Of a stretch of DNA of 63,454 nucleotides, positions 1 through 63,454 are shown piece after piece. Made by a program: the position numbers and the translations under genes. The notes under the pieces are model-generated. The model made no database searches, was not told the DNA's origin, and saw only the letters and a list, made by a program, of their open reading frames with translations. Numbering within the stretch: position 1 is the first letter of the stretch; each line of letters starts with the position of its first letter. Source of the stretch: Bolinopsis microptera (taxonomy: Eukaryota; Ctenophora; Tentaculata; Lobata; Bolinopsidae); NCBI RefSeq assembly GCF_026151205.1, contig NW_026971783.1, positions 1-63,454 on the forward strand, given 5' to 3'.

Positions 1-690
1 TCTTGTCCGCTTTTCCCTCTCTCTCACATACACCCAATGCTTCACACATCTCACAAATTTGGTAATACCATAAACTCCTAAATGAATATCATCACCACCT
101 CTGGTTAGGTTGGTGGCAAGGAGTCCCCCTACTATCTAAGAAGTGGCCAACTCCAAGGTGCCACACACTCTGGTTTGAAGTGGCACTTAACATTTCTCCA
201 ACAAGCCGATTGAAAGGTCATAATGTTTTGTTCATTGAGGCAATCTTGATGGGAGGGACTGCTGCGACAAATATTTTTGATACTTGGGCAGAGCTTTCTT
301 ATCTGTTGAATCTTCAAGTGGAGAACGTCAACCAGCTGATGGATTTCATTCTCTCCTCTAAGGTTTTCTACCCGGAGGTCATTGGTACCACAAACGATAA
401 CAACGTTGCTGTACCCAATGCAGCGACAAGGGTCAATCAAACTGACTTTACCTGCCTTGACTCTTTCACCAGGGAAAGACTGGCCCATAGTACCAGCACC
501 ACACCCAAACTGATTGTTTTGGTGTTCGAATCTCCCATAATGAGCGTAGCTTCTTTTGGAATTTGTTGTTAATGGCTCTAAGGGTAATGGAAAATCGTCC
601 GTACATGGCCGGGTTGACTTCAGTTTTTTGGGGGGCCTTGATTCCATGCTTGAACCAAGCTTGTGAGGAACGAGTCATAATATAGGCCGA
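1..690 (-). pseudogene. LINE ORF1 fragment: end of AlkB-like domain plus SGNH hydrolase
   Basis: Read on the minus strand, this is the C-terminal half of a LINE ORF1. From 690 downward it shows the end of an AlkB-like dioxygenase core (MTRSSQAWFKHGI with the distal His, then RFSITLR with the 2-oxoglutarate-binding Arg type). It then shows an SGNH hydrolase: VIVCGTNDL (block III, G-x-N-D) near 400 and a D-x-I-H block V near 75-90. Frames change between these motifs, so it is broken. It runs off the left edge of the window. The same region is present in opposite orientation at 691-1600, so the two copies face away from each other with the junction inside the dioxygenase domain. It is the same family as LINE-B ORF1 at 18052-20196. 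Assignment rests on motifs and on matching order, not on a search. Confidence 0.6.
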
Positions 691-1600
691 GTTGGATTCC
701 AGGACATTTCAGTAGCAAGCTCCCTTTTCCACTCTGACGATGAGTCCTGAGATTATTGCTACTCAGAAATTGCTATATCAGCATAGCGACGTCAGGAAGG
801 TGTGCTTTAAGTGCATCCATGAGACCGGAAACGAAGCCTCACTGAGTATGTTCATAGTGTGAGTCCAGAATCTAACTCAGTGTATGTGATGACACGATCG
901 TCACAAGCCTGGTATCGTCACGGTATTGATGAAACAGGTCCTGCCTGAAACTCAGTCTTCTGTGCAGACAGGGAAGGTTCTCCATTCACACTGAGAACTG
1001 TGAGCAAACAGTTTAGCCGGAGCTGCATCATCATGGGCGACTCTAACACCAAGCCCATCAAGTTCGGTGTCGGTACTGGAACCTTGGACAGTCCTTCCCA
1101 GGTGAACGTGTTTAAAACCAACAAGGTCAGTGCAATAGACCCTAAGCTCTGCATTGTTATAGCAACGTCATCTTAGTTTGTGGGACCAACGATCTACGAG
1201 TTGAAAATGTGCAGGCACCTGGTGATATACACCAGCTGGTAGACATTCTCCACCTGAAAATCCAGCAGATCCAGAAACTGTGCCCTAAAGGCGAAGTTGT
1301 TTGTCACAGCCAGTTTTAACCGTCTAGACTCCCTAAGATGAATAAAAACATTATGGCATTCAACAGCTTGGTTGATGAAATGGTTGTACTCTAGCTTTAA
1401 CCAGAATGTATGCCACCTTGGTGTTGGCCACTTTTAGACGGTAAAGGGGTTGCTTGCTATGAAACTCACGAGAAATGGTGATGAAATCCATCTCGGAGAG
1501 CTTGGTATTGCTAAATTTGTGAGATGTCTGAAACAGTGGGTGTATGTGAGGGAGAGACCGAGAGAGTAAGACAAAGGAAGGCCACCCGACCAGTGGAGTT
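691..1600 (+). pseudogene. LINE ORF1 fragment: AlkB-like plus SGNH domain, degenerate
   Basis: On the plus strand one can follow FHSDDE (the iron-binding H-x-D of an AlkB-type dioxygenase, about 728-748). Next come YVMTRSSQAWYRHGI near 885-935, then IMGDSNT (SGNH block I, nucleophile Ser, about 1030), VCGTNDLRVEN about 1180-1210 and D-E-I-H (block V) about 1480. Stops and frame changes lie between the motifs, so no protein is made. The order and spacing match LINE-B ORF1. The adjoining ORF2 remnant (1618-3816) is in the same orientation, so this and the next entry are one decayed LINE copy. Confidence 0.6.
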
Positions 1601-1617
1601 TATCCCACTTAGTTTAT

Positions 1618-3816
1618 CATGATTATGAAACTTATTAAAGATGTGTGCGACCCTGTAGTAAATACATTAATATTGGCCAGCCACTCTTAGAATGTGAAAA
1701 TGGCAGCAAAGTTTGTTTCATACTAAGTGCTTCAGATCCGCGAAATTTACAAGATAAAACGGTCTATGGATGTGTAGTGATGCTGTAGTACAATAGAAGA
1801 TAGGTATTGCCCATTTCCAAGCAGCCAAAGATATGATGATTCAGATAAATTCTATGATACAAACAACCAGGAAGATGTCACCATAGCTAAATTCTCTTCA
1901 ATACTTGAAGACTGTAAGCGTTACACAAAACAAGAACTAGCAAACTCAATCAGCAAACTTTTTCCTGAGAAAAATAAAAATTCTGCTTATCTGCCCGCTC
2001 TGTTTTGCAATATAGATGGGTTTGCTAGTAATTTTGACAGCTTTTTAATAGAACACAAGACCCTCCCGTGTAATTTTGATGTCATTGGGATTGGCTGAGA
2101 CCAACATCGATCCAAGCCAACAAGGCTTATACCAAATCCCCTCCTATACAACATTTTGTCAAGTACCATTCCCTGATAAGAAAAAAGGAACAGGAGTATC
2201 CTTATATGTCTCTGATCGCCTGAATGCTGTAGTAATCGAAATCTATCTCACTGTACAAAAGATATTGAGTGCTTATTTGTTGAAATTACTCTTAGCTCGG
2301 GTGATAAACTGACATATGGGGTTGCTTATCGTCCTCCAAATGGAGAAAACTAACCGCCCAATCTCTACTCTCTCTATATTGGTAAAATCTTTGAAAAGAT
2401 CATTTACTCAAGAATATATTCGTTTGCTAGCTCACAGGGTATAATATCTAAAACACAATTTGGCTTCAGGCAGTCCACACTCTACTTCACATGCAGTTAA
2501 TCACTCAGTAAACCTTATAACTGAATCTCTAAAACTTAAGCATCATGTCTTAGGCATATTCATAGACCTTAGCAAAGCTTTTGATACAATAGATCATGGT
2601 ACATTACTTGTCAAATTACAGGGCTATTTGGATACGTGGGGTGCAAATGATCTTATAAAAAGTTACTTAACAAAATAGATCACAATATACTGAGTTGTTG
2701 GTGAGAAATCTGACGCCTTGAAAATACAGTTTGGAGTCCCTCAGGGTTCGATTCTTGGACCTCTCTTATTTCTCCTATATATTAAATGATATCGCCAACA
2801 GCTCCAGTTTGGGGATCATTTGTCACCTTCGCTGATGACACCAATATATTGTGACTGGGAAATCTAAAAAGGAGGCATATATGCGTGTTAATTCTCTTTT
2901 AGCTAGTTTATATTCCTACATGCGAGCAAACAAACTCCATGTCAACTTGTCTAAAGCTGTTTCATTCACTTTAAACCAGCATCGTCCTCCCAGACTGACA
3001 ATAATTCTGATATACTCTAACCATTGATAACTTTCCAATAAAACAAGTTGCATCTGCTAAGTTTCTGGAGTCGTCATCGATGAAAGCTAACCTGGCCTGG
3101 GAAGAACATATAAAATCACTTAGGCGTTCTCTCAGCCATGCAACATCAACTCTCTGCCGCCTACGCTGCTCCCTCCCAGATTTCTTACAACCGCCAGTTG
3201 TATTACACTCTATTTGAATCACACCTCTCCTATTGTATCACGGTTTGGGGTGGGGCAGCCAAAACTCGTATAAGTTCTGTATTCAAAGCACAAAAATATT
3301 GTCTCAGGGTACTGTTTGGCGACAGGGAGGCATACCTAGATAAATTTAAAGACCTGTGCTCGTGCTCGACCGTTTGGCAACCAAAATCTGAACAAAAATT
3401 TTTCTTGAAAGAGCACACGAAACCTTTGTTCAAGGAACACGGAATACTTGCCGTCCAAAACCTGTACACTTACCATTGTTTCCTTGAGGCTCTATAAAAT
3501 CATGAAATTCCGTGCTCCGATTTCCCTCCATGAAAATTTCACCTGCTCAAGTAGGAAACCCACCCTTATACTAAGCCAAGCAGACCCCCCTGACAACTTC
3601 AATAGCAGGACGACTCGTATTTGGAACGTAATTGTGCCTAAGCTTGGTATACGTGACTACTGTCTAAGTGTGGCCTGCCTGAAGTCTAGGATGAAGCAAT
3701 CACTGCTCGTCAACCAGCATAACCATGCTGATCTTGATTGGACAAACAAAGATTTCGAATGCTCTAATCTAAATTTTGACATTAAGTCTACCCTAGGGTC
3801 CACACATCCAAAATGA
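1618..3816 (+). pseudogene. Degenerate LINE-B-like ORF2 (endonuclease/reverse transcriptase)
   Basis: Remnants of an ORF2 like that of LINE-B, in order. An N-terminal start resembles the LINE-B finger protein (about 1618). An APE-type endonuclease piece with VIGLAETN and KKGTGVSLYV lies about 2070-2250. It then jumps directly to the reverse transcriptase core (RPISTL about 2355, GIFIDLSKAFDTIDH about 2550, FGVPQGSILGPLL about 2730), so the end of the endonuclease and start of the RT are deleted. A degraded catalytic-box region follows near 2830, and a C-terminal region (FLGVVID, then WGGAAKTR and FGDREAYLDKFK about 3240-3350) runs to 3816. Several frameshifts and stops make it non-coding. The C-terminal block FGDREAYL is shared with LINE-B ORF2. 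Confidence 0.75.
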
Positions 3817-4376
3817 TTATCTTGAAATTGAAAATTAGCTGGGTGTGCATTTTCCTTTGTCTTACTAACGTGTGTGAGCGCAGTGTAGTGAGAAAGTGTT
3901 TTTAACAGATTTATTATTAGACTTAGGATTATGATTTTTAATATATTACATTGATATAAGATTTATTTTTGATAGGTACTTAATAAAGTTGATGAATTTC
4001 CCTCCCTATTAAAATTTTAAACCCATTTAGTGAAAATTGATAAACGAAGATCTAGATATTGATACATATTATAACCAACATTGCTTATATTCTGCCTTGT
4101 AAACAAAGAGCAAATCTTCTTAATGCCTTCTTCCTGTCCTAAAACTAAAACTTCATCCAATTAAAGTAAAGGCCAGTTGTTACCACAAGCTATTATACCG
4201 TCCCTCTCAAAAACATGCCTCAGCCTCCATCAAAAAACAATTTTAGTTTTCAGTCCTTCTAGTTTCCAAAAATCTACCGAGCTAGTGTTCTGGTGTGCAC
4301 AAAAGCCCCTAAGCCCGTGCATTCCTTGCCCCCGCTAGCTGCCAGTCCTTGACAAACTTCCAATAGCAAAGATCAA
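3817..4376. other. Non-coding, AT-rich; probable LINE 3' region and junction
   Basis: No coding potential recognised. It follows the stop of the plus-strand ORF2 remnant and probably holds its 3' untranslated region. It then meets the truncated end of the minus-strand ORF1 copy. A short direct repeat (attgatttattagtttc, twice) lies just past it near 4448-4490 at the truncation point. Confidence 0.4.
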
Positions 4377-5787
4377 CTAGTCATTTACAAATTGAGCACT
4401 ATACAATTTTAATTGTTTTAAATATTTGACTTTGTAAAATGAGCTAAAACATTGATTTATTAGTTTCATTGATTTATTAGTTTCATTGATTTTTGTAGGT
4501 GAATGGCCTTCATGGACAGGTACAAAGCTTATCTTTCTTACTTCTCCTATTGAAATTGTGGCTATTTCGGAGTCAGCAAGTATTTCTTGCTCATCGTCAC
4601 AGTGGAAGGGTAACATGCTTTCCTCAACCCCAGTGCTAGGAGGGAAGTAGTTTATGAGCACAGAGTTAGGCTTGTGTGTAAGTTTGCACTGGGAGGTGAC
4701 TCTATCAATAGCAGCTGCTAATGGTAGTGGGATGGGCTGGAGAGGAGGGGGCGTTGTGTCTCCAGAGTATGTGTAGCTTTCTCCATATTTAAGGACTGAC
4801 CTTCCGTTCATCTGGCTGAACTTACCAGTTTTTTTGCACTCAGTCAGAAAACTGGTGACCTCATCAAGCAGATTTTTGTCTAGGATGTCTACTTGGTAGT
4901 CCTTAATCGGCGGCATTACACATTTGGGGAGGGCTACTGTTGACCTCATCTCTTGTTTGACTGCTGCTGGAGGGCCCATTTGAGGGCTTCTGGATTTTTG
5001 GAAGGAGTAAATCTCTTCACTAAGTTGCGACAGTCTTGACTCAAGTGAAGATATCTCCACGGTGGGTATGCTGTTGGATACAGCACTCGAGATGGCATCA
5101 GATACAGCTTGGATGTTTTTGCTGTAGTCGACGCTAAACTTGAGAGCTTCATCCAATTTAGACGCGGTGCTGCTGTTTGGCTTGGGATGGATTGATGTGA
5201 AGCACCATGGACATTCCCAGTACTGAAGGATGGCATCAAGACCAATCTGTTGTGGGGAGCCACTTGTAATCTGGTTTGCTCCCTTGAGGTTGCTGCAGGA
5301 GGCGTGCCAATGCTGAGAGCATCTGCAACATTTGAGAAGCCATTCTTTGCCCTCAGAGCTTGCTCGACAGGGGCAGTTACCTTTAATGGCACGTTGCTTT
5401 GGACTTCCTTGATCTTTTTCTTCTTCTTCTGTATGGAAGGGTGGGAACGGTTTGTAAATAGGGCTCATAGGGCTATGAGGACTATCTCTTAGGCCACCAG
5501 GGACTAATTTTTAGGGTCAGAGATGTAGGTGGCTGTAATGTTGATGGTCCCGGTGAAGCAACAGTAAGCAGCTTTTCAGTTGGCAGACTGTTTGATCTTC
5601 GCCGTCCTGAGATGTTGGCTGCAGGGTTCTTCTGATTAGCCTTGCTTGTGAGGGGGCTCTTTCTGTGAAGAGGATTAGTCACTTTAGGGGAATGAGGTGG
5701 AGTAGCCTTAGCCTTAACAGATGCTGCAGGAGAGTTGTTTCTGGGCGAGCGTCTGTTTTGTGGTGGTGGTGTTGGAATTCTCTTCAT
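4377..5787 (-). pseudogene. Truncated LINE ORF1: basic N-term, PHD finger, coiled coil, partial AlkB domain
   Basis: Minus-strand ORF1 of a LINE-B relative in two frames. The first part (5787-5482) is a Pro/Lys/Arg-rich, probably nucleic-acid-binding N-terminus of about 100 residues. A single-base frame change near 5480 leads into the second part. That part holds a PHD-type finger (CPCRASSEGK, CCRCSQHWHASC, CPWC), a helical stretch, and the first half of an AlkB-like dioxygenase (VLKYGESYTYSG, VLINYFPPSTG, LPFHCDDE with H-x-D, then TISIGEVRKISF). Homology stops after VPVHEGHSP near 4500, and the last ~40 residues are unrelated read-through. The distal His and Arg, and the whole SGNH domain, are missing. 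The H-x-D iron ligands are preserved although the copy is dead. Confidence 0.7.
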
Positions 5788-5961
5788 GACTCAAATTATT
5801 TGTTATATATATACATATATAGTGTTGAAAGTATTTGGCAGATATGTAAATCGTAGGTTTGAAAAGCCTTAGAAACATAATTTAACCAATAATGAACCTG
5901 TTTTCTTGGACATTTTTCGAAAAAAATGGGTAAAATTGTCACACCGTAACATTCTATAGTT

Positions 5962-7228
5962 TTGAAATATGCCCATGAACGTTCATGCACAACCCAAATG
6001 ATACCTTTCACGGACAATCTTGCACTTGCACTGAACAACAGGTCCAGGACTGATATAATATATTTTGATTTTGCGAAAGCTTTTGATAGCGTTTCGCATG
6101 ACCTCATTTTAAGTAAATTAAAGAATATTTTTAAAGTCGATGGACTAATGCTTAAATTTATCAAGTCCTATCTTGAGGGGCGACAACAACAAGTAGTGAT
6201 AGGAGGCCAAACGTCTTCCTCTCTACCAGTTCGGTCTGGTGTCCCTCAAGGTTCTATACTTGGCCCTCTATTGTTTGTAATATTTATAAATGACATGTCT
6301 CCTGTGTCTCTGAAGGCACCAATATCGCCCTTTATGCAGATGACACTAAAATTTGGAGGGAGATTCTCGGTTACCCTGACAATCACATAATGCAAAATGA
6401 CATCAATAGATTGTATGATTGGTCAGTGAGAATCGAATGAAGTTCCACCCACAAAAGTGCAAAGCCCTCTCTGTGTCCCTGCAAAGAAACGTGCTGGATA
6501 ACTTGCCATTCAATACCTTCTTCTATAAACTTTCAGGAAGTGATATTGATTTTGTGCCCTCTCAGTCAGATTTAGGAGTCGCAATAAACTCCAGGTTTAA
6601 TTGGGGTGCACAATGTAAAGCGCTTGTTTCCAAAGCTACCTCCAGACTTGGACTACTTAAGAGAACATGTCATTTCACTACTGATAAAAGGCAGAAAAGA
6701 TCGTTCTATTTGGCGTTAATTAGGTCTATATTTGAACATTGTTCTGTCATATGGTCCCCTCAATCTGCAACTCATCTTCAACAGTTTGTTGCTATCCAAA
6801 AGAGGGCTATTAAATGGATCAATGGTGAACCCTACTCCAGTTATAATGACGATAAACTTGCTACAGAGCAAAAGAAGCTAAATATTCTCCCTGTCATGCA
6901 GAAGTTTATTTATAACGATCTTATGACCTTCTATAAAATAGTGAATAGCATAATCCCAGTTTCGCTTCCTACTTATATAGTCCTATGTCGTCCAGAGGGC
7001 ACCCGTTACACTAGGCACAATGCTCAAATAATTGATAGGTCGGATACTTCAACTTACATGAGTACCACTGTGCCCTGCTCGGATGCCTTCCGAAATAGCT
7101 TCTTTCATAGATCTATGCTGAAATGGAATAGTCTACCAATATGTATCCGGCAGTCAGAGCGGATTTCTACTTTTAAGGCCAATCTGATCAAGTACCTCTG
7201 GGCTGCCGATACAGTCTGGCCAGACTAG
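5962..7228 (+). pseudogene. 5'-truncated LINE reverse transcriptase fragment (LINE-D-like)
   Basis: Plus-strand RT fragment. FDFAKAFDSVSHD (RT motif A, catalytic Asp), SGVPQGSILGPLLF (motif B) and, in a second frame, LYADDTKIW (motif C) near 6330-6350 are visible. Next is WSVENRMKFHPQKC in a third frame, then a thumb/C-terminal region ending at 7228. Two frameshifts (near 6320 and 6430) disrupt it. The endonuclease and ORF1 are absent, as expected for 5' truncation during target-primed reverse transcription. Motif wording is very close to the RT at 58307-59515, so it is a shortened relative of LINE-D. A LINE-type 3' region without clear tail follows. Confidence 0.8.
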
Positions 7229-8192
7229 CTCATCAGTCTTATGATTCTGTTGGTTACAATTCTGCCGTCCAATTTCATATCCGCTTGTCCTATTCTTTTT
7301 TCTTCTATCAGTTGTGACGGAATTGTAATGAACAAAATCCATATATAATTATTTATGATATGTTTGATTTTTGTTATTGTATGTCATTCAAATTTTGTAG
7401 ACGGCCCCAACGTTAATGTGGCTCTTGCTATGTGTTGGTTCAGCCGAATTAATTATTATATAATCAAGTTTATTTTTCTCTTTTAGTTAGTTGTCATTTG
7501 GCCAAACATTAAGCAACTTATATTGCAGTACCATTTACCATTTAGTATATCAAAATATGTCATTGTAATTTTGCATGGCTGAAATGTAACGCTTGATTTA
7601 TATAGTGAAACAAATTTTTAGTGAAACAAATTTAAAATTTTATCCTTTATTTTACAATCATAATATAATAATATCTATAAGCCTCCGTTTTGAAAGTTTT
7701 AAATTTTTTTATGTACAAGTCAATAACTGGCCGCCAAAGCCGCGCATTCTTGAAAACAGGATTAACTTGATTATAGTTATACGACTATGTAAATTTAAAA
7801 CTATCCGTGGTTTTTTCTTTTAAATAAATACGTTATTATTTTACTTAAGTCCAAAGCCAGCTTTGAAAAATTAACTATTAAATCATAATATATCGTCAAC
7901 TTTAAATATTTACAATGCAACAATTCATTAATCTGTAAACACGCGTACTCCAGCCCCTAAACGCATAAATTGTTATGCGGCGCGGCTCAAGCCGCGCACG
8001 CACGTATTATTTTATACTGTTTGCTTTCTAATAAATATCGTGCCAATGTGTACGTCTAAATTGTAAACGTTCATGTTTTGTGTAAAGTGAATCCAATTGG
8101 GACTAGTGACAAGGATAAGGACCCAAGTGCCTGTACGGCTTTTTCGGACCCCTGTGGACCACTACTCTTGAAATCACTCTACAACATTGAAC
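7229..8192. other. Intergenic, no gene seen
   Basis: AT-rich non-coding DNA after the RT fragment. The only structure noticed is a short GC palindrome (gcgcggctcaagccgcgc) near 7979-7998. No RNA gene, long ORF or clear repeat was recognised. Confidence 0.4.
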
Positions 8193-8205
8193 ATCTATAT
8201 CTACT
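8193..8205 (+). repeat. 13-bp target-site duplication, left copy (LINE-C)
   Basis: ATCTATATCTACT here is repeated exactly at 13755-13767, immediately after a poly(A) tail. The two copies bracket 8206-13754, which defines both ends of LINE-C and shows it is full-length and inserted by target-primed reverse transcription. Confidence 0.9.
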
Positions 8206-8358
8206 TTTGTTCTGGTCCAGAGCATTAGCCAGGCAGCTTCCCGGTAATTCGAGCGGCTGGGTGGGTCCTGGGCGGGATTGGTGTGGGTTCGTGCTCCTCG
8301 TGGTATGGTCTGAGATCTGGGGGTTGGCACGGGGGTGCGGCGGGGATGGGTGAGTGGT

Positions 8359-8464
8359 GCTGGCTGGAGGGACGGTTACTATTCATACCGACCAGCTTAA
8401 GCAAGTAAAGTTGTTTGCAGTCGGGACGGATGGGAACTTTGAATCGACAGTTAGCATTGCGATC
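8359..8464 (+). repeat. About 105-bp direct repeat in LINE-C 5' region (copy 1)
   Basis: The stretch from tggagggacggttac to cagttagcattgcgatc recurs at about 9250-9352 with roughly ten substitutions. Copy 1 lies in the non-coding 5' region and copy 2 inside the first ORF. Such internal duplication can arise from a repeated promoter module or from an old segmental duplication. It is about 890 bp from its partner. Confidence 0.8.
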
Positions 8465-8951
8465 CTGGCTCTTGTCAAACTCTCGGGCCTTGGACCCGTT
8501 TCTCGGGGCTAGCACGGGGGGTTTGGGCTCCCGCCTCTCGTCTGGAGCCTCCTGGACGCTTTAGAATTGCTGGGATTATAAGTACGGCGGCGGAGTCAGT
8601 CCTGAGCACCAGAGCATTCGTGAAGACTCCGCCCACTTACTCTGATTCATCTGACTGTAATTCCTTTCAACCCACTTCTTGTTCGTGTCTTTCATTCTTG
8701 GATTGATTGGAACTGCAGCCTGGAGTCGGTTAAGTGACCTTGACGTGGTAAGGGGGCTTACTCGGCTTCACTCGACCTGCCGAAACTAAGCCGTACTGTC
8801 CAGCTGGGCATCACTGGACATAAGTCGCACGTGCACTTCTTTTGGCTATTTAACTCACCTGATCCTTCCTCCCTGAGCACTCACAGCTTTCATTCACATT
8901 GAGCTATAGGGTTTTTGAAGTTTAGGGTGTGCGCTTCAGGTCGGGCCCTTA

Positions 8952-9686
8952 ATGCCGATCATTAGCACCCATTTTCCCTGTTTTATTGGGCGGCATTTCA
9001 ACACTGTCGTCGTAGTATTTCTCAGCATCTTTCTACGATTCGCAGAAAGTGTTAAAACTCACGATACACCCTCACTGATCAACCATTTGCTTTATAGATC
9101 GTGGATAGAGTGTGCTTCGGCAAACACGAATGTATGTGCACGGACTCTAGGGTCTGACTCATGCACTTTGTGCACCGTCCACGAACCCTATAAAGTAATA
9201 TACTGTAACAACACCAAAAACCAACCTTTACTACCAACAGTGGTGCCAACTGGAGGGACGGTAACTATCCATAACGACCAGCTTAAGCAAGTAAAGTTGT
9301 TTGCAGTCAGGCCGGATGGGGACTTTGAATCGACAGTTGGCATTGCGATCAGACCAACAACCTACTTTCAACCGACCACTTTTGACTCTCGGCAAGTCTC
9401 AATGGTCCAACCGACATACGACATTATTGTGTTAAAAGCTAAAAAAATCATATCTTCGCGCGGGTGCGCGCACCCACGTGAGAACATATGGTCACAAACA
9501 AAAGATAACAACAAACACAATTTCACACACAAACGTCTATTGAGCGGACTGTGGGAGCCATGTTCAGGGAAGGTCTGGCGGGGGCTGTTTGTCTGGAAGG
9601 GACCATGCGTACCTTCTGGAGGGCCAGCTGCTGCTACCCGACCCTGTCCAACTCCTCAGCGCCCCACCGGCAATGATAGGTCATAA
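8952..9686 (+). CDS. LINE-C ORF1, unrecognised protein (244 aa)
   Basis: ATG-started ORF upstream of and overlapping the LINE-C EN-RT ORF by 14 bp if that ORF uses the ATG at 9673. I do not recognise a domain. The N-terminus has a hydrophobic stretch (FNTVVVVFLSIFL, residues ~17-29), and a few Cys residues occur (CARTLGSDSCTLC) without a clear CCHC knuckle. Its central part (about 9250-9355) is the second copy of the 105-bp repeat found in the 5' region. By position it could be the ORF1/Gag-like protein of the element. The lack of knuckles and the overlap with a repeat leave open that it is only an open stretch of 5' UTR. Confidence 0.4.
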   Translation: MPIISTHFPCFIGRHFNTVVVVFLSIFLRFAESVKTHDTPSLINHLLYRSWIECASANTNVCARTLGSDSCTLCTVHEPYKVIYCNNTKNQPLLPTVVPTGGTVTIHNDQLKQVKLFAVRPDGDFESTVGIAIRPTTYFQPTTFDSRQVSMVQPTYDIIVLKAKKIISSRGCAHPRENIWSQTKDNNKHNFTHKRLLSGLWEPCSGKVWRGLFVWKGPCVPSGGPAAATRPCPTPQRPTGNDRS

Positions 9687-12600
9687 TACCTGTCTAGGGG
9701 GAGGGACGGCTTCCACTCCGCTCATTGACGCTCAAACTAGCACAAAAAAGAAGAGACGCCAAAAAAAGTTAAAAACTACTATTGCAGCAAGCAATAAGCA
9801 GTCTGAAACTTACTCTGTCACCCAAATTAATCTCAAACGCAAGTTCAATGCATGGAAAACCCTCCTTATCAACACTCACGGCCGGAGAAATCCAATCATT
9901 CTTGCAACAGAACCGTACTCTAATAACAAAAACCTAATACCACCCATCAATAAGGATCTCACCCAATATTACTACAAGGTCGGGGATAAAAGACCTCGTG
10001 CCGCTATTGTACTGCACAAAAACCTGACAGTAAAATGTTGGGAACTTACACAATTCACAACACCCGATCAAGTGGCCATTAAAATCCAACTCAGCTCGAC
10101 AGAACTCATTCTGGCAGCTTCGTACATGGATATAAATGGGCCGGTACCGCCACAAGAAACATCACCTCTAGCAAAATACGCAAATGATAACAACATCCCG
10201 CTCATTATAGGGTCGGACACCAATTCCCACCACACCCTTTGGGGGAACAAGGCATGCAATAAAAGGGGAGAGGAGCTTCTTGACTTTCTCTCCTCCCTAG
10301 GGCTGTCATGTGCCAACAAAGGATCATCCCCAACCTTCCTCAACTCTCGAGGCCACAACTCAATTATCGATCTCACAATAACAAACCAGTTGGGAGGAGA
10401 TCTCATTAGTAACTGGCATGTTAGTGACCTTTATTCCAACTCTGACCATCGCTATATTATGTTCGATATAACTACAGGGCCAAAGAAGGAACCCAAACAG
10501 ATCCGACTAGTCAAAAACACTGACTGGGACAGATTTGATGAGATCCTATCGAATAACCCCAACCTTAACAACACACAAATCAACACTACGACTGAAATTG
10601 ATCACAAAATAGACATAATCAATACTGCACTAAAGGAAGCCTTCGAGGAGGCATGCCCCATTACTTACATCTCAAGTTCCGTCCGCAAACCCCCCTGGCT
10701 AACTCAAGAAGTAGAGAAAGCACAGAGGGGAATAAGACAAAAACTGATTACTGCCCGCAAAAAGAAGACTGATGCCCTGTGGCTCGCTCTTAGAGAGAGC
10801 AACAAACAATACAACAGACTTATAACCAACTCCCAGCGTAATGCCTGGAGAACTTTTTGTCAGGAAACAGAGTCTGTTAAGGAATCCGGAAGGATGAATA
10901 AGATTCTGAAATCCTGTAACGACAACAAACATACACTAGAAGCCGTTTACAAACCAAACGGAGACATCACCAAAAATGCAGAGGAGACATTGGAGGTCAT
11001 GACACGAACCCACTTCAAGGATAGTGTCACTGATCCGCCAGTGCCTCCACCTGGTCCTCTACCAATCACCACCACCTTACTCAATACCATCTACAGCCCA
11101 GACAGAATCGAGGAGGCTCTTAAATCCTTCGATCCGTTGAAAGCTGCTGGACCCGACACCCTCAAACCTATCATCATACAGAAAGCTTGGACACACATCA
11201 AAGACATCACCAGAACCATTATGACAAAAAATCATGAAACCCAACACATTCCAACTTTGTGGAAAGAATCCCTTGGAATCTTTCTCCCAAAGCCTGGAAA
11301 AACTGACTACAACCAACCTAAGTCATTTCGCACTATCACCCTTTCTCCAGTGATGTTAAAACTACAGGAGAAGGTGATACTGTGGCATATGCAACACGAC
11401 CTTAATATCGCTAAAGACATCAACAAACGACAATTTGGCTTTAAGAAAGGATGTTCAACCGAAGCAGCCCTTCATAAAGTTACTCACACCATCGAGCGCA
11501 GGATAGCTAAGAAGGGATATGTCCTAGGCGTCTTTCTAGATATAGAGGGAGCTTTTGATAATGTCTCTTTCAAGGCTATTTCTGACGCTATCAAGACCAC
11601 GAAAGTGGATCTGGCCACAGCACAATGGATTATCAACATGGTAACTAACAGATTCATCACATTAAATCATAAGGATAAGTCGACAAGGGTTCGGATCCGG
11701 AGAGGGTGCCCTCAAGGTGGCATCCTTTCCCCTTTCCTCTGGAACCTGGTAGTCGATGATCTCCTGGCCTACACCGCAAGAGACATACCAGGTTATCTGC
11801 AAGCTTTTGCAGACGATCTGCTCTCTCTAGCGGAGGGGAATGATTTAGACATCATCTGGAACAGAACACGCAAAACCATCAACACAATAGAAAAATGGTG
11901 CCAAACCAAAGATCTATCCATAAGCGCACTCAAAACACAAATAGTCATGTTTACCTGGAATAAGAAATGGACACTAAGACCTGTGGTGGTGGGTAACACC
12001 ACTATAGGTCTATCCAAATCTGCCAAATTCCTAGGAGTGACCCTCGACAGCAAGCTCAATTTCAATGAACATATCACCAATACCACCAAAAAAGCTACGG
12101 CATCCCTTATGCAATGTAGAAGAGCTGTCGGCCCCACTTGGGGTATGAGCCCTAAAACATGCAAATGGATGTACACCGCTGTCATCAGACCTATTCTATC
12201 ATACTGCTGTAGTATATGGATTAGAGCAACCCAAACAGACACCAACGCGAGGAAGTTCAAACGAGTTCAGGCATTGGCATTGAGAATGATGTCTGGTGCC
12301 ATGCCTAGTACTCCCTTCATCGCACTGAACCACCTCACTAACACTCCAGATATCATACTTTTCTTGAGAGGTGAAGCAGCAAAGGGCACAGCCAGGCTTC
12401 AAGCTTATGGAAGCCTAACCCTCGAAACTATCGCCCCCAGAAAAGGTACCATCACAACTCACACCACTATCAACAAACAATTCATGGTAGATCTCAACAT
12501 ACCACCCAAAGCAGAGAGAGACCTATCTATACCAACCATGATGCTTGAACGACGCTTCACGGTCACCACTCCTGGAGCTGACAACATTGGATATAGAGGC

Positions 12601-13515
12601 TCACTCCAAAACACCATCGACAACATCCCCAGTGAAACCATCACCTGCTACACAGACGGGTCACGCACAGACTCAGGTAGCGGGGCTGGTTATATTATCA
12701 CCACAGACAACAACAACACTACACTAGATGAAAGATCATTCAAGCTTCCCGATTATTGCACCGTTTATCAAACAGAACTCACTGCCATCATCGAAGCTTG
12801 TAAATATCTATCAACTTATACAAACACACACATCATCATATGGTCAGACAGTCTCTCCTCTATTCAAGCCATATCCTCACCTTCAACGAGGAGTAGGACT
12901 ACTAGAGACTGTTACGACACCCTCAATACACTCGGATCCACTAACACCTTAGAGATCAGATGGATAGCTGCACACATTGGATTGTGGGGTAATGAAAAAG
13001 CAGACGAGCTGGCCAAAAATGGTACAACCAGTGAATCCACTTTGAATTGCCCAATTCCACAATCTTACATCAAACGCCTGATCAACGACAAAGTCACAAA
13101 ACTTAATCAAGAATCATGGATTACTGATGGTCCCAGACACACTAAACTGACACTTGGACATAAAAACATCAACATCATCAAAAATCTCAACACTACACTC
13201 AGTAACAACAGACAAAATTATAGAACTGCAGTGCACCTCATCACGGGACATTGTGGCCTCAACAAACACCTACACACCATTCGCAAATCAGACACAAGTG
13301 CTTGTCCTAAATGCGGCGACGAAGAGGAGACTGTCTCACACTTTCTCGGACAGTGCCCGGCTATTGCCCAAATAAGAGGTCAATATTTCCGGGACTACTA
13401 CCTCTCTGTCAATGACATATTCGACAACCAACACATCTCCACCATTGTCAACTTTACAAACCACACTAAACGCTTAGTGGTGCCAGAGGAGTTGGACCAG
13501 ACAGGTGTAACATAG
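9673..13515 (+). CDS. LINE-C ORF2: endonuclease, reverse transcriptase, RNase H, zinc knuckle
   Basis: This protein would nick target DNA, copy the element RNA and degrade the RNA strand in the nucleus. The frame is open from 9589, and the first ATG is at 9673 (about 1280 aa). An APE-type endonuclease comes first (ATEPYS, GSDTNSHHTLWG, IIDLTITN, NSDHRYI; about 9800-10460). The reverse transcriptase follows (FLDIEGAFDNVSF with the motif A Asp about 11530, CPQGGILSPFLWN motif B about 11710, FADDLLSL motif C about 11805). RNase H has TDGS, YQTELTAI, WSDSLSS and ADELAK supplying the D-E-D-D residues (about 12650-13010). A C-terminal CPKCGDEEETVSHFLGQC knuckle lies about 13300. The ORF is uninterrupted, so the copy may be functional. 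Upstream basic residues (KKKRRQKKLK) could be a nuclear signal. Confidence 0.93.
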   Translation: MIGHNTCLGGGTASTPLIDAQTSTKKKRRQKKLKTTIAASNKQSETYSVTQINLKRKFNAWKTLLINTHGRRNPIILATEPYSNNKNLIPPINKDLTQYYYKVGDKRPRAAIVLHKNLTVKCWELTQFTTPDQVAIKIQLSSTELILAASYMDINGPVPPQETSPLAKYANDNNIPLIIGSDTNSHHTLWGNKACNKRGEELLDFLSSLGLSCANKGSSPTFLNSRGHNSIIDLTITNQLGGDLISNWHVSDLYSNSDHRYIMFDITTGPKKEPKQIRLVKNTDWDRFDEILSNNPNLNNTQINTTTEIDHKIDIINTALKEAFEEACPITYISSSVRKPPWLTQEVEKAQRGIRQKLITARKKKTDALWLALRESNKQYNRLITNSQRNAWRTFCQETESVKESGRMNKILKSCNDNKHTLEAVYKPNGDITKNAEETLEVMTRTHFKDSVTDPPVPPPGPLPITTTLLNTIYSPDRIEEALKSFDPLKAAGPDTLKPIIIQKAWTHIKDITRTIMTKNHETQHIPTLWKESLGIFLPKPGKTDYNQPKSFRTITLSPVMLKLQEKVILWHMQHDLNIAKDINKRQFGFKKGCSTEAALHKVTHTIERRIAKKGYVLGVFLDIEGAFDNVSFKAISDAIKTTKVDLATAQWIINMVTNRFITLNHKDKSTRVRIRRGCPQGGILSPFLWNLVVDDLLAYTARDIPGYLQAFADDLLSLAEGNDLDIIWNRTRKTINTIEKWCQTKDLSISALKTQIVMFTWNKKWTLRPVVVGNTTIGLSKSAKFLGVTLDSKLNFNEHITNTTKKATASLMQCRRAVGPTWGMSPKTCKWMYTAVIRPILSYCCSIWIRATQTDTNARKFKRVQALALRMMSGAMPSTPFIALNHLTNTPDIILFLRGEAAKGTARLQAYGSLTLETIAPRKGTITTHTTINKQFMVDLNIPPKAERDLSIPTMMLERRFTVTTPGADNIGYRGSLQNTIDNIPSETITCYTDGSRTDSGSGAGYIITTDNNNTTLDERSFKLPDYCTVYQTELTAIIEACKYLSTYTNTHIIIWSDSLSSIQAISSPSTRSRTTRDCYDTLNTLGSTNTLEIRWIAAHIGLWGNEKADELAKNGTTSESTLNCPIPQSYIKRLINDKVTKLNQESWITDGPRHTKLTLGHKNINIIKNLNTTLSNNRQNYRTAVHLITGHCGLNKHLHTIRKSDTSACPKCGDEEETVSHFLGQCPAIAQIRGQYFRDYYLSVNDIFDNQHISTIVNFTNHTKRLVVPEELDQTGVT

Positions 13516-13724
13516 CGACTACTTTAACGCCGTCTTATTTCGCCTCTCTCTTCCACACTCAACCACCACTTAAGCGTTTATATATGACACACCCCACAAC
13601 ACTTACCATCATCCTTGATTACACATCTTGATTCCACTGGCATCCTCCCACAGGACTGCCATACCCCAGAGGTAGGCAAAGCATTCATATGCTATCCTCT
13701 CGTGGGCCAACCAGGCCCAGCCTC

Positions 13725-13727
<3 letters not shown>

Positions 13728-13755
<28 letters not shown>
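13728..13755 (+). other. LINE-C poly(A) tail
   Basis: About 28 consecutive A directly before the right target-site duplication (13755-13767). This marks the 3' terminus of LINE-C and its plus-strand orientation. Confidence 0.95.
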
Positions 13756-13758
<3 letters not shown>

Positions 13759-13767
13759 ATATCTACT

Positions 13768-14589
13768 ACGTCATTTGGCAATTATTGTCATTAATCTAAC
13801 TTTCTAATTAATTGCCGAGGGGGAAGAGTAAACGCTTCACATTAAAATTCAATATACAAAATTCAAAACCATCAATACGGTATTAAATATTATGGACAAA
13901 TCTATAGATCTATTTCGTAGTCATATATTCACATGATTTGCTATATATTATCTTAATACTGTAATGAAGTACAGTAGGATTTGTGTTTCGAGAAAGAAAG
14001 GTTGCGGTCAAATTATTAACAAAAGTAAACAAAAGTCCATCAGGGACTCCGTGGAGTCGAAAAAGGTACACGGCTGCTGTCTGGTGCTGCTAGGCATTTA
14101 TTGATCAAGATGTTTTATTGTATTGATTTATAATGATTCTATTGTTCGTGACTAATCAAGTTCTAAGTGGAGGTATAAAGTGCTGCTCAAGATACTTCGT
14201 CATCTCATGTCCAGTATAATGATTAAGATAGTATACAATGCAGTTTTAGTAGTTGACCCATACAGTTAAGTCCGTCATAACTCACAATCGTTAAGTCGTC
14301 GGTCAATTGTCAGAGTCGTTGTGTGTTTATTCGTTGAGATAGCAGTAAGATAAGATGTTACGCGCGCGCGCGTTTAATCCCGTCGACGTGAGATGTGACA
14401 ATGAAAACGCCATAGAATTATTATTTTCGCGCGTTACGTAGAGTTTACCAGTGTGTAATACTAGTTAACACTGGGTGTACACTGAGTGTAAGTGTAAGTT
14501 TCATATACAAGCCGTTGAATATTTCCAATTTTGAGTGTATCGTGAGCATGTTTTACAGTGCGATTGCTCGGTACTAGTGTGTTTGTGTA
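13768..14589. other. Intergenic, no gene seen
   Basis: Non-coding DNA between LINE-C and the 3' end of LINE-B. It contains a short CG run near 14361-14372 and no recognised gene. Confidence 0.4.
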
Positions 14590-14698
14590 TATATATATAT
14601 ATCATTTGTGGAGTATGGTGTAAGTAATGTTTTTGGTTGGAGTGCAGTGGTTGTATGTATGAGAAAAGATATATGGTCATTTTAGTAACTCACATAAA

Positions 14699-17600
14699 TC
14701 AGAACTTGAGCTCATTTGTGGCAAAATTAAGCTCACACCAATCAAGTGTATCATGCTTGAATTGCAATTCTCGTAAGGCAATTTTCAATATATTCTTAAA
14801 CCCGTTTGTCCGAGTATTAAAACTTATCTTACTTGATGTTTGTCGACAGCTGTTCCACATGTAGGATGATTGGTAGATGAATTGTGAGGATGGTTGTGAT
14901 GTAATGAAATAATCCTCTCGTCGTGGTGACCTGTTAAATGATGAGTACAGTGATAATGGTTCCTCTAACTTATTAATTTTGAATAGTTCTAAGAGACAAG
15001 TGTACTTGTACAGATTGTGGACCGTCAACAACCTGTGGGTTTTAAACAAGGGCTTGGAGTGTTCTTTTTGGTAAAAGTCCACCCCCAGTCTTTGCTTATC
15101 AACAGGTCGTGTTCGGGCACACGTTTTAAACTTCTCTAGGTAAGCTTCTCTATCCCCAAACAGAATTCTTATACACTTTTTCTGTGTTTTAAAGATAGGT
15201 TCAAGTCGGTTATTGCTAATACCACCCCACACAGATATTCCAAATCCTAAATGTGATTCAAATAGAGTATGATTATATAAATCCTTATAATACTGCTTTG
15301 GGACAATGTGTCGTATTCTGCACAGCTTTCCTACTTCGCATTTAAGTTTTGAGTTAAGTGACTGCGTATGTGATTTCCAGTTAAGTTGGTCGTCAATAAT
15401 AACGCCTAGAAATTTAGCTTCTTGAACTCTTTTAATAACTACATTATTTAAAGTTAGTATGTTCTCGTCATTTTCTACTTCCTCTTTGGCCCGTGAGGGT
15501 TTAAAATGAATAAAACAACATTTCTTAATGTTAATATGTAATAAGTTTAGTTTCATATACTTGTACACAAATGATAGAACTTCATTTCCTTTTTCGTATA
15601 GTCTTTTGACACATGTGTCTTCTATAAATATGTTAGTGTCGTCGGCAAATAGTATAAACTTTCCTATAATTGATGAGTTACGGATGTCATTAATATAAAT
15701 AATAAAAAGTAAGGGACCAAGACAGCTCCCCTGCGGCACTCCATAGACTACTGGAAGTTTCTCGGATTCTTCACCTAATACTGAGACATACTGGTATCTG
15801 TTCGACAGGTAACTTGCTATAAGGTTATTTGCATTTCCACGGATTCCATAATTTTCTAACTTATGCAGTAACTTTTCATGTGATATTGTATCAAAGGCTT
15901 TACTAAGATCAATAAATATTCCAAGAACGTGTTGTTTTTTCTTGAGGCAAGATTCTACGTGGTTCACTGAGTAATTTAGGGCATAACTGGTCGAGTGATT
16001 TTTACGGAATCCGTACTGGTTTTCATATAAGGAGTTCTGTGAATGAAAGAAGCTGTATAATCTGTTGAATATAATCTTTTCAAATATTTTACCAAACACA
16101 GCTAGCGTTGATACAGGTCTATAGTTTTCAAGGAGTTCCTGGTTATCTTTCTTGTAAATGGGACTAATCCTTCCAACTTTAAGGTCATCTGGAAATATGC
16201 CATCTTTCATACATTCGTTATACAGTACAGTGAGTAAAGGAGTAACTATTTTAGAGGACTGCTTAATTACATGAATCGGTATGTCACTTGCCTTACCATT
16301 TTTAAGTTCAGATATGATTTTGCTAACCTCGTCTGTTGTGCAGTCATGCATGTAAATGCTGGAAGTGTTTGAAAGCGGTAGATAATCATAGAAACTAGGT
16401 ATACTGTTTATGTTAATTTGTCCAAGATCATTGTAAGCGGTATTTAGGTCAGAGGCTAATGATACAAAATATTTATTGAATTCGTTTGCTATGATCCTTC
16501 TATTTGTTATCTTAACGTTGTCTATGGTGAACAGCGGCTTTATTTCACGCCGCCGTTTACCTCTTATACGATTTATTAGTTCCCAGGTCTTTTTACTATC
16601 ACCGCTATTTTCAGCAAATTTACCAGAGAAGTGTTCTGTTTTCACAGTTTGACGTGTTTTCTTTAGGACTTTTCTGTATTCTTTGTAGATAAGGTAGCGA
16701 CTACGTTTTAGTGAGCATTCAGGGCACTGGCAAATGCCGCCCTTGTTATCAGTTTCCCCGAGTTTACATTTTCTATTTCTTATCTCAACCCAATTTTCGT
16801 ACAGTTTATGCTGATTATTAATTGAGCAAATGAGACCGGGAGTTATCCAAGGGTTAACCTGAACAGTTCTCTTAGAGGTTTTCGGGGTCTCTAGTTTAAA
16901 CGATTTTTCGACGCAGTTTTTGTAAGTGTCATGGAATTCAGTAAAGTTATGGATTGTTTTAGTTTTAAGCTCATCTTCAAGATCCACTAGGAAGCCGTTA
17001 ACATTTGATTGACAGAAGTCGTAATATTGTTTAAAAGAAGTTTTTTCAGAGTTGACTTCAACATTCCAGTTAAATGTGTTAAAAATAGGTGAGTGATGAG
17101 TTATTCGTTCTTTTAGGGTGCCTGAAGTAATCACATTCTCAATATCGTTAGTAATAATGTTGTCTATGCAGGATGCTTTACAGCCTGGTTTTTCGTGGGT
17201 AACAATAGATATTAACGGACAAAATCCTTTACTGAATAATATTTCTTCATATTTTTGAACATTTTTGTTATCTTTATCATGAAGATCGATATTAAAGTCT
17301 CCAGCTAGATAACTAAACTTCGGCATGTGATCAAGAAGGTTAGAGAGTTCAACTAGAGCTTGGGAAATACAGCCACTTGGTGGACGATACAAAACACCTA
17401 CATTAACAGGTTGATCTTCGTTACTTAATGATAAGACAAGTATTTCTAGATGTTCTGTGACTTGTGATATATTCTCAATTACAGTAGCATTTAATTTATC
17501 GTCAACATAAAGGGCTACTCCAGTGCCCTTTTGTTTGTTAGGTGCTGTGTCCTGATAATAACTATTATAACCGTCGAGCTGAAATAGATTGCTTAATTCT

Positions 17601-18055
17601 TTTCCAGTGTTGGTTTCAGCTAGGGCTATTACGTAGAATTTTGTTTTGTACCTACAGGTTTCAATGGCAAGGTTGTCAAAATTTGATTTATTTCCATCAA
17701 TATTTTGAAAGAGAATAGATGATTGTTTCTTTACTTGGTTGCAGAGAATATTTGTAAGGTCAGATGCAGTGTATGAGTTACAATCATTTAAAGTATTTGA
17801 GATTTTGGTTGTGTATTCGTCTAGGTTGTTGTCGTCGTCGTCATTGTCAGTGAGTAGTTTAAATGGGTTGTATTTAACCTTGTCTAAATGGATACAACGA
17901 GTACAGTAAAACTCATTAGATTGGCTATTTGGATTTGATTTGCGATAGCATTTATGGTGCATTATGCAGTCACAGTGAAAACATTCAACTATTGTTTGGC
18001 CGATGACTATGTTCTTAGAACAGACAGGACATACCTCCTTAATGAGGGGAGTCAT
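14699..18055 (-). CDS. LINE-B ORF2: C4HC3 finger, APE endonuclease, reverse transcriptase
   Basis: A 1118-aa replication protein expected to nick chromosomal DNA and prime cDNA synthesis. It starts with a PHD/RING-like C4HC3 finger (C9, C12, C25, C28, H33, C36, C51, C54). An APE-type endonuclease follows (FQNIDGN, ALAETN, GTGVALYV, VLYRPPSG, AGDFNIDLHD, CIDNIITN, HHSPIF in place of the usual S-D-H). Next is an RT with NYRPVSTLAV, GIFIDLSKAFDTISH (motif A), YGVPQGSCLGPLLFIIYIND (motif B) and LFADDTNIF (motif C, near 15640). The C-terminal thumb region carries FLGVIID and FGDREAYLEKF. No RNase H is present. The start ATG overlaps the ORF1 stop, which decides the start. No frame break is visible. 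The finger at the start of an EN-RT is unusual and recurs in LINE-A. Confidence 0.95.
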   Translation of the reverse strand: MTPLIKEVCPVCSKNIVIGQTIVECFHCDCIMHHKCYRKSNPNSQSNEFYCTRCIHLDKVKYNPFKLLTDNDDDDNNLDEYTTKISNTLNDCNSYTASDLTNILCNQVKKQSSILFQNIDGNKSNFDNLAIETCRYKTKFYVIALAETNTGKELSNLFQLDGYNSYYQDTAPNKQKGTGVALYVDDKLNATVIENISQVTEHLEILVLSLSNEDQPVNVGVLYRPPSGCISQALVELSNLLDHMPKFSYLAGDFNIDLHDKDNKNVQKYEEILFSKGFCPLISIVTHEKPGCKASCIDNIITNDIENVITSGTLKERITHHSPIFNTFNWNVEVNSEKTSFKQYYDFCQSNVNGFLVDLEDELKTKTIHNFTEFHDTYKNCVEKSFKLETPKTSKRTVQVNPWITPGLICSINNQHKLYENWVEIRNRKCKLGETDNKGGICQCPECSLKRSRYLIYKEYRKVLKKTRQTVKTEHFSGKFAENSGDSKKTWELINRIRGKRRREIKPLFTIDNVKITNRRIIANEFNKYFVSLASDLNTAYNDLGQININSIPSFYDYLPLSNTSSIYMHDCTTDEVSKIISELKNGKASDIPIHVIKQSSKIVTPLLTVLYNECMKDGIFPDDLKVGRISPIYKKDNQELLENYRPVSTLAVFGKIFEKIIFNRLYSFFHSQNSLYENQYGFRKNHSTSYALNYSVNHVESCLKKKQHVLGIFIDLSKAFDTISHEKLLHKLENYGIRGNANNLIASYLSNRYQYVSVLGEESEKLPVVYGVPQGSCLGPLLFIIYINDIRNSSIIGKFILFADDTNIFIEDTCVKRLYEKGNEVLSFVYKYMKLNLLHINIKKCCFIHFKPSRAKEEVENDENILTLNNVVIKRVQEAKFLGVIIDDQLNWKSHTQSLNSKLKCEVGKLCRIRHIVPKQYYKDLYNHTLFESHLGFGISVWGGISNNRLEPIFKTQKKCIRILFGDREAYLEKFKTCARTRPVDKQRLGVDFYQKEHSKPLFKTHRLLTVHNLYKYTCLLELFKINKLEEPLSLYSSFNRSPRREDYFITSQPSSQFIYQSSYMWNSCRQTSSKISFNTRTNGFKNILKIALRELQFKHDTLDWCELNFATNELKF
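18052..18055 (-). promoter_or_regulatory. ATGA stop/start overlap coupling ORF1 and ORF2
   Basis: The ORF1 stop TGA and the ORF2 start ATG share bases in ATGA. Overlapping stop/start codons allow termination-reinitiation in some bicistronic LINEs, for example the UAAUG of the silkworm SART1 element. Here it would let a downstream ORF2 be made from one RNA at a low ratio to ORF1. Confidence 0.75.
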
Positions 18056-20196
18056 GGTTGGTAACCATCCACGTGACCCTGACTAGCAGCAGCAGGAACA
18101 ACAGGACCAGTTTCTCTTCCAGCAGTCGCATCCCTGTAGGATCTATCGTCTACCCTTGTGGACCTCCTCTTCCTTTTGTCGATACCACCGTTAATCCTGA
18201 GAAGAACAGTGTTACGAATAAATTGACCTAACTTTGCTAGTCCCCTCCAGTTGAGGTGAAGGAAGTCCGGTTTTTGGTATTTGTTGAGGTCGCGAGAGAG
18301 AGAGCGGTCAAGGAGACCATCCCTATCACAGAACTCATCAAATCCATCCACATAACTGACACCAAAATTGGACGGGAGCAGCCTACATCGAATCAAACTG
18401 TTAAAGTATATAAGCTTTCTATTTAAATCAGCACGTTTAGAAGGAATTGTTGGACAAACATATACATGCACACCCGGATTAATAGATTGAATCTGGACAA
18501 TTTTTGAAACTAGATGGTTGTAGATTATATCAATATCGTTTTGGCTTTTTACATCTGTTTGTTTCAGGTCATTAACCCCACACAATATAACACAGTTTCT
18601 ATAGCCACAGGACACATAAGGATCAATGCTATCGACAGTTGGGGCAAAGAATCGTTTTCCAGGAAGCCATTTGCCGAATGACTTGGCAGGATCAGAACCG
18701 AATTTCAGTCCGCCGGTGTTCGAGTCCCCAATGATACATGTAGCGTTTCTATTCAGGGAACTGACTGATCTCAATGTTATACTGTAGCGCAGCCCAGTTA
18801 TCTCGCCTGCATCGATACGATGGTGGAACAGTGCTTGGCTACGACGAGTCATTACATATAATGATCCTGGGCCACATAGTTGCTTGTGCTCATCAATACC
18901 TGTACTAGCATCAGAGAAAGAAACATGACATGCAGTACCAAGAGAGACTGTAAAGATACTTGATTCCGGGTGGATAGAAGGCTTGTTATCAGAGTGTCTA
19001 GGCAAGGTGCTGCTTGTGCCGTCAAACCGATTCACCAAACAGCTGTTAACCTGAGGTTGGTCACCTGAACAAAACTCACTGTTGATTCTGTCGATGAGTT
19101 TTCTCAAGGGTGGTGGTATTGCCTTTGGTGTCTTGGACGACTTAGATCCAGGATAATCGTACCGTTCCCCATATGATAGGCAGGAGCGTTCGTTTTCAAT
19201 TTTGAAGTCTGTGCTGCTCAAATCAAATAGGTCAACTAGTTCTTCCGCAGTCTTCTGATCTATAAAATCGTTTTTGAACAGTTCCACAGGTTTCTGCTCA
19301 TGATGAGGTGGCTGCAAAAGGACAGGTGGTGCTGGAGGACGAGGATGCTGTGCAGGAGGTAGGTTGGGAGGAATGCAAGGACCAGGGTTATGCAATGGCT
19401 GTATAGAACTTATAGACTGTTTTAGTTCAGCAATGCCTGCAGCTACAGTGGGCTCATTTGCAGAAAGTGCGGTGAGTTGTTCTGAGATGCTCTTCAGAAA
19501 CTGCTCAGATGAGTCTGTAGATGGGGATGATTCAGGGGAAGGTCTAGATGCTAAAAGTTTAAGGTCCCTCTGTAGTTCAGCAATGTTGGTATTTATTGAT
19601 TCTAATGATTTGTCATGGAGCTTTATTTCATTATTTAGGCCATTAAGGGAGTTCTCTTTAAGAAGCAGGTGTTGAAGGTGAACGTCGAACTGGGAGAGAG
19701 TGTCAAGGTTCCTAGAGAACTGTTCGAAGTCAAATTTTTCAAGAGCTGAGCCTGCTGAGCTTGCTGATGCCACAAGTGCACTGACAGTTTCAAGATTCTT
19801 AACAGCTGTAGATGCTTCAAAATCTGAGTTGACCTGTTGCAAAGCCCTTGTGTTCCTGCAGCTGTAACAAAATTCGTCTCTCTGTTTCTTCAGTGTTGAT
19901 ACTGGTGCCACGAAGCAGTATGGGCACAGCCATTCTACCATGGAGTTGATAGCTGACCTCGTTATACCCTTCATAGACAAGCAGTCCACATGCCACTCTT
20001 GATGACACTTAGAACAGTCAATGAGGTAAACTTTACCGTTAAAAGAGCGTTGACATGGACATTTCTTCTTGTCCCTATGTTTCCTGTTTACCTGATCTTC
20101 ATTGTCCACTGTAGATTCGGCTAAAATGTTGCGAGACAAGCTATTAGATGTTTTAGGAGTACCTGAATTCTTCCTAGTATTTGACGCCATTTTCAA
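18052..20196 (-). CDS. LINE-B ORF1: PHD finger, coiled coil, AlkB-like dioxygenase, SGNH hydrolase
   Basis: A 714-aa protein with four parts. First is a PHD-type C4HC3 finger (C46, C48, C61, C64, H69, C72, C91, C94) with an extra CxxC at 110-113. Second is a helical, coiled-coil-like region (about 130-265) followed by a Pro-rich linker (270-300). Third is an AlkB-type 2-oxoglutarate/Fe(II) dioxygenase (about 305-480): SYGERYDYPG, LVNRFDGTS, H401-x-D403, distal His at 458/459, then Arg470/Arg476 in GLRYSITLR. Fourth is an SGNH hydrolase (485-665) with GDSN at 490, CGVNDL at 539-544 and D644-FL-H647. Esterase and PHD domains are known from CR1-like ORF1 proteins; the dioxygenase between them is the odd part. 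If active it could oxidatively demethylate RNA or DNA of the retrotransposition complex (inference). The C-terminus is basic (KRKRR at 674-678). The reading frame is intact. Confidence 0.92.
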   Translation of the reverse strand: MKMASNTRKNSGTPKTSNSLSRNILAESTVDNEDQVNRKHRDKKKCPCQRSFNGKVYLIDCSKCHQEWHVDCLSMKGITRSAINSMVEWLCPYCFVAPVSTLKKQRDEFCYSCRNTRALQQVNSDFEASTAVKNLETVSALVASASSAGSALEKFDFEQFSRNLDTLSQFDVHLQHLLLKENSLNGLNNEIKLHDKSLESINTNIAELQRDLKLLASRPSPESSPSTDSSEQFLKSISEQLTALSANEPTVAAGIAELKQSISSIQPLHNPGPCIPPNLPPAQHPRPPAPPVLLQPPHHEQKPVELFKNDFIDQKTAEELVDLFDLSSTDFKIENERSCLSYGERYDYPGSKSSKTPKAIPPPLRKLIDRINSEFCSGDQPQVNSCLVNRFDGTSSTLPRHSDNKPSIHPESSIFTVSLGTACHVSFSDASTGIDEHKQLCGPGSLYVMTRRSQALFHHRIDAGEITGLRYSITLRSVSSLNRNATCIIGDSNTGGLKFGSDPAKSFGKWLPGKRFFAPTVDSIDPYVSCGYRNCVILCGVNDLKQTDVKSQNDIDIIYNHLVSKIVQIQSINPGVHVYVCPTIPSKRADLNRKLIYFNSLIRCRLLPSNFGVSYVDGFDEFCDRDGLLDRSLSRDLNKYQKPDFLHLNWRGLAKLGQFIRNTVLLRINGGIDKRKRRSTRVDDRSYRDATAGRETGPVVPAAASQGHVDGYQP

Positions 20197-20386
20197 ATCA
20201 AATGTAAGTAATACTGACCAAATAGATCCGACTTGGGGTCGGCTCCCGTTAAGTGTTTTGTTTTGGAGGAGATTAGGACTTCAGAGTTGATGACCCTAGT
20301 AAAGTGTAGATGACCCTCAAATTATTTGTTATATAGTAGTGTTGAAAGTATTAAAATATTAAAATATATAATAATTAATTGAATTT

Positions 20387-20960
20387 TCAAATAAAAAAAT
20401 AAAAAAATAGAGCAACAGATAAATCACCTTTAAATTGTTCCTGATCTATGTCTCTGATCTTTCTAAAGCGTATGACTTTCTCACATTTGTCGATATCAGG
20501 AGGCTTATGAAGCTGAAATATAATTGGATAGTGGTCACAGGATGGGAAGCTTTTGGCCATGTTTTGCATTACCTCGACAGAAGTTTGATCCACTACTTTG
20601 TGTGAAGAAATAACAGGATCAAGGATGTGACCTTTTTTATGTGTTGGTGAGTAGACAAGTTGAAGAAGCCCAAAAGATGATAGTATGGTGTTCCACTCAC
20701 TCACATGAGCAGAGATTCTATCTAGGTGCATATTAACATCTCCACATAGCAAGAAATGCTTGTATTTTGAGCATGCATCCGTCAGGAAATCTTCAAAATC
20801 AGAGAGGAACTTTCCCAAGGACCCAGGTGGACGGTAGATACAGGAGCAGAATACGACAGACCCATCAACGACAGACCCATCAACAACTTTCATACCAGAA
20901 AGAATTATTTCAATTGGGCACTCTGTGACTGAGCTATTAAGGCCAACGTATGCCCACTGA
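20387..20960 (-). pseudogene. LINE endonuclease fragment
   Basis: A minus-strand piece of an APE-type LINE endonuclease. ECPIEIILSG, CSCIYRPPGS, LLCGDVNMHLD, YSPTHKKGHILDPVIS (the D-x-V/I-x-S type core) and SCDHYPIIF (S-x-D-H variant) appear in the correct order. It breaks off near 20400 in an A/T-rich junction and has no RT after it. A 15-bp tandem duplication gives DGSVVDGSVV near 20870. It lies immediately 5' of LINE-B in the same orientation but is a different element. Confidence 0.75.
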
Positions 20961-21796
20961 CTTTTGGCCCACCCTGTATATATTGTGTAAAATTTTACGG
21001 ACGAAATGATCCCAGGGGGTCTCCCAACCCACCGCTTTGACGAGTAGTTGGTACACCTTTCGCAAGCAAGGCCACTTCGGTCTACTTGCTGTGAGGTGTC
21101 TCAGCAACATGGGTTGGGGGTCCTCCCTTTTTTGTAGGTTTATAACCTACCGTCGACGTGCGCCGAGTTGGACGATAGTTTTAAAGTCTGATATTGATAT
21201 TAATTATATTGATATTATTATGATTGAATGAAGCTAACTCCAGACACAAATAATACTACTTTTTTATAGTATTAAAAAAGGGACTTTGAGTATAAACGAC
21301 CAAATTTGCATAAATGTCTATCCAACCAAGAATTCAGGAGGCAAGAGTGGGTGCGTAAACTTTACGGTCTGCACTCTCCGGTCCTGTATCACCCTGGATT
21401 GCATCGACAATCAAAAATGCCGTTGACAGTGATTCTGGGTTTCATTATTCAATACTGCAACGACAGTACATACTGGACGCTTGTTTGTAGTTAATCGCTG
21501 TCATCTGTAAGAAAACATGGATGTCATCCCCATTAGTACCCAGATTTGTAATATGCGTTAATTTTGTTGTGTATTTTTATTACAATTAATTTTATAAAAT
21601 TTTCAAAAACTTGTATTACTTATTTTACAATTCAGGTTAATGTTAAAGCTCACCGAGAAAAATGTGTTATGTTGGCAAAGTTTTATAGGTTAAGAATTTT
21701 CAAGATCAACAGGCCAGTTTGTATTACAATACTAATTTATAATTATAAAAGAATGCCTAACGGGTATTTTCTGCTCAATCATCAATACACTAACTT
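20961..21796. other. Non-coding; short inverted repeat partner of 28.12 kb
   Basis: No gene seen. A segment with a gtaggtttataacctac palindrome and the following cgccgagttggac (about 21133-21175) recurs in opposite orientation at about 28118-28165. A ggcccaccctgtata motif near 20967 resembles the ends of some mariner-type elements but was not paired. Confidence 0.45.
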
Positions 21797-22705
21797 ATAG
21801 ATGTGGATACTGGTGGGGAGGTGAAACACATTTGTTTACTTTAATAGTAAGCACATGTTCAGCGGGTTGAGGAGGTGAAACACATTTGTTTACATTTTTA
21901 GGGTAAGCACATGTTCAGCGGGTTGAAGAGATGATACACATTTTGTATTATAGAAGGCTTGTAACACTTGTAACGCTTTCTTGTTACCCCCCTTTGAAGG
22001 CCCCGAATTATTTTCTGAACGAAAGCTCAAAAATAACCGAGAAATCGACCTTCTTATTAACTCATTTTGATGACTGTTTCTGACCTAAAATTGCACGAAA
22101 AATCGATTTAGCTAGGTTTCAGAACCTATAAACACTTCCTTAATCCTCAAAATTGATGTTTTATAGATGATACGAGCAACAAGCAACATATGTTTTGATC
22201 CTTCGGTTCTACAGCTCTTGACCTAGGGCTGAAACCGAAAGATCGAGGCAATCCTAACCTTAACTGATCGAACTTGAGCGAAGAGCAGAGTACGACAAAA
22301 CACAGCAGGTAAGCAACTCATTTTGGTGACTGTTCCTTACCTGTACAACGTTGCACGAGAAATCGATTTAAGTTGGTTTTCCAGCCCAATAACGCTTCCT
22401 TTTTCCTCAAAATTGTTGTGTTACTCAAACAAAGAACATGTTGATTCTGCAACGAAAGAACAAGGAGATTGTCTCATTAACAACTCAAACAGGTTCTATC
22501 ACAATTTTCAGAGCAGAGCACGATATAGCAAAAGTCAAAAGAAACACAATAAAGTTATATAACAATCATAATAACAACTGATGTGCTCCGTGATCCCGAC
22601 CAATTGTAGTAGAGGTGTTCTGTCACGTGACGCTGATCCGTCCAATCACAACAGGAAGAGTGAGCAGAGGGACATTATATCGTATTTTTACATTTCTTAT
22701 CTGTA
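21797..22705 (+). repeat. Left inverted arm of the foldback element
   Basis: Reverse-complement match to about 26640-27568. Its outermost part holds about 2.5 tandem copies of a ~54-bp unit (aggtgaaacacatttgtttac through agcgggttga, 21820-21945), mirrored at 27415-27550. The rest is non-coding. Confidence 0.85.
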
Positions 22706-25700
22706 ATTTCTTAGGTAGAATGTAGTAGTGACGACCCACATACAGCTATGGCTGGAGAGTCTACGCCCAAAATCAAGATGGGATCAACACTGTGTGCTGT
22801 GCTATTTGTTTTTGCTGTTTGTTCGTGGAATGTTAGAGGCTTGGGTAGTCCAGATACTGCGGTTAATGATAAAACTCGGTCTGAACGACTTTTGAAGAGG
22901 GAGTTACTGGGTAATGACTGCAAAAGGTATGGTATGGACATTGTGGGACTACAAGAAACTAAGTGCACTAATCAGGTGGATATCATACTTCACAACAACT
23001 ACAGACTGTTAATTTTTGATCAGGAAGAACAATGTCATGGGGATATCGGATTTGTTATTAGCCCTAAACTGCAACCTTTCATCACAACCTTCAAACAGAT
23101 CTCTGATAGAGTTGGGTATATTGATTTTTGTTTTCCTCTCAAGGGTGGTAGTAATAAGAATTTCAGAATCATCAACAGTTATGGTCTCACATCTCTTCGT
23201 GCTCAACAACACCCTGACAAACTGTCTCAGTTCTAGAGATTTACACAATGTATCCTCTATTCCATCAAAATGGGAAATGTTCCACTGCGGAGATTTCAAC
23301 TCAAAGCTGGGTAAACGAACTAGGGTTGATGAACAATTAGGTCTGGAAGGTTTGATAGGTAGACATGGTATTGGGACTAGAAATGAAAATGGGGAGCATT
23401 TGCTTGAATTTATGGTTAAAGAAGACCTAACAGCATGTAATACTTTGTTTGATCATCCCAGTAGGCACAAACTAACTTGGACTGGTGAACACAGGACTAA
23501 GAGAAATACTCCTATATACGCTCAACTTGACTATGTGCTTTGCAGGAGGAGGTCTACAGTTTTAATAAAGGACAGCAGATCATACGGAGGCGCTGAGCTA
23601 CGATCTGATCACAAACCTGTTGTAACTCGATTAACGCTGAAAAATCATGTTCTCATTCACAAAACCAACAAATCAGATAGCACTCAGTTTGACTGTTCAA
23701 CTCTCTACAGGGATAAAGAACTCAGACAGAAATATCAAAGTGCGATTGCTGAAAGGTTATCGGGTAAAACTTATCCAGATGACCCAAATGAGAAAATGAA
23801 TGAACTTTTTAGTGACATACGTGCGTGTGCTGAAGAAACTATACCACTGAAAGGGAAATCCTCTAAACAAAATTTCTCCAGTGATCTAACAGTAGTTTCA
23901 TTAGTTGCTAAAAAGCGTGATCAGACTCTGAAGATCAAATCAGCCCCAAGCGGTAGTGATGTTAGTGAAGATAGGAGAGAAGTTAGAAAGATTCAGAATA
24001 GCATTTCTAAGAGACTAGTGCAAATAAATAACATGAAGGCTGACGCTCTAGCAGAAGAAATAAATAACACCGACGACACCAGAAAGATGTTTGAAGCTTC
24101 AAGATCTTTAGCTGGAATAAAAAAGTCGGGTAACATAGTGGTCAATGACACCAACAACGACCCTATTGGTACCGATTTAGGGAAAGCAAACACAGCGAAA
24201 TCTTTCTTCGAAAAACAACTAACAGAAGGAATTGAAGCTGGCCTGCAACCTTTTACCTGCGATCCAAAACCACTTGATAACCCCATTACACCAGTCGAAG
24301 TTAAACTTGCTGCAAGTAAACTCAAATCAAACCGTGCCAGTGGTCCAGATAATCTCCAGAATGAGTTGATAAAGTACGCCCATCCAATCACGTTTGAGAA
24401 GTATGCTGAGGCAATTAACGAGTCATTTAGTGGGAACAAATACATTAGTTCGATAGGACAAGGTATTGTGACTCCTCTACAGAAGCCCGGTAAACCTAAA
24501 GGTCCCCTCACAAGCCTTAGACCACTTACACTGTTAAACGGATCGAGGAAGATGCTCACTCAAATTGCCTTAAAACGGGTTGAGAGTAGAATTGACAACT
24601 ACACCATGCCATGGCAGAGTGCTTACAAGAGAGGTAGGAGCTGCTCTGACATTGTGTGGGCTCAGAGAATGCTCATATCTGTTGTGATGAGGAAGAAATG
24701 GACATTTAGCAAAATGGGTATTGATATGAGTAGAGCTTTTGATACCGTGAAAAGGGATACTATCATCAATGTTTTGAAAGATGCTGGTTGTTCGGAGGAC
24801 GACATTCGCTTAGTTCAATACCTTCTATCGAATACTCTCCTTAGAGTTCGTGTTAACTCCTCACTGTCGGAAGAGTTTGAAAGTTTACTCGGAGCCTTTC
24901 AAGGTGACAGTTTATCTGGAAAGCTATTCACACTTATTCTTGCAGCAGCCTTACACCACCTCAGAGCTGTATCTGGGAGACCAAACCCACCAGTATCAGA
25001 ACTAGGTTTTCCAACTGAGTGGGAATATTCAGACGATTGTGACTTTGCTGACGAGGACATCGAGAAACTGAGAATTTTCCTTCCTGCAGTGAAGGAGATT
25101 CTCAAAGACTGGAACCTCCAAGTAAATGAAAGTAAAACTGAATTCAGTACCTTCTACCTGGCGAAAAAATCTGACAAAGACACAAACGGTCAGCCATTAG
25201 CCAATAATGAACCATGGCGAAGTAATAAGTCACTAGGTTCCTTACTGTGTACTGAAAAGGACATTCAAAGAAGGAGGATCCTAGCTGAAATTGCTTTTAA
25301 GAACTTCGAAAAAGTATGGTTGTCCGGTAAGAAAATTTCCCTTGAAAGAAAGCTGAGATTATATGACGCTCAAGTTGTATCTGTATTAATTTACAACTCA
25401 AATAGTTGGAGTCCTAAAAAAGTAACTATGGAGAAAATGGACACACTTCATCGTAGACACCTCAGGTCCATTCTAAACATCAAATGGCCTAAAGGTAAGA
25501 TAAGCAACAAAGCATTGTATGAAAGGTGCAAAGTTAAAAAGTTATCTAAGCGTATCGAACACCAGCGGTGGAAGATGTTTGGACACATTCTCAGGAGTAT
25601 GGAGAACACCCCAGCCCAAACAGCTCTCTCTTTTGCTATTGAATCAGATAATTTATTCATTGGAAGATTAAGGAGACCTAGAATGAACTTGTTATCGGTT

Positions 25701-25888
25701 TTAAGAAATGATTTAAGTAGTAGAAATTTGCAAATGGACAACTCTCATGAATTGAACGAAATTAGAGATATAGCTGCATGCAACAGATGTTGGGAAAATC
25801 TTTTTCAAGGGTACAGTTTACCGCATTAAGGTATTTTTAAGAATCATTTTTGTCGGTAAGATCCTGTTTTATAACAATAATAATAATA
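22706..25888 (+). mobile_element. RTE-like LINE inserted in the foldback element
   Basis: About 3.18 kb with one EN-RT reading region, a very short 3' UTR and an (AAT)n tail (about 25873-25890). ATCTGTA at 22699-22705 is repeated at 25889-25895. The uninterrupted opposite arm shows the matching target (CTTATCTTTATTTGAC, reverse complement of about 26620-26640). Short 3' ends with simple-repeat tails fit the RTE group. Confidence 0.8.
22748..25829 (+). pseudogene. RTE-like endonuclease/reverse transcriptase, one frameshift
   Basis: The first frame (22748-23236) gives the start of an APE endonuclease (CSWNVRGLGS, DIVGLQETK). The second frame (to 25829) continues with FHCGDFNSKLG, GRHGIGTRNENGEHLLEF, HKLTWTGEHR and LRSDHKPVVTRL, wording typical of RTE endonucleases. 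The reverse transcriptase then has MGIDMSRAFDTVKRD (motif A), GAFQGDSLSGKLFTLIL (motif B) and WEYSDDCDFAD (motif C with YSDD near 25025). The two frames must join near 23225-23235, so one indel interrupts an otherwise complete protein. The ATG at 22748 is the first in frame after the target-site duplication. A programmed shift is possible but a plain mutation is likelier. Confidence 0.85.
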
Positions 25889-26431
25889 ATCTGTATTTGA
25901 CCCTTTGTTCACATTGTTATCTCTGCCACAGGTTGGCAATTTCAAGGTGCTCTTCTCTGCAGACTGCACCTCGGTACACACGCCATGATTACGTCATACA
26001 GAACTAGAAATTGTGTGAACCGTGATCATTACAATGTAACCGTGCCCACTGCCCATGTACAATGCAAACTGCCTCCTCCTGGAACATACAGTTCTTGTCA
26101 GTGAAGTCGTGTCCTAGATTCTGTTTTTAAACACTTACTGTCAAAGTTAAGCAAAGCAGCACTCATGGATATATGCATTATTCCTTTGCTTCCAGTTGGT
26201 GTAAACTTAAAGCACAGTTCATCATTTGGAACTCACTCAGTAGTCAGTTCACAATCGCGACCTCATATTAGAGTAAATGTTTTTAATAATACGCAATTGG
26301 ACAACTAAACCAAAACATGCTATAACTAAACAATGTTAATGTTCCGTTCCTGAATCCTGATTGAACAGTTAGCATCACAGTCAGTTGGAGGAGCGACCAA
26401 CACACTATCAAGATCGGTTGTTTATCTTAAA

Positions 26432-26450
26432 CCCCCCCCCCCCCCCCCCC
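26432..26450 (+). repeat. C19 homopolymer in the foldback spacer
   Basis: Nineteen consecutive C near the inner end of the right arm. This may form unusual structure or mark an error-prone assembly point. Confidence 0.95.
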
Positions 26451-26454
26451 AACA

Positions 26455-27568
26455 GTTTGTATTGTACGTGGGCAATGGGCACGGTTATATAAGTACAACA
26501 ATCACACTATTTCAAGTTCATGACGTAATCATGGCGTGTTTACCGCGGTGCAGATATTGCACGCGGACCTTGCCGAGCCGAGATGTGGTAGAGATAACAA
26601 TGTGAACAGAGGGTCAAATAAAGATAAGGAAAGTAAACACACGATATCGATCTGCTGACTCGTCCTGTTTGTGATTGGACGGATCGGTGTCACATGACAT
26701 AACACCTCTATTACAAGTGGTCGCTCGTTGAGGATGACGGAGCACATCAGAGCTGCCCGTCGTCAGAATAAATTTAATTCAGTTGTTAGTATAATTGTTA
26801 TATTGTGGTGTTGGTAACCTACCTTCGTTGTGTTTCTTTTGACTTTGTTATCATGCTGTGCTCTGGAAATTGTGATAGTACCTGTCCGATTTGTTAAGGA
26901 GACGATCTCCCTAGCTGTTCATATGTTGCAGGATCAGAATGTTCGTGAGGAACAGTCACCAAAAGTGAGTTGCTTACCTGCTGTGTGTTTTCGTACTCTG
27001 GTCTTCACTCAAGTTGCAAAGCTGCAATAAACGTATCGCAAAGAACATTTATATCTGAAAATTGAGTTAGTACCAGTTTGATCAGTTAAGGTGAGGATTG
27101 CCTCGATCTGTCGGGTTCAGCTTAACCTAGGTCAAGAGCTGTAGAACCGAAGGATCAAAACATATGTTGCTTGTTGCTCGTATCAACTATAAAACATCAA
27201 TTTTGAGGGATGAGGAAGTGTTTATAGGTTCTGAAACCTAGCTAAATCAATTTTTCGTGCAATTTTAGGTCAGAAACAGTCATCAAAATGAGTTAATAAG
27301 AAGGTCGATTTCTCGGTTATTTTTGAGCTTTCGTTCAGAAAATAATTCGGGGCCTTCAAAGGGGGGTAACAAGAAAGCGTTACAAGTGTTACAAGCCTTC
27401 TATAATACAAAATGTGTATCATCTCTTCAACCCGCTGAACATGTGCTTACCCTAGTCCCTAAAAATGTAAACAAATGTGTTTCACCTCCTCAACCCGCTG
27501 AACATGTGCTTACTATTAAAGTAAACAAATGTGTTTCACCTCCCCACCAGTATCCACATCTATACGCC
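26455..27568 (-). repeat. Right inverted arm of the foldback element
   Basis: Reverse-complement match to 21797-22705 plus 25896-26090, interrupted in the left arm only by the LINE. It shares the ends, the ~54-bp tandem units and inner landmarks such as cgccatgattacgtcat. Confidence 0.85.
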
Positions 27569-27584
27569 AGGGACCCCATGATTG

Positions 27585-28303
27585 ATTCACGATATCAATC
27601 CTTCGCATCTCGCCGATCTGCATAAGCAGTGGTTGCGAGAAGCATTATTGGATGCGCGCGCGCGACCCAGTAGTGCATCGCGCTACAAAAACCCATGACA
27701 CCTCACGTACTAGGCGTTTTTTGACCGTGCAATTTATTGAAAGTGGTCCTGAGATGTTCAGACTGAAAAAAGGTCCGGTATGGTTTTGATTCACGATGTC
27801 AATCCTTCGCATCTCGCCGATCTGCATAAGGGTGGTTGCGAGAAGCATTATATTGGATGCGCGGCGCGGCCCAGTAGTGCATCGCGCTACAAGTATGGTT
27901 GTGTTCTCAGTTACTGGGCCGCGCTCAGCCTGTCATTCCGCCAAATCTTTATTCGGTGTTATTATGTTAATGAACATAATAGCCTGGGGTCCTCAGGTAA
28001 TGTTCTCAGTTGAAGTGAATGATTATACCACATACATTTTATTGGAACAGTTATGCACACGGAACTTGCTAGTTTGATATTAACAGGTGATACTCGTAAA
28101 ATATTTGTTCCATATATTGGACCGTCGACGAGTCCAACTCGGCGCGCGTCCTGGTAGGTTGTAAACCTACAAGTTTGCTACAATGCCTTGTCACTTCACA
28201 TAGCCATGTGTCTACTTACTGGGCCGCGCTCAGCCTGTCATTCCGCCTAATCTCTATTCGGTTTGTGAACATAATAGCCTGAGGTCCCCAGGTAAGGTAA
28301 TTA
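27585..28303. repeat. Repeat modules (cacgatgtcaatcc and ttactgggccgcgc families)
   Basis: Two ~100-bp copies start gattcacgat at 27585 and 27786 and end gtgcatcgcgctacaa; a third is at 62692-62779. Two ~85-bp copies run from ttactgggccgcgctcag to cctcaggtaa (27916-28000 and 28217-28297); reverse-complement copies lie at 62518-62608 and 62798-62902. The GC-rich borders (gcgcggcccagta/ttactgggccgcgc) are inverted repeats of each other. They look like terminal modules of a non-autonomous DNA element. No coding. Confidence 0.65.
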
Positions 28304-29180
28304 GTAGAAGCTCTTACGGGCTCTTACGGGCTCTTACGGGCAAAAAGACGTGTTTTCTGCTACGAGTTTAGAGACCTAACCGCTAATTGGACACAATAGT
28401 ATGATGTCTAAGAATCGATAATATGTTAAGAAGTATAAATTTGGCCTTATTAGTCACGTGCTATACCAATGCGCGTTTTAAACTTTGACAGTCTATTACT
28501 TTAAGGCAAATAAAGTAATTATATTCATATTTTGTCAGCAATAAGATTACATTGTTTTCTATTTGGTGTGAAAATATGAGCTAGAACGAACATAATCTCG
28601 CTGAGTTATAGCTGTTTGAAATTTATGATGAACGCGCGGATGCCAATTGATAACAACTAAATGCTTTTGCGCGTAGTGCGCATCGAAAATTTGGCAAAAA
28701 CGCTTGCGGAGTGACAATATTCAAACTTCGATAAAGTATATGAAGTAGGTACTTCTCGGAAAGGAAAAATTTAGGCAAACACGATGTGACTATTTTTGGG
28801 TTGATTTAATACAACTGCAAAAAATTATTCAAACTTCAAGCAAAAAAGTCAAAATTTTTACCACTTTTTTGGATTTTTACCCCCAAAAAAATAGAGGGAT
28901 TTTTCAAATTTTTAAACCATCTTGTGCGGCTGTGTTTTAGCTATCTCCACGCAAGTTTTGCCGACATGCCAACAAAATTAACTTGTTCAAAATATCAAAA
29001 AACATGGTTTTTTGGCCTATTTTTTGCCCAAAAATCGGTTTTTTGCGATTTTACCCCCAAAAAGTCAGTCCAATCATCTTGAAACCACTTTTAATCGATT
29101 CTACGGTCAAAAATACGTCTAGTAAGGTATATCTGGGGTCCCTAGCGTATCGAGCAGACAATGCCCGTAAGAGCCTCTAC
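28304..29180. mobile_element. Miniature inverted-repeat element (877 bp), TA target site
   Basis: It starts GTAGAAGCTCTTACGGGC and ends GCCCGTAAGAGCCTCTAC, an imperfect inverted repeat of about 18 bp, with TA on each side (28302-28303, 29181-29182). The left end carries three copies of ctcttacggg. The interior is AT-rich without a transposase. TA duplication and size fit a mariner/Tc1-type MITE. Confidence 0.6.
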
Positions 29181-29209
29181 TAATAGCGTCGGGATGATAT
29201 TATACATAT

Positions 29210-29870
29210 AAATGCGAGCGTGCTAAATCATATTTTACACTCAATCTTCAAAATTTTTGTAAAAGGGCTATTAACAAATTAAATGCAAATGAAAACAATT
29301 TGAATTAATGTATTTTCGGACGCTGAATCACCCGGCCGGCCATCCCAAAAAACTTTACCGGCTATTGTCCATCTCCGAAATTAAGTTGGCGTTGGAGGAC
29401 TTCGCCGCTTCGACGCGCCGAGCGAACTAGCATTCTTGCTTCGCATCGAAGCAACGATCGTCGTCGATCGTTGCTCTGCTTCGCAGAGCAACGATCTCGA
29501 CGGATTGACATCGTCAATCAAAAATTAAGGTAAACAGTAAAATAAATGTCGACTTCCGGTTTTCAGCAAAGTTTTCGTCTCGTGAAACTAATGTTAGCTC
29601 TCCAGGAGCAAAATTTGGGACAACGTCGCATAGCAATGGTTTCGAGTAATCCCAAAAAGTTTTATTTCGGGCCGAATAAAAGTTTACAACTTTAACATTG
29701 CTGCAGATTGTGTATTCCCGTCCTCTGATTCATGATTGGCTGAATAGTAAATTGTGTCACGTGCTGCACTGCTGCAGATGCTTAAAAATTAGAATGTTAA
29801 TGCGTCACGCGTGCAATCATTTTGTGTCGCGCATGATATGAGCACAAACCGCGATTATTTATTTTCACAT
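29210..29870 (+). repeat. Left outer inverted-repeat block
   Basis: About 660 bp, from aaatgcgagcgtgctaaatc to caaaccgcgattattta, matched in reverse complement at 61676-62365. It contains nested palindromes around 29440-29500 (gcaacgatcg and gctctgcttcgcagagc). A local tail-to-tail duplication is present in the right copy only. Confidence 0.85.
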
Positions 29871-29967
29871 TCTCATCATTTTACTGTACATTACGCATCA
29901 ACATTTTTGCTCTCTAATCTTTTCACAAGTGCACTGACTTGCTGATAAGAAATTGCTTGATTTTATC

Positions 29968-31761
29968 ATGTCCGGCCATCTTAACAAGTCGACCTCTGCT
30001 GCTAACAAGACACCTGCTGCTAAGAAGACTCCTGCTAGGAAGAACAGTATCACTAAACCCGCTGCCTCCGGGTCACCCTCAGACACGGAGGCACCCTCCC
30101 TCGGTATGTTGGGCTTTGGTGTGCCATCAATTTACACGTTTTGCGCTTAGACATGTTTAAACGTTTTACCTACCCTCTCCACAGAAGATATTGACTTTGA
30201 ATACAACAGGCTCCGCTTAATTGACTCTACATTTACTGGCAAAGCCACTAAGCCTGACACCAAACAAGCCGCCATCAAACAATATCTTACACGTCAAATA
30301 GTCGTTGATTTAGATCAATCTATGAATAGTCTAACTGCGGCTGCTAACTTTCTTTCATGTACTGTTAATGGGGAGTGCGAGAAGGCGGTGAAAAATCTAA
30401 CTGAACGTGCTCTCACTGCGATAGAAGAAGTCTCTGATGAAACGAAGAAACAGACCACCCTCATCACACAGCAGACTGCAACTCTCATCTCTGAAGCCCC
30501 CTCGCAGAACCTCGACACCTCCAGAGAAGTTATAAGTATGCCTCATTCGCCGGTAAGACTTTTAGAGTGCGATCTTTCCGAGTTAACTTTTGGTGAAGTT
30601 TCAAGTGAGCTAAACTTTGACATGCACCACCCTGGAGGCCGTATTACAACTTATTATGGCTCCGTCCCCTACACGTACGGCAGAACCTCACATCCTGTCT
30701 CTGTTGAGCCACTTCCACCCACTCTGAAACGTGTGTACGAGCAACTGCAAAAACTGGACGCTGACATAACCCCAGAGAACTACACTTGCCTTTGCACATT
30801 ATACAAGGACGGATCGGTCGGCATACCGATGCATAATGACAGCGAACCTAGCATAATGGATGATAGTCAAATTTATACAGTGTCCATTGGAGCAACTAGA
30901 AACCTTAGGATATCAAGTACAGTAGGCACCTTTGTCGAGCATAAAATTCCACTTGTGCACGGTTCACTTTACGTCATGTCACGAGCAGATCAGGACAACT
31001 GGCGCCACGGCATTGACCGCGATATCTCGGTAAGGTTTCCACGCATTTCACTAACTTTCCGCAAACTGAAACAACAAGAGTCATGCACTGTGCCTGCACC
31101 TCCAGCTCTCCATCGGATACCACCTGTTGCCCCTCCAGCTCAGAACTCCTCCTCTCAGTCTCGTCACTCCAGGGTCCTATTCATACATGACTCTATTCAT
31201 CGTGAAACACCTGAATGGTTGTTCGATCAGATACCCGGCCACCGCTGTCAGAAGCGTTTGAACTACCAGCTCATAGACTCTTTGGACCATGACCTCGAAC
31301 ATGCCAAAACTGTGATCATCTCATGTGGCATTAACGATCTTTCACGGTATGGAAAATCTGCCAAGAGTCTGGCTGATAACTTTTGTCCCCGCCTTGTCGA
31401 AAGCTGTAAGAGCAACAAAAGCACACAGTTTGTTTTTTGTGCTTTGTCTTTAACTAGAATTGGTTGGTTGAACAGAGAAATTGATGATTTCAATCTATGT
31501 ATGGTGAATCTCGCCAGAGTGATTCCCAATCTGACATTTTATGATGCCCATGCCGTTATCAAGCGTGTTCATTCATACTACGTATGGGACCGCAATGATA
31601 AGCATGGCATCCATTTACATCACGATGTCAGAAGGGCTGTTGCAAATGAACTTGTCAACTGCGTTGGCAAGTTATGTGGATCAGAACTGCCACGCCACAG
31701 GAACTGTGCGTGGCTCTACCACCATGAGCCTAACAGTCCCTTCAGATATCACCGAAGTTGA
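29968..31761 (+). CDS. LINE-A ORF1: basic N-term, AlkB-like dioxygenase, SGNH hydrolase (spliced)
   Basis: Exon 1 is 29968-30103 and exon 2 is 30185-31761, together 570 aa. Exon 1 encodes an Ala/Lys/Pro-rich basic tail similar to a histone tail (KTPAAKKTPARKN). Exon 2 holds a helical region (about 90-150), then an AlkB-like core: TTYYGSVPYTYG, LYKDGSVGIPMHND with H262-x-D264, YTVSIGATRNL, GSLYVMSR, distal H320 in NWRHGI, and R332/R338 in RISLTFR. The SGNH domain (about 375-545) has HDS (Ser382) in place of GDS, SCGINDL (N429, D430) and KHGIH (His522), so the usual block-V Asp appears to be His. The dioxygenase ligands are kept while the esterase looks altered. It has no PHD finger, unlike LINE-B. 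A domesticated gene is an alternative, but ORF2 follows directly. Confidence 0.85.
30104..30184 (+). other. 81-bp intron inside LINE-A ORF1
   Basis: The donor gtatgt follows CTCG, and the acceptor tttacctaccctctccacag precedes aagatattg. Reading through meets TAG, while removal joins 45 codons plus one base in frame with exon 2 (G plus AA forms GAA). Size and borders are typical of a small animal spliceosomal intron. Confidence 0.75.
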
Positions 31762-32544
31762 GCACTAATCCATGAATGAATTAATTATATAAAAATAAAC
31801 CTATTCTGTCAAGCCCTTAAATTAAGCATGTCATCAAGTTTTTTCATATCTTCTTTTTCAGTACATCCTCACTCCTCATCCAAATTCGCCAGTTGATTGC
31901 TACCACGATCGATCTTTGATGAAATGATCTGATTGGTCGAAAATGCTTATCTTCTTAAGCTTATCAGATGAACTGATGAACATTCTTTAACTATCAAGCA
32001 TTTTTTGTCTCTTATCATCCCACCATACATTTCCAAAAAACATTTTCACATTACCAAACAAAACGTGCACATTTTATTTAATAATTCTAGAGGCTTCTTT
32101 GGTAAATCAACATCAAGCAAGTTTCCTCAGTCAAAGTTCAGTGCAACAGTATTTTCGAAAACTTCACAAACAACTAAATAGCAAAAATCACCACACAAAA
32201 CTACACAACGACACAATTTCACACAACAATATACAAATCACAACGATGTAATATACACTCTAGGTAAAGTCATATTATCATACTGATAAACCCGAGAATC
32301 GAGATAAGGGCACTATATTTTAGCATCTGATTTAGCGAATATTTTAAACAAATAAGTATTAACCGATTTTACTTAACAATTTAGATCACGTTGATAAGAC
32401 TCAAATCACGATTCTGTAGCATACAGGACCTCCGGTTCTCGTGAAAGAATCTGATTTGTACTAGTATAGACATATTTTACGTTATTTATAAATTTATACA
32501 TTTTTTATTCTCTAATTCCTCCACAAGCATAAGAGTTAATTTAA
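31762..32544 (+). other. LINE-A inter-ORF region, non-coding
   Basis: 783 bp, AT-rich, with no ORF or repeat recognised. It may carry an internal promoter or ribosome-entry signal for ORF2, since the ORFs do not overlap; nothing in the sequence proves this. Confidence 0.4.
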
Positions 32545-35500
32545 ATGGCAGCGAATGGAAATGTTACTGATACTTCTGGTCATAAAATCAAAATAAAATG
32601 TGGTAGCTGTAGCGGCTGGTGTTATTCTTCCAAAAACATCCGCAGCTGCTCATGGTGTCAAAACAACGTCCACGTCAAATGTTTTAAGGAAAATTTAGGT
32701 TGTACAAGCTGTTGTGAAAGTCTTATTCCTGGATTTTACGCGACTTATTATGAAATTTACGATGACTACAATAAGCTTAACGGCGCTATTCATAATCCAT
32801 ACGCTCAAAACAGTCGATGTAATCTTATTGGAGACGCCATGACCAATGAAGAGCACCAGGATTCAACATGGAGTGACATTTCTGCTTTCCTAACTCACTG
32901 TCAGTATAAACAGCAACGTAACGTGAAAAGGTCGACATCCTCTCAACTTAAAACATTTTCCATGAATATCAGATCCCTTTTCAAAAATATTGATCAACTA
33001 CGAGAAGATATAGAAATATATGATAAGTATGATGTATTGTGTTTTAACGAAACTAACTGCACACTAGGAAAATTGCCCAACGGAATAAACGACATCACAT
33101 TAAATGGATTCCATGAACCGTATATCCAAGATCCCATCCGCACAACGGGTAAAGGTGGGGGGCTTGCCATATACATACACAAACGTGTAGTTGACTCTGA
33201 TAAAATTGATGTTTACAATCCCAACCCTGAACCCTCAAATACTAGCGGCGAATTTCAATTTATCAAGATCCACCAGTGTAAAGGATATAATAGAACAAAG
33301 ATAATTGGAAATATTTATCGCTCTCCCGCTAGAAAACCTGAAGCATTTCTTGAAATTTTTAAAAGTACACTTCACAACCTGGGAAGACACTCTCGCAAAC
33401 ATATGACGTTACATGGAGATTTTAACCTAAATTTACTGAAGCACAGTAGCAACCAGGCTTGTCAAAGTATTATAGATATTGCATCCTCTTACGGTTTCAT
33501 CCAAATTGTATCACGTCCAACTCGCATAACAGACCACAGTGCCACGCTTATTGATCATATCTACACGAACAATCTTGAAGATACAATAAGCTGCAACGTA
33601 TTAACGACAGATCTGTCGGATCACTTAGCGATAGTTACTACAATTAATCTTGATAATACATCCACCAGCAGTTACCGCTCCGCATCTTATAATCAAAATC
33701 CAACTCAAACCAACGTACGTAGTTTTAATGAGGCCAACAACCATAAATTTAGAGATTTAATAATGGAAGAAAATTGGTCTGTAATACTAACAAATACCCA
33801 TGATGCTAACCAGCAGTTTGATTGTTTAAATTCGGCTTACAACAGGATTTATAACGCTGCCTACCCGACAAAAAGACAGTCCGAGCGCAGACAAAATGAA
33901 CGTGTAAATCCCAAACCATGGATACTGCCCTGGCTTGAAGAAGCTATAGAACGTAAAAATCAGGCATATCATGATTTTGTTAAGGAACCAGTTGATAGGA
34001 ACCAGCTAAAATACGACCGTTTGAAAAAGTTTTGCACCAAACACGTTGACAAAGCCAAAAACATACACTACAAAAAATTTTTTGAACAACACAAAGATAA
34101 TTCTAAGAAGCAGTGGCAGATGATTAACGGTCTTCTAAATAGGAAACCAGCTAAACCTACATCGATAAAACTGTCGGACGAAAACGGACAAGTCAGCACT
34201 CCGGCAGCAGTAGCAGAAAAATTTAATGATCACTTCTCAAACATCGCTCCAAAAATTAAATCTGAAATTAGTAGTAGGACCACTTTCGATCCTGGTGGGG
34301 CCCAGGGGACACTTCGCAACCCTTCTCCAAATAGTATCTACATAAAACCAGTCACAACTACCGAAGTTCAAGACGTTATTAACCTATTTAAGAATAAAGC
34401 TACTCTTGACACCAAAATCCAACCACTCAAAATTGCCAACAGCTGTCATAATTTTACCACTGTATTGGCCCACGTTGTTAACAGCTCGTTCGAACAAGGG
34501 GTCTTTCCCCAAGCCTTGAAAACGGCAAAAGTAGTTCCTGTACATAAAGGTGGATCTAAAACTGACATCAAAAATTACAGACCGATATCTCTACTTGCCA
34601 CTTTCTCAAAAGTCTACGAAAAGCTTATGCACAATCGAGTCATAAATTTCTTGGATACCTACAAATACAATATACTTTGTGAAAATCAATACGGCTTCCG
34701 CCCAGGTAGGTCTTGTGAACATGCACTTCTTAATGCTAAAGACAGAATTCTCAATTCAATGTCCAAAAAGCAAGTTACTTTGCTCCTTTTGATTGACTTT
34801 AGCAAAGCCTTTGACCTTGTGGATCACTCCATACTCCTGAATAAGCTCGAGCACTATGGCATAAGAGGTCTCGCTCTAAACTGGTTTAAATCATATCTTA
34901 GGAACAGAAACCAGTTTGTATCTATTGGATCCTCTGAATCCTCAGCCAACCCCATTATATTTATTTACGGTGTACCCCAAGGTTCAATTTTGGGACCTCT
35001 CCTTTTTATTATCTACATAAACGATCTTCCTCAAATATCAGAAATAGCTAATTTCATCATGTACGCAGATGATGCAAACATTTTCCTAACAGGAGAAAAT
35101 ATAAACGAGGTTTATGATAAGCTCAAAATTCTTAGCGATGTCTTAGTTAAATGGGTAGATAACAACGGTTTAGCTCTGCCTCTAAATCTTAAAAAAACGA
35201 ATTATATGATCTTTTCTCGGCAAAGAAACCTCATTTATCGCGATGTAGTAATTTCTGGTGTCACAATCAAAAGAAAAACAGAAGCCCGTTTCTTAGGAGT
35301 TATAATAGATAACAAACTGAACTGGTCGCAACATATTTCTGCCATGAAAATGAAAATGGCCAGATACATTGGAGTCATGTACAAACTTAAAAAATATTTG
35401 CCTCTGGAAGCACGTTTACAAATACATCACAGCTTTGTTCAGTCTCACCTTAATTACTGCTCCCTCGTCTGGGGTTTTGCTGCCAAATCCCATATAGAAA

Positions 35501-37211
35501 CACTATTTGTAAAACAAAAAATGGGTCTTAGAGCAATACTACACATACATACATACATACATGTTACATGGTAAGGTCTCCTCCTAGTCGTTGGAGTGGC
35601 CTGCATCACACACATCGCGTTGGCGGCGTAACATATGTCTCCACTGTACTCGGTTGGTAGCCAAAGCTTCTGTCGTGTTGTTGTCGATGTTTTCAACACC
35701 TGTAAACTTAGCAGCATCTTCGAGTACGCAGGACTTCCAGTTCTTACGGGGTCTGCCCCTTGACCTCTTTCCATAATTTGGCTTCCAGTTCAACAGAAAC
35801 CTCAGTAGTCTAGAGTCTGGCATTCTAACTACATGTCCATACCAACGTAGCCTGGCAGCACTGATGAAAGTCTCGACTGACTTGATGCCAGCCCTCCTAA
35901 GAACTTCTTCGTTGGTCACATGAAAGAACCATTTAATCCTAAGGATCCTTCTCAAGGAGGTTTGATGGAAAACCTCGAAGCGTTTCATCTGCTTTTTGGT
36001 GGTGTTCCAGACTTCAGCTCCATACAACAAGATGGTGAGGACAGCAGCCCTATAGATCCTGATCTTGGTTGGAGTCTTTATAGTTCTGCTATTCCAAATG
36101 TTCCAGAGCTGATGAAAGGCGCCATTAGCCTTCTGGATACGGACATCCAGGTCTCTGTTGATTGTCCCATCCCCACTGATAGTTGCACCCAGGTAGACAA
36201 AGTTGCTAACCTGCTCGACGGGTTCACCCTCAACCAACAGCTCAATACAATCATCCTTGATGAAAGGTCGCTGGGAGGCGCACTTGCTTACAGCCATGCA
36301 TTGGATCTTCTTTGCATTTATTCTGAGCCCAGCGTAGGAGCTGTAATGAACTAATAGATCAGTTGACTCCTGTAGGCCTTCCCCTGAGTTGTCCATAATA
36401 GCCATGTCATCAGCATAATCGGTGTCCAAAATGACCTTTTCCTCGACCGTCTTCGTCTCTTTCTGCAGCACTGCGCCTTGACTGATGATCTTGTTGGTCT
36501 CAGCCAGAAATGCAGAAAAGTTTAGGCAGAAATTAAAGACAGGAGGTGCTTGAATGTCACCCTGACCTGTGCCTGAGTTAACATCAAACCAGTCTGTCAG
36601 CTCCCCATTAACCCTCGCGGCACTCATGGTACCCCCAAAAAATGACTGAAATATTCTGACATATTTTTCAGGCAGCCCATAGTGTCTCATACTGCACCAA
36701 ATAAAGTCCCTTCTGATAGAATCGAACGCTGCCTTGAAATCGACAAAATTAATGTAAAGAGGAATGTTAAACTCAAGACAGTTATGAATAATAGTTCGGA
36801 GAGAATAAATCTGATCAAGCAATACTACCACGTTTTGTTAATTACTGGTACAAAGATGGTACACCACCAGCAAGTACCAAGTCTGGTTTATATGTACACA
36901 AAATATTGACAGTTCATAGTATCATCGTGAAGAACGCATTAGTTTTTATACATAAGCTGAAAAACTTCCCAAGTCTAGTGCCTCCCTCTATAAAGAAAAC
37001 AATACCTAACAGTGCACCAATATTTAACGTCGCCGATCCGTATTCGAGTTTTACAACTTTATGGTCAGATGAATACGGTAAACACCCTTACAATAATTCA
37101 GTATTCTACAAAGGTCCACTATTAGCAATAAACAGATATAGTGTCGCAGCAACTTCCTTACCAAGTCTCTTCAACCTTAACATCTACAAAAGGTGCATAA
37201 AAACATGCTGA
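32545..37211 (+). pseudogene. LINE-A ORF2 (C4HC3 finger, endonuclease, RT) interrupted by an RTE-like LINE
   Basis: Coding segments 32545-35542 and 36829-37211; without the insert and one duplicate of the target site they form one frame of 1126 aa. Order: C4HC3 finger (C19, C22, C35, C38, H43, C46, C53, C56); APE endonuclease (MNIRSLFKN, FNETNC, GGGLAIYI, IYRSP, HGDFNLNLL, LIDHIYTN, LSDHLAIV); RT with NYRPISLLA, LLIDFSKAFDLVDH (motif A), YGVPQGSILGPLLFIIYIND (motif B), MYADDANIF (motif C, about 35060) and FLGVIID. The C-terminal part after the break begins RFVNYWYKDG and continues to IKTC before the stop. No other lesion is seen, so the insertion probably killed a functional copy. Confidence 0.92.
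35543..36817 (-). mobile_element. 5'-truncated RTE-like LINE inserted in LINE-A ORF2
   Basis: A 1275-bp minus-strand insert flanked by AGCAATACTAC at 35532-35542 and 36818-36828. It contains an open RT-to-end frame (about 36817-35584). This has VDFKAAFDSIRRDF (motif A), GTGQGDIQAPPVFN (motif B), DTDYADDMAIMD (motif C) and a C-terminal region with FVYLGATISGDGTINRD and LRWYGHVVRMPD. A short 3' UTR ends in (ATGT)n, reading as acat repeats on the plus strand at 35543-35561. The endonuclease is missing, so it is a truncated copy. Short 3' UTR and tetranucleotide tail support the RTE group. It is a different lineage from the RTE-like element at 22706-25888 (YADD versus YSDD). Confidence 0.9.
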
Positions 37212-37611
37212 TTGATCAACAAAACGAGGGCATCACAGACGAATGGCCTAACTTTATGTTACACAATATAACGGGACTAAGGAAATCAGAGCGCAACATC
37301 AACCGTAATGCTAATAATAACTCTGTCTCAATACCATAAGCACGCCATCACAGAATCAATTTCACTGCATACCATCTCAGTTACACTGCCATCAATTCGC
37401 CAGCAAAAACGGCATGACGCTATGCGACTGATAAAAGTCGTTAAATTTTAAAATTTTGGAATAGCTAGCTAGCCGTAGCTATGCACCTGTTTCCATTCTA
37501 ACAACTCTTATAGCGCATTAATATGATAATTTCAACTAAAGGCAACTTTATATGTGCTCAGCTATGTTTTGTTCGACAAGCTCCATTATATACATTTTAA
37601 TCTTTTTATTG

Positions 37612-37800
37612 ATTGAATTAGGGTTGAGATCAGATTAAAGGGTTAAACTTAAAGTTTCGAATATTCGTTCAGGGCCAGCTAAAGAACGGGTTGAAAAAGT
37701 CACGTGACAGTCGAGTGTAGATCGAGTGATTAACCATCATCGGTATAACTATAAGTGCAAGCAACTTTTTACTTCACAGTACTTAGAATGCCAATTCACA
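37612..37800 (+). repeat. Inverted-repeat block, left (partner 61214-61406)
   Basis: From gattgaattagggttgag to tacttagaatgccaat, this matches 61214-61406 in reverse complement with few differences. It lies just inside LINE-A and directly outside the SINE block. Non-coding. Confidence 0.85.
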
Positions 37801-37805
37801 ATTTT

Positions 37806-38389
37806 GAATCTACATTCACGGCGCTAAATCTTTTAAAGCTTCTTGCACTTAATATAATTTTGCACTTAATATAATCTTGCACTAATAATACATTTTATGG
37901 CCAGGTAGCGCAGTTGGTTAGCCATTGATACATGTTTCGTATGTTTCGTATGTTTCGTATGTTTCGGCGGCGCGCGCTTCGCGCGCGAAAAGTGGCATGC
38001 AACGTATGTCAAGTTAGCCAGCTTTGCAATCGTGAGGTTGCGGGTTCAAATCCCACTGCCTGCCTGGTCGTGGGGTGAGTGTCGTTGACATTCAGCTAAG
38101 GATCGTGAGTGGTCTATGCAGTATGCAGCCCCCCGGTCTACTCAGCCGAATTCTCGAGAAATCGGGTGTGAGGGTTAAATGAGGAGCTGCACATTGCAGC
38201 AAAGTCTCGGGCGAAGAAAGTATGGTACACACTACCTTAACCGTCACTGGCTAAAAACAAATCCTTCGGCTTCCTGTAATTGGCTGGTTGCACCTGTGTT
38301 ACAATATGGCTGTTGGAATACTCCGAAGTAAAATAAGTGTCTAGATTTAAAAAAAAATCTCTACGCGAAGAGAAGCGTACTGTCACATA
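37806..38389 (+). repeat. tRNA-derived SINE block, left copy
   Basis: A tRNA-like head has a pol III A-box-like TAGCGCAGTTGG (37906-37917) and a B box GGTTCAAATCC (38043-38053). A unique body follows to the start of the 29-bp tandem array. Two ttgcacttaatataat repeats precede the head. An 88-bp insertion sits between the two boxes. The whole block is repeated in reverse complement at 53896-54480. A functional tRNA is excluded by the insertion and by lack of a complete cloverleaf. Confidence 0.75.
37925..38012. mobile_element. 88-bp mini-MITE with 8-bp target duplication inside the SINE
   Basis: GTTAGCCA at 37917-37924 and 38013-38020 flanks an insert that begins TTGATACATG and ends CGTATGTCAA. 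TTGA/TCAA ends are imperfectly inverted, and the centre has atgtttcgt repeats and a gcgcgcttcgcgcgc palindrome. An 8-bp duplication is typical of hAT-like elements. A related copy lies at about 61473-61534. Confidence 0.65.
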
Positions 38390-38655
38390 ATGGTACAGTT
38401 ATGTGGTACTGTTACGTACTGGTACAGTTATGTGGTACTGTTACGTACTGTTACAGTTATGTGGCACTGTTACGTACTGGTACAGTTATGTGGTACTGTT
38501 ACGTACTGGTACAGTAACGTGGTACTGTTACGTACTGGTACAGTTACGTGGTACTGTTACGTACTGGTACAGTTATGTGGTACTGTTACGTACTGTTACA
38601 GTTATGTGGCACTGTTACGTACTGGGACAGTTATGTGGTACTGTTACGTACTGTG
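38390..38655 (+). repeat. 29-bp minisatellite, about 9 copies, SINE 3' tail
   Basis: Tandem units of tggtacagttatgtg plus gtactgttacgtac (29 bp) follow the SINE body directly. The same unit follows the inverted SINE copy at 52596-53895. Because 29 is not a multiple of 3 and the unit lacks stops, it stays open in all frames and mimics ORFs. Confidence 0.95.
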
Positions 38656-38675
38656 GCAACTTGGTCGTTTAGCTC

Positions 38676-38850
38676 CGGACAGTCTATGCAACGTCTATGC
38701 AACGTCCATGCAACAACAAAAGAACCGTCTATGCAACGTCTATGCAACGTCCCTGCACAATGAACACTCTATGCACACTCCCTGCACGGTCAGTCTATGC
38801 AACGTCTATGCAACGTCTATGCAACGTCTATGCAACGTCCCTGCACAGTA
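38676..38850 (+). repeat. 11-bp tandem repeat (gtctatgcaac)
   Basis: Runs of gtctatgcaac with variants gtccatgcaac and gtccctgcac in three clusters. Non-coding minisatellite next to the 29-bp array. Confidence 0.9.
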
Positions 38851-38861
38851 CCATATGAACA

Positions 38862-39170
38862 CCGGCTACTAGCCGGCTAGTAGCCACTTTTGTAATAACA
38901 GCTCCTCAACTTCACATTACCAACCGGCTACTAACCGGCACTTGAAAAGTGGTCACTAGCCGGCTACTAACCGGCTACTAGCCGGCTAGTGACCACAAAG
39001 TGGCTACTAACCGGCTACTAACCGGTCACTAGCCGGCTATTAGCCGAGCTCTAAAGCAGACCTACTAGTAGCCGGTTCCAAACCGGCTACTAGCCGGCAC
39101 TTAGAAAGCGGTCACTAGCCGGCTACTAACCGGCTACTAACCGGCTAGTAACCACCAAGTGGCTAGGAGC
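38862..39170. repeat. Palindromic CCGGCTACTAGCC/GTAACC repeats
   Basis: Dense short units such as ccggctactagccggctagt and ccggctactaaccgg, many self-complementary, some spaced by ccacaaagtgg or ggcacttgaaaagtgg. The tract can form many hairpins. It recurs nowhere else in the window. Confidence 0.85.
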
Positions 39171-41103
39171 TGTTATTACAAGAGGTCGATTTTCGGTGTT
39201 TTTTCTTCTATGCCCCAAAACAATACTTTTTACCGCATCAAAAAATTTCAATCACAACCAAAGTTATATATATATATAGGTATTTATCGGTCATCGCTAG
39301 TCAATGGTCAAACAATCCAACAAATATGCTTTAGTTCCCGAACCCTGCTTCACTGAAAATATATGAATTACACATTTGAATCATTTCGGTAAATGTCAGG
39401 TCCCTCATCGTCTCATTTGATAGATCTGTTCAAATTGAAGTTTTTACGTATGAAAGAATTGTGATAAATAAAAAAGGAAATTTGTGCTGAATGAAATTGG
39501 TAAAATGACATAATCTATCAAATGACTTTAGATCCTAAATCAAATAGGTTAATAAATGGATATTTACGTAGGTTGACAAAACGTTAATTCAAAATTATTA
39601 TCATTATATGAAATTATTATATGAAAATTGATTGCTATGAAAATAAGTAATAGCTAGTTATGAAGACAATCCTTGAACACGGGATTCTTTGCAATATTGC
39701 CCCGACTTGACAGCACCAAGATATCCTTAGGATCGTGTGTTCTTGACAAAGCTTTGTTCGAGGAAATTTTAAAAATCAGTTATGTTTTAATTTCTCTTCA
39801 TCATATAGCTCTGTTATACTGTAGACATAATGGAATTTATCTAACAATGGCGACAGCGTTGTTAGTATTCGGATTCCCAGAACGATACTTTTTACCGCAT
39901 CAAAAAATACCAATCACAACCAAAGTTATGAATATAAGTCATAGCGTGAGCGTAAATGTGAGCTAGTTTTGAAATTATGACGTAGCATACAGCATAACAA
40001 CGCGCGTAGTTAAGATGTTTTTGCTCGCGCACGTGCATTTTAACGTTGCTACGCAACAGCGCAGTAAACCTTTGCTAAAATAACGACATTATTCTAACGG
40101 TTATTTTACCTCACTTCCGACGTTAATTATAAAAAATCTAAAGCCTAAATCAAAATTCTAAGAATGCTATAGCCTATTCCTATCCTTTTTCTACAACCCT
40201 GCTAAAAATGGCGAGGTTTCAACTCCATTTGCGAGCTGGGTTTGATTTCACCAGAGGGTCATTTTGAGGTCGATTTTCGGTGTTTTTTCTTCTATGTCCC
40301 CGTTGCCGGGGAAATTTCGTCAAGTTTAAATTATAGTATAGATAATAATTGCTAATTTGGTGTTTCAGTTTGGGTACTGCTCAGTGTACTGTACTGCGGA
40401 TAGTTCTGGAGACGTGATAATTTGTGTGGGAATTTCAGCCATGGACTCTCCGTATTTTGTAGAGAGCTCCTTATCATAGATTTATTATTTATTCTAACGA
40501 AAGTCAACTGTTGTAGTTATACAACTGTATGGAAGTTATTAAACTGTAAGGCCTATTCTCAGGTTTTTCGGCATTTTTACATATATTTAGAATCACAATA
40601 TGATCCCATGACAATTTTGAAAGTTTTGTTTTAAAACATTTTAAAATTACTCCAACTATTCCTCTTAACTCCAAGACGTTGAAATTATGGTTGATAGAAA
40701 GAGGAATGGTCCAAAAGGTTTAAATTATTTAAGTTGTAATAACATTATTATTAATATTATATTATATCTTACAAAATTCTGAATTATTGAACATAATAAC
40801 TGGTAACTCTAGCATTCTTATTGAGCTGGTAACTGGTAACTCAAACTGGTAACTCTAGCATTCTTAGTTAAGCTGTTGACTCTTTTACTCAGAATTTAGA
40901 ATCTTCGCTGCGATGCTGGTGAATGATTCTGAAAAGAACAAACGTAAGCAATGCGTTAGGTAACCCTACTTAACAGTTGTAAAAAGTCCGCTTTCACGAA
41001 AATGGAATATTGAGCCAAAAGCTTTACAAGACAAACTTAGTTTACTGAATTTCTTTACTTAAATACGTTATCATGAGGCTTTGCCAACCTAACAGGGCGT
41101 AAT
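39171..41103. other. Non-coding with internal direct repeats
   Basis: No gene recognised. A ~36-bp piece (gaggtcgattttcggtg onward) at 39182 recurs at 40266. A ~55-bp piece starting near actttttaccgcatcaaa at 39226 recurs at 39887. A short duplication of ctggtaactctagcattctt lies at about 40800-40865. Downstream exons of the SLC7-like gene might lie here but were not found. Confidence 0.5.
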
Positions 41104-41400
41104 TCAACATGTCATTGAACACCTACCAGATAAAGATACAAAGAATTTAGGTCTGTAATATCCTCTGACACAGACGAAATAAACTGGAACTCCAGCAAGA
41201 GTGAGTCCAGTCCAAAGTAAACACATTGACCAGTTAGTGATCCAAGGTATGATGAAAAGATAGACTCCCATCACGATTGTAGCGATAGGGTACAGTAGAG
41301 ACACCTGGTGTGGGAGGGGTCAAATAAATGGCAAAAAGATAATCAACATTATCAACCTTGCAGTAAGAATCCGATAGAGGTTTCATAACACGATCTACAA

Positions 41401-44400
41401 TCCAATACCAACAACTAGTTAACTAAAAGGTTTAAACTAACTTGTACAGGTCTCCAATACCCACAACTAGTTAACTAAAAGGTTTAAACTAACTTGTACA
41501 GGTCTCCAATACCCACAACTAGTTAACTAAAAGGTTTGAACTAACTTGTACAGGTCTCCAATACCCACAACTAGTTAACTAAAAGGTTTGAACTAACTTG
41601 TACAGGTCTCCAATACCCACAACTAGTTAACTAAAAGGTTTGAATTAACTTGTACAGGTCTCCAATACCCACAACTAGTTAACTAAAAGGTTTAAACTAA
41701 CTTGTACAGGTCTCCAATACCCACAACTAGTTAACTAAAAGGTTTAAACTAACTTGTACAGGTCTCCAATACCCACAACTAGTTAACTAAAAGGTTTAAA
41801 CTAACTTGTACAGGTCTCCAATACCCACAACTAGTTAACTAAAAGGTTTAAACTAACTTGTACAGGTCTCCAATACCCACAACTAGTTAACTAAAAGGTT
41901 TGAACTAACTTGTACAGGTCTCCAATACCCACAACTAGTTAACTAAAAGGTTTGAACTAACTTGTACAGGTCTCCAATACCCACAACTAGTTAACTAAAA
42001 GGTTTGAACTAACTTGTACAGGTCTCCAATACCCACAACTAGTTAACTAAAAGGTTTGAACTAACTTGTACAGGTCTCCAATACCCACAACTAGTTAACT
42101 AAAAGGTTTAAACTAACTTGTACAGGTCTCCAATACCCACAACTAGTTAACTAAAAGGTTTAAACTAACTTGTACAGGTCTCTAATACCCACAACTAGTT
42201 AACTAAAAGGTTTAAACTAACTTGTACAGGTCTCCAATACCCACAACTAGTTAACTAAAAGGTTTGAACTAACTTGTACAGGTCTCTAATACCCACAACT
42301 AGTTAACTAAAAGGTTTGAACTAACTTGTACAGGTCTCCAATACCCACAACTAGTTAACTAAAAGGTTTGAACTAACTTGTACAGGTCTCCAATACCCAC
42401 AACTAGTTAACTAAAAGGTTTGAACTAACTTGTACAGGTCTCCAATACCCACAACTAGTTAACTAAAAGGTTTAAACTAACTTGTACAGGTCTCCAATAC
42501 CCACAACTAGTTAACTAAAAGGTTTGAACTAACTTGTACAGGTCTCCAATACCCACAACTAGTTAACTAAAAGGTTTGAACTAACTTGTACAGGTCTCCA
42601 ATACCCACAACTAGTTAACTAAAAGGTTTGAACTAACTTGTACAGGTCTCCAATACCCACAACTAGTTAACTAAAAGGTTTGAACTAACTTGTACAGGTC
42701 TCCAATACCCACAACTAGTTAACTAAAAGGTTTGAACTAACTTGTACAGGTCTCCAATACCCACAACTAGTTAACTAAAAGGTTTGAACTAACTTGTACA
42801 GGTCTCCAATACCCACAACTAGTTAACTAAAAGGTTTGAACTAACTTGTACAGGTCTCCAATACCCACAACTAGTTAACTAAAAGGTTTGAACTAACGTG
42901 TACAGGTCTCCAATACCCACAACTAATTAACTTAAAGATTTAAACTAACTTGTACAGGTCTCCAATACCCACAACTAGTTAACTAAAAGGTTTGAACTAA
43001 CTTGTACAGGTCTCCAATACCCACAACTAGTTAACTAAAAGGTTTGAACTAACTTGTACATGTCTCCAATACCCACAACTAGTTAACTAAAAGGTTTGAA
43101 CTAACTTGTACAGGTCTCCAATACCCACAACTAGTTAACTAAAAGGTTTGAACTAACTTGTACAGGTCTCCAATACCCACAACTAGTTAACTAAAAGGTT
43201 TAAACTAACTTGTACATGTCTCCAATACCCACAACTAGTTAACTAAAAGGTTTAAACTAACTTGTACAGGTCTCCAATACCCACAACTAGTTAACTAAAA
43301 GGTTTAAACTAACTTGTACAGGTCTCCAATACCCACAACTAATTAACTTAAAGATTTAAACTAACTTGTACAGGTCTCCAATACCCACAACTAGTTAACT
43401 AAAAGGTTTGAACTAACTTGTACAGGTCTCCAATACCCACAACTAGTTAACTAAAAGGTTTGAACTAACTTGTACAGGTCTCCAATACCCACAACTAGTT
43501 AACTAAAAGGTTTGAACTAACTTGTACATGTCTCCAATACCCACAACTAGTTAACTAAAAGGTTTGAACTAACTTGTACAGGTCTCCAATACCCACAACT
43601 AGTTAACTAAAAGGTTTAAACTAACTTGTACATGTCTCCAATACCCACAACTAGTTAACTAAAAGGTTTAAACTAACTTGTACAGGTCTCCAATACCCAC
43701 AACTAGTTAACTAAAAGGTTTGAACTAACTTGTACAGGTCTCCAATACCCACAACTAGTTAACTAAAAGGTTTGAACTAACTTGTACAGGTCTCCAATAC
43801 CCACAACTAGTTAACTAAAAGGTTTGAACTAACTTGTACAGGTCTCCAATACCCACAACTAGTTAACTAAAAGGTTTAAACTAACTTGTACAGGTCTCCA
43901 ATACCCACAACTAGTTAACTAAAAGGTTTAAACTAACTTGTACAGGTCTCTAATACCCACAACTAGTTAACTAAAAGGTTTAAACTAACTTGTACAGGTC
44001 TCCAATACCCACAACTAGTTAACTAAAAGGTTTGAACTAACTTGTACAGGTCTCTAATACCCACAACTAGTTAACTAAAAGGTTTGAACTAACTTGTACA
44101 GGTCTCCAATACCCACAACTAGTTAACTGAAAGGTTTGAACTAACTTGTACAGGTCTCCAATACCCACAACTAGTTAACTAAAAGGTTTAAACTAACTTG
44201 TACAGGTCTCCAATACCCACAACTAATTAACTTAAAGATTTAAACTAACTTGTACAGGTCTCCAATACCCACAACTAGTTAACTAAAAGGTTTGAACTAA
44301 CTTGTACAGGTCTCCAATACCCACAACTAGTTAACTAAAAGGTTTGAACTAACTTGTACATGTCTCCAATACCCACAACTAGTTAACTAAAAGGTTTGAA

Positions 44401-47400
44401 CTAACTTGTACAGGTCTCCAATACCCACAACTAGTTAACTAAAAGGTTTGAACTAACTTGTACAGGTCTCCAATACCCACAACTAGTTAACTAAAAGGTT
44501 TAAACTAACTTGTACATGTCTCCAATACCCACAACTAGTTAACTAAAAGGTTTAAACTAACTTGTACAGGTCTCCAATACCCACAACTAGTTAACTAAAA
44601 GGTTTAAACTAACTTGTACAGGTCTCCAATACCCACAACTAGTTAACTAAAAGGTTTAAACTAACTTGTACAGGTCTCCAATACCCACAACTAGTTAACT
44701 AAAAGGTTTGAACTAACTTGTACAGGTCTCCAATACCCACAACTAGTTAACTAAAAGGTTTGAACTAACTTGTACAGGTCTCCAATACCCACAACTAGTT
44801 AACTAAAAGGTTTGAATTAACTTGTACAGGTCTCCAATACCCACAACTAGTTAACTAAAAGGTTTAAACTAACTTGTACAGGTCTCCAATACCCACAACT
44901 AGTTAACTAAAAGGTTTAAACTAACTTGTACAGGTCTCCAATACCCACAACTAGTTAACTAAAAGGTTTGAACTAACTTGTACAGGTCTCCAATACCCAC
45001 AACTAGTTAACTAAAAGGTTTGAACTAACTTGTACAGGTCTCCAATACCCACAACTAGTTAACTAAAAGGTTTGAACTAACTTGTACAGGTCTCCAATAC
45101 CCACAACTAGTTAATTAAAAGGTTTAAACTAACTTGTACAGGTCTCCAATACCCACAACTAGTTAACTAAAAGGTTTAAACTAACTTGTACAGGTCTCCA
45201 ATACCCACAACTAGTTAACTAAAAGGTTTAAACTAACTTGTACAGGTCTCCAATACCCACAACTAGTTAACTAAAAGGTTTGAACTAACTTGTACAGGTC
45301 TCTAATACCCACAACTAGTTAACTAAAAGGTTTGAACTAACTTGTACAGGTCTCCAATACCCACAACTAGTTAACTAAAAGGTTTGAACTAACTTGTACA
45401 GGTCTCCAATACCCACAACTAGTTAACTAAAAGGTTTAAACTAACTTGTACAGGTCTCCAATACCCACAACTAGTTAACTAAAAGGTTTGAACTAACTTG
45501 TACAGGTCTCCAATACCCACAACTAGTTAACTAAAAGGTTTGAACTAACTTGTACAGGTCTCCAATACCCACAACTAGTTAGCTAAAAGGTTTAAACTAA
45601 CTTGTACAGGTCTCCAATACCCACAACTAGTTAACTAAAAGGTTTAAACTAACTTGTACAGGTCTCCAATACCCACAACTAGTTAACTAAAAGGTTTGAA
45701 CTAACTTGTACAGGTCTCCAATACCCACAACTAGTTAACTAAAAGGTTTGAACTAACTTGTACAGGTCTCCAATACCCACAACTAGTTAACTAAAAGGTT
45801 TGAACTAACTTGTACAGGTCTCCAATACCCACAACTAGTTAACTAAAAGGTTTGAACTAACTTGTACAGGTCTCCAATACCCACAACTAGTTAACTAAAA
45901 GGTTTGAACTAACTTGTACAGGTCTCCAATACCCACAACTAGTTAACTAAAAGGTTTGAACTAACTTGTACAGGTCTCCAATACCCACAACTAGTTAACT
46001 TAAAGGTTTGAACTAACTTGTACAGGTCTCCAATACCCACAACTAATTAACTTAAAGATTTAAACTAACTTGTACAGGTCTCCAATACCCACAACTAGTT
46101 AACTAAAAGGTTTGAACTAACTTGTACAGGTCTCCAATACCCACAACTAGTTAACTAAAAGGTTTGAACTAACTTGTACATGTCTCCAATACCCACAACT
46201 AGTTAACTAAAAGGTTTGAACTAACTTGTACAGGTCTCCAATACCCACAACTAGTTAACTAAAAGGTTTGAACTAACTTGTACAGGTCTCCAATACCCAC
46301 AACTAGTTAACTAAAAGGTTTAAACTAACTTGTACATGTCTCCAATACCCACAACTAGTTAACTAAAAGGTTTAAACTAACTTGTACAGGTCTCCAATAC
46401 CCACAACTAGTTAACTAAAAGGTTTAAACTAACTTGTACAGGTCTCCAATACCCACAACTAATTAACTTAAAGATTTAAACTAACTTGTACAGGTCTCCA
46501 ATACCCACAACTAGTTAACTAAAAGGTTTGAACTAACTTGTACAGGTCTCCAATACCCACAACTAGTTAACTAAAAGGTTTGAACTAACTTGTACAGGTC
46601 TCCAATACCCACAACTAGTTAACTAAAAGGTTTGAACTAACTTGTACATGTCTCCAATACCCACAACTAGTTAACTAAAAGGTTTGAACTAACTTGTACA
46701 GGTCTCCAATACCCACAACTAGTTAACTAAAAGGTTTGAACTAACTTGTACAGGTCTCCAATACCCACAACTAGTTAACTAAAAGGTTTGAACTAACTTG
46801 TACAGGTCTCCAATACCCACAACTAGTTAACTAAAAGGTTTAAACTAACTTGTACATGTCTCCAATACCCACAACTAGTTAACTAAAAGGTTTAAACTAA
46901 CTTGTACAGGTCTCCAATACCCACAACTAGTTAACTAAAAGGTTTAAACTAACTTGTACAGGTCTCCAATACCCACAACTAGTTAACTAAAAGGTTTGAA
47001 CTAACTTGTACAGGTCTCCAATACCCACAACTAGTTAACTAAAAGGTTTGAACTAACTTGTACAGGTCTCCAATACCCACAACTAGTTAACTAAAAGGTT
47101 TGAACTAACTTGTACAGGTCTCCAATACCCACAACTAGTTAACTAAAAGGTTTGAACTAACTTGTACAGGTCTCCAATACCCACAACTAGTTAACTAAAA
47201 GGTTTGAACTAACTTGTACAGGTCTCCAATACCCACAACTAGTTAACTAAAAGGTTTGAACTAACTTGTACAGGTCTCCAATACCCACAACTAATTAACT
47301 AAAAGGTTTAAACTAACTTGTACATGTCTCCAATACCCACAACTAGTTAACTAAAAGGTTTAAACTAACTTGTACAGGTCTCCAATACCCACAACTAGTT

Positions 47401-47739
47401 AACTAAAAGGTTTAAACTAACTTGTACAGGTCTCCAATACCCACAACTAGTTAACTAAAAGGTTTGAACTAACTTGTACAGGTCTCCAATACCCACAACT
47501 AGTTAACTAAAAGGTTTGAACTAACTTGTACAGGTCTCCAATACCCACAACTAGTTAACTAAAAGGTTTGAACTAACTTGTACAGGTCTCCAATACCCAC
47601 AACTAGTTAACTAAAAGGTTTGAACTAACTTGTACAGGTCTCCAATACCCACAACTAGTTAACTAAAAGGTTTGAACTAACTTGTACAGGTCTCCAATAC
47701 CCACAACTAGTTAACTAAAAGGTTTGAACTAACTTGTAC
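41401..47739. repeat. 52-bp minisatellite, about 122 copies, in the last SLC7-like intron found
   Basis: Unit ggtctccaatacccacaact plus agttaactaaaaggtttgaactaacttgtaca (52 bp), nearly identical throughout, with recurrent variants (tttaaac/tttgaac, catgtct, aattaacttaaag). On the gene strand each unit contains GAGACCTGTACAAGTTAG, identical to the end of the exon at 47740 plus its 5' splice site. The array therefore seems to have grown from that exon/intron junction and ends exactly at it. Confidence 0.97.
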
Positions 47740-48085
47740 AGGTCTCGGTAGATCAGGAAACTTTCTTCTCATCACGAGGAGTCCAACCGCACACAGGCTG
47801 GTGAAAGCAAAGCTGGTGAAGGAGGCGGTGTTGATTAACTTGAACACGTTCCCAAACGAAATGAATATCGTCGATGCTACCATCTGTATTATGATAGATC
47901 AGACAACCTTTTGGTTCAATTAATTAAGTCATATAGCATATAAATTGTAAAACTATTATTATATTTATTGACCGCTGCATGTTATCAACTATTTGATACA
48001 AATAGCACAACGTAAACTCTGGGTCTTTTATATAACGTTATTTTGGTTGATAGCACTTTAATTAAATAGTACACAACTGAAAATG

Positions 48086-48760
48086 TCTGGCCTCCAGCTC
48101 GCCATTTTTGAGATTCAAGCAAATCGATGATTTTCAAAGGGTGCAGGATGTTCAGTTCGACAAAATAACGGTGGAAATTATTTCGTAGGCCCTAAAACGA
48201 CTCCTCCAGATCCAGCCTTAACCTCCAATTAGACGTAACTCACAAGCTGAAGTAGCTCTGATACGTCGGATTAGAACCTGTAAGACTGGCCTCCAGCTCG
48301 ACATTTTTTCTGATTCAAGCAATTCGAAGATGTTCAAACTTCAAAGGGTTCAAGATGTTTAGCTCGACAAAATACTGGTGGAAATTATTTCATAGGCCCT
48401 AAAACGACTCCTCCAGATCCAGTCTTAACCTTCAATTATACATAACTCACTAGCTGAAGACGAAGTAGCTCTGATACGTCGGATTAAAACTTGTAAGACT
48501 GACTTCAAGTTTGCGATTTTTGTGATTCAAGCAATTTGAGGACGTTCAAAGGTTGCAGGATGTTCAGATCGACAAAATAGCGATTAAAATTATTTCGTAG
48601 GCCTTAAAATGACTCCTCCAGATCCAGCCTTAACCTTAAACTGGACATATCACATATTGACATAACTCACTAGCCGAAGTACCTCTGATACGTCGGATTA
48701 GAACTTGTAAGACTTGCCTCCAGCTCGCCATTTTAAAGATTCAAGCAAATTGAGGATGAT
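48086..48760. repeat. About 205-bp tandem repeat, 3.3 copies
   Basis: Copies start at about 48086, 48286, 48499 and 48713 (ctggcctccagctcgcc motif), periods about 200-214 bp, with shared blocks such as cgacaaaata and cctccagatccag. Another copy is at the window end (63265 onward). It lies in an intron of the SLC7-like gene. Confidence 0.85.
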
Positions 48761-50728
48761 CAAACGTTAAAACACAACTTGAGTAGATCATACCACGTAT
48801 AAAAGGGAGAACATTGGTGTCTTGAACCGCTTGTTGACGAGACCAAAGCAGCCGGGTAATATTCCACCTCTGCCACCAGCTTGGAGGAACCTGGGTAGTG
48901 GGTACGTGGATATGATGGGAGGGGGTTACTCAGAATTATTAGCAGTATCACCTTAACTGTAAGGAGTCGATCAAGCGAACACGTATGCTGCTTTAAGAAA
49001 GCAAGTAATATTTTTAATTTTGTTATGGAAATGATCTATGCTTGAAACCTGGAATTAACTGTAACATAGTTTTACCTGCTAGCTGCAAGAGAAGCACACA
49101 TGGCGTTACCCAGGGTGGAGACAGCCACAGCTATAGCATAGAACACCTCTCCTGACTGTCCCATCTTTTTACCAGCTAGTTTCTGTTAAGAAAATACGGT
49201 GGCTTCAGCTATTTACATTTGACGTGGAGCTTATCAATGTTCAAATCAGTGTAATCAGAACGTGTTGTAGTCGTATGTTTGGATCGGAAAATAGGCCGGA
49301 AAAATGAGCGAAAATGCAGGATATCTGCAACTCACACTAGCAAGAGCTGAGCCAGACATCATGGTATCCATATCGAGTACAATGTGATAGGATGTGACCG
49401 CTAAGACGTACAGTATCGTCACTATCGTCATTGATATCGCCACTATTTTTGGCAGCATCCTGGGAAGATCCCCTGTTTAAAATCCCTCGGCTAAAATTCC
49501 TATTCCATTCACGCGAAATTTCTTTTCCATTCATGTGCCCCAAAAAAGTTGGTCTCTTTAAAACTTGAACCTGGGGTCCTTGACCTCGCCCAACATGACA
49601 GAAAGAGAGATCCAGCCATTGTAGGCCCACAGAACACTGTTCCAAGCTTCCCCCCATTCCTGTGGTTTCCAGCTTGTATTCTCAAATCCTACCGTTATGT
49701 TCTCCGTGTGTCCTAGTGGCAAGTTTGGGTTTATATATTTGCATTTATTCGTCTATAAATGTTACAGAAGTTTATTTTGAAATCCTTCACCCCACGATTA
49801 GTCGGTAATATTAATTATGGGTCTGATGTTCATGTGTAATCGAAATCGCTAAAAGATCTCTGTTTGAATTGAAAGTAATTTTGATGAAAGATTAGTGGTT
49901 ACCATGGTTACCTGGGGTAGTGGGCTTCATTAAATTCACCTTGGCACAAATGGACGAAGCCAAGTATGATGATGAGAGCGAGGGACGCCATTTTAAAGAA
50001 GGTAACAGCGTCAATAATCTTAAGAGTAAGGTTCGGGTAGATAGTTATTAGGCTCATGATCGTCCCTGGTAGGATTTTGGAGGTTATTATTCAGAATTAT
50101 TGAAAGTACAGATAAATGTAAACATTTCACAGTTCAGTATTCCATAGGTAAATAGTTTGAGATCGAAAATGAAACACATATTGTTCCTGGGGTATCTACA
50201 CGCCCTCAATATTAATCCTACAATCTATATGAATTAACTATGTTTTACTCACAGCATACAACAATGCAAAGGATCCTGTTGGCCCATTCCGGAACATCGT
50301 CAGCATTATCGTAAGAAGACAGCCCAGAAATACTTCCCAAACGTCAGGAACCCTATTGCTCTGCCTAGCATAACTTTAAATTAGACTAGGACAATGAAAT
50401 CTGCCATGTCTGGTGCTCACAATCTTGCACTCCGGTAACAGGTAACGTTAATTCAATTATAGGGGACTTGGCAGTAAAATTTAAAATTTTATCTTCACTT
50501 CAAAGTAAACCTATGCGAGTCTTTAAAGCCGAATAATCACATACTAAAAGTAATGTCTTCAATAAAAGAATAAACAGATAAGATTTACTCACGAAGTCCC
50601 CCTAAAAGTACGTGTAGAAGATAACAGGACAGGAATGATAGAAGACCTCCAAACGCCTTTCTAGATAAATCATCTGTCCACCATTTTTAGGTAACATTCG
50701 TTCCAAGCTCCAGAAATGTAATAGCTCC

Positions 50729-50729
50729 T

Positions 50730-50762
<33 letters not shown>

Positions 50763-50875
50763 CATAGAATGTAATAGCTCCTGGGGGGGGGGGGGGGGGG
50801 GGGGGGTTCATAGAATGTAATAGCTCCTGGGGGGGGGGGGGGGGGGGGGGGGTTCATAGAATGTAATATTATATG
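50729..50875. repeat. Triplicated poly-G unit at a 3' splice site (G32, G24, G24)
   Basis: Three units of a long G run plus tcatagaatgtaatagctcct. On the gene strand each is a poly-C tract, CAG and GAGCTATTACATT, matching the acceptor and first bases of the exon ending at 50727. The 3' splice site has been tandemly copied. Long G runs may form quadruplexes. Confidence 0.9.
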
Positions 50876-51405
50876 AGCCATTAATTTAATTTAATAACTT
50901 AGAGATTTATATTCATGCAATTTAAATGCAAATAAAATGCGAATAAAAAACATGCCTTACTATAGTAGAAAGGACACCACCTCCGAGCCAGATTAGTATT
51001 GACATGGCTGGGGGAGCCGACACGCTTCGACACGCTGTTTGGGGAAACGAATATCCCTGCCCCAATGATCGTACCCACGATAATGCACACTCCTGAATGA
51101 ACTAATGCTAAGCCCGTTGGGAGGGGGGTACAGTAGACTGAGCTCAATCAGGTACTAGCAATAAAATGCAATATATGTTATGAATAGGTAAAAAATGCGC
51201 ACGATCAGGTACTTTTAAATACATACCGTGTAACACAGTGATGTTCTTGTCCATGGGTTACCTTGGCACACCCACACCCACATCCCTTAGACCCGCAAGT
51301 ACAAACTCCCACCTCGGCCTCTTTGTCCAGATCCTCATTTCCACCCTCCTTTTCAGCTGAAGAGACAGAATAAGGGGGGAGGAGGGTCGGAGGGGGGACA
51401 GGCAT

Positions 51406-52595
51406 CTTGGTTCGCAATCACCTCACATCTGAGCGATTGGTGAGTTATCGGAGGAACTTGAAACAAGAGGACTTTCTGTATGATCAATGACTCTTGTGAG
51501 AAGAGATTAATTTGAATTGGAATAGGAAAAAATTATCAGTACAACTACAAATAACTCAGGTAAATACTAAATATGTGTTTAATCACTTAACTGATTTTCA
51601 GACTGCATTTCGGTTTCATAATGTACGCGGTCTTATCCGCTGATGGTTCCAAATCTTATTTACGTATTCGGTATTAACAACAACTTGAACGAAGAAAAAT
51701 GGGGCGTGCGAAGAGGCCCGAGATTGCTTAATGGCACAAACCGATAACGTTGTCACCAATTAATATCAGTGAAAATAAGATCACATGATGGCCCTACAAA
51801 ACATATTGCGACATCATGTCGGTAAATATATCTAAATTCGATTACAAATATTAGTACTAAATAAAAAGATAAAGGACGGTAACAGCAGGTGCAAAACACG
51901 AAAGGATTAGCCTCCAATCTTTTTGTAATCGTTTTGTTGGAAAAATCTGCAGCTTCCAGCACAAAGTTGGCTTCATAGGATATGTAAGTGTCTCCTCTGC
52001 TGCCAATTTTATTGTTAAACATCGATAAGAAGATCAACGTCCAGAAAATTAGCAAATACTCTTTACAATCATTGAAAACTCGATAATGAAAATCTCCGCC
52101 ACCAGAGGTGAAAATTAAAAACTACTTTATCAAACGAAGGTCTGCCTGGAACGGTCTAAGTCTAGGCTACATTAATAACAGAAATTCAAACAAAGCGACT
52201 GATAAGAAACACAGATCATTCAAACTTTAACTGGAAATTGCCAGTGAAAATTGGTTGAGTAATCTTTAAGCCTAAAATTAAGAACGTTACATCAGAGGAA
52301 AATTCTAAAACGTAGAACATTCTGAATCGAGTTTGAATCCATCGATCCATATCAAATGATGTAAAACCTCCTACCGGAGTATCATGATTAGATTTAACAG
52401 AGCCATGAGTGATGAGCGATAAATAGCCGTTATCTCAGGTTTTCTGATGTAATTGCTGTTACGGTCACGTACATCATGGTGAACCTAAAATATTAGTCAA
52501 AAACAGAAGTCACACAAACCAATGTATTAGTATACACTGAAGTCTAATTTGGTACAAGCTCTTACCTCTAAAAACGATTGCCAGGTAACTTTAGT
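51406..52595. other. Upstream of the SLC7-like gene; no gene seen
   Basis: AT-rich non-coding DNA between the first exon and the right 29-bp array. No promoter element was convincingly recognised. Confidence 0.4.
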
Positions 52596-53895
52596 TGTAC
52601 CAGTACGTAACAGTACCACGTAACTGTACCAGTACGTAACAGTACCACGTAACTGTACCAGTACGTAACAGTGCCACAAAATTGTACCAGTACATAACAG
52701 TACCACGTTACTGTACCAGTACGTAACAGTGCCACATAATTGTACCAGTACGTAACAGTACCACGTTACTGTACCAGTACGTAACAGTGCCACATAAGCT
52801 GTACCAGTACGTAACAGTACCACGTTACTGTACCAGTACGTAACAGTAACCACATAACTGTACCAGTACGTAACAGTACCACGTAACTGTACCAGTACGT
52901 AACAGTACACGTAACTGTACAGTACATAACAGTACCAGTACGTAACAGTACCAACGTTACTGTACCAGTACGTTAACAGTGCCCTAACTGTACCAGTACG
53001 TACAGTACCACGTTACTGTACCAGTACGTACAGTGCCACATAACTGTACCAGTACGTAACAGTACCACGTTACTGTACCAGTACGTAACAGTACCACGTT
53101 ACTGTACCAGTACGTAACAGTGCCACATAACTGTACCGGTACGTAACAGTACCACATAACTGTACCAGTACGTAACAGTACCACGTAACTGTACCAGTAC
53201 GTAACAGTACCACGTAACTGTACCAGTACATAACAGTACCAGTACGTAACAGTACCACGTTACTGTACCAGTACGTAACAGTGCCACATAACTGTACCAG
53301 TACGTAACAGTACCACGTTACTGTACCAGTACGTAACAGAACCACATAACTGTACCAGTACGTAACAGAACCACATAACTGTACCAGTACGTAACAGTAC
53401 CACGTAACTGTACCAGTACGTAACAGTACCACGTAACTGTACCAGTACATAACAGTACCAGTACGTAACAGTACCACGTTACTGTACCAGTACGTAACAG
53501 TGCCACAAAATTGTACCAGTACGTAACAGTGCCACATAACTGTACCAGTACGTAACAGTACCACGTTACTGTACTAGTACGTAACAGTACCACATAACTG
53601 TACCAGTACGTAACAGTGCCACATAACTGTAACAGTACGTAACAGTACCACATAACTGTACCAGTACGTAACAGTACCACATAATTGTACCAGTACGTAA
53701 CAGTACCACGTTACTGTACCAGTACGTAACAGTACCACATAACTGTACCAGTACGTAACAGTGCCACATAACTGTAACAGTACGTAACAGTACCACATAA
53801 CTGTACCAGTACGTAACAGTACCACATAACTGTACCAGTACGTAACAGAACCACATAACTGTACCAGTACGTAACAGCACCACATAACTGTACCA
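52596..53895 (-). repeat. 29-bp minisatellite, about 45 copies, inverted partner of 38390-38655
   Basis: Reverse complement of the left array unit (gtaccagtacgtaacagtacc and variants), joined to the inverted SINE copy. Open frames in all registers are an artefact of the stop-free unit. Some units have small deletions near 52910-53030. Confidence 0.95.
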
Positions 53896-54480
53896 TTATG
53901 TGACAGTACGCTTCTCTTCGCGTAGAGATTTTTTAAAAAAATCTAGACACTTATTTTACTTCGGAGTATTCCAACAGCCATATTGTTACACAGGTGCAAC
54001 CAGCCAATTACAGGAAGCCGAAGGATTTGTTTTTAGCCAGTGACGGTTAAGGTAGTGTGTACCATACTTTCTTCGCCCGAGACTTTGCTGCAATGTGCAG
54101 CTCCTCATTTAACCCTCACACCCGATTTCTCGAGAATTCGGCTGAGTAGACCGGGGGGCTGCATAGGACCACTCACGATCCTTAGCTGAATGTCAACGAC
54201 ACTCACCCCACGACCAGGCAGGCAGTGGGATTTGAACCTGCAACCTCACAATTGCAAAGCTGGCTAACTTGACATACGTTGCATGCCACTTTTCGCGCGC
54301 GAAGCGCGCGCCGACGAAACATACGAAACATACGAAACATACGAAACATGTATCAATGGCTAACCAACTGCGCTACCTGGCCATAAAATTTATTATTAGT
54401 GCAAGATTATATTAAGTGCAAGATTATATTAAGTGCAAGAAGCTTTAAAAGATTTAGCGCCGTGAATGTAGATTCAAAAT
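53896..54480 (-). repeat. tRNA-derived SINE block, right copy (inverted)
   Basis: Reverse complement of 37806-38389, including A- and B-box-like motifs and the same 88-bp mini-MITE with its GTTAGCCA duplication, so the insertion predates the split of the two copies. A short interval near 54150 differs (the left copy has an extra catgcagtat-type duplication). Confidence 0.85.
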
Positions 54481-54800
54481 TTGACCAAAACCCATAATCA
54501 TGGGTAGAGTGTACCGCTGCCAGTGTCTCTCTTTTCCAAACAAAAGGAAATGATATTAATTTGAATAACCGTCCGAAAATGCAAATTGATACCGAGAATG
54601 AAATCGGTCGCTCGCTTTTTCCATTCGATCACGGCTTACGAATTGTAATATAAAGCTTATAAAGCGAGCGACCGATTTCATTCTCGGTATCAATTTGCAT
54701 TTTCGGACGGTTATTCAAATTAATATCATTTCCTTTTGTTTGGAAAAGAGAGACACTGGCAGCGGTACACTCTACCCATGATTATGGGTTTTGGTCAAAT
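54479..54800. mobile_element. 322-bp near-perfect hairpin (foldback MITE)
   Basis: Arms 54479-54618 and 54661-54800 (atttgaccaaaaccc to agcgagcgacc) are reverse complements over about 140 bp around a 42-bp loop. The element sits exactly at the outer edge of the right SINE block, absent from the left copy, so it inserted there later or marks a breakpoint. Confidence 0.85.
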
Positions 54801-55445
54801 ATCATCTCTTTTTGATTATAATGTCAGGATAATTTACAAAGCCGAAATGTAAACTCATAACTTCATTAATATTTATATTAATAATTAGGAGGTAATTTCA
54901 TCGATTTCGAAATTTTACCTGACTGAATATGGCACTTTTTACTTATTCAAGTTGGCATTAAATTCATATATAATGCCATTTAAATATCGTGGGAAAGCAG
55001 AATTTATTCGAAATCACGAATGAGCAAAATTCTCACCTTTCGCACGTGCAAACTTTGAGCGGACGTTGCGTGCGGATACAATATTGAATCACCGTAAATT
55101 TTTGCATAGCAGTATTTTATATATAATTTAATAAGCATGCAAAGTTTCAGAAGATTTCATATAGAACTTGGATCACAACGAGACTCCAAAGTTGATAACA
55201 AGAATTGCGCCCGTTGTTTCGTTTTGGCGGACGCTAGATTTCCATTTCACATTTACTATAAATTTAAGTATAAGCTCCAATCAGCTCACTTCAATCTTCA
55301 TGATAATAATATTGATAAATTATGCATCAAATACGGGAAACACTTGAAATTCAGTTCGATTGCCGTAGAACTTAACTTGTATCTGTAATTCAAGAAATTA
55401 TCAGCAAAGGTAAACTATACTCGTGTACACATCAATACACTACGC
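54801..55445. other. Region before LINE-D; one short unassigned ORF
   Basis: AT-rich. An 83-codon plus-strand frame (55137-55388, starting MQSFRRFHIELGS) has no recognised motif and may be part of the decayed LINE-D ORF1. Confidence 0.3.
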
Positions 55446-55905
55446 GTGCCACGTACAAATTGGGCGTATTACCTAATAGTAATATTATTGATTGAAAAAA
55501 TTATATTGAGTGTTGGTACAAATGACATTAAACATTCTAAGTATGGGGTTCAGTTCCTTAGGAAGTATCTTACTGAATTAATTGACACCACTAAGCAGTT
55601 ATTTCCCGCTGCAATTATAATTATCCAATGTTGTCTTCCTATTAAATGTTTATATTCCTACATAGCAAAGAATGTTCTAGATTTTAATAATCTACTTAAG
55701 ACTTATGCCTAAATAATAATTGCGTGTTCTTAGACTGTTTCTCAGTCTTTTTAACTCGAGACTTTAGATCATGTAATGAACTTCTATACCATGATTGGCT
55801 TCATCTCAACATGAGAGGAGTAGGTTTACTGTCCACTTGGCTTAAGTTTGTTGTAAACGAACACAGTTTTGACAGGGTTGTAAATAATCTTCTGGGAATT
55901 TAAAT
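55446..55905 (+). pseudogene. LINE-D ORF1 remnant: SGNH hydrolase
   Basis: The first frame gives IILSVGTNDIKHSKYGVQFL (SGNH block III) and VLDFNNLL. A second frame after 55700 gives CVFLDCFSVF and then DWLHLNMRGVGLL (block V with D-x-L-H), ending at a stop near 55902. The block-I Ser region is not found. It precedes the LINE-D ORF2 in the same orientation, so it is the 3' half of an esterase-type ORF1. No AlkB-like motif was found upstream. Confidence 0.7.
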
Positions 55906-56000
55906 CTTTGATCTTTTCTTCCATTTAATATTTTGATTAAGACGTTGCGCCTAAAATTAAAACTCAAACAAATCTCTGATTTAATCTTTTTCTCAATTTT

Positions 56001-59000
56001 ATGCCTCCCATTTCAGGTACATTCGGTCACTGTCCATTTTCCAATATGTTAGACAATGAATCGTTTAGACTTAGAATAGGTCTTTTTGCATGCAAAAGGC
56101 CTCGTACACAGTCAAGAAATGCACTTATACATATCAACACGTTTATACCTAACAAAATTTACACATTTAAGTCTCCATACACCCCACACATCAACTACAA
56201 TTATCATAATCATATGTTTCTCTTCTATTCTCTCATCATGACTTACTTTCTCCCAATTCTTCTCACCACGGTTAGGTCCATGAACACCGTATTCCCCCTA
56301 GATTCTAATATTCATTCCTCTCTACTCCTTGACAGCCCACGTTATCTTATACCATTTCTTGCTTGCTCCCACATCAAACTTTTCTTTGTAATTATCTCCT
56401 CATGGTTTATAAGAAATGTTCTTCTCCCTGGTAAGATGAATAGAGTCAAGTATTCCAGCCGCCTCAGGCGTCTAGTCTCTTTATTTATTCTTTGGGTTTT
56501 CTCTCTTAACTTTCTTTTGATAACTCTTGTTAATCCTTCTATGCTTAATCCAGGTCCCAACTCCCTATCTGTACTCTACCAAAATGTCCAAGGTCTCATT
56601 CCTTTCAGTAACCTAAGCTCCTCCCATCCCCTTCTTGATGGTAATAAGATTTCCGAATTTCAATCCTTTGCTAACATAGAGCAGCCTGACATAATTGCCC
56701 TAAATGAGACTTGGCTCAAAAAATCTATTTCTAGCAACGAAATCTTTCCTTCTTCTCAATATGAAATCTTCCGCAATGACCGCACGAGAAAGACTCATCC
56801 TCAAGATCCTAATAACCCTAAAAAGTTTAGGGAAAATGGAGGTGGTGTTCTTTTGGCTGTTCGGTCTGATATCGACGCCACTACAACCCGACTACCAGTT
56901 AGCCTAGGTGCAGAAATGCTTGCCGTTAAAATTTCTTTTCCTAACAAAGAGAGTATTGTAATCTGTACTTGTTATAGAGTAGGAACTCTTGGGTTACCTA
57001 ATCATGATGTCATAGTTAGTTATATTCGCAAGCTAGTTTCCAAAAAGAATCCCCCTAAAATCTATGTTATTGGTGATTTTAATCTCCCCCATACAGACTG
57101 GCTATCTTCATCCAGTACCGTACCTATTGAGCAATCCTTCATAGATTCTTTCAGTGATCTTTCTCTCTCCCAGTTGATCACATCACCCACCCATAAAAGT
57201 GGTAATACATTAGACATTCTTCTCAGTAATTATGATAACACAATCGATAACTTGAATGTCTGTGATCCTCATTCCGTGTGCAAATCTGATCATTTTCCTG
57301 TCACTTTTTCAATTAAAAGCTCCTTTTCCCGTAAGAAAACTCCTAAACGTAAAATCTATAATTTTAAGAAAGCAAACTGGGACATGATTAATCGTGAATT
57401 ATGCTCGATTAATTGGCAAGTCCTAGAATGCCTAGATCCTGATTCGTCTTGGAAGTTAGTTAAAGACTGCATTATGAATTTAGTTGATATACATATTCCT
57501 AAAGTAATTATTAAATCAGAGTTCCAACCCCCGTGGTTCGATAGTGAACTTTTTTCTTCATGCCGTAAAAAAGATAGACTCAGAGCTAAATTTAAAATTT
57601 CTGGTTCTATTTCTGATGAGTTAAAGTTTGTTACTAGCCGTAAAGATTTTAAGAGGCTCTCATCAGCCAAAATAAGAGATAATCTTTTTAATAGTGATGA
57701 TCCAGCGCTTATAACTAAGAAGTTTTGGTCACATGTTAAGTATAAATCTAACTCCTGCCGTATTCCTAATTGTGTTAGTTATTCTGGACAGCTTCGGTTC
57801 AATCCCAAAGATCAAGCTGAACTTTTCAATTCTTTCTTTTATAACCAGTTTTCGGATCCTTCACTTTATGACACTGACATCTCCTATGTCAATGATGTTG
57901 ATTTTGATATTGACTTCGATCATCGGGATGTTCGTAAGCTTCTTTCAAATATTAATTCAAATAAAGCCCAGGGACCAGATGGCATACACGGTAAAATTCT
58001 AAAAAATTGTTCCGTAGGTTTAGCTTACCCTCTAACATGCATTTTTCGTGGATCCTACAACAGCGGCTACATTCCACAAGAATGGAAACTTGCAAATGTT
58101 GTCCCAATATTTAAGAAAGGTAAGAAAAGTGAGGTTGAAAACTATAGACCAATATCCCTTACTTGTTTAGTCATGAAAGTTTTTGAGCGCATTGTTAAAC
58201 GTAAACTGCTTTCTTTGACAAGTACCCTTCTTGATCCCAGGCAGCATGGTTTTCTAGAGCACAAGTCATGCACAACCAATATGGTTGATTTTGTGATAGC
58301 CTGGCATTGTCTCTTAACGAAAACATTATCAATCATGTTGTGTATTTTGATTTTGCTAAGGCATTTGATTCTGTAAATCATGATATCCTTCTTCATAAGC
58401 TAAAGACCTTATATAACATTGATGGTACACTTCTCAAATTTCTTACCAATTACCTTCAAGGCCGTTACCAAAGAGTGGTTATTGGTAATGAGATGTCATC
58501 TACCCTCTCAGTTAATTCTGGTGTCCCCCAGGGCTCTATCCTTGGTCCCTTACTTTTTGTATTGTTTATCAATGATATTCCTCTTGGCCTTTCGGATAAT
58601 ACTGATATTGTTTTGTATGCCGATGATACAAAAATCTGGCGTAAAATACATTCATCTTCTGATAATACCAATTTACAAATGGATATAGACTATCTCTCTG
58701 ACTGGGCACTTAGAAACAAAATGCGATTCCATCCAGCAAAATGTAAAGTGCTTATTGTTTCAGGAAAACCATCTTTATCTCCTCCATTCGCATATAATCT
58801 TGATGGCTCTCCTCTTGTGTATGTAGAGTTAGAAAAAGATCTTGGAGTCGATGTTACTCCTAAGCTCAGTTGGAATAGTCAGTGCGACAGAATTTATACT
58901 AAGGCCTGCCAACAACTTGGTATGGTCAGAAGAGATGGCCATATTGTCATTGATCAGAAACGTCGCCGGGCGCTTTACCTCTCCCTGGTTCGTAGCCAAT

Positions 59001-59515
59001 TCGAAAATTGTTCCATAATCTGGCGCCCTTGTAATAAATCACTTAGTGATAAATTAGAAAGTCTCCAAAAGAGAGCTATTAAATGGATTCTGTCTGAAGA
59101 GGGCCGCAGTTATCCACCTGAGCAATATGTCAAAAAGTGCAAGCTTGTCGACATTCTCCCTTTGTCTCAAAAGTTTGACTTGAATGATCTTATTTTTTTC
59201 CACAAAGTTCTGAACAATTTAATTCCTGTATCGCTGCCTCACTATCTCACTTTATATCAGGGCACTTCTCGACTAAGACGTTGCCACCTCGACAGTCTGT
59301 CTATTGTGTCATCAATTTTACCTAAGTTAAGTCAGAATTCACACACCCTATGTACCTCAAATAGCCCACTGGCAAAATCATTTTTCTACAGAACTCATAT
59401 ACTGTGGAATGGACTCCCTTTACAGGTAAGACAGATTGTGTCTACAAGTGTTTTCAAAGCTGAGGTCACTAAGCATCTATGGAAATGTTTATTGGATAGT
59501 GAAACAACAGCCTAG
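56001..59515 (+). pseudogene. LINE-D ORF2: membrane-like N-term, endonuclease, RT, one frameshift
   Basis: The frame 56001-58376 starts with about 180 residues containing three hydrophobic segments (about 72-91, 114-142, 158-177). A terminal NPGP at 183-186 recalls 2A-like peptides of LINEs but lacks the D-x-E part. The APE endonuclease follows (YQNVQGL, IIALNETWL, GGGVLLAVRS, VIGDFNLPHTDW, TLDILLSN, KSDHFPVTF), then RT fingers (NSNKAQGPDGIHG, NYRPISLTC). Near 58290 a one-base shift moves the frame to 58307-59515: VYFDFAKAFDSVNHD (motif A), SGVPQGSILGPLLFVLFIND (motif B), LYADDTKIW (motif C) and the C-terminus. The ORF is otherwise unbroken. Confidence 0.88.
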
Positions 59516-59933
59516 CCTAGTCTCTTTGCTCCCCATATTATTATTATTTTTGTTTTATTAATTTTTTTATCTACCTTCCTATACTTTCAACATCATATCA
59601 CACTTCACCCGCACACCTCACACATTAATGACCATATCAGACCTGTATCTAATGTATCTGGAATTTGACGTATTGAAATACCAATTTTGACTATATATCC
59701 ACAGTTATTCACCATGGATTTGTTTGTTATTAAATAGTTTTTCATAAATTTTTGGATTTAGATTAATTCGATGTAATGGGTCCAAGTTACTGCGGACATA
59801 GTTCACTATGTGTTTACCGTGTTTGGGTGCCCATCATATTTTACAGATGGGGGCGATATTTTGAACGATTCTATTTTATATTCATCTATTGCTGTACTCT
59901 GTAAAATTTGAAAAGTATTTAATAAAAAAAAAT
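59516..59933 (+). terminator. LINE-D 3' UTR with AATAAA and A-run
   Basis: Non-coding after the RT stop, ending in TTTAATAAAAAAAAA at 59918-59932, which contains a polyadenylation signal merged with an A-run. This is the likely 3' end of LINE-D. No target-site duplication was confirmed. Confidence 0.55.
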
Positions 59934-61213
59934 GCATAACATGGATCATATACATTAAAACACAGTCGCGCCGCGCATTCATAGATCACAGGCTATCTAT
60001 ACATCACATCTCCGCAAGCAATCCTCGCGCGCGCCCAACTTTTTCGTCGCATGGTAACGAACGGAAGGAAGGACACACGACATATTTAAACCCACCTATC
60101 TCGTTCTCCAAAATCCACGTTTTTCTGCAAAAACCTCCATTCGTAACCTTTCACTATTGCCTTTTTTCAAAAGGGTGAAAAGGAAAAAATGGTGAAAACA
60201 GCAATTTTCAGTAATTTTAGCAATTTTCTATCAAATTGGGCGTGTCCCAACGTGTGCAACTTTTTGATTTTCAACTTTAAAACTAGCCTATAACACAATT
60301 TAGACCTTTAAAAAGCAAAATTGAGCTCCACAACCCAAGGGATGGCCCAACACCAGAGAATACTAATTCACAACTTTTATGTTTTTATAAAATTATTCTT
60401 CAAAAAAGCACTTACTTCAATAGCGAATATCTTTATGAAGGAGCAAAGTAAGAAACTTTTTCGGTAGATTTTCAGAATGCTTGAACAATTATCTAAGGTA
60501 AAAATGTCCTCAGATTTTGAATAAAATTACTCCTTAATGGTTTAAAATCGATTTAAAAAGTTGTTACTTTGTCAAAAATCAAGTTTTAAAAACACTTAAT
60601 TTGATGACGTCATCAAGTGATGATGTAGAAAATAAATTATTTTTTGATATAATGTAAACTAAAGTATAAACAATTATCTTTAAAACCTGTGGTTCGAAAT
60701 GACTGTATCTTTTATACTTTTGAATCTACGGACACTTAAATGTAGGCTACAATTGACTTCAAAAGCGTCTATATATATATATTATATATATATACTTCAC
60801 GACAATCTGTTGTAAAACAGGGGTTCCAGAAAACCCACTTCCCGATACACCTGCAACATGAAATTTTTTTTACAGTCGATTTGGACAAGGTCTAGACGCC
60901 CTACAAAGTTTTAGATCTCTAACTCAATTTTAACATGGTTTTTAAGGCACCTGAATATGGCGATTTTGGGTTTTTTACCTAATTTCGTATAACATGCTGG
61001 CGCGTATTTTGCGCAAATTTCTTAAAAACCTCCACATAACTATTTCTTATTCCTGTCATCTTTAACATTGAATTAGAATGTTTTGAACTTAAATGTACCT
61101 GCTGAACTACTTTCGATGAGTCTTAATGCCTGGAAAACAATAAAGGGGATATACTAGTATAGGGGGTAAATAGTATTGTGAATATAAGGGCGACGGTAAT
61201 GCTTGCCAGCATT
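59934..61213. other. Non-coding AT-rich region
   Basis: No gene seen. It includes a TA-rich palindromic run (60768-60795) and GC-rich cgcgcgcgccc near 60027. Sequence character resembles MITE interiors, but no ends were found. Confidence 0.4.
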
Positions 61214-61406
61214 GTGATTGGCATTCTAAGTACTGTGAAGTAAAAAGTTGCTTGCACTTATAGTTATACCGATGATGGTTAATCACTCGATCTACACTCG
61301 ACTGTCACGTGACTTTTTCAACCCGTTCTTTAGCTGGCCCTGAACGAATATTCGAAACTTTAAGTTTAACCCTTTAATCTGATCTCAACCCTAATTCAAT
61401 CTTTAA
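61214..61406 (-). repeat. Inverted-repeat block, right (partner 37612-37800)
   Basis: Reverse complement of 37612-37800, from attggcattctaagtact to ctcaaccctaattcaatc. Confidence 0.85.
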
Positions 61407-61675
61407 CAAATGAAAAAAGCATATGTTAAAACCCTACCTAGCTCTAATGAGAAATTAGATTTAATTCCTTATTTGATACATGTTACGTATTACAAATATC
61501 ATTGCGCGAAAAGTGGCATGCAACGTATGTCACAGACAATTCCTTATACGGTCGTATCACGTGATCGAGACAGTTTTTCGCCAATATCTTGCCAAGGTAG
61601 CATTTTAACCCTATGCCATTTCAAAAAAAATTTACCGGCGGGCGGGCTCGCTAAATTTAAAAGCGATATTTTTAA
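61407..61675. other. Spacer between right arm blocks with a mini-MITE relative
   Basis: No gene. About 61473-61534 (tttgatacatgttacgta to gcatgcaacgtatgtca) resembles the 88-bp mini-MITE in the SINE. This 270-bp spacer is absent from the left arm, where LINE-A sits instead. Confidence 0.5.
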
Positions 61676-62365
61676 ATAATCGCGGTTTGTGCTCATATCA
61701 TGCGCGACACAAAATGATTGCACGCGTGACGCATTAACATTCTAATTTTCAAGCATCTGCAGCAGTGCAGCACGTGACACAATTTACTATTCAGCCAATC
61801 ATGAATCAGAGGACGGGAATACACAATCTGCAGCAATGTTAAAGTTGTAAACTTTTATTCGGCCCGAAATAAAACTTTTTGGGATTACTCGAAACCATTG
61901 CTATGCGACGTTGTCCCAAATAATTTGGGACAACGTCGCATAGCAATGGTTTCGAGTAATTTTGCTCATGGAGAGCTAACATTAGTTTCACGAAACGAAA
62001 ACTTTGCTGAAAACCGGAAGTCGACATTTATTTTACTGTTTACCTTAATTTTTGATTGACGATGTCAATCCGTCGAGATCGTTGCTCTGCGAAGCAGAGC
62101 AACGATCGACGACGATCGTTGCTTCGATGCGAAGCAAGAATGCTAGTTCGCTCGGCGCGTCGAAGCGGCGAAGTCCTCCAATGCCAACTTAATTTCGGAG
62201 ATGGACAATAGCCGGTAAAGTTTTTTGGGATGGCCGGCCGGGTGATTCAGCGTCCGAAAATACATTAATTCAAATTGTTTTCATTTGCATTTAATTTGTT
62301 AATAGCCCTTTTACAAAAATTTTGAAGATTGAGTGTAAAATATGATTTAGCACGCTCGCATTTAT
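61676..62365 (-). repeat. Right outer inverted-repeat block
   Basis: Reverse complement of 29210-29870 with scattered differences and one local inverted duplication (61884-61960). Confidence 0.85.
61884..61960. repeat. 77-bp near-perfect palindrome
   Basis: attactcgaaaccattgcta onward is followed by its reverse complement with a 3-base centre (taa). The left arm has only the single-sided form (about 29611-29650), so this is a local inverted duplication in the right arm. Confidence 0.9.
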
Positions 62366-62902
62366 GGCTCTTACTAATTCGCTCGCCCAAAAATTTCACG
62401 TGACTTTGGTTTTTATGGTTTTGCAGCCGTACAAAACGGTTTAGTAAGCGATTTAGTAAGAGCGATTTTGTACTACTACTGCTAGATTGTAGATCGGCGA
62501 AATGCGCTACTGTGCCGCGCCGAGTTACCTGGGGACCTCAGGCTATCATGTTCATAAACAGTAGAGATTAGACGGAATGACAAGCTGAGCGCGGCCCAGT
62601 AACGCGCCGTCACGCCGAGCTGCGATGAATTAAAATCGTCAATTAACTTTGTATAACGCTGTGCCTCACAATATTTAGTCTATCCTTAATTCACGATGTC
62701 AATCCTTCGCATCTCGCCGATCTGTGCTTGCGAGAAGATGCGCGGCGCGGCCCAGTAGTGCATCGCGCTACAAGTACAAGTCTATGACTATCCCAACCTT
62801 ACCTGGGGACCTCAGGCTATCATGTTCATTAACAGGCTATCATGTTCATTCCGCCGAATAGAGATTCGGCGGAATGACAGGCTGAGCGCGGCCCAGTAAT
62901 CC
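62366..62902. repeat. Repeat modules, right side
   Basis: Copies of the modules seen at 27585-28303. The ggcccagta/ctcaggctatc type lies at 62518-62608 and 62798-62902, inverted to the left ones. One cacgatgtcaatcc type lies at 62692-62779 in direct orientation. Around 62822-62845 catgttcatt is duplicated. Confidence 0.65.
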
Positions 62903-63140
62903 CTAAATCCCAACCTTGCCAAAATTCAAGGCAGCACTAGATCGCTTTCTTCATACCGTCCCGACACCCGGCCCTCCTACCCCTGGATATACAGGGGCTA
63001 ATGGCAATTCAATCTTGGAATGGACTGTGACTGTGAGCAAGACATGGTAACGGAGACACCGGTGGTCGAGATGTCTTGGCCTGGGCGTGCTAGCCCGTAA
63101 CGAACCCAAGGTAGGTGTGGGCTGTGGTAACACTAACAGA
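62903..63140 (+). pseudogene. Possible LINE C-terminal fragment
   Basis: One plus-strand frame reads NLAKFKAALDRFLHTVP, then PPTPGYTGANGNSILEW before stops. This resembles the extreme C-terminus of some LINE RT proteins. No RT motif is present, so assignment is tentative. Confidence 0.35.
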
Positions 63141-63264
63141 ACTTCAAGACTTTTGGAGTCTGTTGTCGATATCTATGTTTAAAATATATTTATGGTATAT
63201 AACTGGGGAGTCTCTCTCCAGCAGCAGGAGTTGGGGAAATTGGGACGCGTTATGAAAGCCAACG

Positions 63265-63454
63265 TCGGATTAAAAGTTGTAAGACTGGCAATTGGCATCC
63301 AGATCGCATTTTTTTGAGATTGAAACAATTCTAGGACGTTCAAAGAGTGTAATATGTTCAGCTCGACAAAATACCAGTGGAAACGATTTCGTAGGCCCTA
63401 AAATGACTCCTCCAGATCCAGCTAAATGACGCTAGATGACGCTAAAATTAAATG
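63265..63454. repeat. Copy of the ~205-bp repeat at the window end
   Basis: cgtcggattaaaagttgtaag through cctccagatccag matches the intronic tandem repeats at 48086-48760 with about 10-15% visible differences, in the same orientation. It may continue beyond the window. Confidence 0.8.

Follow-up and report, generated by a model that had tools for sequence, protein, structure and literature searches.

Transposons are silenced via methyl marks, and some methylated bases block reverse transcription. Do any of these elements carry an eraser of their own? The occurrence of AlkB in retrotransposons is already published for Ty3/Gypsy elements of the orchid Phalaenopsis, whose ORF2 is an ALKBH5-like 2-ODD with intact cofactor residues and, in excerpts of the paper, binds and demethylates RNA in vitro (PMC9289625). 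The ORF1 proteins of CR1/L2 LINEs, for their part, have reshuffled modules, a PHD finger being one of them (PMC4120745, in part), and in type IV an SGNH esterase is present, as in zebrafish ZfL2-1 (structure 4c1b; excerpts of PMC3905857 and PMC4120745), the latter source giving esterase ORF1s as confined to two vertebrate groups. A platyfish SGNH gene mobilised by a Helitron is described in the title and the start of the abstract of PMC4021074. Among the matches listed from the open-access literature, mainly titles and abstract starts, none reports that a LINE or a Helitron encodes AlkB or another 2OG dioxygenase. The AlkB passages in the Diplonema and krill literature, as excerpted, concern cellular genes.

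The retrotransposon-encoded AlkB, the PHD finger and the SGNH domain recur together in the ctenophore Bolinopsis microptera. The stretch analysed (63,454 nucleotides, below called the window) encodes on its minus strand a 712-aa LINE ORF1 protein in which a C4HC3 PHD-like finger, an AlkB-type Fe(II)/2-oxoglutarate dioxygenase and an SGNH hydrolase follow one another.

The element and its ORF1

A first-pass annotation had read positions 18052-20196 as a LINE ORF1 with PHD, AlkB and SGNH in one intact frame. Those coordinates are correct, and Pfam, profiles and the EN-RT of ORF2 bear out both the domain reading and the LINE context; because the likely start is ATG at 20190, not TTG at 20196, the residues it called H401 and D403 are H399 and D401 in the 712-aa numbering used here (Table 1). 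The stop of ORF1 overlaps the start of ORF2, and this downstream frame has the reverse transcriptase (RVT_1, E=2e-36, above cut-off) and endonuclease (Exo_endo_phos, E=8.6e-5, at 22.8 v 24.5 bits slightly below cut-off) by which a LINE is recognised. The clade may be CR1/L2 (Jockey superfamily), with which the PHD/esterase ORF1 and the short-repeat 3′ tail would fit. The other LINE, nested within the 3′ UTR, has an EN-RT-RNase H ORF at 9589-13515 and an A tail at 13728-13755.

Table 1. Positions of the AlkB-bearing elements and their parts in the window
Feature	Positions	Strand	Basis or remark
LINE copy, 5′ part: 5′ UTR, ORF1, ORF2, part of 3′ UTR	13752..20354 (ends approximate)	-	alignment with other copies
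ORF1, 712 aa	18052..20190	-	likely ATG at 20190; same frame opened by TTG 20196
C4HC3 PHD-like finger, residues 44-92	19915..20061	-	PF00628 and conserved ligands
AlkB-type Fe(II)/2OG dioxygenase, residues 296-476	18763..19305	-	Pfam, profile, residue conservation, model
Codon 403, Lys in window copy, Glu in other copies compared	18982..18984	-	GAG to AAG at CpG
SGNH/GDSL hydrolase, residues 477-665	18196..18762	-	Pfam, residue conservation, profile match
ORF2, 1118 aa: zinc-finger-like N-terminal segment, endonuclease, reverse transcriptase	14699..18055	-	Pfam
Remainder of AlkB-LINE 3′ UTR, 16-bp tandem repeat tail at end (TRF 7603-7633)	7603..8205	-	
Other LINE nested within AlkB-LINE 3′ UTR	8206..13751	+	target-site duplication ~16 bp
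Second AlkB-bearing LINE ORF1, 479 aa	30322..31761	+	AlkB at residues 116-247 (E=9.2e-18), followed by SGNH (E=0.006, under cut-off)
ORF2 of second AlkB-bearing LINE	32545-35574		
Third AlkB-bearing ORF1, 363 aa, decayed copy	4377..5468	-	PHD-like finger plus AlkB ending after HxD part

Could the fusion be a chance frame, a chimeric assembly or a one-off capture without function? Apart from a single substitution of the window copy, E403K, nothing speaks for this, and it can be dismissed with near certainty. ORF1 is intact in other copies of the genome at 99-100% identity; with 63 of 1492 candidates scored there were at least 71 tblastn matches to it, of which at least 10, the window copy included, are full-length, 99-100% identical and at separate assembly places. 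Related frames at two other window loci and the purifying selection described below contradict it as well.

The domains that flank AlkB score under their Pfam cut-offs and have conserved residues of the expected kind. For the PHD-like finger PF00628 gives E=8.8e-4 (19.7 v 24 bits, under the curated cut-off), and its C4HC3 ligands C44, C46, C59, C62, H67, C70, C89 and C92 are all invariant (24 copies compared). For SGNH, PF13472 gives E=1.8e-5 (25.8 v 32.9 bits); the catalytic-type S14, N64, D166 and H169 (alignment numbering) are invariant in 12/12 rows of an alignment whose profile finds, among other SGNH enzymes, the LINE ORF1 esterase of known structure (4c1b, E=0.0017), so that both the catalytic residues and the relation to the ZfL2-1 esterase that mark a type IV esterase ORF1 are present. 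Outside those 12 rows, SSS is in place of GDS in three loci (L029, L034, L036), and the Asp three residues before the SGNH His is missing from L035 and from the window's second AlkB-bearing ORF1.

The AlkB domain

The AlkB-family domain is genuine, by sequence closest to ALKBH3 and ALKBH2, and its iron/2-oxoglutarate site is whole. The first-pass annotation had made this reading depend on a significant profile match, on iron ligands kept among copies and on a double-stranded beta-helix, and had named dN/dS across copies as a further check; each is found. PF13532 (2OG-FeII_Oxy_2) matches residues 334-474 with 58.7 bits against a cut-off of 31.2 (E=1.1e-15), and the profile of 21 transposon AlkB domains finds, in the PDB, ALKBH3 at 1.4e-26, ALKBH2 at 1.3e-24 and ALKBH8 at 9.8e-17, with E. 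coli AlkB (2.2e-12), ALKBH5 (9e-5), ALKBH1 (4.2e-3) and ALKBH7 (0.076) weaker. The iron ligands are H399, D401 and H457 and the 2OG motif is R468-Y-S-I-T-L-R474; H399, D401, H457, R468, T472 and R474 are identical in 25/25 copies, the partial frames L012, L014 and L028 being excluded from these counts and L025 also from the invariant list, and the families are mostly 38-50% identical in the domain. In the 21-row alignment, whose rows were picked partly by the H, D and R motif and not by the distal His, that distal iron His is invariant (21/21), as are HxD and the R motif. The YxY pair aligned with Tyr141/Tyr143 of ALKBH3 is kept, its first Tyr in 21/21 rows and its second in 90% or more; according to the consulted part of PMC10816986, it is Tyr143 that holds the methylated base in place in ALKBH3. 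The AlkB signature is present in 53 of the 55 loci L002-L056, in L014 via the distal part alone, and of the two without it (L055, L056), one is of Helitron type and loses the last motif, the other is of the L030 class and has Asn where that motif should have Thr.

An AlphaFold model of the domain from 4 input sequences has pLDDT 82.7 and pTM 0.83 (the four remaining models of that job have mean pLDDT 75.2 to 50.5), and folding AlkB plus SGNH from a single sequence was uninformative (pLDDT 32.6). The model has the beta-helix, with structural Z of 20.6 to ALKBH2 and 20.2 to ALKBH3 over 173-174 residues. As the values for ALKBH6 (19.4), FTO (18.7) and ALKBH5 (18.1) are just 1-2.5 lower, the substrate is not fixed by the modelled fold. 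With Foldseek, the top chains of ALKBH6, ALKBH2 and ALKBH3 have E values between 2.1e-10 and 9.5e-10, and ALKBH7 is also among the matches.

The domain is under purifying selection, dN/dS being 0.132, 0.163, 0.081 and 0.181 in four diverged pairs; very young copies have no clear silent-change excess (summed pairwise S 26, N 21). What of the window copy? Its E403K is private to it and lies two residues after the HxD aspartate, beside the iron site, and as the equivalent residue is Cys in ALKBH3 chain 8jnk (title: active-site crosslink to ssDNA), the AlkB of this particular copy may be impaired.

Spread and descent among LINEs and Helitrons

Where the first-pass annotation, sound on the domains, fell short was in missing that AlkB is not peculiar to this LINE: two more ORF1s of the window have it, as do many LINEs of the genome and Helitrons. 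A genome search gave at least 151 AlkB matches, a lower bound as it missed the window's two other AlkB frames; 150 of 587 candidates were scored with intact ones favoured, so that the absence of stops is biased. Reverse transcriptase is present in 16/16 other sampled AlkB-LINEs, 27-96% identical to that of the window LINE. Giant Helitron proteins of the same genome also carry SGNH and AlkB, and in L031 and L069 a Rep-like Helitron_like_N and a PIF1 helicase are in one frame with AlkB, which identifies them as Helitrons from protein domains.

In the tree, 22 transposon AlkB rows including the window's form their own branch (support 99/97) apart from human and host ALKBH2/3, so the window domain, lying outside the cellular ALKBH2/3 branch, does not group as an orthologue of either. 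The L030 class groups with the cellular side, but a branch supported at 90/81 also sets all 23 transposon rows apart from the rest of the tree. The trees suggest that there may have been two separate captures, that of the L030 class being from host ALKBH2/3. L035 was on the cellular side in a first tree with weak support (63/57), and was not after the second window ORF1 was added. Helitron domains are nested among LINE ones in the best tree, though a LINE clade without them is not rejected (AU test p 0.155). A search of viral contigs with one transposon AlkB alignment, a method that finds near relatives only, gave 33 pattern stretches, none confirmed. The host ALKBH2-like L039 has 1 relative in genome contigs, a Bacteroidia MAG, and no near relative of the latter was found in the viral contigs.

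Possible roles and known systems

What would such a domain do for its carriers? Its enzymatic activity, its substrate and its benefit to the element are what we infer. The reading that we moderately favour is of an active ALKBH2/3-like oxidative demethylase whose target is the single-stranded nucleic acid of the element itself, from which it removes blocking or host-added methyl groups. A single-stranded stage is common to LINEs and Helitrons and would match the kind of substrate of ALKBH3: for a LINE this would be the RNA in the ORF1p particle and the nascent cDNA, for a Helitron the single-stranded transposition intermediate, and the groups removed would be of the copy-blocking m1A/m3C type or marks added by the host. 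Demethylation of the element's RNA or cDNA is consistent with the evidence, yet Helitrons, without an RNA template, also carry AlkB, which argues against a purely reverse-transcription role. It also tells against this reading that in mammals, going by part of PMC7873242, m6A helps L1 and ALKBH5 restrains it, so that erasing m6A would not necessarily benefit a LINE. The SGNH partner may perform a separate lipid-linked job, as proposed for the zebrafish ORF1 esterase.

Might AlkB instead erase a mark written by the host (m6A or m1A on transposon RNA, 6mA on DNA) and not blocking lesions? This we consider possible on balance but rather unlikely. A host marking system would explain so many carriers among the LINEs and Helitrons of one genome. 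The fetched TE-rich loci are CpG-poor (o/e 0.54, TpG 1.21), for which reason the genome probably methylates its DNA, although 5mC is not known as a typical substrate of AlkB enzymes. A plant retroelement is freed by ALKBH9B erasure of m6A, as summarised in PMC9289625. Against it, the sequence is nearer to the repair-type ALKBH3/ALKBH2 than to ALKBH5/ALKBH1. Somewhat more doubtful still is the bolder version in which an AlkB-SGNH cassette is a mobile weapon shared across the mobilome: having moved from one distant LINE lineage to another, and also into rolling-circle Helitrons, it would be kept because it takes host-written methylation off the single-stranded nucleic acid of transposons, as a transposon-wide epigenetic or epitranscriptomic counter-defence.

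Nor need a fold be an enzyme: a catalytically silent AlkB could be only an RNA- or ssDNA-binding module that replaces the RRM of other ORF1 proteins, and indeed no Pfam RRM or CCHC match was found in the LINE ORF1s scanned (with differing E limits) and esterase-type ORF1ps are described in part of PMC3905857 as without defined RNA-binding domains. However, a binding-only module would not need the iron and 2OG residues that are invariant in 25/25, and we hold this to be improbable. Some AlkB relatives, ALKBH7 among them, act on non-nucleic-acid targets. Hydroxylation of a protein, host or ORF1/ORF2, would accord with the structural match to ALKBH7, but the profile match to it is far weaker than those to ALKBH3/2 and the base-contacting Tyr pair is kept, which leaves this the more improbable of the two.

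If the domain is, as favoured, a demethylase, its place within LINE ORF1 and Helitrons would make it a direct element-borne answer to methyl silencing or blocked copying, and the sharing of AlkB across many jumping-gene families suggests that such parasitic elements free their own nucleic acid of methyl marks or of damage. The fact that LINEs as well as Helitrons have it is a sign of domain exchange across the divide between class I and class II transposons.

How, then, do the known systems differ? The cellular 1-methyladenine/3-methylcytosine demethylases ALKBH3 and ALKBH2 share with the transposon domain the fold, the whole-domain profile match and the active-site residues, but transposon domains other than the L030 class branch separately from them. 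AlkBs of RNA viruses and giant viruses, compared by structure alone, match it, by predicted structure, no less well than the cellular enzymes do (Foldseek E from 2.2e-11) but sit in polyproteins or free-standing, unlike the transposon fusion. PMC4120745 analyses 448 elements; in its Table 1 the esterase ORF1s have no dioxygenase, and the partners of PHD in the ORF1s of CR1/L2 are RRM, CCHC and transposase-22 type domains, not AlkB; here PHD, AlkB and SGNH are together. The title and abstract start for the platyfish Helitron (PMC4021074) name no AlkB, whereas here SGNH and AlkB are inside the Rep-PIF1 frame. The orchid elements, as excerpted (PMC9289625), are LTR elements of a plant with an ALKBH5-like protein in a separate ORF, while the ctenophore domain is nearer to ALKBH3/ALKBH2, is fused to SGNH and is part of LINE ORF1 and Helitron proteins.

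The ORF1 of the window LINE and its dioxygenase-type domain

The frame that the first-pass annotation had read as a LINE ORF1 is real, and the PHD-type finger, AlkB-type dioxygenase and SGNH hydrolase assigned to it do lie in that one frame (see table). In Pfam, 2OG-FeII_Oxy_2 matches above cut-off (E=1.1e-15), with Lipase_GDSL_2 (1.8e-5) and PHD (8.8e-4) below theirs. ORF2 has a zinc-finger-like N-terminal start, then an endonuclease and a reverse transcriptase (RT).

Positions of LINE features in the window (ORF1 residues counted from the ATG at 20190)
Feature	Position	Strand	Details
ORF1	18052-20196 (frame), first ATG 20190	-	712 aa
ORF2	ATG at 18055, overlapped by TGA of ORF1	-	1118 aa
C4HC3 finger of ORF1	residues 44-92		
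AlkB domain of ORF1	residues 296-476		
SGNH hydrolase domain of ORF1	residues 477-665		
Window LINE copy	~20354 down to 13752, resumes beyond nested LINE, ends 7603	-	3' terminus a 16-bp tandem-repeat tail
Nested LINE splitting that copy	8206-13751		A tail, ~16-bp duplication
Second AlkB ORF1	30322-31761, LINE to 35574		AlkB 9.2e-18, SGNH 0.006, then ORF2
Third AlkB ORF1	4377-5468		decayed; PHD-like and AlkB

How good is the AlkB call? A profile of 21 AlkB domains of transposable elements (TEs) matched solved structures of ALKBH3 (1.4e-26), ALKBH2 (1.3e-24) and ALKBH8 (9.8e-17) and, more weakly, E. coli AlkB (2.2e-12), ALKBH5 (9e-5) and ALKBH1 (4.2e-3). The pattern with which its rows were chosen contained the H-x-D, S-L/I-G and R-x-S-x-T-x-R residues, so that their invariance is partly by construction, yet invariance extends beyond the pattern, to the distal His, its preceding Gln and the lid-region Gly/Tyr. 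A conserved Tyr pair aligns with ALKBH3 Tyr141/Tyr143, and in the account of PMC10816986 Tyr143 holds the methylated base. The active site is complete, and the AlphaFold model (pLDDT 82.7, pTM 0.83), for which three domains of the window were aligned with a bacterial AlkB, predicts an AlkB fold. Its best solved structures in Foldseek are AlkB homologues, ALKBH6 (2.1e-10), ALKBH2 (4e-10) and ALKBH3 (9.5e-10), and VIA-align places ALKBH2 (Z 20.6) and ALKBH3 (Z 20.2) first, over 173-174 residues at 2.4 A, followed by ALKBH6 (19.4), FTO (18.7) and ALKBH5 (18.1). H399, D401, H457, R468, T472 and R474 are identical in 25/25 aligned copies, three partial copies having been left out.

At position 403 the window copy has Lys where the 24 others aligned have Glu; the change, G to A at a CpG, is private to it among eight near-identical copies. 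The matching position is Cys in ALKBH3 entry 8jnk, titled as an active-site crosslink to ssDNA. This copy may therefore be impaired, its open frames notwithstanding.

The window LINEs 8206-13751 and 23016-25829 lack AlkB in the ORFs scanned (150 aa or more). Elsewhere in the window, a 52-bp satellite (122 copies, around 41401-47746) lies between repeats at 37841-38653 and 52596-54440. On both sides these are short repeats and minisatellites of 29 bp; their units, the only parts compared, read as mutually reverse-complementary and so look like the inverted ends of a large element.

Copies, selection and spread

In the genome (264.65 Mb, 232 contigs) tblastn gives at least 71 matches of the window ORF1 (63/1492 first-look candidates scored). 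Among the matches listed, ten full-length copies, the window's own included, are 99-100% identical; one further group stands at ~84% and the rest mostly at 42-50%. AlkB identity among seven representatives is only 38-50%, except window/L009 (73%) and L015/L020 (90%), the L numbers denoting loci of this genome. The AlkB active site of the TE domains is under selection. Nei-Gojobori dN/dS for AlkB is 0.132 (window v L009), 0.163 (window v L011), 0.081 (L022 v L023) and 0.181 (L015 v L020); for SGNH the first three pairs give 0.099, 0.106 and 0.092, silent sites being saturated in the last. Values for close pairs (0.23-0.39) rest on few changes, and the near equality of silent and replacement AlkB differences among the eight near-identical copies (summed pairwise 26 v 21) says little.

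The domain recurs across TEs of the genome. There are at least 151 PF13532 matches (150/587 candidates scored), those listed being above cut-off and, save one, without inner stops; three sampled loci are host-like genes, L039 grouping with human ALKBH2, L038 and L040 with ALKBH3. In the initial Pfam scan of long TE frames (the window and L029-L037, one ORF each), 10/10 have AlkB together with a match to SGNH at E<=0.01, the latter weak in L030 (0.0079) and L037 (0.0098). In L029, L034 and L036 SSS replaces GDS, and L035 and the second window ORF1 are without the Asp three before the His, the AlkB site being intact in all five; L030 has no clear SGNH triad. Since SGNH residues vary thus among distant families, hydrolase activity is uncertain in some; the AlkB site, by contrast, is kept. 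RT is present in the expected stretch of 16/16 other AlkB-bearing LINEs examined, at 27-96% identity to the window's; these are counted as elements, not all separate families, as L029 and L034 have a common ORF2. At L008 (contig C2:1945951-1951086) a copy of the window LINE's ORF1 adjoins a further frame with AlkB, which is encoded on the other strand.

Helitrons, apparent exchange and possible capture

Helitron-type frames carry the pair too, with SGNH before AlkB, opposite to the order in LINE ORF1s. The 3388-aa frame of L031/L069 continues with DUF6570, Helitron_like_N and PIF1 helicase; that of L032/L068 (2459 aa) has the same order, its PIF1 match cut at the frame end, and L033 (1012 aa) is limited to SGNH and AlkB. 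The AlkB tree unites the TE domains other than the L030 class, 22 in all, on a branch of their own (99/97) that excludes human and host ALKBH2/3, and Helitron domains are placed among LINE domains; LINEs as a single clade without them are not rejected by the AU test (p 0.155). In an earlier tree L035 fell with the cellular domains, at low support. Most simply, an AlkB-SGNH cassette would have been acquired once and then spread. The LINE class of L030 (contig C1:21675500-21683500) is possibly a second, independent capture: its AlkB falls together with ALKBH2/3 of cellular type, and its RT resembles the window's at only 27%.

LINE lineages look as if they swap ORF1 parts, in that an AlkB or SGNH part that has diverged far accompanies an ORF2 or finger that is nearly identical. 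L029 and L034 are 95-100% alike in ORF2 blocks except the first (87%), and just 51-79% in ORF1; the window and L009 are 97-98% alike in the finger (dS 0.07) v 71-82% in AlkB (dS 1.23). Mosaic divergence is also seen between L015 and L020.

Possible role, and known systems

What would such a domain do for its element? We infer activity, substrate and benefit. Conceivably the domain counters host defence by acting against a host mark, the main rival reading: the TE-rich loci fetched are CpG-poor (o/e 0.54, TpG 1.21), a sign of DNA methylation in the host, but AlkB enzymes do not usually act on 5mC. Favoured instead is that its target would be single-stranded nucleic acid of the element itself, because this is common to LINE particles, nascent cDNA and Helitron intermediates and is what ALKBH3-type enzymes use.

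AlkB in a retrotransposon is common to the window LINE and the orchid Gypsy elements described in PMC9289625, for which RNA demethylation in vitro is reported there. PHD and esterase modules of CR1/L2 ORF1s are also published (PMC4120745, PMC3905857), and the ORF1 table of PMC4120745 is without the dioxygenase that the window ORF1 has. A search of open-access literature, mostly at title and abstract level, found no published AlkB in LINEs or Helitrons. Given these precedents the present elements are a variant on known themes, and the spread of AlkB within one genome is unusually wide.
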